Assembly (NCBI RefSeq): GCF_019649055.1
Contig: NW_026570221.1
Coordinates: forward strand, 434,001-498,000
Direction: 5' to 3'
Length of the DNA: 64,000 nucleotides
Source: Paramacrobiotus metropolitanus
Taxonomy: Eukaryota > Tardigrada > Eutardigrada > Parachela > Macrobiotidae
The notes beneath the pieces were generated by a model that was given only the letters and a program-made list of their open reading frames with translations, did no database searches and was not told the DNA's origin. The first letter of the stretch is position 1; every line of letters starts with the position of its first letter. Made by a program: the position numbers and the translations under genes. Positions 1 through 64,000 of the stretch are shown in pieces.

Positions 1-473
1 TGCGCAGATCAGAAAAGGTTCCCATTTTCGCATCAGAAATGTCGATCGTCGCCTTTGCTTGAGCGTCAGTGTACATGCACTGTCAACGTTGGGTGAACGG
101 GGCGATGGTCCTAACAAATGCCGCTAGTTTCAGAAACGTGTACCTATGCCCGCAGGCAGAACGTGATTCTGTCGTGAAAGATACCTGACAGACTGGTAGT
201 CGAGTTGCATATGCGGTACTACTACATATACGAATAGTAGTACATGTACGTACATACTTGCTTATTAATATTATAGTATATAGACACATGCTTGATTGAT
301 AGTGCTCATTGTCAGTGTTACTGTAAACAAGCATCAACGCTACTGAGGAGTTGCGTTCGTTACTGAGGAATTGTATTCTTTTGGTGCTTGAACATTTCAG
401 GATGATATCGTTTTGTCGGCATAACTGAAACCTGTGAATATAAGGTGAACTAAAGTGCTATGGAATAAGAACA
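1..473. other. 5' flank of laminin-EGF gene
   Basis: No gene seen. AT-rich sequence with many short TACATGTA/GTACATAC words around 225-275. It presumably holds the promoter and 5' UTR of the gene whose start codon is at 474. No convincing TATA box could be fixed. Confidence 0.4.
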
Positions 474-1451
474 ATGCTTCGGTTTACAGCACTCCAATGG
501 ATTATTATGATACCAGTGTACTCGGTACTGCGGAATGCGGAGCCGGCCTTGGGAGTCCCGACAGGTAGCCAGCGGTGAAAATATTTGTGTAGTTTCGAAG
601 TACTGTAATCTTGCCGTTATCATAGTTATGACAATGTTATATAATTTTTATCATTCTACAATGTATCAATGTATGTAGTTGTAATATGTAGACAACCCGG
701 TCACCGCTACAATTTCCAGAAAGAAACTTGAATGTCTCGTCTCCAAGTAGGCTGCGTAAGCACAGCAACAGAAAAACGGCTTTTGTGTTGTAACCCAGCG
801 CTTCCATTTTATGCGCGCTGAACGTTTCCCTTGTTACACACATTTTGTTTGTATGATGATTTTTTGAACTCTAAACTGAACGGTTGATTTCTACTCCTAT
901 TTTTTTGTCTTATCTTGTGTATTGCAGAAAATCTTTCTGTGTGTGAATACGGGATGTACCGCAACGGATCCTTCGGTTGCGTCAACTGCGATTGCTTCCG
1001 ACCTGGAACCAGTATTCCCCTCGGCAAGATTACTGCACTCAACATAGATTACGACGGTGTACTGCCGTGCGACGCCTTTTCTGGACAGTGTAAATGCTAT
1101 GGAGAACATACTGGCCGGGCATGTGATCAGTGTGCACCGCTCACTTTCAACGACACTTCAGGAGTTGCCGGTGGCCCGCTTGGTCGCTGCATGCTTTGTA
1201 ACTGCGAGCGTGAGGCGAGTACAAATGATACCTGCGACGCGGTGACGGGACAATGCACATGCAGGAACACAAACATTTTTGGCAGGACGTGCGATATGTG
1301 CCGGAAAGGATTCTGCAGTCATCCCCTGTGTGAGCCGTGCGAGAATGTTGTCGCTGCGGCACTTTCTGCCGCCTATCCAGCCGTGCTCAATGCGACGCTG
1401 AACATTTTTCGTGGTTTCTACTTTACAATGGCACGGGGTTATTTTGCATAA
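474..1451 (+). CDS. Secreted protein with two laminin-type EGF-like modules (2 exons)
   Basis: Exons 474-564 and 928-1451. Exon 1 starts at ATG 474 and encodes a hydrophobic signal peptide (MLRFTALQWIIMIPVYSVL). It ends in phase 1 at G|GTAGCC. The acceptor TTGTGTATTGCAG ends at 927 and the first exon 2 bases complete the split codon, so the 363-nt GT-AG intron fits. Predicted length is about 204 residues. The mature part has two laminin-type EGF-like modules (about residues 50-105 and 112-160), recognised by CVNCDC, GQCKCYGEHTGRACDQC, CNCE, GQCTC and FGRTCDMC. A short tail after CEPC is hydrophobic and ends in TAA. Laminin EGF modules are disulphide-bonded extracellular units, so an extracellular matrix or secreted role is inferred. 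A decayed tandem copy follows at 2226-2887. A further upstream exon is not excluded, but the signal peptide argues for a complete gene. Confidence 0.8.
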
Positions 1452-2225
1452 CCCAAAAAACGCTGAAATACGATGCTTCTCCATATTTGTTTAGATCTGT
1501 GGTGGTTTCAGAAGAGGTAAATATTCATTAACCTAAAAAACTGATATTACAACTGAAAAATGAACAGCAACTTCAGAATCTATGTACAGTACTGTATAGT
1601 ACAGCATTAAAAAAATAGCTCTAAGCCCAGATTAAACCGTGTATTCATGTAGCAGCAAGTGCGAGTAAATGCCGAAACCCTGAATTGTTATCCGATATGT
1701 ACAAGAAAAAACCAACCCATGTAGTGACCGTACTGTTTTTTTGCGAAGACTTTGGTCAGAAAGCGGCAAGTTTAGCTAGGAAAGAAGACAATCGCTGTTT
1801 AACAGCTACAAAAAACGAGCTTTCACAGATATTTGACCAAATTTACTGATAAATTTAATCTCTGCGAAAACCGTTGCTTGCCATTTGCTTAGCCATCCGC
1901 TTAGTTGGCGGGGAAGTTGTTTACAGATAATTTGTACTGAAGTAATGGAAACAACCGCTTTTTCTCGATCCTGCACAAACCGCGCCCGAGGCATAACGTG
2001 ATCGTGTCATGAAAGATGTCTGACAGCTCAGTCCAGTGCACATTACTGCGCGTTTAAGACCGCAGAATAAATTCAGCCATTTACAATTTATTATTACATA
2101 TAACTTAAATTACGGCAATAAACGCCGCAAAGCGCCTAATAATAACAGCTGCTAAAATACAGTGTAAATAGGTGAAATTTTACTTATAATTAGACAAACG
2201 AACTATTGTTGAATTTCTGCTTAAA
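1452..2225. other. Intergenic spacer between the two laminin-EGF copies
   Basis: No reading frame with recognisable content. It presumably contains the 3' UTR of the first copy and the promoter of the second. Confidence 0.4.
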
Positions 2226-2887
2226 ATGCAATATGATGCCGGAATGTCTCTTTCCAGTGCTTCACGATATTTTGGTCTCGCGGCATTTCTACTTGGGCTG
2301 ACAGCGGGATCGGGACTAAGCGACCCAGAATCATCCGGTAAAATGCTGCGCTTCGGCTTCGCCGCCAACTCGAGCAGTGCTGCATAACAGCCTAAAAAAT
2401 CTTTCATTTGATCATTTTCCGGAGCTTTTCCAAAATGGATGGTTTTTCTAGGCGGCAGGCTCTGTGAAACGGGAACATTCTGGACGGCAGCTACGGGTGC
2501 GCCAGCTGTGACTGCTACCCGTGGGGTATTGAGGATAACGGAATCCATCCGACACCCTGTGACCAACGTACTGGACAATGTGCCTGTCTTCCCGGCTTTG
2601 TCGGACGAACGTGCGAAGACTGCGCACCTGGCACCTACCATCATTCGGCGTTCCATTGCGCTGAGTGCCGGTGCTCGCCTGGTGGCAGTGTAAACAATGA
2701 CTGCACTGAGCACGGTATTTGCACCTGCAAAAACGCCAATATCATCGGCGACTGGTGCGATGCGTGTCTGGACGGATTTTGTAACTTTCCAGTGTGCGAG
2801 CCATGTGAAAGCATCCTCAGCAGAATACTCCTCAATGCGTCGGTCGGTGTCGTTAAGCAGGCGTTTTTTATTTTTCGCGCTGTTTAA
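2226..2887 (+). pseudogene. Tandem laminin-EGF copy, one-base frameshift
   Basis: Exon 1 is 2226-2337 (ATG at 2226 or 2244). It encodes a signal peptide (YFGLAAFLLGLTAGSG) and ends in phase 1 at G|GTAAAA. The acceptor GGTTTTTCTAG ends at 2451, giving a 114-nt intron with the same phase as the first copy. Exon 2 opens with RLCETGTF. One base is then missing around 2478, and the reading continues one frame over with LDGSYGCASCDC, GQCACLPGFVGRTCEDC, GICTCKNANIIGDWCDAC and CEPC, to TAA at 2885-2887. If one base is restored, the CE...GC spacing equals that of the first copy (13 residues). The call is a recent pseudogene of the secreted laminin-EGF protein; a sequencing or assembly error is the alternative. 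Only one lesion is seen. Confidence 0.7.
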
Positions 2888-3141
2888 CTGTTTGTAAAAC
2901 GCTTTCGTAAAGAGAACAGACTCGCTGCGTTTTAAAAGTCGGTACTATTCCTCATATTAAATTAGCCAGTGCCGACTGGCGCCCAGTTCAGCGCTGCACG
3001 ATCCAAATATTAGCACAGCGTCGTTAATCCGACAATTGATGGCGATTAAATGTTAAAATCAGTAATTGTGATAAATTGGCCTTTGTTAAAATCCGTAATA
3101 GATGAGCTAGAAAAGTGGACTCGCATTTTGCGGGCCGAAGT
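2888..3141. other. Spacer with first part of a non-LTR relic
   Basis: Nothing coding up to about 3110. The last bases (about 3114-3141) read VDSHFAGRS, which fits the conserved VDT(F/L)A block of the endonuclease-like domain that continues at 7614. The foldback element FB1 lies between the two pieces. Confidence 0.4.
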
Positions 3142-3412
3142 GTGACCGGCAAAAATGTCCCCCCTGTCCCCCCGGACATTTTTGCCGTGTCCCCCCTGCC
3201 ACCATCGCCAAAACGGTAACCCTTTGGCCAGAATGGTGACACGGGGGACCTGTTAGGGAAACCTAATTTTCAGCTCAATCGGTGACCTTTGAAAAACTGA
3301 AACCAGCGTTACCATAGCGTTACTAGCTACAAACTACTCAGAAATCTAGGTTACCGAAGGGACATTGATGTCAGACTGAAATTTGTAATCTCTGGCACGG
3401 GGGACATTATTG

Positions 3413-3916
3413 CCGGAACGAATTACTAGGTGTCCGGCATGATGGACATTATTGCCGGAACGAATTACTAGGTGTCCGGCATGGGGGACATTATTGCCGG
3501 AACGAATTACTAGGTGTCCGGCATGGGGGACATTATTGCCGGAACGAATTACTAGGTGTCCGGCATGGGGGACATTATTGCCGGAACGAATTACAAGTTG
3601 TCCGGTATGGGGGACATTATTGCCGGAACGAATTACAAGTTGTCCGGTATGGGGGACATTATTGCCGGAACGAATTACTAGGTGTCCGGCATGGGGGACA
3701 TTATTGCCGGACCGAATTACTAGTTGTCCGGTATGGGGGACATTATTGCCGGAACGAATTACAAGTTGTCCGGTATGGGGGACATTATTGCCGGAACGAA
3801 TTACAAGTTGTCCGGTATGGGGGACATTATTGCCGGAACGAATTACAAGTTGTCCGGTATGGGGGACATTACTGCCGGAACGAATTACTAGGTGTCCGGT
3901 ATGGGGTTTAATAATA
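3413..3916 (+). repeat. Left 42-bp tandem array of FB1 (about 12 units)
   Basis: Units begin CCGGAACGAATTACTAGGTG and recur exactly every 42 bp from 3413 to 3875. Variation is limited to a few positions (CTAGGTG or CAAGTTG, GGCATG or GGTATG). Because 42 is a multiple of three, all frames are long and repetitive; these are not genes. Confidence 0.92.
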
Positions 3917-4002
3917 GTTATAACAAACAAAGTACTGGCGCATCTTATAATGATAAAATGCCGTAACCTACACATTTCCGTTGCAAACCATGCGTTACCG
4001 GT

Positions 4003-4150
4003 ATATTGGGGGCAAAACTAGGCATCTTCCACCGTTCGCCTGTACTGCTGCCGTCACCCGACTGGGGTGTGACGTTGTGGCTGAACCTGGCGCTTTCTTA
4101 CCGCGCCAGAAACAGGTTAAACCATATGTACTGCCGCATCTGCGACCTTA
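4003..4150. repeat. Partial copy of the 197-bp MITE family
   Basis: The sequence starts TATTGGGGGCAAAACTAGG and continues CTGTACTGCTGCCGTCACCC, then GGTGTGACGTTGTGGCTGAACC and a degenerate second half with TACTGCCGCATC. It matches the left half of the intact MITEs at 4351 and 52810. The right end is not recognisable. Confidence 0.5.
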
Positions 4151-4350
4151 CTGACAAAATGACGAGACTACATGAAACAAAGGCGGTACGTAGCTTCCTG
4201 TCAATAACCGCCAGCTCCGATGTGTTTAAAATTGCCATCGTTCTCACTTTGTCTTTATTTTGGCCAAATGACACCGGTCAGGCTTCTCCTTACCACGGGT
4301 AAACGGCCCGTCATCGGCACCCCGCCACATCGTACATTGTACATCTAATA

Positions 4351-4547
4351 TAGGGGGAATCTAACTGCTGAGGCCGGCACTCCCTGTACTTGATGCCGTC
4401 ACCCGCCTGGAGTGTGACGGTACGGCAGCAAATACGGTTAAATCAGGCGCGGTACATAAGCACCATGTTTAGCCACAACGTAAAACTCCAGCCGGGTGAC
4501 GGCAGCAAGTACAGGGAGTGCTGGCCTCAGCAGTTGAATTCCCCCTA
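4351..4547. mobile_element. 197-bp MITE with TA target duplication
   Basis: Terminal inverted repeats start TAGGGGGAAT and run about 70 bp (CACTCCCTGTACTTG, GCCGTCACCC), ending GGGTGACGGCAGCAAGTACA...CCCCCTA. TA flanks both ends (4349-4350, 4548-4549), which suggests a Tc1/mariner-type non-autonomous element. It is nested in the core of FB1. A same-length copy is at 52810-53006. Confidence 0.72.
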
Positions 4548-4550
4548 TAT

Positions 4551-5996
4551 TTACATAGTACGAAACCATGTTACTTATGACTTTTGGACCATTAAAAGAC
4601 TGCTCAGAAACCTTCTGGGTCTTAAAAAGCCAATTACGTTTTTAAAAAACATTTAGGCCAATATTTGTCGAGCCTCGCCAAGGCAGTAACGCAGACAGAG
4701 CTTAAGAAAGAAACAAATTTCCAGAAAATTACCATGTTTTTAGGGAAGGCAAAACTTTTTTGAAACATAAAAGTGTGTCACGACTTGAGCTGGCGGTAAT
4801 ATTTTGATATATGCCCCGGCACACTTCTTGATTAGTGCTACTGCTACACTGTTGGCTTTTAAATCATCTCCGTGCCCTTTCGGATTAGATGGCTGCGGAG
4901 TTCGTGGAAGTTGCCGGTCATTCACAGACACATCAAGTGATACCACAGAGTTGTTGTACGGATAACTACCCGTAGCACTTGGAAATTTTTGTACTGTATT
5001 GCCTTGCTTTTGCGAATGCGGGCAGTGTTTACCCTTGCAAGTGCTAATTTCAATACACCAACTCTATAGGATCAGTTGTGACTTGTGAGGATCGCTACAG
5101 TACTGACTCTGTACCTGCATTGTACATGTATTGTCGAAGCGGAGTACGTCTGCAGACTAATCGTAAGTAAAAGGTATTCCAGGATACGGAAATTGATAAC
5201 GCTGAAGCCGCCCAAGTAATAATTGACTTATTCATAACAAATGATTAACTAATGTGAACCAATGCAAAAGGTAAATAAGAATAACTCTGTACAAAATCAT
5301 CAATTATTACGTATGTGAGTAATGTGACACATACGTAGAACAATTAAAACTACATGCTATCGCGTTGTTAGATTCACTAAATACAAACGGTACCAGTGTA
5401 ATTACCGCTGCAGCACAGTACTAAAAACGCTGCAATCCTCAGTACTTATGATTCTTGTTTTGATTCTCACCGGCAGTACCAGTAACAGTTTCCTGCAACT
5501 AATAGCAAGACGAAAAGCGCTAGTCAAATTAATACCAAAAATTCGTATACTGAATTCAGAAATTAATAAGCTTTGTCAGATTCAAAAATTTAAAACCGGA
5601 AAAATTAAGATGTTGACGCTATTCTTCAAAACTGGTTCTTGCTGTTATGTGTTTGCACTGGGTATATCGCATTCCAAAAGATGAATGTGAAAATAAAATA
5701 GAAGTTTCATAGCTTAAAAATTCTTTCATCCGTTATTATTTCCTCTTCCTGGAAAAATTTTGAGGCAAACAAAGCAAAAATTTCAAACATCAAAACGCTT
5801 CTTCAGCCCCTAAACCATTCCTGACCTCGAGTTGCTAAAAACAAGGCTAAATATGATGAGAATTTGGATAGACTTACAAATTTAATTTCAAGTACTTGCT
5901 TGCTAAAACACCGTAAAAACTAAATAAATATGGAAAAACTAAAACGAGTTCCTTTCTGGAAAATAAGCTATTAAACGCAACGCTATATGCTCAGCA
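4551..5996. other. Unassigned core of FB1
   Basis: AT-rich sequence with only short open frames and no protein motif recognised. No transposase trace is seen. Confidence 0.5.
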
Positions 5997-5998
5997 AA

Positions 5999-7348
5999 TT
6001 ACGGCAGTAATGTCCCCCATACCGGACAACTAGTAATTCGTTCCGGCAATAATGTCCCCCATGCCGGACACCTAGTAATTCGTTCCGGCAATAATGTCCC
6101 CCATACCGGACAACTAGTAATTCGTTCCGGCAATAATGTCCCCCATGCCGGACACCTAGTAATTCGTTCCGGCAATAATGTCCCCCATGCCGGACACCTA
6201 GTAATTCGTTCCGGCAATAATGTCCCCCATACCGGACAACTAGTAATTAGTTACGGCAGTAATGTCCCCCATACCGGACAACTAGTAATTCGTTCCGGCA
6301 ATAATGTCCCCCATGCCGGACACCTTGTAATTCGTTCCGGCAATAATGTCCCCCATACCGGACAACTTGTAATTCGTTCCGGCAATAATGTCCCCCATGC
6401 CGCACACCTTGTAATTCGTTCCGGCAATAATGTCCCCCATGCCGGACACCTAGTAATTCGTTCCGGCAATAATGTCCCCCATGCCGGACAACTAGTAATT
6501 CGTTCCGGCAATAATGTCCCCCATACCGGACAACTTGTAATTCGTTCCGGCAATAATGTCCCCCATGCCGCACACCTTGTAATTCGTTCCGGCAATAATG
6601 TCCCCCATACCGGACAACTAGTAATTCGTTCCGGCAATAATGTCCCCCATGCCGGACACCTAGTAATTCGTTCCGGCAATAATGTCCCCCATGCCGGACA
6701 CCTTGTAATTCGTTCCGGCAATAATGTCCCCATACCGGACAACTTGTAATTCGGTCCGGCAATAATGTCCCCATACCGGACACCTAGTAATTCGTTCCGG
6801 CAATAATGTCCCCATGCCGGACACCTAGTAATTCGTTCCGGCAATAATGTCCCCATACCGGACAACTAGTAATTCGGTCCGGCAATAATGTCCCCATGCC
6901 GGACACCTTGTAATTCGTTCCGGCAATAATGTCCCCATACCGGAAAACTTGTAATTCGGTCCGGCAATAATGTCCCCCATACCGGACACCTAGTAATTCG
7001 TTCCGGCAATAATGTCCCCCATGCCGGACACCTAGTAATTCGTTCCGGCAATAATGTCCCCATACCGGACAACTAGTAATTCGTTCCGGCAATAATGTCC
7101 CCATACCGGACAACTTGTAATTCGGTCCGGCAATAATGTCCCCATACCGGACACCTAGTAATTCGTTCCGGCAATAATGTCCCCCATGCCGGACACCTAG
7201 TTATTCGGTCCGGCAATAATGTCCCCCATGCCGGACACCTTGTAATTCGTTCCGGCAATAATGTCCCCCATGCCGGACACCTAGTAGCTCGTTCCGACAA
7301 TAATGTCCCCCATGCCGGACACCTAGTAATTCGTTCCGGCAATAATGT
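5999..7348 (-). repeat. Right 42-bp tandem array of FB1 (about 32 units)
   Basis: Same unit as the left array but inverted (GTTCCGGCAATAATGTCCCCC). Some units are 41 bp because they have four C instead of five. Two or more interleaved unit variants (CTAGTAAT, CTTGTAAT, ATACCGG, ATGCCGG) alternate in blocks, which suggests expansion by unequal exchange after insertion. Confidence 0.9.
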
Positions 7349-7613
7349 CCCCCGTGCCAGAGATTACAAATTTCAGTCTGACATCAATGTCCCTTCGGTA
7401 ACCTAGATTTCTGAGTAGTTTGTAGCTAGTAACGCTATGGTAACGCTGGTTTCAGTTTTTCAAAGGTCACCGATTGAGCTGAAAATTAGGTTTCCCTAAC
7501 AGGTCCCCCGTGTCACCATTCTGGCCAAAGGGTTACCGTTTTGGCGATGGTGGCAGGGGGGACACGGCAAAAATGTCCGGGGGGACAGGGGGGACATTTT
7601 TGCCGGTCACAGT

Positions 7614-7850
7614 TGAACTCGGAGAAATCCGGGGCAGCCGCGGCGCGCGCACAGCAGGATAAAGTGGCGAAGTATCGGGAAATTACTCAAGAGTCAAGAC
7701 TGCATGCTCCTTGCAGTCTGCGTTGAAACGCTCGGACCGGACGCCTCACGCTTGGTCGCGGAAGTTGGGTCGATGGTAAGACAGAAAGCGGGCGAGGTCT
7801 GGGCGACGGAAGGCGAATCAGCACCCAAATCCAACGCGGGAATGCGGTCT
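7614..7850 (+). pseudogene. Non-LTR retrotransposon 3' relic interrupted by FB1
   Basis: Frame 1 reads SEKSGAAAARAQQDKVAKY. After a frameshift near 7705 the frame reads VCVETLGPDASRLVAEVGS. Both fit the widely conserved C-terminal block of metazoan non-LTR elements (aligned with GAAAEAAE...KYA and ALETMG in the 11.1 kb relic). The upstream part lies left of FB1 at about 3114-3138. Heavily decayed. Confidence 0.55.
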
Positions 7851-9253
7851 CTGTCATGGGAAGAGCACCAGCATTGGCTAATTTAGACGAAACGTTCTGT
7901 TCTGCATGTTTAGGCCGCCTATTTTCGTTACCGTCTAAGACTGTCATAAAAGATCTTTTACTTTCAGTGAAAACTTGTAAATGTTTTATACCGTCAGAAA
8001 AATATAAAACTTATGGACGAAAAATGTTAGAGCAATGTTAAATACCAAAATTCGGTTGTTCTAGTGGGCTTCTTTAATAATGCACATATAACTCCTATCC
8101 GGTATGAAAAACGAAAAAGCCGGACACTAAAATTGGGTTAAAGACACCATGATCAGCTCCGCTAAATATGTATGTACATACAATCAATATAGAGATTCAT
8201 TTCTGTTGGCTTACCGCAAGTTAGACTTACAAAAAGCCAAGTGGCAATGAGTAACAACAAATGACGCGGAAAAAACTACCCAATAATGCGATAACATACC
8301 AACTGTCACTGCCGCGATAAATGAATGACCGAACTTACGCTAAGTCAGACTGTTGATAAACAACCGAGTACATGTACTTTATGCATCTTCACATCGCACA
8401 TGCAAAAAAGAGCGCGAAAATGTTACTGTATATCCAATTATCTTCAGTACATCGGTAAAGCTAATTACTGCCGTCTTGAATGACTATCGAGTTAGCTTTA
8501 ATATTGCTTAATTAATAATTATTGCGCGAAGTTACCACCTAATTAGTAATGAATGCCATCTCAAAGTCAATAAATTAATGGTAGCATATATCTCTCTGCG
8601 TTGTAATTATGTTAAATCTGAATTTGTTATTTCACAGCGTCAATAACACAGTATTAACAGCATTAACGTGCAATGCATTGCAGTTGCATTGCACTCGTGT
8701 ACACCGTGTAACGCGTAACACGCACAATGCATGGATAAGTCAACGATGGCCAACGGAAAATCTAGTCGAGACTAGATTTTTTGTTTGGCAATGTTGCCTT
8801 AAAGTGGGCATGTGTTGACTGTTGCAAGAAACCAATGCACAACGCTTGCGTTATCTCTGAATGACACATAGGACCATGACGCACAATCCGTTGGGCTGCA
8901 TTATCATAAGGCAGTCAGAACTGAAAGTACCTAATGTTGTCAATTAGTAAAAGTATTAGTCAAAGTACCTAATGTTATCAATCATATGTAGTCGTACAGT
9001 CAGTCGCTCATGCCTCATGGCAATCTGACCGGAGCTGGCAGTCACAACATGCGTAAGCTGGTCAAACAAAAATTCCTATAGTGCTTATTTTCATACTTAC
9101 ATAATACACACAAATTTTTCGATGATGAAAGCAGCAGATAAAAGACAGAAGAATTCAACAAAAACCAACACACTGTCCTCTAACAGATTTAAAAGCCACG
9201 ATGGTCGATGGGTAGGAAGTGAAGGAACCCATACAAAGTGTAAACTGTAGCCA
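7851..9253. other. Intergenic, no feature recognised
   Basis: Low-complexity AT-rich stretches and GTGCAATGCATTGCA words near 8670. No supported gene; presumably the 3' flank of the Kelch gene. Confidence 0.4.
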
Positions 9254-10903
9254 TCAACGTAACGCTTCGGAGTTGATGGTGAGCGTCACACAAGCGCGCA
9301 CTGGAGAGGAACGGGCGCCGGGGCTCTCGATCGGCCGCACACTACTCCACCGATTCGACGCGATATCGTACACCTCCCAGTCGGCGAGCGGCACCCCGCT
9401 GCGGGTGTATCCACAGCACACGTACAGCCGGTCATGCAGCGCAAACATACAGTGTCCGTAGCGCGGCACGATCAGATCGGCCAGGCGCTGCCACTGGGAG
9501 CCGGCCACGCCCAACTCAGCCAACTGTAATCGTTCGCAGCTACTAAGGATGAGCGGTTCCACGCCGCCCGTCACGTACAGGTAGCCGGTATGCACTTTGG
9601 CGGCGAAGCTGCAGCGTGCCTGCCGCATCACCGGCAGCTCACTCCTTTGATTGGTCGCGCCGTTGTATACCTCGCCGGTATCCAGGATGGCGTCCACACG
9701 GCCCATGGCCGGATAATCGCCCATGACGAAGAAGTACTGGTTGTTCCACACGTTGAATGCCGCTTCTTTTCTGTGAATGATCATATAAAAAATATTGTGT
9801 ACACCGTAAAAACTAAAAACCCATTTTCAGAATTACTTAACCACAAATTTCCAGTAGCCTGTTAAAGTTTCTGTTAATGGAGTTTGGCACCCATAGTTGC
9901 GTTAACAAGAATTAGTCGGGCAAAGCTAATGTGAATGTCCTGTATTCTGTAGCCAAGTGATTTCATTAACACAGAAATTAAATTCTTCGTGTGACTAGCG
10001 GCGATCGTTTTACAGCAGTGGCCAGTAAAATCAAACGATGGACAGCCGAAAGATGAAAATACTCGTATTGCGCATGATACCCAATACCCATGGTAACAAC
10101 CAAGAGAATTTTCGCAAGACTGGTACAGGTATAAGAACCACAGGAAAACCTCAAACTAGGTGAGTCAGTTTCGTAGTGCACTGTTCTCGTACGAAGACTT
10201 TCGACGGCATGATTTGTGTATAACTAAATGATTTTGTACACTGACATGAAAACCAACTAACCTGATGTGTCCAATGTCCATTGCGGAAATCATGGCGGAA
10301 GTGGCTCGTGTCGGGATCGAACACGTAGGAAGCGCTGCTTTGCATGGTGACGGTGCTCCAGCCATACACCCGACCGTTGAGGCTAACCAGCGGTTCCACG
10401 GCGCCCGTCGGCTCCTTGCTCATGAGCTCCCTTTCCGTGTTTATTGGATCCGCAGCAACATTCTCATTCACCATCACCGTCAAAGCGTACGTCCGCAGGT
10501 GTGCGCCGCGCTCCACGCGGAACCACACCCTGTTCCCCACCACCGGACCCATCTGTATAACAATGATCCACGTCGTCAGTTCCTTCGGCAATGGAATACG
10601 GCGCAGTTTGTTCTGGCGCGCATCGTACAGGCGCAGACTGGCTTGGTGCCGGTCGGCAGAGAACAGACAGGCCACCTCGGTGAAGTGACGTTCCCGCGGC
10701 GCGGCGGTCAGACGGATAGCGGCCGGCGGGAAGAGGCGGGTCTGCAGGTCCAGGAGGACATCATGCAGCGGTCCGGCAGCGGTGAGGATGGCCATGGGCA
10801 GAACGTCGGGCAGAAGGTCCCAGCGAATCTCCGGTAGGAGAGCTTGGAAGGTCTCCGTCGTCCAGCGCGCCGGATATTCGACGCGCCACCATTGCATCAC
10901 CTT
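9254..10903 (-). CDS. BACK/Kelch-repeat protein, partial, two exons
   Basis: Exon A is 10903-10262. It is bounded by acceptor CCTGCTTTGACAG and donor CATCAG|GTTAGT. Exon B is 9770-9254, with acceptor ATCATTCACAG and stop TGA. Exon A opens with a BACK-like segment (QWWRVEYPARW, LLPEIRWDLLP) and continues into Kelch-type beta-propeller blades (ACLFSADRHQASLRLYDARQ, GRVYGWSTVT, YVFDPDTSHFRHDF). Exon B continues with blades (YFFVMGDYP, YLYVTGGVEPL, DRLYVCCGYTRSG, WEVYDIASNRW). BTB-BACK-Kelch proteins are usually substrate adaptors of CUL3 ubiquitin ligases. The BTB part is not in the window: upstream of 10903 there is an acceptor and then unrelated sequence. Exon A ends in phase 0 but exon B needs phase 2. 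Either a small exon was missed or there is a one-base lesion, so this may be a pseudogene. Confidence 0.68.
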
Positions 10904-11109
10904 CTGTCAAAGCAGGCGAGACAGTAGCTAGTACAAGGTACAGATATTGGCTATTTCGGCTCGTACTCCGACATTTCTCAAAAATGGATCGTTTCTATGA
11001 TATATACGAGTATATTATTGTATGTACTGTTTAATGGTACTTCAATATATAATTATATTATAAAGCATTTCGGTCTGCAAAATCTACACTATCAAAACCG
11101 TCTGCTCAA
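10904..11109. other. Spacer upstream of the Kelch exons
   Basis: AT-rich, no BTB-like frame recognised. Part would be intron if the Kelch gene continues upstream. Confidence 0.35.
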
Positions 11110-11898
11110 CTATACACAAACCAAAAACACATCATCAAGATCAAGCTGCTTCTCAACAGTTCCCAGCACACAAGCAGCATTACCGCGCTGAATCTCTATA
11201 CTAAAACGTTGTAACAAAAAATGCTTCGCGCGGATTTCACCGGTCTGCTCTCTGATGCGTCTAGCCACCTCATTGATGAAATCCATGGTAAGAGGACCGC
11301 AACTTCCCATTGTTTCCAACGCTACGGGTTGGAAATTGTATCGATCAGCCAAGTCAGCATACTTGCCGCACTTCCGGTGTTCGGCCGCTTCTGCTGCGGC
11401 GCCAGCATGATCGGATGTCTGACCGATATATGTCTGCGCAAACGTGTCGGCTACGGTAACGTCCCACACCAACGCTTTGCCATTCTTCCAAGGATAATGA
11501 GTTAGTCCATCAGGCCGCTTGCCATTCTTCCGATCCAAACCAGGTGGTTCACGGATAGACGATATCTTCGCTGATCCAATCGCTCTTTGTGTGATATCGT
11601 TTCAATGCTCGTGGCGAGGTATCCGTCCCTTACTACGCTTACAAGATAGACCGTGGCGGCCGAACTTGTCAACTATATTACCACAAATACATTTATGCTC
11701 ACTGCAAATAGGAGCACCCAACCGTAGCGCAACCGCGATCCTCACGGCCACATCGTCTAACAAATTACCAAGGCTGGCGACGGGCAGCCTTCGTCTATTC
11801 TGAACAAGATCACTTGCGAATCGAAATTTTTCGATATTTGAATAATAAATTTCAAAATCGACTGTTGTACTGCGTAACGTATTGATTCGGGTCTTCAT
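11110..11898 (-). pseudogene. Non-LTR retrotransposon C-terminal fragment with one stop
   Basis: One continuous minus-strand frame of about 260 codons, broken by a single TGA at 11602-11604. The N-terminal part holds a zinc-knuckle-like cluster (CSEHKCICG, GRHGLSC). The C-terminal part holds KRPDGLTHYPW...ALVWDVTVADTF, which fits a PD-(D/E)xK restriction-like endonuclease arrangement. It is followed by GAAAEAAE, ALETMGS and LQRFSIEIQRGNAACVLGT. The order zinc knuckle then endonuclease is that of R2/CRE-type non-LTR elements, C-terminal to the reverse transcriptase. The RT itself is missing, as expected for 5' truncation. No poly(A) tail is obvious. The endonuclease label is inferred from motif spacing. 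Confidence 0.65.
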
Positions 11899-11992
11899 TG
11901 TGCCGCAGTGATGGCCGGATAACTAGTAAAGAATAATCAAAAGAAATCGCAAATTGTACTCCTATCTAAACGGTCGTTAAAATTTAGCATCC

Positions 11993-12187
11993 ATGGCCCT
12001 TGAAACTATGCGACCCTGGGAACCATCGGCTACTGCCATTACCAAGGAAGTTGGAAAACGCCTGCGGAATCATTCTAGAGAGATTTGATCCCAACAATTT
12101 CTGCGGCAGCGATTTTCCTTGGAGATACAGCAGGGGAAGGCGGCCTCAGTTATGGGGACAATAAAAGGCGTGGAAAATTTAAATTAG
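11993..12187 (+). pseudogene. Non-LTR 3' relic, plus strand
   Basis: Reads MALETMRPWEPSATAITKEV, then GKRLRNHSREI, an in-frame TGA, FLRQRFSLEIQQGKAASVMG and stop TAG. It aligns with the last third of the 11.1-11.9 kb fragment but in opposite orientation. Confidence 0.6.
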
Positions 12188-12380
12188 CTCTTTCTGTTAT
12201 GATATTAAGCTGCAGTTTAACTGTTTGGTTTTAACTCCTACTGGTTTGTATTTTGTTCGTTTATTAATAAAAATGATGGCGATATCTAAAGAATACCAGA
12301 AATATTTCGTCCTTTCTGTAGGTCGAAGAATATAAATATTGCTACGTGTATGGCGCATAGCCACTGCACTACGTTACATC

Positions 12381-12494
12381 TCACTCGAATTTCTCCGTCA
12401 GCGTTTGTCGATTGAAATCCAAAGAGGCAACGCAGTTTCCATACTCGGAACCATGGATGGAGCCGAGAAATTCAAGGAAATATTTTTGTTGTAA
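12381..12494 (+). pseudogene. Second short non-LTR 3' terminus
   Basis: Frame SLEFLRQRLSIEIQRGNA, then VSILGTMDGAEKFKEIF and stop TAA. It repeats the terminal motif (LRQRxSIEIQxG) found 250 bp upstream, so two 3' ends lie head to tail. Confidence 0.6.
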
Positions 12495-12577
12495 TTGAAT
12501 CTGTTCTCTTTATATTCTGTATGAGTGGGACTGGCTTGCGCTAATAAATCACACGCTACTATACATAGCATTCTTAC

Positions 12578-13621
12578 CTGGTAGAGCTCCATTTCGGAGA
12601 ATCTCGGGACTAAGTCCTGCCGCAGAATGGCCAGAAGAGCGTTGAGGGTCAGATGCGCGTCTGCATTATACGCGTCGGCCATAGCCGGAACGTTTGGACT
12701 GGCATTCGCAGGCTGTACGCTGGCAGCTGGGCACGACGGCACGGCGGTTTTCGAGGCCATGGACATCTGGCAAGCGGCAGGCGGCGGCGCGTCTAAAGAA
12801 CAGCTGTTCAAGCTACCGTTCGCAACGAAACTCAAAAACGGATAGAGTGGGAATCTGAAATGTTTGCAAGGCAGAAACCACATTACGCTACCACACCCGA
12901 CGGCAGTAATTGCTTCTCGCTTCGGAAATTTCTGATTTCCCTTCGTTTTAAATTTTCTCCTTAACGTCGCCTATGATTCATCAATCACGTTAACGTTAGA
13001 TATGAAAGTATTTAGTGTGCTTCGAAATGGCGCACTGGTCAGCAACTGTATGTTGAATTCTCTCGCAACAAATAGATATTAAACCATCCACTGTGCATAC
13101 CCTCTACTACTTACTACTGGTTTTTGAAACGAGGTTGTAGCTGATCAGTCAGCACACACTCACACGCACCTTGGATATCTCCATCACTACTGGAAGACCT
13201 CGGATCACGACTTCCCTGATGGGCAGACGGTGAGGGCGATGATGAGCGTGCCCGCTGAGGCTTAGCACGGTTGGGACTGGGGACTGATATTTCTTGGCAG
13301 GCGGAGGCACAAGAGCCCGCTTGCGAGCAAATTGACGGTGTGGTTGTTTCGGGGGCAGCGTGGGCGACGCTGGAGGATGAGAAAGCACTGTCAGCTTCGG
13401 CACCGCTTCGTGCAAGCGTATGTGTGGCGTCGTAAGCGCTATGCGTGGGTGGATAATCGTGACACGCACAGGGCTATCGGGGCAAGCAAAGGGCTTCGTG
13501 TAGCAGCCGGTGTCACTGACGCATTGGATGACGACAACACACCAGGGGCAGCTGATGCATTTGGGACAGGCGCGAATGATGGCAGGGCCGCGTCAGATAG
13601 TTTGAAACGTTTCTGCTCCAT
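12578..13621 (-). CDS. Possible multi-exon gene of unknown function
   Basis: Two exon-like blocks. The 5' block runs from ATG 13621 (MEQKRFKLSDAALPSF) through alanine/proline-rich sequence to a donor AAG|GTGCGT at 13170. The frame must change near 13470 to stay open, which weakens the model. The second block is 12854-12578, with a good acceptor (GCAAACATTTCAG) and a strong donor (CAG|GTAAGA). It encodes a cysteine/alanine-rich stretch and ends in LNALLAILRQDLVPRFSEME. The phases of the two blocks do not match directly. No family is recognised. Downstream exons were not found; sequence after 12577 is retrotransposon relic. Confidence 0.3.
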
Positions 13622-14159
13622 GATGTTGTAAGCGATAAGCAGAGACAGCGGACAGACACACCGACAGGTCCTACTTCAGCGGATGAGAGAAGATAAGAAA
13701 ACTAGCACTTAATTAGAACTAACTGCTGATGCACAGGATCAGAACTGGAATTACACACGAACTAATCCAGAACGGCAAAGACAAGACAGTACTGGATAAA
13801 AAATTAGTCTGTTCTCGGGGACAAACTGGCACAGTAGTGCAGACTGCCACCAGGCAACAGCCGAAACGGCACGGAAGCCGCCTGCTCAAGGCGGATGCGC
13901 ATTGAATCGTACAGTGGTTAGTGGAGTATGGAAATAATTCAAAATTCGACATTTTGATGTTGTCAAAACTGCTGATGTTGTCGATTATTAGTAGCTTTCG
14001 TTGTACCACAGGTAAAATAAAGAGATTCAAAATATTACGGTGATTATGGTGGCTTGCTTCTTGTTCATTGTGTCATTGTTGTGTGATTGAAAATTGTTTA
14101 TCCTTATTTCACTGATACGTGAACGAAATCAAAAGCGGGTCGTAAAGTAATTTATTTTG
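13622..14159. other. Intergenic, nothing recognised
   Basis: No coding or repeat structure identified apart from short AT-rich runs. Confidence 0.4.
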
Positions 14160-14370
14160 CCGAATGCTTTAATAGCCAAATCTAAGGGCTATGGCTATTT
14201 TGCCGCAGTATAACAATAAGGGTTGGAATAGCCCTCAGGCTATTTTGCCGCACAGTGCGTCGGGATAGCCAGTTGGCTATTTTGCCGCACTATGGTTGGC
14301 GAAATAGCTTGTTGGCTATTTTGCCGCAGCCTGCGTTGGAATAGCTAGTACGCTATTTTGCCGCAGTTTA
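14160..14370 (+). repeat. Left tandem array of MULE1 (about 38-bp unit)
   Basis: Five GGCTATTTTGCCGCA cores starting near 14193, 14238, 14275, 14314 and 14351. Each unit also holds an inverted AATAGC(C/T), so units can form hairpins. Confidence 0.82.
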
Positions 14371-14435
14371 TTTTTAATTTTTCAAACACCTTTCTGTTAG
14401 CTAGATTGCTACCGACAAGGCGACAACTAACTACC

Positions 14436-14630
14436 CAGGGCCCGGTCACCGCCTCCCCCCTCAGAAAAATTTCGTATATTGCTTAAAGACAGGGTAGGTA
14501 TTGAGAATACTTAAAAAAGTATTTTCGTCGGAAATGGTCCAGTAGACGTGGCCAAAAACTAATTTAACTGCCGTATGTATTGTGCTAGTGCACTGGCTGT
14601 ACATACGGCACTTAAACTATATTGGCCAAT
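14436..14630 (+). repeat. Dispersed repeat, copy 1, ending in a hairpin
   Basis: Shares the order CCCGGTCACCGCCTCCCCCC, TTTAAAGACAG-like, GAA..TACTT, GTCGG, GGTCCAGTAGACGTGGCC with the copy at 15430. It ends with the palindrome TGCCGTATGTA...TACATACGGCA. Confidence 0.6.
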
Positions 14631-15429
14631 GTACGTATGAAGTAAGTATGTATTCTCATTAAACGGTGTTCATCGGACTGGTGAAAACGTCATGGCTGTT
14701 TTACTATGCATAGAAGTAGCAAAGCATTGTGTGCAAGATGACATGGTTCTTTCTCAAATCGGCCTCTCAGTGAATTATCTAGGCGCCTAACAGCCTCGCG
14801 AAGAAGTGTTTCTTGGCGTACTGTCTTGCAACGAAATGTCGCGCGGCGAGATGACCTTTGCGGCGAGATGTCTGCTACCAAATATACTTCGACTAATTGT
14901 ACTCGGCAAAATGTCCCGGTGCCAACTGAGAATCTTGGGACGGCCTCCAGTACGAAATCTTCCTTTTACTAGTAGCTGCAAAGTTACAGTTATTTAGCGC
15001 TGCATATTTAAAGTAAATGAGAACGCTCATGGCAGAGGTTAGGCATTCACGGCAGAGTGCTCGATCGCGGCATTAGAAAACAGTAAACAAAGCCTTCCTG
15101 ACGTTTATGAATTATAGCTGCCTTTTCGACTTATTGCGTGGAATGCTAAACAAAAGCTAAGAAAACCATAAAAATTAAAAGGTTTCTCTGTGTGAGCCAG
15201 CTACTATCTTTTAACAAAAATTTTTAATTTTTTAAACTCGCCAACACCGTAGACTATGAGAGATCATGTCACACAGAATGTGTCTCTTCTATGGACAAGC
15301 TTTTGCGTTTGACAGCCCATGGCATTACTAAAGGATCACACTGTTTAATGAGGCTAGGTATCCAAAAGATCCAGATATTTGATTATGAACTACTCAAAAT
15401 ACTTCTAAAGGGCATGCAAGTCTTAAATT
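14631..15429. other. Subterminal MULE1 sequence, no gene
   Basis: Contains a short repeated motif GGCGAGATG (14840-14870) and otherwise AT-rich unassigned sequence. Confidence 0.35.
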
Positions 15430-15610
15430 TAAGAGGGACCGGTCACCACCTCCCCCTCATAAAAATTTCATATTTTGTTTAAAGACAGATGTGGCGAACA
15501 CTTAAGAAATACTTTTGTCGGCAATGGTTCAGTGGTCGTGGCCAAAAATAAAGTGCCGTATGTATTGTCAGTGTACCGTACATTGTACTGGCAATACATA
15601 CGGGACCGCG
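15430..15610 (+). repeat. Dispersed repeat, copy 2
   Basis: Direct copy of the 14436-14630 repeat: GGGACCGGTCACCACCTCCC, TTTAAAGACAG, TACTTTTGTCGGCAATGG, TCAGTGGTCGTGGCCAAAAA. It also ends in an inverted repeat around a palindromic GTATGTATTG/CAATACATAC. Confidence 0.6.
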
Positions 15611-15879
15611 ATCCGTATTACCTGTTATCACTGCATCTGCAAGCTTGCATCTTGACTACTAATTCTTAATTTTGGGTTTTACGACATGCCGTCTTTAAAA
15701 TCTAACCGGTAGTCGATTTGATTTAATTGCACGGCTTATCTCTAAATTCTTCTCTGTGTTGCACCACGCGCGCGATTCTGGCAAGTACAAAGAGTTCACA
15801 AAACTTTTACATTCTCAAGCCAGGCAGTTAAAAATAAAATCTGTTGAAGTAAAAATCAAACCAAAAAACGAAATAAAGC
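15611..15879. other. Unassigned spacer
   Basis: No supported feature. Confidence 0.3.
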
Positions 15880-16100
15880 TAAGAGAGGTGAAACCTGAGA
15901 ACACCTAAAAGCTCAACGCAAACTTAGGAAAACTTAAGAAACCTAAGAGAAACCTAGGAAAGGTTAGAAAACATGAAACGAAGGACAACATAAGAAAGCA
16001 TACGAAAACAAGAAACACAAAACAAACCGAAAAGACGAAAGCATAAACGTATGCAAACTTAAGAAATATAGGAAAACCGAAGAAGAAAACAAAGAAAACT
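15880..16100. repeat. Purine-rich degenerate tandem tract
   Basis: The plus strand is almost free of long pyrimidine runs and repeats variants of AACTTAGGAAAACTTAAGAAACC. A degenerate minisatellite rather than coding sequence. Confidence 0.6.
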
Positions 16101-16189
16101 TGAAAGCTATCCGGATCAATTTGTTTTGCTGTGGATTGCTCGCACCAAGAGATCCCAGAGATGAAATGTTTCAAAGCAATTCGGTCCAA

Positions 16190-16767
16190 ACTGCAAAAAA
16201 CCGAAATGTCGCAGCTTTCGTACGTTCCGCGTTGAAGCGTCTTTATGGCAAAAATTCACGCGTCGAATTTATTTGCGGCGACATATTGCACTCCCGGTTG
16301 TCCAGTGCCAGTTTAAAATGGCATTTAAGGGAGCTGTTCCAATACCTCTCAGTGAAATGAAATTTGTGAAAGGTCTATCGCTGAAAGATAAGAAGAGGCC
16401 GGATGTGATCACCCTCATACCGTGGAAGCGCGGAAAACCGCTTGCAGTTGATGTGACCTGCGTGGACACACTGGCGGCCTCCTATATCGAGCGCACTTCC
16501 GTGAACGCCGGCGCAGCAGCCAAACTCGCTGAAAGGAAGAAACTAGCGAAACACGGCTGAATGCAAACAAGATACGATTTCGTTGCTGCAGCCTTCGAAA
16601 TTTACGGACCTTTTGGAGACGGTACTAAAAAGCTAGTAGAAACGGTTGAAAATGGTATAGCGACTTCAACCGGCCAATAGCGGGCGAAAGAGTTTTTAAA
16701 CAGCGAATATCTATGCAAATCCAACGGGAAACGCGATTTGTGTAATGGGTACGATCTCCGATCCCTC
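16190..16767 (+). pseudogene. Non-LTR endonuclease-domain relic inside MULE1
   Basis: After a frameshift near 16315 the frame reads KRPDVITLIPWKRGKPLAVD and VDTLAASYIERTSVNAGAAA, up to a TGA at 16558-16560. It resumes as YDFVAAAFEIYGPFGDGTKK with further stops. This is the same domain as at 11.1 kb, with clear sequence divergence. No reverse transcriptase remains. Confidence 0.65.
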
Positions 16768-18176
16768 AGGAAAGCATAGAGAAAGTGTTTCTTTTGTAAA
16801 CGCCGTTTTGTTCTGGTGCATAGTTTGCACTCGTACCATGATACTTATAAAGGTTATTATCAAATTTGTGAACAGCGAGAAATATCAGGATTGCTGCCTC
16901 GTGGTCAAAGTTATGTTGTAGTATCGAAGTTATGTTGTAGCGAAAATAGCCATAATAATCGAACAATTAAGTAAAATTTTGAGCCAACTGACCTTTCAAT
17001 AAATTCCTTTTGAAGTCGTTAGAGATGTATACAATTTGTATAACGTGAAAATAATAGTGCTCGTTAACGTAGTTTAGCGATTCGGTAGTGGAGAAAGAAA
17101 CTTGTTATTGTCGTTACACTAGAAGGGGTGCTTCAAATGTGCTGACCTTTTGCTGCATTCTTTTTGCGGTCGAGAATTTGCGGTTGCTAAGTTCGTGTAA
17201 ATTGTAAGGAGCACCTATGACTGTCGGCAAGAGAACAAACGGACATAGAGCGATACTGCCTTTACCCGGCAAGAAGCTAACGCATTGTGCTCAGACAAAG
17301 CTATTTTGAAAGCGCTTTTAAACCACAAAATAAGTCGGAGCCGTTTCTTGTTACTGATATTACCGCCATAATAATTTGTCATAAATACTAATTGGTTTCG
17401 AAGTGTTCGTAAGTGGTAACACACTTTCAAAATTTTTTAGGCGGAATGGCCACGATGGTAACTCGTACAAAAAAGGATGAATACGAACTCAATTGCTAGC
17501 AAGCGAACTGATGCAGTTTAGCAAATGTTCTGTATAAAAGTGTTAGAGTAAAAACATAGATAAAGTTGGCAACGCTGTTAATTTCAGTGGCGCAGTATTA
17601 GCAGACAGCAAAACACGGAACAAACAGTAAAGTAAAATTCCTCAATGGTAAATACGTGAGTGATTAAGCGACAGATTTCTAAGTTTCAACGGGGCAGCTC
17701 ATGGTATGCTTAAGAAAAAAGACAAGCTGCATCTCCTCGGGTTTCTTTGGTACACTGGCATGTAGCTCAGAAGCCACAGGATGATGAAACAGTTGCGACG
17801 GTAGACGCTTGCGTGAACACCAAATCGTTGGATCACTCAATTGGCTCGCCGTTTGCGCAGTTATCTGTAACTAAGAGGATCCGAAATTATTGATCTGTGT
17901 CAACAGAATTTTTTAATGGCTTTGACAGTTTTTAAGTTGTACAAACTTTGAAGGAAAGTAAAGCTTTAAATACGTTTTCGAAGCCTTCCTAATTAAAACC
18001 TGTACCGGCACAAACGTTATTGCAATAATATCAAAAGTCAACGCGTTTTCTCAAAATAACAGCTAAATTTAGATTTCCTAGCAAGATTATTTACTGTGAG
18101 CAACTTTCCAAAAAGACGTCTCAAAAAAAATTGTACTAGACACTTTTTTAACCAAGAAAAATATATGATCTCTAGT
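16768..18176. other. Unassigned sequence 3' of the ULP1-PHD gene
   Basis: AT-rich, no supported gene. It should include the 3' UTR and polyadenylation region of the minus-strand gene. Confidence 0.35.
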
Positions 18177-21100
18177 CTAAACTGAATGAAAATTTGCGTA
18201 ACTTTTATACGGCCTACCAACAACTGAGCATTTTTCCGTGCTGCCAATTGAGCACATATCCCCGGTCCTGCAGTATTCGCAAATCCATTTCGGACGCTCC
18301 TGTCCTGCACCTTTTTCGCGGGCCGATACGCACTGTTGGTGAAAATATTTAACGACGCATGACTTATTAGCGCACTTTATCATAAGGTCATTATGGAAAC
18401 AGTCGGTAAATTCAGAGGGCATTTTCGGCATGCGACAGTAACAGTAGATTTTGACTGTGGTCGCTGATTCTTGACTACTCCGGATGGTAGAAGTGTACTG
18501 ACGATCCGGTGCCGAAGGAAATCCGTGGCCGGCAGCGAATGAACCTGCTTCGAGCCTTTCAACCAAATACTCCCGACATCGTTGAAACGGTTGATCGGTC
18601 CTCTTTAAAAAGAGCGAAATTTACGACAAAGCCTATATTAAGCTCGGCTGATGCACTTGTTTCCATTCACTTCTGTTTATCCCAACGGCAACTACATTTA
18701 CAATTTTTATATCATCCGTATGAAAGGTCAAAAGTGGACCTTATTAAGGAAACACTTTAGTGATGGCCCTGGAAATCGTCGGCAGACTCGGTGCTGTTCC
18801 AAAAAGGGCACGGATGCTCAATAGAAATAAATGTTGGTTTTGTACAACGGGAGCCGTATCTCAACTTTAGTCGCCAGTAGTTCGACTCTGAAGGCATCTA
18901 TCACCATTGAGGTATTTCAGTGTACTGACGCTGACGAGCTACAATGATTATAGGTATTTCAGTGTACTGACGCTGACGAGCTACAATGATTATAGGTATT
19001 TGAATTCATCACCTTTATCTAGCTGGTAGGGCTAAGCAAGTTACCCCGTGATGTAGTACTATGAAGTAACACAAACTGAGCTTAGCACGGAAGAAAATTA
19101 TTAAAGATCGGTGCTGCGTGCACGGGCAAACTGTGGCGTCTACTGCGTGCTCGGCGCCCGGCAAGGGTCTTGAATGTGCATGAATGTATGTTGCGCAGGA
19201 ACGGGATCTGTCTCTGTTCACAGAGTCCGGCAACTGGTGCTCGCTTTTAGCACGGGTTTCTGTTCTGGAATAATCGTTATAAGAATACAAACGCAAATGA
19301 ACCGTCTTGCCGAACGGTATGGCATGTGTGAGTTATTTGCAAGTGCCAATGAGAGATAAGGTTGCGCTTATGTATAGGATGGAAACTGTCAGCACATGCC
19401 CATTCTAAAGCAAAGTTGCATAAGTTTGCATCAATGCAAATCTGGTCTAGGTCGTTTTTGAATTTTACGTTTCAGTGGTAATTTCATCGTTTGTTAAACC
19501 GCTTTTTTCCCACTTTATTCAACAAACTATTTTTAACAACCGGAATAGGTAAGCGATTTTATGTGAGAAGTAGTTCGAGAGAATCGTTCAGTGCCTTTAG
19601 AAGACTCATGAATGACCAAGCATTATGTCTAGTTCGAACTTTCGCGTTCCCGGGTAATGGCAGTAAACAAATACGGCGCCCGTTCAGTGGCATCCAGGAC
19701 GCATTTCCCCTCACTATTTTCGAGATTGTCCTCTGATTACATAAACGTTTCAACCTTATCTGATTTCAGCAGATCATTAGCCGCTTCTTTTCTGATGTTA
19801 TAATGTTTCAACAATATGCTACGAGTACAATGATACTGCAAAGTGCTGTCACAAAGAGTGAAAAGTTGCCAGTCCTCCGGCATAATAAAAAAAACATGTA
19901 TACTACGCCCAGTGACCGTTCTTCCTGCAGTTTTCAGGTCTCAATAAACAGAATATTTTTCTCTTCAACTGATAACTCTAATGGGTTGCCCTCGGTCACT
20001 CTTCAGACACTTAGACAAAAAATTAGAAAAATCCATATGCGCAATTTACACCAGCCCGAAAGGAAAGCTGTACATGGGAGCTGGGAGTTACTAACTCACG
20101 GACATTCAGTTTTCAACTGCTGATACTAGCTCCTGAAATAGCTTTGATATGAACAGATTAAAGAGATGAAACGCCGGGCACACAGATAAAGGAAGTATGT
20201 GCCGAATGCATTATACAGAGTCTAAGGTAGTGCACGGGTTGGAAGGTATTGCAAAATTTAAAAGCTGGGGAAGGACTTTTCCTTTCCAAAGCCTAGAATA
20301 CCACCACTGCCAACTGAGCAAAATCGGTAAATAAGGGAGCGACCGAATTGCCAACAATGTACCGTCAACTTAATCGCTAGATGAGTGAGCTACAAAGTTT
20401 CCAAACCATCCAGCCCTACGTGGCTCACCGTAGTGCAAATGAAAGAGATTACACAGACTTAGTGCATTTGAAGTATGTAATAAGCGGCGATTCATATGCA
20501 CTACGGGTTGACCAATTCCCGTTTAGAATTGTTTGGCAGGCGACATCAACACGCCGACCTGCAGTCCTTCCTTAAGAATTTTCACGTACATAAGCTTTCT
20601 CGTCAACCTATAGCAGCCCTAATGAAAATCATTTCACAACAAGCTCAATTTTTTATAATACCTTTTGAATGTCGAACGTGGTGAACGTAGGATCAATGTT
20701 CCGGCATAGCTGATCGGAATATCCTATTGCGTAAACTCCACAATCTTTTCCGTTGCGCTGCTTTTGCACCATGGGCATAAAAAGCTGGAGTTCCTCAAAA
20801 GCCGGGGGAAGTTGAAATACAGAAGCAATCGCCTGCTCCATTAGAGATGTAATCGACATCATTAGGCTATCAAAAATATTGATGTAATTGTCCGGTCCGC
20901 CGTGGATATTGGTCGCGGTAACCCAGTGGCAGCTACTCCGGTTAATGATCTGCACTTTTCTGAACTCTGATCGATTATGGTCGAACCATTTTAAAATGGC
21001 GTATTCGCGCCACGCATACACTAAATTACGTCCCGATTCTTTCCATTTTTCAGATCCCCTTTCGTCATCATCATCCAAACCATGTGTGCGGAAGAAAGCG

Positions 21101-22047
21101 GTGTTCAAGAAACCGCCGAGGTGTGGGTTTTCTTCCTTCAGTAGATTCAAAGCGGCTGTGCACACTTTGTCGTCAAGCCATCCTCTGCCCGTTTGATCCA
21201 ATATGACGCAACGATCCCATAGGCCCAGGCTTTGGTCTCCACAGGTAACCCAGCTACAGTCACGAGTTATCGCTATTTCTGCCAAACAAACAAAACTAGG
21301 TTAATTGTCGCTTTTAGAGTTTATACAGCTTCTTTAGTTTATACAGTTTCTTTATTTAGTTTGGTTTGACATGCGATCTGAATGCAATACAAAAATTAAT
21401 GGTACAGCCTTTTAGTTACTAAAAACGCACGATCGCAAGAGCATAATCAAGGCTTCTAACGCATTTAGCAGCGTTACAGTGCCGCAGAAAAGAGCGCTGC
21501 TACTGTTATTTGAGAATGATCAGCTGCGAAATATTAAGTTGGTTAACTTCCTGTCAACATCGACAAAGTTAATGTTGGATAGTTGTGCTAGTTACCTGTA
21601 CCTACCAAGAACAGTAAATTTGACGTAGGTGATCTGAGCGAGTTGGTAAAAATGCTGAACGACAGTCCAATCCAGCATTCGCCGCGCTTCTGGTGCCAAA
21701 CGACAAAGCGTGCGAAAAAAATTCCTCCAACTGCGAATACTTTTAGGATACTCTACGCCGATACGTAAATGCGCAGTACGCAACATCCCCTTTGTTTGGA
21801 CACCATTTTCTGGAACTTTGATTAACGACCTTATTTGAGTAATTATGTCAGCTGAGAAGATAGAAGCGAGTTGGCAAAGGTCTTCGGCAGTACACCGGTC
21901 TTTAGGTTTATCGGTGGAGTCACTGATCTGCATATCGCTATCGCATTCGTCCTCCGCTGAACCACGGTCATCGGAATTTTGTTTTTCTCGCGGTGGTGAT
22001 TCTCGTTGATCTTTTCCAGTGACCTGTAAAGTATAGCCCAGCTTCAT
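18177..22047 (-). CDS. ULP1-like (C48) cysteine protease fused to a PHD finger, 3 exons, intact
   Basis: Exons 22047-21606, 21278-20662 and 18602-18177. Introns are 327 nt (donor G|GTAGGT, phase 1) and 2059 nt (donor AAG|GTATTA, acceptor TTTTTAAAG, phase 0). Phases match, no stops occur, and the model gives 494 residues from ATG 22047 (MKLGYTLQ). The first 148 residues are acidic then unassigned. The protease domain (about 150-385) shows the catalytic set: His in SSCHWVTATN (about 265), Asp in NIFDSL (about 274), Gln in MVQKQ and Cys in NGKDCGVYAI (about 327). The C-terminal PHD-like finger (about 405-465) has the C4HC3 order CYCR, IKCANKSC, YFHQQC and WICEYC. ULP1/SENP proteases cleave SUMO-like modifiers; PHD fingers bind histone tails. 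It lies just downstream of the MULE1 transposase, same strand. An upstream splice acceptor (TACTTTACAG at 22024) leaves open that it is a 3' part of the transposase gene. Confidence 0.75.
18911..18994 (+). repeat. Exact 42-bp tandem duplication
   Basis: GGTATTTCAGTGTACTGACG... occurs twice in a row (18911-18952, 18953-18994) and a third partial start follows. It is inside the second intron of the ULP1-PHD gene. Confidence 0.9.
18995..20661. other. Remainder of the large ULP1-PHD intron
   Basis: No gene on either strand recognised. Confidence 0.4.
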
Positions 22048-22247
22048 TATCAACTTTGATCTTGTAATCAGAAATTATTGGCTCTCACTACAGCAAAAAG
22101 CATGCCAGGTTTCTCTAGACAATATGCAGCAGTCTTTTCAAAGCAAATGCTAGGGGAAGCCTGCGGTCTTTGTATTGCGACACTGGCTACAGTGACCTTT
22201 TTTACAAACGTCTGACCAATCGGTTGTCGCTTCCAAATTACACGTCG

Positions 22248-23110
22248 GATAACATCGCCTTTGCCGTCCATTTGCCTTTGCCTTTCAGCTTGCTATTTTC
22301 AACTTTTAGTTTACCTTTGCCTTTGCCGTCGGAAAAGCCTTTAGCATTCCAATTTGCCATTTCCGAACGCCATCTGTAATAACCTTTGCCGTTTGAAAAA
22401 CGAATTGCCGTTAGCACATTGACATTTCTAAACTTCTTTTGCGCGTTTCCGGTTTCACGGGTTTTCACATTATTTTGCATATGTAAGGAAGGGAGGGTGT
22501 ATGTTATAGAGAAGTAGTGGAAATATCAGCAGTAGAAATTCTGCTGCGGTCAGCATAATTGGAGGCAACAAGATGCTGTGGGGACTGTATATCCGCAGTC
22601 TGCTACTTTCACTTTTGTTGTTCGCCTTATTAGGCACAGGTCTACATTGCGTATCACGTTGCTACTTCTTCGAATGTCAGACAATCTTGAAAAGTGTTCA
22701 TTTAAGGATTGTATATTGCGTTAGACCTTGCAGTGCCAACAGTTTTGATCCTTTAAGTATATTTCGAATGAGAATTAAAGTGTACGTCTTGTGCATCTCA
22801 AGCTTAATTATGGCGGTGTATAGAAAAACAAAATACCAAAAGCTTTAAAACTTTTGCGGACTGTGCACATAACAAAATGCAGAATAGTGTAAAAACCCGT
22901 GAAACCGGAAACGCGCAAAAAAAGGTTAGAAATGGCAATGTGCTAACAGTAATTCGTTTTCGAGCGGCAAAGGCTTTTACAGACGGCGTTCTGAAACGAA
23001 AAACTGGAATGATAACAGCTTTGCTAACGGCAGAGGCAAAGGTAAAGGTAAAGTTGAAAACGGCAGACTGAAACGGCAAAAGCAAATGGACGGCAAAGGC
23101 GAAGTTGGCC
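22248..23110. mobile_element. Foldback/TIR element FB2 (about 0.86 kb)
   Basis: Arms of about 230 bp at 22248-22480 and 22877-23110 are inverted copies. Landmarks are CGCCTTTGCCGTCCATTTG versus CAAATGGACGGCAAAGGCG at the outside, and CGTGAAACCGGAAACGCGC at the inside. The arms are rich in TTTGCC(G/T) words. The 400-bp centre has no recognisable gene. No target duplication was found. Confidence 0.7.
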
Positions 23111-23303
23111 GACCCGATTTTAATGTCAGTTGGTGACCTTTGAAAAACTGCCGCATTAGCTGGCCAATACAACTTGAAACGGCAGTAGCACTGCCAGGAG
23201 GCTAGACCTCATTGCCGGAACGACGTTAGCTGTGTCCGGCATGGGGGACATTACTGCTGAATCAAAGTTAGTAGTCTCCGTTATGTGGAACGCTTTGCCG
23301 GTC
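23111..23303. mobile_element. Decayed fragment of FB1
   Basis: Contains GGTGACCTTTGAAAAACTG (FB1 subterminal), one degenerate 42-bp unit (CATTGCCGGAACG...GTGTCCGGCATGGGGGACAT) and the FB1 end GCCGGTCACA at about 23293-23303. Next to FB2 and inside MULE1. Confidence 0.68.
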
Positions 23304-24421
23304 ACATACGTCCGCGGCTGCGGCCGCACTGCGACCGCTGAGGGTGAGTTGATTTTATAAATACTACTGGCGTTAGATTTTACCGTGAGAGATTCTTCCA
23401 TTTGTGTTTTCTTCGTTTTCTTGCTAGGAATGTTGAACTTCGCTTTCCTTTTATCACCTCTCGGTCGTCCTGGCGGTTGCGAAGTCATTGCTGCAAGTTT
23501 AAACGGAAGTTGCTTAAGCGGGTCTACGTCGTGACAGCGGCTGCCGTCTTTCCCGACCGAAGGGGAAGGGCAGTTCGATTTCGTCGGCTTTAAAGCAGCT
23601 ATAAATAAAAATTCCAAAGTTTGCAAGGTGACCTGCATCTCTGATTTGTCTATTGGAGAACCGTGTATGGCAGGAGAACCTATAGAAACGTGTACTGCTG
23701 TTTTCTACGGCTTTTATGCCGCGTATTGTTACCTTTATTGGTTTCCTCTGGTACCTTATCCTCTGTCTCACGGTTATTACTGGCATTCACAGCAGGTTCT
23801 GACTGCAGAGCTGGTGGACGTTCGATAGTCATGGGATCGAGAACGACTGTTTCGGGCTGTTGCTCTGATACTGCGAGATCAGCTGCGGTATGAACCGATG
23901 CCTGAGTTCCGAGAAGTTCCGAACTGCTCGTTGTTTTGGGCTGTTCAGCTATCGCGATGACAATGTCTTTGCCAGGAATGCCATCTTTAATGGCTGTTTC
24001 TACTTTGTGCAGCAAGTCCATGTACTCCGCGTAGCGCCGTCCTGCATACACTGCAATAGCAGAACACATCCGTTTCGCAGTGCCTAGTGCGACGTTGTAT
24101 CGGGCTTCACGCGGCAGCGCGTGCTTGACAACGGCGTCACTGTCCACGTAGTTTTCAATTTCGTCATCATCTAGTCGATGTGCGGCTTGAATCAGTATCG
24201 CTGATCGCAAAAAGTCCGAATCAACCCCCGAGAAACAACGCTGCCATCGCGTGATCACATCGCTGATTTCTACATACGACCCAGTCAACGATTGTCTTAT
24301 GTGCATCACATGCCGGCAAGGCAACCCAAATCCACAGCTGAAAAAACATGAGCACACGAGCCGGGATACTGGCTTTTCCGGCATTGAACGGTCACAGTCC
24401 CCTTTTTCGAATTGTAGGGAG

Positions 24422-25858
24422 CAGACCTGGGCAGTTAATTTTAACTATTTAACTTAACGCGAGTTTTTTTCGAGTTAACGAGTTATAACTTAACTTTGAA
24501 GCTTAACTCGCCAGGATGAAAACTTAACTCTAGCGCAACTCAAAAATAATATAGCGCAACTCGAGTTTAACGTAACTCTGGAGGTTTCAGTTGAAAGCAA
24601 AAATGAAATTAAAAAATAGAAAATATCAGAAAAATGTTATGTTAACCGTGGATCGCATAAATTGCCATAATTACAAAAGTATCTGTACAAAATTTCTCGC
24701 GCAGACGTACACTACGACCGCCCAAGGCTTTGACTAGACTAGGAAAAATGCACGTTGGCGTGCATTTGACAGACCGGAGCGCAGCATTTCCTTTGAGTAC
24801 AGTATACTACATTTTATATTACAAACTGTTTAAGTATTTTAATACTATTTTTATATGTTGAATAATGAAATTTTATATTATTTTGCAAAACGACTTAGGA
24901 ACATAAGCATAGACTTCCAGTTACTCGTTGGAAATGGCTTACGTGACAACCTTTCGTAACGACCTTTCGTAACGGACACAAATCAACGAAAGTATGTATT
25001 AATCTACCTTCGCTACGCTTCGGTCGATGAATATGCATCGGAGAGTCCATGCTGACAGTGAATGTGATCGTTCAATTTGAGCTCAATTAACAGCGTGCAG
25101 AGAACGTAATTTTTGCGGAGCAAAATTTTGTCAACGAGAGGACAAATCATGTTCCGCGCCAAAATCACACGGGAACTGATCGTCTGTGCGCTACCTGCTA
25201 CCTGTAATTGTTCGCTACCTGCCCATTAGGGAAGCGTAATAATGCGGTCAACGCTGTCAAACAGCTACACTAACTTCGGTAGCCATGTGAAGCGAAATCT
25301 TAGTAAAAAAGTTCAGCGTTGCCGGCGCTCGGCCCCAAAAGCCAGGGTCAAAAAGAGGGAGGAATTTTGTCAGATAAGAACTTCTTATGTTTGATTTTTT
25401 CTTGAGGGTGAGAGAAAACAGGCAGGAAAAACAATAAGAACAAAACACAAAAAACACAAGCATGTTTTCTTTACGTATATGTTTCATTCTTTTGTTTCAT
25501 TCTTATTCTTTCTTATGTTTTATTTATATTTTATCTTCCTCCCTCAAGAAAAATGTGTCTCTCGCTCTCTCCCTCAGGAAAAACATGAAAAAGGAACATT
25601 AGAAAAAGCATGAATTTTAAAAATCAGTTTTAAGAAAAAAATTAATAATTGGTCTGTGTCTCAAATCTGGTAAAAGTGATATCGGTATGCATAAAAGACT
25701 ACTTGAAGTTGATTAATAAAATCATGATTTTTTTTATTAGAAGTTAACTCCAGTTAACTCTAGTTATTGCGGCTAACTTAACTCGTAGCGTAACTCGCGA
25801 GCTGCGATTAACTCTTAACTCTAACTATGAGTCGAAATCTAATAACTGCCCAGGTCTG
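24422..25858. mobile_element. hAT-type non-autonomous element, 1437 bp
   Basis: Ends are CAGACCTGGGCAGTTA and its perfect reverse complement. Flanks are a perfect 8-bp duplication GTAGGGAG (24414-24421, 25859-25866), the hallmark of hAT elements. Subterminal regions carry many GTTAACT/TTAACTC words in both orientations. No transposase frame is recognised. Removal with one target copy rejoins the MULE1 SWIM exon in frame. Confidence 0.92.
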
Positions 25859-26166
25859 GTAGGGAGTACATTGCATCTGTTTGTTTGTTGACCAGTGTCC
25901 AATTACCACCATCGATTTCTTGCACTTCGTAATGTATCTGTTCACCTCGCAGCTTTCTTATTTGAATGTAAATTAGACGCACGGCACTTTCCGTCAAAAC
26001 TTGTCCCGCCTGTTGCAAAGTAGATCCAAATTCCTCGCAGTTGACGTACGTGATCTTAGCGAGGTTTGCAAATTCAGAATGCCGGGAAGAAGCATCCGCC
26101 ATACAAAGATACCGGATCAGCGATGAAACAGCTTCGCTGGTACGCATCGAAGTTCTCTGTACAGAT

Positions 26167-28961
26167 CTGAAAAAATTAATGTTATAGTAGTCGTACTGTT
26201 ATGCTTTTGCGCGATGTCATACATAACACGGTCTAGCGGCTCGTTAGCCGAAAAACCAATCTTCAACGCCTCAATACTGAAGGAACGACTTAAGATGTTT
26301 CTTTTTTACCGCATAGCGGATCTCCCCAAAATATAGGTTCGCGTACCAAACACCATAGACAAGGTATTCTTTGAGTTCTTCTACATCAGAGTAGAAAATT
26401 ATTTTTAGTTGATGTTGCGCATGCGTGTAACGACTTCAATTGGCGATAATATTATCTTCAATATGCTAACCACCGCTCAGAGCGCATGAAGTCGCTTGTT
26501 ATTGTGCACATGACAACATCGGCATGCCGCTGTCGCCGTTGTCCTGCGAAATCACTACACAGAGTCCACAGCGGACTGAGCGGACGGCACATTCTCTATG
26601 GCATCACCACTATGTCACAACAACCTTGTACAAAAGCGCAACCAGTTTCTGAAAAAGTCTGTCATATGAAAATTAATAGCGCGGAAAATACCGTGGCAGC
26701 GGAAAATACCTCACCAAATGCAATAATGACCCGTAATCTTGAATGTAGCTACTCGTGCTGGATGAGATTTGACATCGTTAAGTGAAAAGAGTGTCACTGC
26801 TACAACCTTTAGCGCTGTGCAGTCTCCAGTAACAAGAGAAGTAAGGTGAAGTGTGTATACCACTATCAGGGCTAAAGTACGTGTATTGTATGAATAGCTA
26901 ATGTCAGAATTTAGATAAGCGCTGAGATACTTTCTGCTTGGTCACCGCCCTATCCACGCACGGTGATCGTTGGTGCCGACAGGAAATTTTGGCGGTGGCT
27001 ATATATATAAAGAAATAAAATACCCACACTACATGTAGCTGGCGGACTCCGAACATGAAACATAGTGCTTGCTTTCGAACGAGTTACCGTGAAGGTGTCT
27101 CCATTCACCGATTACTGAAACGCTGATGTCGGTTTCCATATTCAAGAGCCTCGTTGAAAATAACACCGATCTAAATACGCCTGCTGACCATCACAAAGAT
27201 CCAGTTAGTTTATGACTGTGTAGGCAAGACTGCACATCACATAATAATGCGCCTGCGCGGGTTTAACACTAAAAAAAGTGTACTTAATATACCTATGATT
27301 AAATTAACTGTGCAGAGGCAAGCATTCGGGAAAAAAATAAGGTGACCACCCCGTACACAACCTTTCGTTGCAATTCATTCCGTGCACCACGTTTTTGGGA
27401 ATTTTCCTTCGGTAGACTACCTTCGACACTACCATTCATTTGGTACACTACCAATTGCACGCTAACTTTCACTCACCAGGGCACATATCAGAAAAATCTT
27501 ATCTTTTGCAAAAACTTCGTATACCATAGTACTATTATTAAAAAAATAATTTCATCTGCCGACAGTCAAAAGGCGTGGCCAAACAAAATTAATCAGTACG
27601 TAATACTGTATTACGAAATACAATCGAATAGCTCGTATAGGCTGTTTGTATAATAGTTTTGATACAGATACAGCACGAAAGTTTCATACCACCATAATTA
27701 TTACGATTAGCAAAATAGTTTTGTGTGCAAAGGTTAAGACGACACGCTATAAATCCCATTCGGGGGTTGCGGTGCAGTGCGCTATTGCAACAGTACAAAA
27801 ACTGTCACAGTGGCGCTGATTTTTAAAGATAACTGTTAAATTATGATTCTATAATCCCTGAAACTAGTTAAAAATAAATCTTTACCAGTTGCAAGCAATT
27901 AAGTTTTGCATTCAGGCCTGAGTATCCATCGTTTATTTATTCCGCGCAGTTTTGCGCTGGGTCTGCAAGTTATTCTACAAAACAGCTTCAAAAGTATTGC
28001 GCCAGTGCTTTGAATTCACTATGGAGTATTACGCACGAATAATTCTGTTTGACCTTTGAGCGTCCGCGACCAAATTACATATATGTAAAACACTTAATTT
28101 TAAGAAAGCGGAAGTCTTAAGGGAATTAGGGTTAAAAACGTTGCTGTTCAACATAAAATTACGGTCAAGATTGCGCGTTTTATTCTTTGGCGCTCGCGAC
28201 AGAGATTGCCCTTTGTAGAAAAGCCCGCGCGACAATTTCTTATTCAGCTAGAGACCCACAAAATCGGGTCAAAAATTCGTTCAAAGGCGGCGATGTTCAA
28301 AATCTGTGAAGAAAATCCGGCACACGGGCGCCTAGAATTATTAATTACGCGAATTCGATGTTAGAACTGCCGATGCTGCTCGGAATTAAGCAGCAATTAC
28401 AGCTGTTAATTAGAAAGCGGCAGTTCTAAAAATAACTTAACTGGGAAAAAATAAAAAAAAACTGAGAGTATGCACGCAAATAAAGGTAGTACGCAATTGT
28501 TATGTACGGAGTAAAGGGTATTGCTGATAAAGATAGTGTATGCCGAATGAAATGAAGCGCAAAAATGCTGAACATGGAACGAAAGGTGGTGCAAAAAGTT
28601 ATATACGGAGAAAAGGTAGCGAAGGGTTGTGCTCGGAGTGGTCACCACAAATGAGAGCAACCTTCATTAAGAGTTATCTCATTCGTCATGCAATCAGACA
28701 ATAATTCCGGCGACGCATCGATTGTGCATTGACCGGCGATACCGAGAGCATTTTTTACAGATGGAGATGAGCAGTAAAAATCTTCGGCGGCAGATTCCCT
28801 GATGTATACCGAAAGGTTACTGCAGTCGGGAAGAAACTCTTACAACATAGTAGTTACGATAAAAATTCCCATACTGATCTACACGCTTTTTAGAAGATAC
28901 GGGACAATGGGTTCGTCTAACTGTTTTACAAGATTGATGAAGACCGTTTTAAGCAGCTTAC
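26167..28961 (-). other. Long intron (2.8 kb) of the MULE1 transposase
   Basis: Bounded by donor CTCCG|GTAAGC (minus strand, 28962/28961) and acceptor AATTTTTTCAG (26167). The two flanking phases fit. No gene or element was recognised inside; its length compared with the 134-533-nt introns nearby suggests it grew by insertions. Confidence 0.6.
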
Positions 28962-30766
28962 CGGAGAAGCGATTTAATCGCACGGTTAAGAGCTTCCACT
29001 CGGTTCGTTGTATTGTTGCCAAGCGCGCGCATTTCTTTCCGGTTATAAAATGCCCACATATCCACGCAAGGAAACCAGTTGCGAACGCAATACTGATAAA
29101 ACTCGTCCGTACAGATTTTGGCAAACTGCTGCATTCCAGTCTGATATTCGTTTACTGATTTGGAGTATAAAAGCAACTGAAAGGCTGCAAACATCGCTTT
29201 TTTACGCTCCTGCGTCTCTCCTGATGCAGCCACTTCGAATTTGATACTTTTCAGTACATGGAACCAACACAACAGTATAGCGACACCCCGGAATTCTTCT
29301 CTTAGTGCTGCAATCTCTTTCCGGTCTTTGTCGACAAATACTGCCGAAATGCGATCAATGTTTTCCGCTGTCGTGGTTTCTTTAAACAGTTTCAGGAAGC
29401 CGCCAATCAGATTACTTGTGTCTTTCGTAATAAAACCAACTGCTACCGGTCTCGTATATCCGTTGTTGTCTTGGGCCGCCAACACATACAACGGGTAACG
29501 TTCAGCAGTCACGTTGTACGTTCCATCCATGAATAAAACTTCGGGAAATCTGAAAGTAGGCGTTTTCCATTACTATATGTACTTTAGTGACCTTACCCTT
29601 CATACTCAAGCAATTAGCGGCTATTTCGTACCACGGTCACTACTACCTAAAATCTTAAACACGCGAAGAAAAGCGGTTCAACTAAACTAGTAAATTTATT
29701 GAAAAAAACTAGCACTTGACTGCAACAACCTTATATTTAATGTACGGCTTTAACAGTTCGGGGTATACCGTAATTATCGAATTTGTACCACTGGGCGGCA
29801 GATAATTCGAATTACCTGGTGCATGTGCGCTTATTTTGGGTAGTTACGGTTATCATAAGGTGCTACTATTTCTCAAACAATCGCTTTGGAGTGGGCCATT
29901 ATTTTTTGAAACAAATCTAAACCGAGCGTTGTAATAGGTGTAATTCTCGCGGCATAAATTCGATAATTATGGTACATGGTAAAAAGTTGAGCAAATTTAA
30001 ACATTTTCTAATTACCTTTTGAACGTCTCCTTCATTTTGCTTGAAACAAGAACTAGCACTTCCAAGTCTCCATGCGCAGTTGCCATATACTTCACTTCCA
30101 GACCAGGGTCAGTTTTTAATGCATTTTGCAGTCCTTCTTGCAATATCTCCTCTTGTGACTTTCCGCCTCGTACACTGCATTTGTCTTTGGTACGGATGTT
30201 GTGGATATCTTTGGGACGCACTTCCTTACCGATGTTTTGCTTCATTGACGCAACAATTGCACTTACACCAGTTCCCATTCGAAGCAACTCCTTCGCTTTC
30301 TCGCGATCTTCTGGTGCCAATCTCCGGACAGCAGGGTAGTGAGTATAAGCTGCATCCAGAAGTTCATGATTGTGTTGCAGCGAACTTTGTGTGCAATGAA
30401 TGCAAGCGCCCCTTGGTTGTAGTAAAAAACAAGCCTCACAGGGCAGTCTCTTTTGAAAGTGCTCTGAATTGGACGAACTTCCATAGGTTTCCGGGATCCT
30501 GTTCTTTTCCCATGAGTACACAGAAGTTCCAGCCTAAGGTACTCGCCTGGCATATCATGTCGAAACTTTGTCCTTCCTTTACGGAAAACCTGCTTTGTTC
30601 TTTCGGAGTAAGACTGAATAAAATTCATCAAATCTTTCGTGCTCGGCCAATTGCCGCCAACTAAGATCAATTCAGCAGGTTCGGAAACTGAAGCTCGCTG
30701 ACCAGGATCGCCACAAGGTGCCTGCACAGCGCTTTCAGCGTCTTCGCTCAGTTCGCTGTCTTCCAT

Positions 30767-31869
30767 TTTGCGTAGCCACGGTATTCCAAATGCCCAAAGA
30801 CGCAATTTAGGCAAGAATAAAATATTTCAAAATGCAGAATACATGTTTAATAATCTTTTTCCATAGTGGATCGCTGAAAATCTTCATCCACACTGTTTCT
30901 GTGCGAGTGAAATTCGAACAAAATCTTGGTGACCTCGTTTATCTCAGTCAGAAAAGCTCCGGCCATGCATATGCCGTGCGAATGTTGATTGGTCGCTTTA
31001 CACCAAGGCGCCATTATTGCTCAACTTTTCTCTAATTTTTGTTCTTGTTATATTGCTTTGCCGGGCATGCAATTATATTTGGCACCCGCAAATAATCTGT
31101 CGATCACAAAATGTTATCTGGGTAAATAAAAAGAGCTTTTATCCGAATAAACTTGGGTATACAAGTACATACGCATGTGGCATCACCATGTCCGCGCTTG
31201 GGTCGCTCACAATGTCCACACTTTTGTCGCTCACAGCCCCGTATTAAAAAAACCTACAATCAAACATTCATCAACTAAAAACGTGGAACATTTTTTTGAG
31301 GCGGCGGATGGCTATGCACTGCTAGACGATATAAAAACTACTTGTCACGAGTCGGGAACCGAGTACTATAAGTTCAGTATATTTTTATTTTTTCGCCATT
31401 TACCACTTAGCTGCAGTAAATTGACCGTCTGAAGTTTTGGACAAAATAGCTGTTGTTCGTAAAAATGGTTTTAGAGAAAAATTCTGTCCAAACGATTTGA
31501 TTACTTCAACCGCTCGATTTAGTTGCACAGCTGCAAGGCCCGGCCGGTGTGTGCTTTGCTTCGGACACGTTACATCGCGCAGCTTGTGTAAGGCTATGTT
31601 GCGCATTCTCATGAAGCGGGAAAATATTCGAATCTATTCTAGAACAATGTGTGCAATCTCATAAAATTATCGAGTGCGCTGATAGATGGGCGTTGTCGCA
31701 TCGGTAACTGAAGGAGACCAAAGTTTCTGCAGACCGTAAATACAAACGAAACACGCTCGCTGTAGCGTTTCCCTTTTCATATTAAGTGGCGATGACCAAC
31801 GGACGGACACCACCAGTTAACAGCAGTGACTATATAATACATACAATATGGACGATAAATTTATGTACA
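30767..31869. other. Upstream region of the MULE1 transposase
   Basis: Likely holds the transposase promoter. No supported gene on either strand. Confidence 0.35.
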
Positions 31870-32560
31870 ATTCCCGAGAGTTCGTGCACTGAGCAGCGTA
31901 GATGGCTACGCCCTTTACTTACTTCGCGATTTTAATCACTGAACCGTCGTGTAGTAATAGCTCTGTTACGATTTGTGAGATTCGTCGCCCATCTACCTAA
32001 ATACATTTTGTGCGGTGGACAGCGGTGGTATGTTGGTCAGTTAATCACCTAGCGATTTTGTTTACTCTACAGAGGCGGCAGCTTGGGCACCTCAGCTACC
32101 TAACAATTTTGCTCATTTGAGCAGTAGCGTAGTAGTGCTGCTAACTTAATCATGACCTGTGAGCTCGGTGACTCACAAAACTAACGGTTTTGCTAACTGT
32201 ACAGTCATAGTTGCTCAGTCAACCTAGAGGTATCACGCATTGAAAAGTATTATTAGCTCGGTGCTCCCTCAGGCTCACTCACTCGCCTTGTTTATGCAAT
32301 GGTGGTAGCTCGGTGATCTCCGTCACTCACCCAACTAAAGATTTTGTGTACTGGATAGCGGTTGCAGTTTATTTGCGATTTTGGAGACCAGTTTGCCCGT
32401 CACAATGGCGTTAGCTGGCTTACCTATAGATTTCGTGCACTGAAAAGCGGTGGTAGCTCTGTCACTGTCTTGATTATCGATTTTGCGCGCTGTGCTGCGA
32501 TGGCATCTCGGTGACCTCGGTCACAATCCTCTAGTGATTTTGTGCAGTGACCAGTTACCT
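31870..32560. repeat. Degenerate minisatellite, unit about 75-80 bp
   Basis: Successive blocks repeat the order (C)GATTTTG(T)GCACTG, (A)CAGCGGTGGTAGCTCGGTGA, CTC.GTCACTCACC, e.g. at 31870-31935, 32000-32055, 32310-32350, 32425-32475 and 32480-32535. Units are diverged, so this is old. Confidence 0.6.
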
Positions 32561-35500
32561 GGATAGCATTGATAACAAATCAATACTTACTGTATTTTCA
32601 GATAGTGCGTGGTAGTTTTTTGTTCGCTGGATAGGGGCATGCGGTAGTTTAGCTGTAAATTCGCGCTGTCGATTAACCGGAAAACATGGTACGTTCAACA
32701 TATTTAGCATGATTGATGAATCCAGAAGAGCAGAATTATTGGGATTGTTTCTTGTATTTAAAAATGCGGCTCTAGAAAAAGTTTGAGAATGTGTTCTAGC
32801 AAAATCAAGCACCCCAATAATCTTACAGTACTAGTGCACGTACAATACATGCATCGGCCAGATCTTGTATGGCTAGCCGGGCTAAGAGCTTCATATACGA
32901 TGTGTAGTGCAAGCGTGCCGACAAAAAAAGTAAAGAAGCCGTTTTTCGATTAAGTCTAATTACATGTTCAATACTTATTTTACGCAGATATGTTGTCTAA
33001 TATTTTGTCTAGGCAAACTCTTTCCAAGTTTCAAAGTCACCGTAAAATTGGGTTTGACATTTTACGGCATCGCGCTGCCCGGATTCAGTTCGGACGTATC
33101 CAAAAGGCAAAGGTTATGAACCACGACCGATCTGACTGCGGTCTCAGATTTCTAGATACGCTTTGGGTTAGAAGGATCTACAGTCTTTGGTGAGGCCGAT
33201 GATTTTTTTTTAATACGTCTTTGGTGCGCCAACATCTGTTAGCAAAAACAACGCATGTTTGCAGGTAGTGGCGATCAACAAACAAATTTTACATTTTCTG
33301 TGATCGCGGAACATTGAGGACATTCGACTTTTACTTCTATGCATCGGTCGAACCCCGTGCGTAGCCTTTCTGAAGGAATTGTACCAACGGCTCTGCTCCA
33401 CTGGTCGTTCATTCAATCAACCCTTTTCAACTTTGAAAATTTTTTGATACGCCGGTGCCTGCACAAATCGGTTTATCGAATCGTCGTCAAATCTGTAATG
33501 ACAGAAAGGACAGTAATATTTTTAAAAAACCACGAGAAAGATCTTCAGCTCACGAGTGGTGATAAACTGTGCATTTTACATCCTGCGAACCCAGGAGCGA
33601 AGCTGTTCAGCGAGCAGTTCCTACACGGTCAATCAATTAGGACCAATCCCGCACATTATAGAAGGGAAAGTTTTGGCTTTCTAAATTACCAGTTGTGCTA
33701 AAAAAGAAGCAAACAATCACAGTTATTTAGACAGACTGATGGCCGGCATCCGGCGATTATTAAAATCTGACAATGATCCGCAGCCAACTTTTCAAATTAA
33801 CACATCTTCGCATACATTTTCCTGTTGGCCATACCATGCTGCAAATGGTACGAATCTAAAATGTATAACAGCTTTCATCAGTTGTTCCGAGTCATTGTTA
33901 CGACGAATTTATGGAAAGGAGATGTACAGTGCGGGGTTAACCCGTTGACGGGTATTGGCGTCAGGACGCAACATGGTCTTTTGAATTTTTTTCCCAATGA
34001 TTGGGAACAAAAAAAATGAATGAATATCAGTTAGCATAATTAGCAATAAGAGACTTTAAAGCAGCAGTAAAAACATAATTCAAACTTATATCTCAAGTGT
34101 ATTTACAAATGACCGTTGCCCGAAAATGGCTAATTTCGGACTTTTCAAGCTCTCGCAGATCTTGCTAATTAACTAATTAGTGGATGAATAACTAAACAAG
34201 AGATAAATCAAAAAAGGACAACTAACAACGTTCTATTCCAAATCAATTAACACGGGTCTCGTAAGTTGAACCGTAGAAGACCACAGTCCGTCAAAAATTT
34301 GTGTAGCGTGCCAACACCATTGCCCATGAAGGGTCTCGAATACACGGGCGGGTGCAATTTCGACTATTTCTCTTTATCACATAATCAGATCAAGTTACTG
34401 TCGGTTCGTACGCAAAACATGCGCCACGCGGTTCTGTTGGTCGGAAACTGGCAAAAAACGCTTCTGCGTATCAACACCCCGGGCGGTCGGCAAAAAGACA
34501 AAATCGTCTCTAAATTTTTCGGCTTCCGGAAAACGGAACGCTTAGAGGAACCGAACATGATAGTCCTAATTGTAATTCTATACCGTCGTTGCAGTAACAA
34601 TGTAAATGGCGGCACAACACCACGGCGGCCCGTTTCTACATATTAATGTATTGCTTGGGCAAGCTATGCGAGAGCTGCATAGCTTTTCAGAAACATGAAG
34701 TTTGTTCCATCAGTCTCGGGCGGTTAAAAACTACAGTAACTGCTAGTGCTCACTATACGCGTGCACATTGGGGATCTTGACCTTTGCGGCAGCCTAGCTA
34801 TTTTCTTCCGGTCGCTAACGCGTTCCAGAAGGTGCTAGTGACCGGTGTCTAATATCTCATTTTGCGCTAATAACCACTGCAGCTGGACTATCCGCGCCGC
34901 CTTTTTGGACAGTGGCACTTGCGGCCATACCAAGGAAAAATGCATATGCGCACTATGCGGGCAGTATAAAGGCGGCTAGGCGTGCCAGACATTCAAGAAA
35001 AGCAATGTTAAACTTCAAAAATGATGCTTCGTGCAGTCTCGTATGAGAGTATAATGAAAGTTATGGGAGAGAAATATCGTTAGCATCGTTTACTTTCTGT
35101 GTTCCATCTGTAAATAGTGGTCAAAATACATGGCAACGGGATATGGCAGTTTTTAATTTTTTGCTGACCAGTGGTCAACTTGTTGACCACTGCTATGCTC
35201 TTGTTTGGAAGTCCTTTTTTTGTATTATTTAATGGATTTATTACTTTTATTTAATTTCCGTTCGTCTAATTATCACAAAATTAAACGTTTTATGCTGTAG
35301 ACCGTCCATGGGCATTGGCGTTGGCAAACACCCTAGTCACCAACGGCTGATCTATGGTCAGCACAAGCTTACAAAAAATTCCCATTCTTAATTGATTTTT
35401 TTCATCGGGAAATCCCGATTTTCAAAAGGAAACTCGCATTCCTTCGGGTACCGCCCGCTGGAGGGTTAAGAGTCTGTCCAGGTGACCCCCAAGGTGTATT

Positions 35501-35699
35501 TGTAACGTCAGTCATCGCTGAAATCAGCCTTTCACTTCCGCCTTTCATAAGTGCCCTGCGCCTCTTGTCGCTCCAGTTTTCCGGGATAATGATGATCATA
35601 AATGGTAGCTGTTTGCCTAAAATGGTTGCATGAATTTGTCACTAAAAGCTGTACAGGCACCAATATTCTGGCACAGCGCAACAATTAGGATCAGTACTT
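32561..35699. other. MULE1 left-over sequence, no gene recognised
   Basis: Several open frames of 60-126 codons on both strands (e.g. 33339-33701 and 34266-34646, plus) without domain, signal peptide or splice pattern that I recognise. Cargo genes cannot be excluded. Confidence 0.35.
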
Positions 35700-35892
35700 T
35701 TGCCGCACTACTGAATCAGTAGTGCGGCAAAATAGCCTAACGGCTATTGGGCCGACCGTAGTGCGTTTAAATAGCCTAATGGCTAATTAAGCGCAGTGTG
35801 CGGCAAAATAGTCTAGTGGCTATTGCGCCTACCATAGTGCGGTAAAATAGCCTACTGGCTATTCTGCCGCAAAGACTGCGGCAAAATAGCCA
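35700..35892 (-). repeat. Right tandem array of MULE1 (about 38-bp unit)
   Basis: Five inverted units TGCGGCAAAATAGCC near 35723, 35760, 35799, 35838 and 35877. It begins with a hairpin TGCCGCACTACTGAAT/CAGTAGTGCGGCA. Confidence 0.82.
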
Positions 35893-35906
35893 CTTCGAAA
35901 TCTAAG

Positions 35907-36503
35907 TCTAGCAAAGTACATTCGCATTTTAGGGCGGTCGTTGCGGATGTCCATGACGTTTTTGATGTATTTGACAGATTCCCCGACGACAAATATTGTG
36001 TATTGCTGTCCACTTCAGCTTTCGCAACATGATGGGCGTTCCCGAATGCTTATCCCGTAACGCTTCATAGGTATTATCGTCGTTCCTACAATGCCTACAT
36101 TGTTTCCGTGGCTCATTCGGTGTCACTTTATAACAGCACTGTTTCGAATCACAATGACAGGGAAACACATTGACAGTGAATCACATTGACACTTTTATTG
36201 ACGGATTGACATATTCGGTGGCGGACGACAACTGTGCGTTACTTTCTACATTTTTGGATGATTTGTGGCGTCGGGTGAACCTTATTTAATAGAGCTTAAA
36301 TGGGCAAGCGGTTAGAATAATCCTGGCACGACACCGTCGTCTGACTTATTCACTGAACATTTCATCAGCTATAGCAAAAGTGAAATCAACCACTCTAAAA
36401 GCGATAGCTTTAAAGCGACAATATCAGCTTAGACGTCATATTTACTTCCTTCTTAACACTGAAGCTGAAGTCCTTAAACTCTGCAACAACCTGCTTGGTC
36501 TAA
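35907..36503. other. Spacer right of MULE1
   Basis: A cysteine-rich minus-strand frame (35929-36168: PCHCDSKQCC, CRHCRND) is present but too short and isolated to call. Confidence 0.3.
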
Positions 36504-37831
36504 TTATAGACTGGTTCCATCATTAAACACGATCTTGTCGCCGACATCCGCAGGTACCGCAGCAGTATAATTGGCACTCTTGGGCGTAATAGTAACATTC
36601 CCGATGCAAATCGGTGTCTTTTGACGGAGGACTTCCAGATTGACATAGAACACGTACAACTCCTTCAGGTGAACTTTCCCTGAAGTGTATTTCGCTATGT
36701 CAGTGAAGTACAAATCGTCATCTTCCAACACCTCGTTATAAGCTTGCATTACCGGAATTGGTGCTGTACTGTGAATGCCATTCAGCATCTCTCGCACCCA
36801 ATCTCCATGGTCGCTGAGAACGGCATCCAATCGGCGTGCTTTGACATCGGGACGCTCAGTCGACGAAAACGTTGCCTCCCACATTTCCGACGTAAAGTTA
36901 GCGGTTGTGGTACAATTATACGGGAAAACAGCTTCCATTTTCCGTTCCCTTTCCAGTCTTTCCATTTCGTCATCTTCAACGAACTCGTTTTCGCCTAACA
37001 ACTTTTCAACGGCTCCTGCAACGAGCGTTTTAGTAAAACTGTTGTAATCCTTAGCGGACATAAACACGTGATTTTGCCCGGCTGAGAGCCGTTCCGCAAC
37101 GAAGTTAACAATCGTGTTGTTGGGAAGATGGGTTGTATCGATGCACAGTAGAGTCGAACGAACGCTCGAGTCTATTGCGAAAGCAACAAATAAACGCGAT
37201 GCAACAATCCCACTATCGTCCCGCATCGTATCGTTGTACGTGGCGTCCGTGGGACAGGCAATGCGCACGGAGGCCGTCGGGTCCCAGTTGGTCAGGAACT
37301 GCCAAGCACTGGTTGTGGTCGTTGGGGTGGAGTCATTGGTTGAGTAGCCTACCAGCATCCATTTAAAGTCGAACGGAGGCAACTTGGCTTGCACACGGAG
37401 GTACATGAGCCAGGAAGCTTGGTCTCGTGCAAAACCGGTAAAAGCCCATTCATCCTCCACCCGAGTGATTGTAACCGATCCGAACAGACAGTTCGTATTT
37501 GGCTCTATGGTCACGGAAGCCGAAACCAGAGTAGATGTCAAGAGTCTTCCGACGGGTGCGTAAAACAGCGGCGTCCTATCGGAAATCTTGCTAAATACTT
37601 GAATTTGTATTCTATCGTAGGGAATTTTAATCTTCGACGGGGTTTCTGCAAATGTAACAGTTTTATGTGTCTTATGAGTGGTTCTCTGTAATGGAATCGA
37701 CACAAGTCACACAAATGTAATGCCAACCGGTTGCTGCATACGTTCATTTTGCATGAATACGTAGACTCACCGCAATCACCGGTATAAACGAGCAGGGAAA
37801 TGAACAGTACAGTATTTCGAAACGCGCCCAT
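36504..37831 (-). CDS. Secreted protein family of unknown function, copy 1
   Basis: Body frame 37685-36504 (about 390 codons). The upstream segment starts at ATG 37831 with a signal peptide (MGAFRNTVLFISLLVYTGDC). A donor G|GTGAGT at 37771/37770 and an acceptor GATTCCATTACAG suggest an 85-nt intron. The phase-1 join gives an early stop, because copy 1 has one extra base (AGAACCAC) relative to copy 3; an alternative donor AAC|GTATGC would keep the frame. The body shares KIKIPYDRIQIQVFSK, SDRTPLFYAP, WAFTGFARDQASWLMYLRVQ and PPFDFKWMLVGYSTNDS with copy 2. At least seven N-glycosylation sequons (NDST, NDTM, NNTI, NCTT, NFTS, NVTI, NYTA) support secretion. No family recognised. Possibly functional, possibly frameshifted at the junction. 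Confidence 0.65.
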
Positions 37832-38630
37832 TTTACGAAACGACAACGGAACACATGTACTTATTTAAGATGTTGCCACCAATTCAGTTAACCAATAACA
37901 CTAAATTGTGTGCTTATATGCAGCAGCTAGCTTAACGTAGCACATTGATGAAATGCTGGAGACGCTTAAGGCGTAATAACGGCGCGTATGTGCCGGTAAC
38001 AGTTCGAAATCTTTTAATAAACCGCAGATTAGTTCTGCATCCTGATTACGATGCATAAACGTGATATTATGATACATATTGTGCTTAAAGGGTTCTGTGA
38101 TGCTCGATGTTGATTGATGATAAATCTAGTTCCGTAAAAGCACGTTTCTGCTGGGTACAGAGTCAGATTCTGGCATGCTGGCAAGTACGAGTCACGGTGT
38201 CGTTACGAACTTCCCATTCATTAGCACACCAGTAAACATCCGTAGAAGTATAGCACTTCTTAGAACGTTTAACGAGCTGGCATGCTGCACCGCAAGCAGA
38301 AAGCAGTCACGCTCAATTCCGGGATCGCTGCTGCTGACAATGAACTGACTGTAATAAATTACGGGTACTCCTTGGATATTTGTAGATACCCTTGATTAAG
38401 TTCTGCATTCCCACTGTCGTTTTTCCTGGCGGTTCGATGTAGTGCACATTGTGGATCTGTTTGAGAAACATCCGCACTGCGACACGCCGCCCCTGGACAC
38501 TGAGTGCAGTGCACAATGCATGGTCAACGGAAACGACAGTAAAGAGAAGGCCATGGGAAGTGAGAAAGGTGTGGACCGTGAACGTGACCATAAACGACGA
38601 ACTGCTGACTAGTTCTTGGTGCGTCTGTAG
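37832..38630 (-). promoter_or_regulatory. Duplicated upstream region of secreted-family copy 1
   Basis: Sequence from about 37840 to 38600 is recognisably similar to the flank of copy 3 (53490-54060). Shared blocks are GATTAGTTCTGCATCCTGAT, GCACGTTTCTGCTGGGTAC and GTGCACAATGCA-like words. Conservation next to the start codon suggests a shared promoter or just shared ancestry. Confidence 0.5.
38032..38059. promoter_or_regulatory. Conserved 28-nt palindrome upstream of copy 1
   Basis: GTTCTGCATC-CTGATTAC-GATGCATAAC: 10-nt arms with one mismatch, 8-nt loop. The copy-3 counterpart at 53698-53725 is a perfect palindrome. Confidence 0.5.
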
Positions 38631-39189
38631 CAAATTTGCCAGAAACGCGAAGATCGGACTTCCTGAAATCCGGGTATGGAAGTGCGTGTGTCATCGGCAT
38701 AAAGTAAGGCGGATGGACGGTTAATGGTCATGGGACCCGAATCAACCTTTCTAAAAAAACTGAAGTGACGCAAAATGTGCTCATTTGCGATTTTAAATTT
38801 CACGGCACGAGTGGTGAATAGTGGTGTAGTGTCTAGTGTCATTGTCCACTTGCTAATACGTAAATCGGTAAATGCAGTATTTACTGGCTTAATCATTGCA
38901 GCCGATCATAACAACGTCTAAAAAATTGTTGTCCGTCCTTTGGAGTTGTAAGCTACAGAAATAATCCATATTAAAAGTGTTAGATTATTTTAGAATGCGG
39001 TTTAAACATGTGGTGACAGCCGACAGGATTTAAGTTTAATTGAGTTGAATTTCGGAATGTACTCGTTAACCGACACTCATCAACAGAACATTTTCACCTT
39101 GGCTCTGTCGGCTGTCGTAACTGTAAATAACATTACTGCATGATACGAGGGAAGGCACACTTCTGGACATTAGTGACAGATATGTACAA
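38631..39189. other. Spacer, nothing recognised
   Basis: No supported gene. Confidence 0.35.
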
Positions 39190-40860
39190 CAGCGAGAGTG
39201 ATTTCAACGATGTTTGCAATTATTTCTGCTGTTCGCCAATGTACAAGACTGTTGGTAACCGTTCGCCGGTGTTTACAACTGTTTCTTATTCTTGTTTCTA
39301 ATTGTTCTTCGCTGTTAGCCGCTGTTTGTAACTGTTCTTCGCTGTTAGCAGCTGTTCTACGCTGTTTGTAACTGTTCTTCGTTGTTAGCTGCTGTGTCTA
39401 ACTGTTCTTCACTGTTAGTAACTGCTCGTCATGGAACATCGCGGTTTCTAATTTCTATCGGTTTATTATTTACCGTGTTATTGCCATTTTGATAACAGAA
39501 GTAATACAACAATCACTTATTTTTATACCAAGGAGAAAGCATGCGCAACTTTTCCATAACAAACAAATTCTTTTCCCATCCAAAAAGCGCTATATAGTAT
39601 TACAACCTTTTGACATTGACTTCTCCACTTGAAAATCATGCATTCTGCTTATAACATGCAAAAAGAATTCTTGTCTTCTCTTTCCCATGACAAACAGCGA
39701 AGTTTTCAGATTACGCAGCTGAGAGCCTGAGAAAATACTTGTTCTGCAGATTCCGTTTTGATGGATGTCTCAGCTCCATGTATCGCTGCCAGCACTTCGT
39801 CAGCATTATAGCTTTTAAAGCACTCCGGCCTGTGGTTCCGCATATGAAATTTTGTCGATCACTTTTTGAATTTCGAATCACATCCGTGAATGGCAACGGA
39901 TGTGGCAACGGAATTCCGGATATGGCAACTTTTTCGCTGCTTATCAAATGGCGTTTAAGTGGCACATGTCATCATAGCATAAAGTAAATTTCGAAAGCTC
40001 TGCCGGGTCTCCTGTGGATAGATCTTTAAGCAGATATTCAACACTGTATGGAAAAACACCTGCGACGATGATTCAGAAACAGAAACCTGTTTCATTAGGC
40101 GCAATATTTTTTGTAAAAGCTGAAACTTACACATACAGTGTATCACGGTCGGAAGACCCGCAACAGTTTGATGATACCCCCAGCAGTTACAAAAAACAGC
40201 TATCCCCGTGATCGCGATTTAAGGTACTTATGTAAACCCAAGTTCTTTTTGCAAGTCAGCGGAGAACTGAATATTGCACGTGTGCCAGTTTCGCTTTCCG
40301 CCGCAATCAAAGCCGCTTCGGGAAGCCTCGCCGTTTTCTCAGCCTTAGCACTAAGGGGTAAACCTTCTTTTTCCGCAATTGCCAAGTGCGCTTTGCAATA
40401 AAAAAATCCAGGCAACGTCTCTTCGGTACATTTGCAAGGAAATTTGATTAGGGGAAATTTAGGATGAGTTTTTTAAAAATTAGTTAATTTTTAGTTTTTT
40501 TTATTATTACAGGAACACACATTTTCCGGTACGAGGGGGGGGGGGACATTTACCCACAGCCGCAAAGAGTTGAGAACAGTTACCTGCAGCGGTTAACAAC
40601 CACAAACAGCGAAGTACAGTTGCATACAGCAGCAAACAGTGGTTAACAGTTACAAACTGCGAATAACAGTTATACATAGCGACAAACAGTGGGGAACAGT
40701 CACAAACAGCGAAGAACAGTTGCATACAGCAGCAAACAGTGGTTAACAGTTACAAACAGCGAAGAACGGTTACATACAGCGGAGAACAGTTATACACAGC
40801 GGCAAACAGTAGGGGACAATTGCAGAAGCGGGGAACAGTTGCGGTAATTACTACAGTACT
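39190..40860. mobile_element. Foldback element FB3 with about 20-bp tandem arms
   Basis: The left array (about 39220-39440) repeats TGTTTGTAACTGTTCTTCGC. The right array (about 40545-40850) repeats the reverse complement, GCGAAGAACAGTTACAAACA, with many variants. The 1.1 kb core holds minus-strand frames (40200-40415, 39711-39965) that I cannot assign. Exact ends and target duplication were not found. Confidence 0.65.
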
Positions 40861-41663
40861 AGGTATCAAATTTAAAAAACGCAGTTCGAGAATTTCGTTG
40901 TAATTTTGCTGTTGTATCTGATTGCTGTTATTGCTGTTTGCTGCTGTTTCTTGCTGTTATTCCTTGATGTCCCGAGGTGTGCCTACAATGCATGATACAT
41001 ATGTTGGCGTTACCATTCCGGCACATTCGGTACGTTTTTGTAAGAGGAGAATCCTCTGTACACAGAGCAGCCGCCCATCCGCCGTCTACCTGGTTGGCTC
41101 AAGCTTAAGCACAAATATCTTGATCTTCTTAAACAACGGCGATGGCACATTGGTAGTGTTACGTGGATCACACTCTGTAGCCAGCGGTTCGATGCCGCTC
41201 CATCACAATTTTTCGAAATTTTCTCAACAGACAGGTTTTCATCTGACCGCCCTCCCTGACCACGGACAGCCGATTAAGGACTGACTCTGTTATATTTTAG
41301 TTCAGCTGAATTCTCATGCTCAATGACTACGAGTCGTTAAGACATTTAGTTACCAGTATTTGTCAAAAAGGTGTTGTTTGAAGACAAGTATGTAAAACTA
41401 TTTTTTAACTTCTTTATGCCGCAGATGATGCCGGAAGAAAATGCATTAGCACATTGATTAACCCGTTCCACACCATGCGTATTAGGGCGACATGTTGGAA
41501 AACTTTTCTGTAATCCGTAATTAATGCTCTACGTCTCCTATGCAAATCGTGGCAGAGCGTGGGGGGATAGTGGAGAAGCTGCTGACCGGAAGCGCGAGCA
41601 AGGTGCGTGAACGCGAGTGCGTTGGCCACCTCTGATCGCTCCAGCCGCACAGGCAACCCCAAA
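40861..41663. other. Spacer and 3' end of the DIRS element
   Basis: A (TGCTGTT)-rich run at 40908-40960 may belong to FB3. The part nearest 41663 should be the non-coding end of the DIRS element; its terminal repeat was not identified. Confidence 0.35.
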
Positions 41664-42590
41664 CTACCCTAAACCACTGCTCTGTCCGTAAGCGTCGAGG
41701 GCGTGTGTCGGAACAGCTGTGCGGACGTATCTTGCATAGCAGGAGGACTTCCATCTCCCAATCCTCTGAATCGTGGCTTCCGAAGCTCCGTGTGAGGCTG
41801 CTGTTGAAGCCGCACCGATGCGGAAACTGTGCGTTCCATACCGATGCTTTTCGGGAATCCCGCGCAGATGGGTTAGAAGCCATCGGTCGACATGCGTTCT
41901 AGTGACAAATTGACCGTTCTCTTGAACAAACAGCGGCAGTGCGTGTAGATTGGAAGATTTTCTTGCCGCGATGTAGTTTCGTAGCGCGGTGACAGGGCAG
42001 ACTGATCGGCCGGTTGCGTGCAGCGCGATCCTGTACCCGTGTCCAAACTGGTCCGTCTTGGATTGTCGGATCGTTAGGGTCATCGAGGGATCATTCTCCA
42101 GTATGTCGCTGATGAGCAGCGTGCTTCGCTCGTCATATTTGCTGGGCGATGGGGACACAAACTCGCTTACTCGAAGCGCAGCAAAGAACGCCGTCGTAAA
42201 GATGCACCAGATAAGCCGCTGCTCATAGTGGGATACGGCGGTCAATCTGATACTATCTTTCAGGTGCCGCATGAGGTCCAGAGTAATGGGAAGGCGGCGG
42301 TCCGACACTGTGGGGCAAATGCGCTTGCAGCCGTCGATGGCTCTGTTCACCGCCGACGAAACAGTGGGATTCGGCAAATTCGCTTCAACATGCGCATTGG
42401 CGATTCCGGCCATGTAGACTCTGATTGTAGCAGGCGATATCTTTTGGAGATAAAGTTGAGCCACAAACCGTAGCACGGTTACTTCTGTCGCTGGTAGAGA
42501 CAGGGCGCCGTCTTTGATACAGAATTGCAGAAACCGTGACCAACCGGCACCGTAGGTCGCTCTTGTTGCAATGGCAAGATGGTGGTACTG
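41664..42590 (-). CDS. Tyrosine recombinase of the DIRS element
   Basis: About 308 codons from the TGA at 42591-42593 to TAG at 41664. The N-terminal SAM-like part reads ATRATYGAGWSRFLQF and VLRFVAQLYLQ. The catalytic domain carries the first Arg in FFAALRVSEF, the His-x-x-Arg box in GTHSFRIGAAS and the Tyr nucleophile in SSCYARYVR. These enzymes insert the circular DNA copy without making target duplications. No ATG is near the start. The frame is the same as the upstream RNase H frame, from which it is separated by TAG-ACG-TGA, so expression would need readthrough or re-initiation. The domain itself looks intact. Confidence 0.85.
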   Translation of the reverse strand, partial: QYHHLAIATRATYGAGWSRFLQFCIKDGALSLPATEVTVLRFVAQLYLQKISPATIRVYMAGIANAHVEANLPNPTVSSAVNRAIDGCKRICPTVSDRRLPITLDLMRHLKDSIRLTAVSHYEQRLIWCIFTTAFFAALRVSEFVSPSPSKYDERSTLLISDILENDPSMTLTIRQSKTDQFGHGYRIALHATGRSVCPVTALRNYIAARKSSNLHALPLFVQENGQFVTRTHVDRWLLTHLRGIPEKHRYGTHSFRIGAASTAASHGASEATIQRIGRWKSSCYARYVRTAVPTHALDAYGQSSGLG

Positions 42591-42596
42591 TCACGT

Positions 42597-42879
42597 CTAG
42601 TCTGTCGGGAGATCGAAAGCGGTCCGCAATTCGGTCCAGATGTCCGGGGTGACTTTCGGGAGCTCTTTTGCGAGCGGTGCCAATTTCCGGAAGCGCGCTA
42701 CCTGAAAGCGTGACAATGCGTCAGCGATTCCATTATCGCATCCGTTAATGTGCATTATTTTCACAGTGAAATTGTGCAGGGCTGATAGCGCTAACATGCG
42801 CCGCATTAAGTCTAGCGCTCCGCTATGCTGTGAACCCAGCTTCTCCCACGCTTGGGAGGCCCCTAGGTTGTCACAATGG
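42597..42879 (-). CDS. DIRS RNase H, C-terminal part (3' of MULE2)
   Basis: Continues the RNase H fold after the MULE2 insertion: HCDNLGASQAWEK, then NGCDNGIADALSRF (the D-x-x-A-D-x-L-S-R motif of DIRS and other retroelement RNases H), ending FDLPTD and TAG at 42597. Broken by insertion, so part of an inactive polyprotein. Confidence 0.75.
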
Positions 42880-42880
42880 C

Positions 42881-43140
42881 GCACCGACAATTTGCTGACC
42901 GACATCTTGCTGACCGACAAATTGCTGACGACTATTTGCTGACCGACTAAATGTTGACCCGACAGTTTGTTGAAACGACGAAACGCTGACCGACATTTTG
43001 CTGAACGACAGTTTGCTGACACCGACGATTTGCTGACGACATTTTGTTGACTGACAAAATGTTTACCCGACAATTTGCTTACATACTAAGTTGTTGACCG
43101 ACATTTTGCTGACCGACGATTCGTGGAAATACCGACAACT
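42881..43140 (+). repeat. Left tandem array of MULE2
   Basis: At least ten variants of TTGCTGACCGACAA(A/T)T, unit about 17-21 bp. Confidence 0.85.
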
Positions 43141-43450
43141 CGCTGACCACCAGTTTATTATTTTTGTTATCCATCGAATCATTGTGATAAACAAATAAAC
43201 AAAAACACCATTTCGAATAAAAGGCTACAAAGATGCTACAAGTACAAATGCAACCCAGAAGGGATGACACTAATGGCACAGATGTTATCTTATATTATAC
43301 CAGTAAGCATTTATTTATCTAATATTAATCTTATAGTGCTATCCTTATGACATGCTTATTACAACAGAGTGCAAGTGTGAGTGTAAGGTTACCAGAATAT
43401 CAGTCTGTACTCACTAAAAAACCGAAACAAATAAATTCTAACATTTAACC

Positions 43451-45120
43451 TTAAATTCCGAACCGTATATTAGCTGCGATGTTCTGCAGATAGGCGACCA
43501 CATTTGCCCGGTCATAACCTTGCACGACCTTTAAAAGCCGTTCATTCAGCTTCACATACCCTGGTCGACGCTTTGCTGGAGACTTTCCGGTTTGCAGATC
43601 GTTAATGGCGACTTCCTGTAGTGCCTGCTCATGAAGCAAAGCTCGAATAAAGTCATAGATTACGGGGTGCTTTTTGCCGACAGTTTGAGTGAATGCGTTA
43701 TTCCACGCTTCGACACAATTATTCGTTCGGTGGATATCCTTGATTACCCAGTCATAACAGCTCCAAAACGCCACGGCGTAAGTGGGCGCTCGCTGGCCTC
43801 CACTACGCGTCAAAGGCCCAACGTAATGCTTCGCAAAGTATTCGGATAAAGCATGATTGCTTGGTAAAGTCCAACCGCTCGTACCTTGCAACTCTAACCA
43901 CGCCATTTTGACGTCAGAGGGAGGAACGAATGCTAACGCCAGTACCATCTTGCAGTGAAGGTTGAAAGTTAGGTCGGCTGCATACTTTGTAGTGTTGCCC
44001 GTGTCCTGAATTTGTCGATAAACGCTTTGTCCCAAATGAAATAAGCAGCCTAGAAAAGAAATTATTAATAATTTTAAAGAACAAAGGATATATCAAAAAA
44101 TTAGATAAATCAGACAATAAAAGCTATATCTTTTGTCACGCTGTGAATTGAATAGACTGGATTTTCGGTTATTTTCGACTATCACAAATTAAACAATAAA
44201 TCTACATCGCATTAATTTATAATATTTAAGAAACTAGCGGTCCTTAAAACGTAAAGCCACGATTCAACAATTTTACCTTGAAGTGCGGATTTATCGAACA
44301 CCTTATGAAAGGATTTGATTGCTGCCTGCTCGAAGTCCATGATGCAGTATGCGGGTCCGTTATATACAGTTCCGTGTGGAAGCACATCTACAATCTTTTC
44401 TCTGATGGCCTGGAAAGCGGTTTGATAATTTTCCGCATTCTTATGCGGCAGCAGTGCGTACACCAAAGGGAAAACTTTCGTCTCAACCACACCATGGATT
44501 GTATATAACTGCGCAAACAGCGGTGGCGCAACCTTGAACGTTCCGTCGCAAAACCAAACTGCAGATTTAACCAAGAGTTTGAGGTTTTCAGTGGTGGCGA
44601 AGATTACAGTTCGTTCGGCATCAGCGGCTCCAGTGTCTTTCAGGAGGAATAGTTGTCCACGCGTGGTAAGCACATTCAGGAGATCCGGGTCGATATCACT
44701 CAGTGAGTCTGGCGATGGAAGGTTACCGGCATCAGCTTTCCGAGTACGCTCAATGGTCCGCTGCAAGGCGCAATATGCCGGCATTTTACCAGTTGCCACC
44801 AACGACATATCTTTGGTTACAGCCTGCATGATCTGCCGCGGAGTATCTTTCGTTTCAAGTGCCCGCTTCTTGACATCTTGCTGGGCGACGTGGGCCAGAA
44901 TATCAGCTTTGCTTCCCGGGTGATTGTGATCGGATACCGCAACAACTTCTCCTGCTGTTAACCGCAGCCGGCTTTTGCAGCAATGTGGGCGTCCTCGCTT
45001 CTGACAAGTCCAGTATTCCATTTCTCCTTTCTTCTGCTCAAGCGTATACGAATGAACTTCATCCAAAAGCAACAAAGCGTTCCCGCGCTGTGTTTTCGAA
45101 TAGGAAATAGTGTGCGCCAT
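43451..45120 (-). CDS. MULE2 transposase (FLYWCH-DDE), two exons, intact
   Basis: Exon 1 is 45120-44277 (ATG 45120, MAHTISYSKTQRGN) and exon 2 is 44049-43451. The intron is 227 nt: donor CAAG|GTAAAA, acceptor TTTCTTTTCTAG. Phase 1 matches (G + GC gives Gly). Length is about 480 residues. The N-terminal FLYWCH-type zinc finger (about 15-70) shows Cys in YWTCQKRG and CCKSRL, then SDHNHPG. The MULE DDE core has Asp in VWFCDGTFK, Asp in YCIMDFEQAA, the H motif GCLFHLGQS and Glu in RTNNCVEAWNNAF. No stops or frameshifts were seen. It should cut and insert DNA carrying the MULE2 ends; activity is inferred only from integrity. No partner gene is present in this compact element, unlike MULE1. Confidence 0.88.
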
Positions 45121-45705
45121 GTTAAAACTCCCTCGAGAATATCACTTGGCAAAATGATTGCCTTACTTAAAATCAATTACTTAATGCGACTAAAGTTCAA
45201 AGTTTAAATAGTACCGGCGATCCCCGTAAAAAGTTCAGTCGCCTTGCCGGACTTTGCTAAATGCATTCTCAATATGCACTGCTAGGTTCTAGGTACTGAC
45301 CCTGGTCACTTAGTGAATGAACAATACTGTTACTGGCAGATATTTGTTTCCAGGTTGTGCAAACAGCAGGATGCTATTGTGCGCATACGTATGCAGTAAC
45401 GAAATCCGTTCTCGTGCTGTGCAGAAACACTTTACCACTAATGATACAAGTTTGACTTGAGTTTTGATGGTGATACAGATACTTACGCCGCAGACCGAAT
45501 ACCACCGGTGTAATTATAAATATATTAATAAAAACTATTAATAAATAATTATTATTTACTAAGACAACAACAAATTGGTTAAATGAGTATGGCGTAATAA
45601 ACTGCAAAAAGTCAGATTTCAGTTATAAATGTCACTGTAGTGCTTCTTTTTTATGAAATAAACGTAGATTTTAATTTTCGCGTAAATTTTGCTTATGTGC
45701 GTTGA

Positions 45706-45960
45706 ACAGGTCAGCAAATTGTCGGTCAGCAAGTTTTCGTTTTTTACAAGTTGTCGGTCAACGAGTTGTCGATTACCGACATTTCGCTGACCGACAAGTA
45801 AGTTGTCGTTCAGCAAATTGGTTTCAGCAAGATGTCGGTCAGCAAGTTTGTAGAAAAGGGAAGTGTCGGTCAACGATTTGTCGGTCAGCAAGTTGTGGTA
45901 GTCAGCAACAAGTCGGTCAGCAAATTGTCGGTCAGCGAGATGAAAGTCATAGAGTTGTCG
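45706..45960 (-). repeat. Right tandem array of MULE2
   Basis: About twelve variants of (A)AGTTGTCGGTCAGCAA, inverted relative to the left array. Confidence 0.85.
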
Positions 45961-45968
45961 TGCTACCT

Positions 45969-47480
45969 GTCACAATGGAGCAGTACTCGCATGCGGTGTA
46001 GCTCCGGAGCCCAGATGTGCAGTGCAAAAAGGATGGCGGTCATTTCCAGGTATTCGATACAGGGTTTCCTTTCGATGACCCACGCAGGCCAACGAGACTG
46101 AAACCACTCACCGTCACGGTAACCTCCGATGCCGCAGACGGCTGATGCGTCCGTAAATAGGTCAGTTACGTTCGGGCAGGACCACGTTGGATGGAGGAAC
46201 TTGCTCGTGCCGTTCCATAGAGGCAAAAACTTTATCCACCACTGAAGGTCAAGATGGAATCCGGCGCTTAGCTGTATCTGAGTAAGCGGCCGTTTATCGC
46301 AACCACTAATGAGCCGAATCATTCTTCGCAGGAACAGTCTTCCCGCCGGCACGCATCGGCATGCAAACTGCAACGTTACAATTAGGCTTTGGAGATCGTG
46401 TAACGTGCATACAGTCTTCGGCTCCCAAGTGGTCATGAGTGACGTCATGTCGTTCAACTTGTCAGCTGGTAAGGAAAGGGTCTGAGTAACAGAGTCGATA
46501 CGGATCCCGAGGAAGGTGATAACGGTCGCCGGTCCTTCTAGCTTGTTCATGGCTAGCGGTACACCGAGGTTAGCGCATAGATCCCTGAATTTACGAATTA
46601 AATCCGCACATTCTCTCGCGTTGTGAGCAATTATAAGAAAGTCATCCACGTAAACAAAGATGGCAGCATGGCCGGTTTTGCGCTTGAAAATCCACAGAAT
46701 CGCGTCAGAAAATTTGCAGAAAATGCCAGGAGAAGATCTGCATCCAAAAGGCAGCACTACGTCGTAGTAGTATTTTGCGGACAGCTTGTAATTGAGCAAA
46801 TGGTGCTGACTTTCCATGACCGGCACTAAACGGAACGCAGACTGGACGTCCAGTTTAGCCATCACAGCTCCAACTGGGAAGTCCAACAGCATCCGTACAG
46901 CATCGTCAACGCTGCAGAATCTTAACGGGGGATCGTCTTTGGCAATGTGCAAGTTCACGGAATCGGCCGCCGGGCGGCAAAGGTCCATTATCATGCGATG
47001 CCCGCCGCTCTTCTTTAGGCGCATGTTCAGGGCGTTGATTGTAAAATGCTTAAACGGAGGCGTAGCAAATGGGCCTTTCGTGTGTCCGAGTTCCACCTCC
47101 TGATCGATGGTGCTCTGTGCAATGCTCTTGTGGAGTGTTATAGATAAACTTTTTGGGGTAAAACGAGAACGCAATAAACCGCTGTATTTCAAGTCGGCAC
47201 CGTTGATGATACATGAAACTAGATATGCAACGAATTGCTGATCGGGATGATCAGCCAGCCGCCGCGCAAATGCATCTGCCTTAAGCGGGGTTCTCCTGTT
47301 TGAAGCGGCCGCCGTTGCTGGAAGTGCCTGCTTGCCGGTGGACGTAGTCGCCGTGGGAGACGGAGCCACAGGAGCTGCAGACATGTTTGCGGTTTCCAGC
47401 GCATGGCGTTGAGCATATGCCGCGGTTGAACTTCCGGCAGATTTCTCCGTCTGCGGCGGAGTTGGTCCGAAAAACCTCAC
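45969..47480 (-). CDS. DIRS reverse transcriptase and start of RNase H
   Basis: About 500 codons, overlapping the gag frame by 200 nt (47281-47480). This suggests expression by frameshift; no ATG sits at its start. RT motifs: HRMIMDLCRPAADSVN, VMAKLDVQSAFRLVPV, LPFGCRSSPGIF, the catalytic FVYVDDFLIIAH (about residue 278) and FLGIRID. RNase H starts at DLFTDASAVCGIGG and the Glu in CIEYLEMTAI. It is cut at LLHCD by MULE2. Removal of MULE2 and one target copy joins LLHCD to NLGASQAW in frame. Confidence 0.88.
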
Positions 47481-48495
47481 GATCGGGACAGTTTACCGCT
47501 ATATGGCCAATCTCATGACACCGATTACATTTGGCGGACTTGTACTTATTGCTGCTCGTTGGGACTGTGCTGCCAACGGTGACAACAGGACTCACGATGG
47601 CATTCTGGAAGGATTCGTCATGTTTCTTGGTCCAAATTTCGGTGTCGTCGGGGTTATTCGTTGCGTAATTCCGAAATTGAGCGTCGTATTCTAAGACGTT
47701 CTCCAGCTTGTAACCGCGACTTGGATCGGCAAAGAGACTCATCATGCCCAGGTACTTCAGCATTGGCACCGTGAATTCCGGCGCGTCCAGTGTTCTGTAT
47801 TGCATAAACACTCCAAAGGCGTGCGCCCAGGCAGCAAATGTCGTGATTTGCTCTTTCTTTGCCGCGGCCGTGAAGGTGTATTCCCCGGTGCTTTCGTCAA
47901 GCACCATGCGCGTGCCGGGAGCTGGCCGCTTGGATGGCGCTCGGTTTTGTGGCAACAGGTCCGCCAGGTCGACGAACTGCTCGCGGTCCAATAGCTGATC
48001 CCTGATTTTCTTTGGAACAGCGGTTAGGTCCCTGTACTTGGACGGAATATTGTTGACTGGGTCTCCGAGCCTCTCGGCCACCGGTCGGCGAGCTGGTAAA
48101 GGAACCTCTAGCACACCATCGGTGTCCTTACCTTGCGCCGTGGTGACCCGGTTAGAGGACGGGGATAGAGAGCGCTGAGGCCTGGACCCGTCGACATGCA
48201 ACGCGTTGCGGCTGGAGCTGTCCTGCTGCGACTCCAGGTGGTTTATTCGTTGCTGCATGGCCGCAATCTGGGACGACAAAGTCATGATCTGCGATGCAGA
48301 ATTGATGGAGGACTCCGGGGGAACTACGACCGTAGACGCTATCCTTTTTGTGGCGGAAGTGCCGTCAGGATTGTCCGCTGGTCGTTTCCCACCGGTGTTG
48401 AGACCGGCTGCTGCGCGTGTCCGTGGCCCCCCGCGGATGCTGCGGGAGCTTGTGGCGCCGCGTGAGCGAATGCCTCTTCGACCTCTTCCAGACAT
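47281..48495 (-). CDS. DIRS gag-like protein
   Basis: 404 codons from ATG 48495 (MSGRGRRGIRSRGATSSR) to TAA. The N-terminus is Arg/Gly-rich and basic, then a predicted helical section (SQIMTLSSQIAAMQQRINHL). Near residue 322 a zinc knuckle CNRCHEIGHIAVNC (CX2CX4HX4C) is followed by a second cysteine cluster, CRKFNRGIC...CSSCGSVSHG, a pattern common in DIRS/Ngaro Gag. It is probably the nucleic-acid packaging protein of the element. Uninterrupted. Confidence 0.82.
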   Translation of the reverse strand: MSGRGRRGIRSRGATSSRSIRGGPRTRAAAGLNTGGKRPADNPDGTSATKRIASTVVVPPESSINSASQIMTLSSQIAAMQQRINHLESQQDSSSRNALHVDGSRPQRSLSPSSNRVTTAQGKDTDGVLEVPLPARRPVAERLGDPVNNIPSKYRDLTAVPKKIRDQLLDREQFVDLADLLPQNRAPSKRPAPGTRMVLDESTGEYTFTAAAKKEQITTFAAWAHAFGVFMQYRTLDAPEFTVPMLKYLGMMSLFADPSRGYKLENVLEYDAQFRNYATNNPDDTEIWTKKHDESFQNAIVSPVVTVGSTVPTSSNKYKSAKCNRCHEIGHIAVNCPDREVFRTNSAADGEICRKFNRGICSTPCAGNRKHVCSSCGSVSHGDYVHRQAGTSSNGGRFKQENPA

Positions 48496-48769
48496 TGTCC
48501 GCAGATGTACTCGTATGAACGATTACACAGTGAGTTGATAGGTACTGAAGGAGACTGTTTCAGTAGACTTGTAAAAGCTGTCGAATTTCTGTGAGAGCAA
48601 GGCCAAAAATTTAGAACAAAATCAGCGACGTTCTGAACAAGAACTGAGCTAACGTAAAATGAACACTCGTGAGGCGAGCATGCGAAAAGTGCCACAAGAC
48701 AGCTTGAAAAGAGCGTGTGCAAAACGCTACAACAAAGCACGCGGCCGCCGCTGAGCCGTCAAAGCGTCC
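48496..48769 (-). other. DIRS leader region
   Basis: Non-coding region between the gag start and the palindrome; may contain the element promoter and end. Confidence 0.35.
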
Positions 48770-49877
48770 AAACGGCATCCGGTCTGAATGGTGGGCCGGC
48801 GGCGAAGGATAGCGGGCATCGCCGACGTAGCATTAACCTCAATTAACGCGTTAATTGGCAGTTATGGTCATAGGTTGTTTTTATTGGTTTTATTTTAAAA
48901 AAACAGATGTTGGGCGACAGTATACAATGTATTTGTATAACCTCTAGCTCGACCTTGCCCGTAAATCCAGGCAGTGGTCAAAACTGACCAAACGTTGATC
49001 TCGGAGGTCCTGCTTGCCTTTACAGTTTACAGCCACCTCCATATTAGATAATTACCAAAAAAAATCACATACGAAATGAATGCTAAGCTTTATATGTACA
49101 AGAACGAGGCAAAATTTAGAGAAAATCGCTCACTGGTCAGTGCTGATCAATTGAAATACCATATCGACAAGGTTGGGCATGGTCCTAATTTGATTGATGT
49201 TACCATGTCGACACGGTTGGGCATGGTCACTTAGTAATGATTTGGGTCACGGTCACGGTTTCGTGGTCAGTGCTGACCAGTGGTCACTTTGCTGATCATT
49301 ATTCTCAGATCTCAGATCAGTTATTACAGATTTTTATGGGCCTCCATTTAGTAGTTTATTGTACCGTATACGATGCTTCTGCCAATTATATCAATTTTTG
49401 AAGAATATCATTTAAATTAGGACCATGCCCAACCGTGTCGACATGGTAACATCAATCAAATTAGGACCATGCCCAACCTTGTCGATATGGTATTTCAATT
49501 GATCAGCACTGACCAGTGAGCGATTTTCTCTAAATTTTGCCTCGTTCTTGTACATATAAAGCTTAGCATTCATTTCGTATGTGATTTTTTTTGGTAATTA
49601 TCTAATATGGAGGTGGCTGTAAACTGTAAGCAAGCAGGACCTCCGAGATCAACGTTTGGTCAGTTTTGACCACTGCCTGGATTTACGGGCAAGGTCGAGC
49701 TAGAGGTTATACAAATACATTGTATACTGTCGCCCAACATCTGTTTTTTTAAAATAAAACCAATAAAAACAACCTATGACCATAACTGCCAATTAACGCG
49801 TTAATTGAGGTTAATGCTACGTCGGCGATGCCCGCTATCCTTCGCCGCCGGCCCACCATTCAGACCGGATGCCGTTT
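48770..49877. repeat. 1.1 kb near-perfect palindrome
   Basis: Arms of about 440-455 bp (48770-49225 and 49420-49877) are almost identical inverted copies: AAACGGCATCCGGTCTGAAT outside, TTGGGCATGGTC inside. I saw a two-base indel and few mismatches. The spacer is about 190 bp. No gene inside. No target duplication found. It may be a foldback element or a duplicated and inverted end of the DIRS element. Confidence 0.88.
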
Positions 49878-51234
49878 CTGTACAACAACTTAACTAACTA
49901 TTTCACTGTAAAGCGCGGCGCTCAAATGAGTTTATACTTATCATCAAATTTCTTCCCTCTTTTTGACTACAAAAGTTCCTTCCTTTGTAAATTCCTTCCT
50001 CTTTGTGACCAAAAAAATTTCCTTCCTTTATTTATTCCTCACTCATTTTGACCTTGGCCATGGTTGCTGCGAATATTATAGCGTGCATTTGTTAGGTGAA
50101 GTGAATCATACACAACCACAGTGCTGCCCATCCTTTTCTACAGTAGGACCCAATGCCCCATACTGTTCAAGTATTAATGTCAGCCCACGTCAGACCTGAC
50201 GTATATAAAGTAAGGCATGTAACGTATATAATTTAAGGTGACTGCTATGCGCCCCGACTAACCGGGCGCATAGATTTTGGCTTTACGCCCCGACGTCCGG
50301 GCGCACAAAACTAACCTTTGCGCCCCGTTTTTTTATTTTCGCTGAATAAAATCTCTGAAAGTACAGGAGAATTCAATACAATCGTGTCACGAACCTCCAG
50401 TACTACAGTCATTTGTTACCAGTGGATACTCAATGGAGTAACGTCGACTTGTTTTTGTCATGGAAACAATGTTTAACGGCATAAACAAATGCAAAATACT
50501 TACACTGCGCGACAAACCTTCTTGCTGAAGCTATAATACAACGTGAAATTTCAAACGGTACTTCGTTTTTGTGGTACTACATCACCGCCGCGCACTTCCC
50601 GCAATGGAACCTGCGAATCGCAGTCCATCAAAAGATATGCAGTTTTTTACATTACGTGACCTCGACTAATATATGCAAGAATATATATTCCGAACGACTC
50701 AAAGGATTGTTAAAGGAAAAAGGATGGAACCTTTGCGGCCAAGTGATCGATATTATGTCACCCTGCGCTGTTAAAAAATACCTTATGATTGTATCCACTA
50801 CGGGGAATCTCGTACACACAGAAGAGAGTCAAATCCAACAGCGCGCCCCAGCCAGACTTCACTGAAGCTAAGCTGCCCGGCTTGCATAGTAATAAAAATC
50901 GTTCGCGCGGACACTGCGGCCTGGCCTAAGTTTGTCATTATCCCTGGCGAAAATGACACTCCATCACACGAAGGTCACTCACACGAGATCAGCAAAAAAA
51001 TGTTTCAACTGTAACCGCAACGCCGGAATCTGACGGAGGAGAATGCCAACGTTCAAGAAATGCTGAAGACCAAATTCCTAGCTGGACCATTGCCAAAGCA
51101 GTCAATGTTGGCAGATCCTCTAACAATGTCCCTGGCAGAGTAATTCCGAAACCTATTCATAATGTAGCCTCAAAAACTAAGCAAACAATGCAGAAAGGAA
51201 CACACTGAAATCGATAAAGACCTATCTGACGCAG
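49878..51234. other. Unassigned spacer with GC-rich hairpins
   Basis: Holds two adjacent hairpins at 50246-50326 (TGCGCCCCGACTAACCGGGCGCA; ACGCCCCGACGTCCGGGCGC) followed by another GCGCCCCG. A plus-strand frame at 50569-50865 (WYYITAAHFPQWNL) is not assigned. Confidence 0.4.
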
Positions 51235-52806
51235 ATGCAGCTACCCGGGCAAGAGAAGCAAAGGATTTTGACTATTTTCAAAAAGCTGGTATACTCGGAT
51301 ACCGAATACGAATTCAATCACCAAGAGAAAGATTTGCTCCAGCAGTCTCCAGATGGTTTTCATAATTACTACAGGCGAAACTGGAGCAACTGCAAAGATC
51401 GGTACGCATACACCAGCCATACATAAGTAGTGAAAACACCGTTACTCTTTTGGTTATTACATACGCAGCTTTTCTTTTTACAGTAATTATTGCTTCTTTT
51501 AGTTGGGCTCTCTATCTTCGTCGCCGATTTCGCTTTACTCGGGAATAGCACCACCAATCGAACTGAACGTTTATTTGCTTTGGTGAAAGCCGTCATGCGT
51601 GGCCAGGGACGTCGCGCAATCAAAAGAATGCACGTATCGGAATGCATCGAACTGGTGCTCACCACGGTCAAAGCAAAAACATTGCTGTCTGACTATGCGG
51701 CGTATCTGAACACGGCGAAGCGTTTAGTTATGCGCGATTTTCCTGATGGAAAATCAGGAGAAACAGTTGGAAGGCAGCTTACAAACTTTGCTGCAATAAT
51801 TGTGAAAGCGCAATTGAAACTGTACAGCCGCGAAAATTACGAACCGCAGCTAGCAGGCGGTGAAACCTCCGATATCGGGCACTCCAAAGGCAGGAAGACG
51901 TATCATATTTCCCGGAATAGCGAAAGTAGTGTTTTCTTCCGACTGCTACAAATCGTGTATGTTCGGGCTTCCGTGCCGCCACATTTTATGCGTTCGACAA
52001 ATGCGGAACGTTGATCCGTTTAGCGTTGACGAGTGTCTTACCAGATGGTGCAGAGGAGCACCAGATAGCTCGGGAGAACTGTTGACGTTTACCATGCTGC
52101 GGTTCAAGATGCTCTAGACGGCGTTATCGAAGAGAAAAGGACCACGAGGAAAAAGATGCAAAGGCTCCGGTTTCCCAGAAATCACTGAAGCCAGAGGAAA
52201 AATTCAGTGCCGCTTTCAAAACGCTTTCGAAAGAGATGGCGTCAGTAATTTCAGCACAAAATTCAGAGAGATATGAATTTATAATGCAGCAAATGCGTAA
52301 AGCACACGATTTACTTGACCAAGGACATCTGTTCGTCGTGAATTCCTTGACTACTTTGGAAAGTGTAGCGTGTCAAACCGATCATACCGTAGTCGTGCTG
52401 AATAACCGTAACAGCAAATAGCCGGACGCCAGAGAAACGCACGAAGAGCGGGAAAATGTCGGTATGCGAAGTCCGAGAAAGAGTCTGCCAGTTTTCACAC
52501 TGTACCGCGAAGCGATCAACGAAAGAGGGGAAAAAAAGCCGCCAAAAACCGGGCTAGAGTTTTACGCCACACAGAAAGCCCAAAAGACAGAAACACCGAA
52601 AGCGCACCCCGTTAAGCCTATTAGCAAAAGCAGAACGAAAAGGCTGACCGCGCCGCCATTGATTACCCTGGAGGATACGAAAGAACAATCGTTGGCTCAT
52701 ACGGCGACAAAGCGAAAACGCAGTTCCGATGAAAACCCGGAAGAATTCGGAGGAAGGAACAGAACTGTCAAGACAATAGCTGGCCGTTGCATTATTAGAC
52801 AAACAG
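51235..52806 (+). pseudogene. Third MULE transposase relic (DDE end, SWIM, linker)
   Basis: Segments in order: NYYRRNWSNCKDRYAYTSHT then a stop (51423); after an AG acceptor (TTTTTACAG or TGCTTCTTTTAG), LLGNSTTNRTERLFALVKAV, the Glu-containing motif region of the DDE core; RLVMRDFPDGKSG; then in another frame a SWIM finger CYKSCMFGLPCRHILCVRQ (51945-51990); and a basic linker, KKPPKTGLEF...KRKRSSDEN (52464-52800). It is the same order as MULE1 but clearly different in sequence. Several frame changes make it non-functional. A MITE cuts its 3' end at 52810. Confidence 0.68.
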
Positions 52807-52809
52807 ATA

Positions 52810-53006
52810 TAGGGGGAAAAAGCAGTCTAGCCGAACCATTCCCCTGTACTGCTGCCGTCAGCCGGCTGGAGTTTTACGTTGTGGCTAAACATGGTGCTTA
52901 TGTACCGCGCCTGACTTAGCTGCATGTACTGCCGTAACGTCACACTCCAGCCGGGTGACGGCAGCAGGGCCGTGAATTGGTTCAACTGACATGGTTTTCC
53001 CCCCTA
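52810..53006. mobile_element. 197-bp MITE, second full copy
   Basis: Ends TAGGGGGAAA and TTTTCCCCCCTA, flanked by TA on each side (52808-52809, 53007-53008). Internal GCCGTCAGCCGGCTGGAGTT and CTCCAGCCGGGTGACGGCAG match the 4351 copy. Inserted in the MULE relic. Confidence 0.75.
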
Positions 53007-53213
53007 TATTAAGTCGCTGGAAATGTTAGGTACATACATCGACACTCGAGTGGTCGGCGCGGTTTGAGCAATTGCTAGCCCGCTTCTTGGCAATTTGTTC
53101 GCTGGATTTTTGCATCCATCGTGGCTACAGCTCTGCCAACGGGACTACACCGTTGTGCAAAAAGTACGAAATGAGTACGATAACGGAAAAACCATTGTCC
53201 AGGTTTGCTTTGC

Positions 53214-53486
53214 TTAGAAGAGCGGCGCCCTATCGGTGATCTTGCTAAAGACTTGAACTTGAATTCCATCGTAGGGAATTTTAATTTTATCTGTTCCTGC
53301 AAAAGCAACATTTTTGTATGCCCTATGATGGTTCTCTGTATTGGCATCCAGGCAAAATCGCAAAATCTTCGTAAACCATTTAAACTTCATGGACACGCTG
53401 ATTTTACTCGAATATGTGTACTCACCGCAGTCAGCGGCAAAAACGAGAAGGGAAATGAGCAGTACGGTGTCCCGATAACGGTCCAT
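53214..53486 (-). pseudogene. Secreted-family copy 3, 3'-truncated
   Basis: ATG 53486 begins a signal peptide (MDRYRDTVLLISLLVFAADC). The frame stays open through the position of the putative intron of copy 1 and reads KNVAFAGTDKIKIPYDGIQ and VFSKITDRAPLF, then TAA where copies 1 and 2 continue with YAP. The rest of the body (about 340 residues) is absent. The open read-through casts doubt on the intron in this family. It is a fragment left by partial duplication or deletion. Confidence 0.65.
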
Positions 53487-54362
53487 TTTACGGAAAAGGC
53501 AACGGAACTGATGCATATATTTATAATGTTGACACGGATTTGGTAAGCTAAGTACACGCTATTGTATGTTTATATACAGCGGCAAGGCGAACGCAACACG
53601 GTGATGTAGGCTTGAAATGTTGGAGACGCCAGAGGCTGAGTATGACGGCGCGTTCGTGTCGGTAGCAGTCCTCAGTCTTTTGTTAAAGAGCAGATTAGTT
53701 CTGCATCCTGATTACGATGCAGAACCGTGATTTGTGGTGGTCGTTGCTGATGATGCGGTATTTTAGTTCCTGTAACAGCACGTTTCTGCTGGGTACTGAT
53801 CCAATTCTGGCAAGCTGGCAGTACAAGTCACAGTGTCGTTAGCAACGGATGTTTTCAGCAGCATAACAATAAACAAACATCCGTATAGCACATCTACGTA
53901 TACAGCAATTAACGAGCCGGTATGTTTTGCCCCGCAAGCAAAAGCGGCCATGTTCGATTGCGGCACCTCGTTTGACGTGGAGCGCAATGCACAGTGCAGG
54001 TCAAAGGAAGCGACGACGAAGGGACGGCCTCTGACATGGAAGTGGTGAGAATATGGACCGCGGACGAGGCGGTCCATATCTCACGGTTCCTGGAAACAGT
54101 TGGCAGTTGTTCCCGTAAACTCCAAATGAAATCTTTAAACGGAAGCAAGGCAGACTTAAAGAAAATTTTTTTCATGTAGTCAAAATTTGGTTTGTCTGTA
54201 GTAAATTTGCGAGTAGCGCGAAGGGCGCGTTTACTTGATTGCTTTATCTTGCTTCCAGGAGCAGAAGTTCCCAATACGATTTACTCGGGTACTCAGCTTA
54301 GAGATGCAGTATGTGTGTCGAGCCGACAAGCCTCCGGTTGATGATGTACAAATAGTAAGTTT
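53487..54362. other. Duplicated upstream region of secreted-family copy 3
   Basis: Similar to 37840-38600 next to copy 1. It includes the perfect palindrome GTTCTGCATC-CTGATTAC-GATGCAGAAC at 53698-53725. Confidence 0.5.
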
Positions 54363-54902
54363 TTGGCAAAACCGATTAAAATTAATCCAGCTTTAAAGCG
54401 TCCATGGAAATCGTACCGGTATCTGCGTATAAAGGCATCTGCATATGAGCAAGAGTATTTGCACATAAAATTAGGTAATTTAGCCGTAAAGGCATATAAA
54501 AATATTTTGTACAACATTCGTTTTTCGCAGCATATTATCGCTAAAAGAACAATCAAATGGTTTTGTGCAAGTATTGAAACGATGGTCTTAAAGCGTCAAC
54601 TGGAACTGCTTCTTCAGTGTTTCAAGGAAGCAAACGACTGTCTAGGTTGGGAAAGGGAGCAGGGTCACAAAGCAGCTATGATTACGATTATCAGAATCGA
54701 GAAACACCAGTTTACCGTGCGTAGCCTTAACTTATTAGAACGTCGCCCCGTAAGAACGGAAGAAGAAACCAAACTGAAATCAGATTTTGAAACAGAATGC
54801 GCAGCTTCTGATGATGTGTCTAGTCATCTACGGCCATGGCAAGCTGGTCGGAGAAGGTGGTTACACATAGCAAACCGCTTAGACAACATTCAACCGCTTT
54901 AA
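54363..54902 (+). CDS. Unassigned 179-codon open frame
   Basis: Open from 54363 to 54902 with basic composition and no signal peptide, domain or splice pattern that I recognise. The second half (LLQCFKEANDCLGWEREQGH, FTVRSLNLLERRPV) has protein-like composition; the first half is less convincing. It may be part of a larger gene or a chance frame. Confidence 0.25.
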   Translation: MAKPIKINPALKRPWKSYRYLRIKASAYEQEYLHIKLGNLAVKAYKNILYNIRFSQHIIAKRTIKWFCASIETMVLKRQLELLLQCFKEANDCLGWEREQGHKAAMITIIRIEKHQFTVRSLNLLERRPVRTEEETKLKSDFETECAASDDVSSHLRPWQAGRRRWLHIANRLDNIQPL

Positions 54903-55124
54903 GACTTGTACCAAAAATTAATTTGCATGCGTACGGCGCGCGTGACGCACAAATAACATTTTCCGATAGATGGCACAAGAACGGCTTTACGTTTTTGCAT
55001 AAGATGTCTTGTTATAGTTATAGAGTCTTGTTATAGTCTTTACTATAACTAGACTGGTTAGCTGGTCTAATTTTATGACTACTCAGAAAGGTGATAACAC
55101 TGTTAGCTGCAGTTATTTTTTTTA

Positions 55125-57221
55125 ATGCAGGAGAATGTGTTTAAAAGAGAGCGACGGAAATCTTTAGGTTACGAGCTCTCCGATAGTGCAAAGGATAGGG
55201 TGACCAGCGGACGAAAGCGGAAAAAGCGACTTCCTACTAGAAAATGCGGTTTGCCGTTGCCATTGGAAGTGCTGAAGGAGGTCTTCCTTTCAATGGACAA
55301 TATCGATCAACAACGCTGTCGGCGCACCTGTCAGTTGTGGGAAGCCATGCTTACGTCGGAAAATGTGCGCAAAGTGCTCAATGTGTCCCCTGCTTCGCAT
55401 TATGATTATCACCTATACAACTGCATTCTCAAGCACATCACGCCCGCGACCCGTACCATCTGCATCCCGGATCCGGAAAATCACGAGGACTGCTGGGACC
55501 GCGACGATCTGATTAAAGCCGACGAACTGACCGGTTTGGTAAAGAGGTCTTAGACGACGCCGGACTGCGCATTGACCGTTCAATCCTGAATGAGCGATGG
55601 GTGACGATCAGGTCAAATGAATTGCCGTTGAGCCTTGTTTTCACGGAGATGGCAGCGATGTGCTCCCGATTGGCGTCTTGATGTGACCGCGTAATCCTGA
55701 CCGAACGAGCTCTGTTCTGAGCCCCGCGACGAAGTCTCAGTGGCATTTTTCATACCATTAGCAGTCTTTGTGCCGCAACATGTGAGCGAAGCTCAGATTT
55801 GAGATATGTTCGAGGATAATCTGCGCTGCATCGGCGAGCGAGAGTCAGGTGATGACTCTGATCTACAAAGGACGCTCCAAAAGTAAGTTTCCCTATTTTG
55901 CCTCCCTGCCATTTGAAGCAATAGACATGTGATATATTTTTTGTTGTATAAGCAATTATGTAAATTAATTAGAGAAATAAGAATCAAAAGATTCAATGAA
56001 GAAATGGGAAAACGAAAAACAGAATAGCAACACCACTTATACATTAATTTCCACGAGTTTTTTCGAAGCTCGTTCTTTTTATTACCACTTCCGTCCCTGT
56101 TATAATTTCGACAGCAAATTTAAAGTAGCAGCTACAAATACTGTTCTTAATATTACTGCAATATCAGAATGGTTTGAAAAATTTACGGAGGAGAGCAAAC
56201 ATTTTTTTTCTCCACGACGCCGGAATCCCCCTTTTCAGCCTTCTTGCTGATATGAATCCAAAAGTTCTTGGCATCAGTAAAAAGGAAATTTCATGCGCAG
56301 TCATGCGCCTCTTGGACACAAATAACTTCAAGTTGTACCGACAACAATAATGTTTTACAAGAAATTTTCGATTTTTTACCGTCTGGCACCTTGAGCAGCT
56401 CTGTGGTTTTTCCACCTAGTCACCAAGAGTTTTTACTTTTCTGGAAAAGCATTGCAAAGAAGTTATTTTATTTCGTACTTGAAATTAGGACAGAAAAGAA
56501 TTCCTAATCTAATGATATTTGGTGCTTTCCGAAAATTGAGCAGGAAGACTGAGAAAAATAACAAAACTGTCGGGGTAAAACCCGTGGCAAAGTGCCGAAA
56601 ACCTTGAACGGCTTTCTCGGCAGTTCTTCTCCATTTGATTGTAGTTAGGTAGAGTTATATTTATTTTGGTTCGTTAATGAAGGACGTTTCTAAAAATATG
56701 GTTTATAAGAACTGAAAGCGTTCGAGCCGGGAGATACAAAATAGGGAAACTTACTTTTGGAGCGTCCTTTGTAGCTGGTTTCGCTGACAACTATCCTTGT
56801 TTTTTCTCAGCTGATAACCCGCATCCAATTGATATGCAGCACATTGCCCACTGCATAACGAAGTTGATTAACAGCAAGACGAGAGCGTCGGCTGTGAAGG
56901 AGGTAACGTGCGAGTGACGTCCATTTGAGTCTACTGTCTACCTATGTTGATTTGAGGACAGTCCGTGGCGTAAAGTATAATAATAATATTATGTTAACCA
57001 AAGCGACTTTGCAGATTCTGAGGGATTATCAAACCTGCAATCCCCGTCCTTCGTCACATTATCGAAAGTCCAAGTGGATCTTGTACAATCTTCCTAGCGC
57101 AGAGGTTAACAAGCTGAACAAATTGTGCTTGTACGCCTTGTGGCGCGAAATGGAGAACTGGTCGGATTCGTATTCATCCTCAGACGGAAACACCAGCGAC
57201 AGCTCAGCGTCCGACGACTAG
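55125..57221 (+). pseudogene. F-box protein gene A, decayed
   Basis: Segments: 55125-55848, 56811-56902 and 57015-57221. The F-box is at about residues 45-80 (LPLEVLKEVFLSMDNIDQQR, CRRTCQLWEAML), followed by ITPATRTICIPD. Lesions compared with the paralogue at 58-59.6 kb: a one-base frameshift near 55550 (VK then EVLDDAGLRIDRS), TGA for Cys (RLAS-stop-CDRVIL), a further frameshift, and TGA for Trp (EAQI-stop-DMFE). The last two introns still fit: 55849-56810 (phase 1, holding a mariner-like element) and 56903-57014 (phase 0). The last exon ends VNKLNKLCLYALWREMENW plus a Ser/Asp tail. F-box proteins normally bring substrates to SCF ubiquitin ligases. Non-functional here. Confidence 0.75.
55866..56771. 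mobile_element. Mariner-like element, 906 bp, in F-box A intron
   Basis: TIR of about 34 bp, CAAAGGACGCTCCAAAAGTA...CCCTATTTTG, inverted at the right end. TA flanks both sides (55864-55865, 56772-56773). The internal part has frames such as ISEWFEKFTEESKHFF but no clear transposase. Confidence 0.75.
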
Positions 57222-58033
57222 GAAGTGACTGAGTTCTCCAGACACGACTGATAACCGAAGAGCTACGCCCCTTTTTCAACACCATAAAAACTGCTGCAGC
57301 CTGTTTCTGCTTTTTACTGTTAATTTTCTGTATACTCACTAACACGAAAACGCAAGTGAACCCGGAATTTTCGCTTTTCTGAAAATACCATAACAAGTCG
57401 AAATTGTTGTGATCTGCGTACACGGAAGACCGGCTGTTCCGCATTGCACCCGGTTCAGCTCCTGATGTTCGTTTCTTTTTTATACACAGCGGATGATGAT
57501 AAAAGGTAAGGTAATGGAAAAGAAGGTTATCCTTCGGAATTTATGACCGGAATTCGGAGTTTTTGTGTAATAAACAGTAATAATTTTTGTAAACTTTCGC
57601 ATTGCCCGGAAATTTTATTACCTCGTGAGCAATATATAAAAAAAAATAAAATTAACGTGAGAAATATGAGAAAAACAGAAGTTACAGAATCATTGTTGAT
57701 CATGGCCAGATACCAAGGCAGTACTCCCGTACTAAGGATCCGCGCAGTACTCTTGTTAGAAAAAAGGAAACTCAAAAGGTCAAAGATTTTGGCAAATTAA
57801 ACCTGGCTCTAATTGATTGTGCTTACCTAAATAAAACCGCAGCAAAATCAAAAGCTATTGCTATTCACAACTTATTCCGGTAAAATCAAAGTGTTCAGAC
57901 ACTTGTGAGTTGCAAAAATACGAGTAGAAGCACGGTTGTTCTACTGTATTGGCAAGGATCTAAGCAGACATGCAACGTACTTAAGGATCCTTAAAATCGG
58001 AAACGTCGCGCGCACCAGCTGGCGCAGGCTCTT
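57222..58033. other. Spacer between convergent F-box copies
   Basis: The 3' ends of both F-box genes face each other here. No other gene is supported. Confidence 0.4.
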
Positions 58034-59646
58034 TCAGGATGTTTGAATCCATTTTTGAACGTAGTACCACAAGACGTGCAGGCACAACTTGTTCAGCTGG
58101 CGTACGTCGACGCTGCCCGCAGCGTTCCCCGCCCCTGTTACTCCGCGGTTGTGTTCCGAGGAACGCGGATCAGATTGCTGGAACCTTCTAAGAATCTGCA
58201 AGTCAACAGAAGGCACTGTATTAGGAAAACAAAAAACAACTATCAGGAAGAAAGGTCAAAATAGTCTTGCGTTATTTAACAGTCGGTCGAATGTTAAATT
58301 ATTGTACTCTATGCATTTATAACTTTTCAAATGAGTAGAAATAAAATAGTTAAATTCGCCGACAGAGGTTGGCAGGCTAATCAGATAAAAAAATTAATTT
58401 TAATTCAACAAGCCATTTTTATAAAATTTCCTTGTATTTTAAGGGAAAATCGTAACTCAGCTTTCAGTAAATTAGTTTTATTTCGATTGGATTTAATATT
58501 TAAAAATATTCATGTATTTCATTTTATTTTGTTTATTAAAATTAATTTTCAAATTTATTTTATTTTAGTAAATTTACTCCCGGTTTATGTTACTACTGGA
58601 TCAGGAAGCACCGCAAATAACCATAACGTTCACAGTCGATACATGTCTCTATTGGCTCGTAACTGTAATTCTACAGTGTTTAAAAGCCTTTAAATCAAAT
58701 GTTATCCACAAAATGAGACCGAATTTGCTTTGTAACAAAACCACGACGCGGTTTGAAAAGCCACATTATTTCAGTGCAAGGTCACAACAAAAGGTGCGCT
58801 TGTGATACAGTACCGATTGGACGTGCAGTGCGTTCTTAAGAGTGATAGCGCCAGGGGCTAGACATTGCGCAACCCGCTCCATATCTAACGCCGGTCCGCC
58901 ACAGCATAGCTGCTGCTCAAACATATTCCAAATCTGTGCTTCGTCCGCATTTCGGAGCTTGAAGACCACAAACGGAATACGAAATTCCAGTATCGTAGCA
59001 CTCCCGTTGTTGTACTGCAAGGAATGATCTTTCCAGATTAAACGGTCACAGCAGGTCGCCAGCCGGCAATGCAACGCGGCCATCGAGGAAAACAACTCCT
59101 TCAGTGCCAACGGTTCGTTGATCGTCAGTGAACGTTGGTGCACAATCACACGCTCAATACGAATGCCAGTATTGTCTGTAACCCGTTTAATCAAGTTCAG
59201 CGCTTCATGGACCTCACTCAAGCCTTCCCGATGGTCGCAGAATACGCCGGTGTCGTGAATGCAGACGGTGCGCGTTGCCCGAGTAATGTGCCTGAAGAGG
59301 CAGCTGTACACCTGTACACTGCGTAATTACCGTTCCATTTCTTCACTAGCCGCGGTGAGAAGGCTCGATCGATAAAAGAAGCCCGAACATCTTTACACAG
59401 TTCCGCCGACGTGAGAAGTTGTTCCCACAGTTGACAAGTGCGTCGGCAGCGCTGTCGATCGATGGTGTCCAGTGATAAAAAGACCTCTTTCAAGATTTCA
59501 ATGGGAAACGCCAGAGCGAGCCCCGCCTCGTCGCACCGCTTTTTCCGCTTTGGTTCACCCGCATCGTCCTCCGGATTTCGAGAACCATCGAAACGACATT
59601 GGTCGGTACGCACAAAGTTCCTTCTCGTCTCATGGAAAAATTTCAT
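58034..59646 (-). pseudogene. F-box protein gene B, broken by an 8-bp duplication
   Basis: Exon 1 is 59646-58814 and exon 2 is 58195-58034. Donor TCG|GTACTG, acceptor TTGACTTGCAG, phase 0, 618-nt intron. ATG 59646 gives MKFFHETRRNFVRTDQ. The basic N-terminus is followed by the F-box (LAFPIEILKEVFLSLDTIDR, CRRTCQLWEQLL). The frame then breaks at a tandem duplication of CTGTACAC (59304-59311 and 59312-59319). Dropping one 8-mer restores NYAVYSCLFRHITRATR and the whole rest of the gene, including EAQIWNMFEQQL and the last exon (VRQLNKLCLHVLWYYVQKW), for 328 residues. That is the only lesion. The length and order match F-box A. Confidence 0.8.
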
Positions 59647-59781
59647 CTGTGGTAAGAAAAACCGAAAAACGTCACCATCGAATTTAAATTTCAAGAATAA
59701 GATTCACAGGCTACCGGAGCCGCTATCGACAGTGTATACAAAATAACATATGGTCGATTAGATCTCTTTTAGCCATTGCCA

Positions 59782-60456
59782 TTAACCTTGACTTCCCGGC
59801 AGCCAACTTACGATGGTGGCAGAGTGGACTGGACCCCAGTCTGGCAGTTGCAAATAGTGCATCTTCCGGCTAAGAATGCAGGAAAATCGCAACTGGAATG
59901 TACGCTCAATCTCATGGAGTAATTCCGCGGCCAAGGAACGATGCAAGGTCCAATAGCCACTCGGTACACTGCACGTCCGCATAACAAAGTGCCCCGGTGC
60001 AAGAGACTTTTCTTCGAGTTGTTCCGGCGTGGGGATCGATCGGATCTGTCGGTCGGGAAGTAGTTCGCTAGTACGCTGTCCTGCCACGGTCACCTCCACC
60101 AACGCATAGTCCAACAGGTCCGCGAAAGAATCAATTAACACCGTTCCGGGGTACCATTTCCAGGAATAGCTATAGAAAGAATAGCTATAGCTATAGTTGA
60201 GAATAGCTACGGGACGGAAAGAATAGCTATAGTTGTGTGCATAAGAGCTCGCGCAATGGGCATGGCTCCTGCGGGTCTCTTCCGTTTTTCGCGTTTTTTC
60301 CAACCGTCCTACCGCAAGAACGCGCAAGAATATGAAATCGTTTTTGCTATAAAAAATATTTGGATCGTCGTTTTTCACAATTAAAACCATGCAGATTTGA
60401 AAAACAGACGATCCTTTTAAGGCCAGGTGTCCGAAAGCCAAATTTTGACTGGTCAA
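59782..60456 (-). CDS. Unassigned open frame upstream of F-box B
   Basis: A 224-codon frame on the same strand as F-box B. The last 120 codons (WYPGTVLIDSFADLLDYALV; GHFVMRTCSVPSGYWTLHRS; RTFQLRFSCILSRKMHYLQL) look like real protein. The middle repeats SYSYSF, encoded by an (AGCTAT)n microsatellite at about 60165-60240. A donor-like CAAG|GTTAAT at its end does not fit the F-box B start. It could be the 3' end of another gene. Family not recognised. Confidence 0.35.
   Translation of the reverse strand: MTSQNLAFGHLALKGSSVFQICMVLIVKNDDPNIFYSKNDFIFLRVLAVGRLEKTRKTEETRRSHAHCASSYAHNYSYSFRPVAILNYSYSYSFYSYSWKWYPGTVLIDSFADLLDYALVEVTVAGQRTSELLPDRQIRSIPTPEQLEEKSLAPGHFVMRTCSVPSGYWTLHRSLAAELLHEIERTFQLRFSCILSRKMHYLQLPDWGPVHSATIVSWLPGSQG
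60165..60240. repeat. (AGCTAT/AATAGCT) microsatellite
   Basis: ATAGCTATAG words repeat with short interruptions; low complexity. Confidence 0.7.
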
Positions 60457-60865
60457 GGGGAAGAAGTCGGAGTCTTTTGGTTAACAGACAATATCGCGAG
60501 CATTTTACGCTGGATTTTCACCAAAATTTGCAAAAAGCATTCATATTAGTTAGTCGTTGTATTGAGATGCTTATGACATCATTTCTCTTGAAATGAAATT
60601 TATAAGGAATTTTTTTTCGAAGTGTCCACACTTGGCTGAATAACCCTCTGTACAAGTGCTGGGCGCTGAGAGCAAACGCGACCTGGTACATAATACTTAC
60701 ATGGTACCAAATTCGGTTATATGGTAACGAATGTCTGCTTTCGCTGAATTCGAAACACATTTTCTGTTTAACTGATGTATGTGCCGGTACTTTGAACTTG
60801 CGGCTCATTGTAAGCATTTGGGTTAAATACGCAACAATACGGTATAAGGAGAAAACCGTTCCACT

Positions 60866-61040
60866 CCACCCGCTTCCCTGGACTACTGCCTTCACCCGAA
60901 CAGCGTAACGTTCTGGCTGACGTGGCGCTTATCTGTACATACCAAGTCAGATTTACCCACATATACTGCCGTAACATCACACTTTAGCGGGCGACAGCGG
61001 CAATACAGGGAAATGGTTGGAGTAAAATTTTCTTCCCATC
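60866..61040. repeat. Diverged copy of the MITE family
   Basis: CTTCCCTGGACTACTGCCTTCACCCG on the left and GGGCGACAGCGGCAATACAGGGAA on the right, with TACTGCCGTAACATCACAC between, parallel the 197-bp MITEs. Ends are lost. Confidence 0.5.
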
Positions 61041-61164
61041 TAATTATCAGAGTATTGGTGCGGTAAGATGTTCCAGCGGGCACCTCCTCATTTTTATTAG
61101 TACTTCCTTAAACCATCCCGTTACATCTTCGTATAACAATTTTTACTTCCTTATACCATCCCTT

Positions 61165-61276
61165 TACTTCCTTATGTAGTTCAGTTCTTCCTTCCTTCCT
61201 TCCTTCCTTCCTTCAGTTTTTACTTCCTTGTATGACGTCATTTCGTACTTCCGTAACGTACAGACAGACAGACAGT
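61165..61276. repeat. (CTTC)n and (ACAG)n microsatellites
   Basis: Seven consecutive CTTC units near 61190-61214, preceded by TACTTCCTTA(T/C) repeats, and CAGACAGACAGACAG at 61260-61275. Confidence 0.85.
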
Positions 61277-62659
61277 TTTTAATTTCGTCTGAATTAGAGG
61301 ACCTTCGCTGCGCTCCGGTCGATCATAAAACATAACACATAATTCATAAGCATAATCATAAATATAACTCATGAATATAATGTTGTTCATAGAATATACT
61401 CATAAATTCCCGTCTCCGCCATCTCCGGATTATGTATTTCCCGCAATTGAGACATGGTTTTAAAAACATAATGTATACCCTAACCCTGCACTTGACGGAA
61501 ATTTGTACAGTGCAGCCACGCACACTTGTACGAGCGCATTCAACACTCACATACGCAGATATGCAGCTTGTGCGTGTTAGAACGTGAATCGGCTGAACAT
61601 TTATCCGGGTGCTAATAAACCCTGTGAATTTGGATTTGGCAATTGGTATTGGAAATTGGTACTGGTAATGGTATTGGGTAATGGGAATCTACATAATTGT
61701 TGGGAATGGTATTTCGTAATGGGAATGGGAAAACGATTGATAAAATTGCGCAGGCGAAGATTGTTCCTAGTTCCTTGCATAAAATGTATTTAAAAATTAA
61801 TATTAATTTTATGCTCATCATTTTATTTTGGTTTTACCCGTTTCCTAGTGTAACCTTTTATTACGGCTCTGGGAAATTGAAATTGGAATCTCTTGGCATG
61901 CCACTATGTAGCCAACAGGAATTAAGGGGATGGGGTGGAAGTCCTTGTTGGGATGCTAATCACTGCTTCCGTAAACAGTTCATGAGTCAGAATTATTGGA
62001 GAACCATTTTTAAAGGCTAGTGAGATACCCAAAACTCAAAAGGTATGCATTACGGTATAATGCAGTTACTTTACATTCCTTAAATTTGCGCTCCGTTTTT
62101 GCATAACAGCAAATCATTACAGACATAAAACATTAGAATAATTATCAGTACAAGTTATGACGAAAAATCAGCAAAAGTATGGACAATCCGCGTCATTCAC
62201 TGATCTCCAACTGGTGTGACATCATGAATCGTCAACTGGCCTAATGTATGCCGCAAACGATTAAAAAAGGTCCTGACGGAACGGCGCGCCTGAGATTTAT
62301 CAGTTTGACACCCTTTTAAAGTTTTTAGGCAGCCTTCCAACTTCGAACGGTGCAACGCTAGCAGCATCACTTTATTTAATTTGAACACATCCAAACAGTG
62401 CAAATGGTACCGTTGATCAGTCAATTAATCGCTTCTGCTTTTTATGCTAACAGACCAGTTACGGACCAGCGGTACAAAAAAGGGCGAAGAACAAGCTCAA
62501 ACGAAAGATGAAACACGGCTCTACTATAATTACAACCGACTTTGTTAGTTAACCATCCAGCATTCCAAAAGCGACGGTATCAGCAGAGAAGTCGTATTTA
62601 CTTCATCTATTACGTTGAAGCGGAAGTCCCTGAACTATTCAGCAACCTACATGTTCATG

Positions 62660-63816
62660 TTACATAATTATCCCATCATCGAACACGATTTTTTCGCCGA
62701 CATTTGCCGGTACCGCAGCAGTATAATTGGCACCTTTTGTCGAAACCGTAACATTCCCGATGCATATCGGCGTATTTTGACGGAAGACTTCCAGATTAAC
62801 ACGATACACGGTCAACTCGTTCAGGTGAACTTCCCCTGAAACGCGTTTCGCGTTGTCCCTGAAGTACAATTCGTGCGCTTCAATCACCTCATCATAAGCT
62901 AGTATTACCGAAATTGGTGCTGTACTGTTAGTGCCATTCATCCTCTCCCGCACCCACTCACGATGGCTCCTGAGAACGTCATCCAATCGGCGTGCTTTGA
63001 CATCGGGACGCTCAGTCGACCAAAACGTTGCCCCCCACATTTCCGACGTAAAGTTAGCGGTTGTGGTACAATTATACGGGAAAACAGCTTCCATTTTCCG
63101 TTCCCTTTCCAGTCTTTCCATTTCGTCATCTTCAACGAACTCGTTTTCGCCTAACAACTTTTCAACGGCTCCTGCAACGAGCGTTTTAGTGAAACTGTTG
63201 TAATCCTTAGCGGACATAAACACGTGATTTTGCCCGGCTGAGAGCCGTTCCGCAACGAAGTTAACAATCGTGTTGTTGGGAAGATGGGTTGTATCGATGC
63301 ACAGTAGAGTCGAACGAACGCTCGAGTCTATTGCGAAAGCAACAAATAAACGCGATGCAACAATCCCACTATCGTCCCACATCGTATCGTTGTACGTGGC
63401 GTCCTTGGGACAGGCAATGCGCACGGAGGCCGTCGGGTCCCAGTTGGTCAGGAACTGCCAAGCACTGGTTGTGGTCGTTGGGGTGGAGTCATTGGTTGAG
63501 TAGCCTACCAGCATCCATTTAAAGTCGAACGGAGGCAACTTGGCTTGCACACGGAGGTACATGAGCCAGGAAGCTTGGTCTCGTGCAAAACCGGTAAAAG
63601 CCCATTCATCCTCCACCCGAGTGATTGTTACTGAACCTAACAGACAGTTTGTATTTGGCTCAACGGTCACGGAAGCGGACACCAGAGCAGATGACAAGAG
63701 TCTCGGGGCAGATGCATAGAAGAGCGGCGTCCTATCCGATGGATTGCTAAAGACTTGAATTTGGACTCTATCGTATGGAATTTTAATTGTATTTGTTCCT
63801 GCAATTACAACATTGT
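62660..63816 (-). CDS. Secreted protein family, copy 2 (5' end outside window)
   Basis: A frame of about 385 codons from an acceptor-like TTATAATTTACAG (ending 63817) to a stop at 62660. It is full-length relative to copy 1 and uninterrupted: AYNNVVIAGTNTIKIPYDRV, SDRTPLFYASAPRLL, the shared middle WAFTGFARDQASWLMYLRVQ, and C-terminal ICIGNVTVSTKGANYTAAVP. The upstream 180 bases align with the putative intron of copy 3. The signal-peptide segment would lie just beyond 64000. Several sequons (NDST, NDTM, NNTI, NCTT, NFTS, NSTA, NVTV, NYTA) support secretion. A block of about 640 bp is almost identical to copy 1 while the rest differs, suggesting gene conversion. Function unknown. Confidence 0.68.
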
Positions 63817-64000
63817 TATATGCCTGTAAATTATAATGACATTGACGCACAGAATCGTAAAGCCTTGCTAAACCATTGAGAATAAATAACACTCTTGACA
63901 CTGCTGCTGATAGCCTACTGCGCTGTCTGTAATGCGCCAGTTTAATAACTACTGACGATGATTACTGTATACGTATATGCTGATTTTACATGAACATCTG
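63817..64000 (-). other. 5' part of secreted-family copy 2, window edge
   Basis: Recognisable as the equivalent of the segment between signal peptide and body in copy 3 (shared GTAAAATCAGC). The start codon is outside the window. Confidence 0.4.

Follow-up and report, generated by a model that had tools for sequence, protein, structure and literature searches.

The 64-kb window (the whole stretch of Paramacrobiotus metropolitanus DNA that was analysed) raises the question of whether the ULP1 protease and PHD-like finger encoded in it close to a Mutator-like (MULE) transposase form a gene of their own, or whether they belong to the transposase itself. The best explanation, to which we assign a probability of roughly 0.7, is that the family of the element at 14187-35897 encodes one seven-exon transposase of ~1300 aa, predicted to comprise FAR1-like, DDE, SWIM-like, GRPKG/basic, ULPN, ULP1 and PHD-like regions, and that the element would move by cut and paste.

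Sequence 14187-35897 was confirmed to be a single transposon, a young insertion of a Mutator-like DNA transposon; the family element is ~20.2 kb long, to which a nested insert adds in the window copy. The inverted tandem arrays that the original prediction had placed at ~14.2 and 35.9 kb do bound one element. A scan of its first 214 and last 201 bases, tolerating ≤3 substitutions, found five units of GGCTATTTTGCCGCA at either end. The left terminal inverted repeat (14187..14366, plus strand) has an outer GGCTAT and the right one (35717..35897, minus strand) an outer CGAAGT; the first unit begins 7 bp inside each tip, and successive units start 37-45 bp apart in the left array and 37-39 bp apart in the right one. 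TRF reported tandem repeats at 14238-14365 (period 37) and 35719-35891 (period 39), and the inverted arms 14256-14365 and 35762-35871 show 78% complementarity across 110 nt. The direct 9-mer outside both arrays, AAATCTAAG, is the target-site duplication (14178..14186 and 35898..35906), and its only two occurrences in the window lie exactly at the two borders. Taken alone, this 9-mer is weak evidence, since shuffled sequence contained it 0.66 times on average and also reached two or more occurrences in 16 of 100 shuffles. Stronger, independent evidence is provided by two further full-length copies, copy B (C1:885467-905719) and copy C (C31:380374-400584), which are 98.6-99.6% identical, lie in unrelated flanks and have exact 9-bp duplications of their own (ATATTTTAT and TTTACTTAT); all three full-length copies therefore carry an exact 9-bp duplication, each one different. 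An empty site lacking 14187-35897, proposed as a check, was not found in the same genome, where the joined flanks matched the window's own two flanks only. Related ends gave at least 47 matches elsewhere in the genome, with 40 of 376 candidates scored. Among 10 short relatives, the target duplications agreed at 9 of 9 positions in two, at 7-8 of 9 in three and at 2-6 of 9 in five, compared with a mean of 3.3 in a swapped-pair control that reached ≥7 in 1 of 90 pairs. With its MULE-type DDE domain, target duplication of ~9 bp and terminal inverted repeats, the element has the features of a MULE.

The window copy is young, with 44 mismatches to copy B over 20,283 aligned bases (~0.2% divergence). 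Its transposase is broken, as predicted. Relative to copy B, in which all seven predicted exons are open, exon 1 has a 1-bp deletion within a G run and exon 3 is interrupted by a 1437-bp insert (24422..25858), which is missing from copies B and C, has inverted ends CAGACCTGGGCAGTTA and an 8-bp duplication GTAGGGAG, and is presumably hAT-like. A nested palindromic block in intron 4 (22244..23113) has arms that match copies B and C too, and no clear target duplication was found around it. The protease beside the broken transposase does keep its catalytic residues, but separate selection on it, which had been suggested on these grounds, was ruled out for the window copy: exons 6 and 7 are identical to those of copy B in an element diverged by 0.2% as a whole, and because the copy is so young its intact protease exons are uninformative in this respect. 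Recent changes carry no signature of constraint, with 6 nonsynonymous and 1 synonymous differences between the window copy and copy B and 16 and 3, respectively, between copies C and B. Most single-base deletions in copy C lie within or adjoin homopolymer runs, where errors of assembly may account for them; the exon 1 deletion of the window copy could likewise be such an error.

All exons are predicted on the minus strand, with splice sites picked by eye and homology as guide. Exon 1 (30016..30766) would encode the FAR1-like N-terminal region and exon 2 (28962..29549) the MULE DDE domain (PF10551 / PF21056). Exon 3 is split by the nested insert into a first part (25859..26166), whose first 8 bases repeat the target duplication of the insert, and a second part with the SWIM-like region (23733..24421), which ends at a conserved donor of the AAG/GTAA type. 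Since this donor precedes the stop past the SWIM region, the stop would be intronic. A homology-guided splice model then yields exon 4, with the GRPKG/basic motif (23384..23598), followed by exon 5 (21606..22023), a region before ULP1 recognised by its conservation and here named ULPN, exon 6 with ULP1 (20662..21278; Peptidase_C48 in Pfam) and exon 7 (18177..18602) with a PHD-like finger of C4HC3-like spacing and the stop codon. The uninterrupted predicted frame is 1334 aa long in copy B and 1303 aa in the diverged family member C41, and 1060 aa in a second one, C149, in which exon 1 is outside the model. These three models have zero internal stops and only GT..AG introns, with phases 2,2,1,0,1,0 in copy B and C41 and 2,1,0,1,0 for those introns that the C149 model covers. 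ULP1-PHD thus most probably forms the C-terminal half of this transposase, encoded by downstream exons of the same gene. What had been described as a ULP1-PHD gene beside the transposase does lie inside one giant MULE, but its exons splice in silico into one transposase frame and are better read as part of that gene than as a separate one.

Pfam recognised the DDE domain (PF10551, E = 5e-13, 49.8 bits vs a cut-off of 27.6) and the protease (Peptidase_C48, PF02902, E = 1.2e-6, 28.9 bits vs 20.7), while the matches to FAR1 (14.8 bits vs 28.1, on the exon of the sibling copy), SWIM (12.0 bits vs 19.6) and PHD (E = 0.0089, 16.5 bits vs 24) were sub-threshold. The PHD-like finger is homologous to more distant copies, among which L040 passes Pfam at 25.8 bits. 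Residues H120, D139, Q174 and C182 (numbering of the 20653-21285 frame), which we take to be the catalytic residues of ULP1, are invariant in all five aligned copies; at locus C48 the Asp adjoining the catalytic Cys is lost. A PDB sequence search gave SENP2 as its best match, at E = 0.0092 across 32 residues, and modelling of the ULP1 exon with AlphaFold yielded no usable structure (mean pLDDT 36.9). None of 6060 candidates reached E ≤ 0.001 in a search with the full-length protein against a database that is probably poor in eukaryotes, which makes the result no measure of rarity, and no relative was found among 208 pattern matches in viral contigs.

The DDE, ULP1 and PHD regions have the same order and strand at five of the six loci that have all three (the window copy, copies B and C, C149 and C41) and are rearranged at the sixth, C27. 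To this extent ULP1-PHD travels with the transposase as expected, but not at loci C48, which retains part of the SWIM region, GRPKG, ULPN, ULP1 and PHD, and C13, which retains ULP1 and PHD, neither having a DDE hit. Both have a family end nearby and look like deletion derivatives, in which the ULP1-PHD tail may be retained or expressed independently of the transposase. The dN/dS check that had been proposed was run on C41 vs C149, and all tested domains were below 1 (DDE 0.068, SWIM 0.147, GRPKG+ULPN 0.202, ULP1 0.179, PHD 0.105), at dS values that range from 0.97 to undefined (saturated). Judged by this codon comparison, long-term purifying selection acts on the ULP1 and PHD exons, as it does on the DDE exon and all other tested domains.

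These observations bear differently on the other readings of the locus. A FAR1-DDE-SWIM transposase could be accompanied by a separate ULP1-PHD gene starting in exon 4, as in the Kaonashi (KIU) elements of plants, with the second protein acting in trans or against silencing. The exon 4 methionine is conserved in all of four elements (copy B, C41, C149 and C48), making an internal start possible, the ULP1 exon is still open in both C48 and C13, which keep the tail in the absence of the DDE domain, and plant KIU are separate coding genes within MULEs (PMC13317346). We nevertheless consider this arrangement unlikely, as all of three elements have a donor at the end of the SWIM exon, before the stop, and continue in frame into exon 4, and the LDP..LPFKL residues upstream of the methionine are conserved as well. 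Moreover, in the sister MULE C50, which has no ULP1 among the matches listed, the GRPPG/basic stretch and the SWIM-like motif share one 690-aa frame, linking exon 4 with the transposase.

That ULP1-PHD is instead a fragment of a host SUMO protease, picked up recently in the manner of a Pack-MULE and playing no role in transposition, is very improbable. MULEs are known to take up host fragments (PMC6446971), but the exons are present in diverged elements in which all domains are under purifying selection, the nearest relatives outside the family mostly have PHD too, and the Peptidase_C48 loci C5, C4 and C17, which are probably host genes, are not among the matches of the element's ULP1 query. 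An even smaller probability attaches to a host ULP1-PHD gene lying between two unrelated arrays, or to a duplicated or misassembled contig, despite the >99.6% identity of the window copy to its sibling, which lies 437 kb away on the same contig. Similarity among the three copies stops precisely at the array tips, their 9-bp duplications differ and the sequences flanking the window copy occur once in the genome, which rules out a host gene or segmental duplication.

PHD accompanies ULP1 at seven of nine distinct more distant loci in the genome (C419, C35 at E = 0.007 only, C84, C252, C14, C58:168942 and, by Pfam, C58:166670), the best ULP1 homology being E = 1e-20, and none was found at C245 and C55. 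At non-MULE loci, a phase-1 acceptor is found at the ULP1 exon in four of five cases and a phase-0 donor between ULP1 and PHD in six of seven, L033 being one base off. An integrase core lies upstream at C419 (rve, E = 1.1e-4, below the Pfam cut-off), and at C252 an integrase tail was recognised by eye alone, with no Pfam match. One or two of these loci resemble integrase-type (Ginger1-like) elements and share the intron phases. It is conceivable, at somewhat below even odds, that an intron-bearing ULP1-PHD cassette was exchanged in the host lineage between unrelated DDE transposases, MULE and integrase-type (Ginger1-like). Because both would share the phase-1 entry into ULP1 and the phase-0 ULP1/PHD intron, the cassette would have moved as exons and introns rather than evolved twice. 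Against such an exchange stand the weak profile match of the ULPN regions (probability 7.5%), the reading of splice sites by eye and the two of nine loci without PHD. If true, exchange with introns would show a route by which such tails spread.

As to how the transposase would work, family knowledge suggests that its N-terminal region would bind the five-unit arrays at both ends and that the DDE domain would cut and paste with a 9-bp stagger. A more doubtful proposal is that the tail allows the transposase to act on chromatin. The PHD finger would dock on histone tails and ULP1 would take SUMO off proteins involved in silencing or repair, at either the donor or the target site. In this way the element could escape SUMO-dependent silencing or complete its integration; DDE-less and ends-only elements would then be mobilised in trans. 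Sister MULEs such as C50 end after the GRP motif, whereas the window family runs on into ULP1-PHD, and deletion of the tail or a single active-site change therefore represents a natural experiment.

The element can be set beside several known systems. Rehavkus, as described in PMC6446971, differs in that Ulp1 is not listed for it, a minisatellite precedes one end only and it is placed as an outgroup to MULEs. The Tm1 Mutator/Foldback elements of root-knot nematodes (PMC3169594) are similar in having composite ends, in which asymmetric outer 7-bp motifs are combined with short tandem repeats, as well as duplications of 8-10 bp, mostly 9, and non-autonomous derivatives. By contrast, Tm1 is 2.5 kb long and has a FLYWCH-MULE transposase of 496 aa, and the text of PMC3169594 contains none of the terms ULP, SUMO and protease. 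The window element differs from Phantom/Tm1 in its N-terminal region, where no FLYWCH match was found up to E = 0.5 in the FAR1-like exon or in the full models. Plant Kaonashi MULEs carry ULP1-like genes, as the original prediction stated; these KIU/Vandal elements are MULEs with a Ulp1 domain, conserved in eudicots and possibly anti-silencing, but are described as non-TIR MULEs in which Ulp1 is a separate gene (PMC13317346). The window element, with its array-type terminal inverted repeats and predicted transposase fusion, falls outside KIU. Ginger1 likewise has a DDE transposase with a C-terminal Ulp1, joined by PHD in one of the families listed, but its DDE domain is of the Gypsy-integrase type, not MULE, and its elements with listed lengths measure 2.6-7.1 kb, compared with 20 kb here (PMC2836005).

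By description, the element also resembles the animal Mutator (MuDR-type) elements of hydra and lancelet, in which Ulp1 was published in 2010 (Bao et al., PMC2836005). A figure legend in that paper names Ulp1 and PHD domains from Mutator transposases in a single alignment; those of Ginger1 were aligned as well, and a role of Ulp1/PHD in transposition was proposed there. The metazoan MULE with ULP1 fused to a PHD finger, which the original prediction saw as a parallel to plants, has precedents, Ulp1 and PHD in Mutator transposases having been in print since then (PMC2836005). The window element is a good new example of a kind of element known since 2010, not a new kind; as a complete, recently active animal case, with three dated copies and a transposase that seemingly has its own SUMO-protease-type tail, it makes the 2010 suggestion of a role for this tail in transposition testable.

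The giant MULE at 14187-35897, with inverted tandem arrays at its ends and a direct 9-mer outside them, was confirmed to be a single element, as originally predicted. Each end carries five units of GGCTATTTTGCCGCA, the first lying 7 bp inward of the tip; the outermost 6 bases are unlike (GGCTAT on the left, CGAAGT on the right), and the 9-mer AAATCTAAG borders the element on both sides. Since at least two copies of such a 9-mer arose within the window in 16 of 100 shuffles, further copies of the element were sought in the genome (169.8 Mb, 533 contigs), in which the window is C1:434001-498000. Full-length copies with both ends were found in two further places, C1:885467-905719 and C31:380374-400584, both ~20.2 kb long and each flanked by an exact 9-bp duplication of its own (ATATTTTAT and TTTACTTAT, respectively), the flanks being unlike among the three copies. 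The C1 copy is >99.6% identical to the window copy (44 mismatches in 20,283 aligned bases); the C31 copy is 98.6-99.4% identical to it and has one internal segment of ~1.2 kb, matching window 14692-15863, inverted. The greater length of the window copy is due to a hAT-like insert of 1437 bp, whose ends are inverted and which is bordered by a duplication of 8 bp, GTAGGGAG. Relatives of the left end (at least 47 matches, 40 of 376 candidates scored) and of the right end (at least 61, 40 of 227 candidates scored) were also found, many of which form pairs 4-14 kb apart. Among 10 end pairs taken from a larger number, the 9-bp duplication was perfect in 2, matched at 7-8 of 9 bases in 3 and at 2-6 of 9 in 5; swapped end pairs, used as a control, had a mean of 3.3 matching bases, with 7 or more in 1 of 90.

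The neighbourhood contains several other repetitive structures. A foldback-type element at 3138-7614 has inverted 42-bp arrays (3399-3906 and 6002-7358), and similar arrays adjoin ULP1 copies at C419, C245, C35 and C48; a smaller foldback-type structure (39293-40821) has inverted arrays of 20-bp units enclosing ~1.2 kb. A second MULE (42883-45936), with FLYWCH and MULE domains at 44212-45120, both above the Pfam cut-off, and inverted arrays of 15-bp units (42883-43121 and 45800-45936), is flanked by reverse-transcriptase and tyrosine-recombinase-like frames (41664-42476 and 45963-47480), which look like a single interrupted DIRS-type element. A long, perfect palindrome spans 48770-49877, its arms (48770-49017/49630-49877 and 49020-49228/49421-49629) being 100% complementary. 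By eye, frames at 51490-52919 look like the terminal part of a further MULE transposase lacking ULP1 (GNSTTNR, then a basic tail), and a plus-strand frame inside the giant MULE (~16166-16900 in window coordinates, read from the C1 copy) resembles a minus-strand frame outside it (11110-11538), which had no Pfam match. Two long, very similar frames on one strand, 36504-37703 (no Pfam match at E<=0.01) and 62660-63901, lie 25 kb apart, and a laminin-EGF frame, which points to an animal genome, is located at 915-1451.

On the minus strand, the giant MULE encodes, in order, FAR1-like, DDE, SWIM-like, GRPKG (a basic motif in predicted exon 4), ULPN (a conserved region preceding ULP1), ULP1 and PHD-like regions. 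Joining of predicted exons gave stop-free products of 1334 aa for the C1 copy (seven exons), 1303 aa for the diverged element C41 and 1060 aa for a second diverged element, C149 (exon 1 excluded); all introns used are GT..AG, with phases 2,2,1,0,1,0 (2,1,0,1,0 in C149). In all three elements, the apparent transposase stop sits past a donor site, and the exon after that donor continues in frame. Moreover, in the sister MULE C50 a SWIM-like motif is followed by a GRPPG/basic stretch in a single frame. Because of the shared frame, the phases, the in-frame donor joins and the C50 GRPPG, ULP1-PHD is read here as the tail of the predicted transposase. Thus, of the proposal of a ULP1-PHD gene adjoining the transposase, the location of both inside the element stands, but the separate gene most likely gives way to predicted exons that join in one frame. 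Counting against the tail reading are splice sites picked by eye, a Met conserved in exon 4 and two loci, C48 and C13, with ULP1 and PHD and no DDE match; C48 has a partial SWIM region, GRPKG, ULPN, ULP1 and PHD, and C13 has ULP1 and PHD, with exons 1-5 unmatched over ~6 kb upstream. Family terminal repeats were found near both (C48:214590-214765 and C13:1279074-1279249). Whether ULP1-PHD always travels with the transposase had been posed as a check; DDE, ULP1 and PHD are all present at six loci, unlike at these two. Order and strand of the three domains are the same in five of the six (window, C1, C31, C149 and C41); at C27 they lie on opposite strands. C189 has PHD alone, and the remaining MULE-type DDE matches (e.g., C181, C19, C50 and C68) had no ULP1 match nearby.

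The dN/dS analysis suggested for ULP1-PHD gave, for C41 versus C149, 0.068 for DDE, 0.147 for SWIM, 0.202 for GRPKG plus ULPN, 0.179 for ULP1 and 0.105 for PHD; silent sites are saturated in most other pairs. Judging from these values, the putative tail is retained long-term about equally to the SWIM region. Between C13 and C48, 5 of 600 ULP1 bases differ, mainly silently. The intact protease of the window copy had been taken as a possible sign of separate selection or of use in trans; separate selection is set aside here, as the youth of the copy accounts for its intact protease. No constraint is visible among recent copies (6 nonsynonymous and 1 synonymous differences between the window and C1 copies, 16 and 3 between the C31 and C1 copies). 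From family knowledge, the N-terminal region would bind the array units and the DDE domain would cut and paste with a 9-bp stagger. The ULP1 catalytic residues are kept; taking these into consideration together with domain identity and long-term selection, it is tentatively suggested, though rather doubtful, that the tail targets SUMO at chromatin. Alternatively, it may process the transposase itself or a ubiquitin-like substrate.

More distant relatives found with the element's ULP1 query (24-36% identity) had a PHD match at 7 of the 9 distinct loci examined. An integrase core lies upstream at C419 (rve, E=1.1e-4, sub-threshold), and C252 has an integrase-like tail, recognised by eye, for which no Pfam match was found. 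As in the MULE, a phase-1 acceptor precedes ULP1 at 4 of 5 distant loci and a phase-0 donor follows it at 6 of 7; a phase-0 acceptor lies ahead of PHD in all 3 cases located, 2 more not being located. The profile match between the ULPN regions of the MULE and the distant loci is weak. An intron-bearing ULP1-PHD cassette common to two unrelated transposases is possible. A Pfam C48 family search added loci on contigs C5, C4 and C17, which had no match to the element's ULP1 query and are probably host SUMO proteases.

The literature comparison covers open-licence PMC papers. C419 and C252 bring to mind the Ulp1- and PHD-bearing Ginger1 transposons described by Bao et al. 2010 (PMC2836005). That paper reports Ulp1 in Mutator elements from hydra, lancelet and plants; it also presents an alignment of Ulp1 and PHD from both Mutator and Ginger1 transposases and proposes that they function in transposition. 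A survey of Mutator groups tabulates extras including PHD, OTU and SET; Ulp1 is absent from this table, and "ulp1" has 0 occurrences in the accessible text (PMC6446971). In plant KIU elements, Ulp1 is carried by a separate gene (PMC13317346). Tm1 of root-knot nematodes (PMC3169594) shares composite tandem-repeat ends and 9-bp duplications with the window MULE, but its transposase, unlike that of the window MULE, is a FLYWCH-MULE. An animal Mutator with Ulp1-PHD is of a kind already known (published in 2010), of which the window MULE represents a clean, young, multi-copy animal example.
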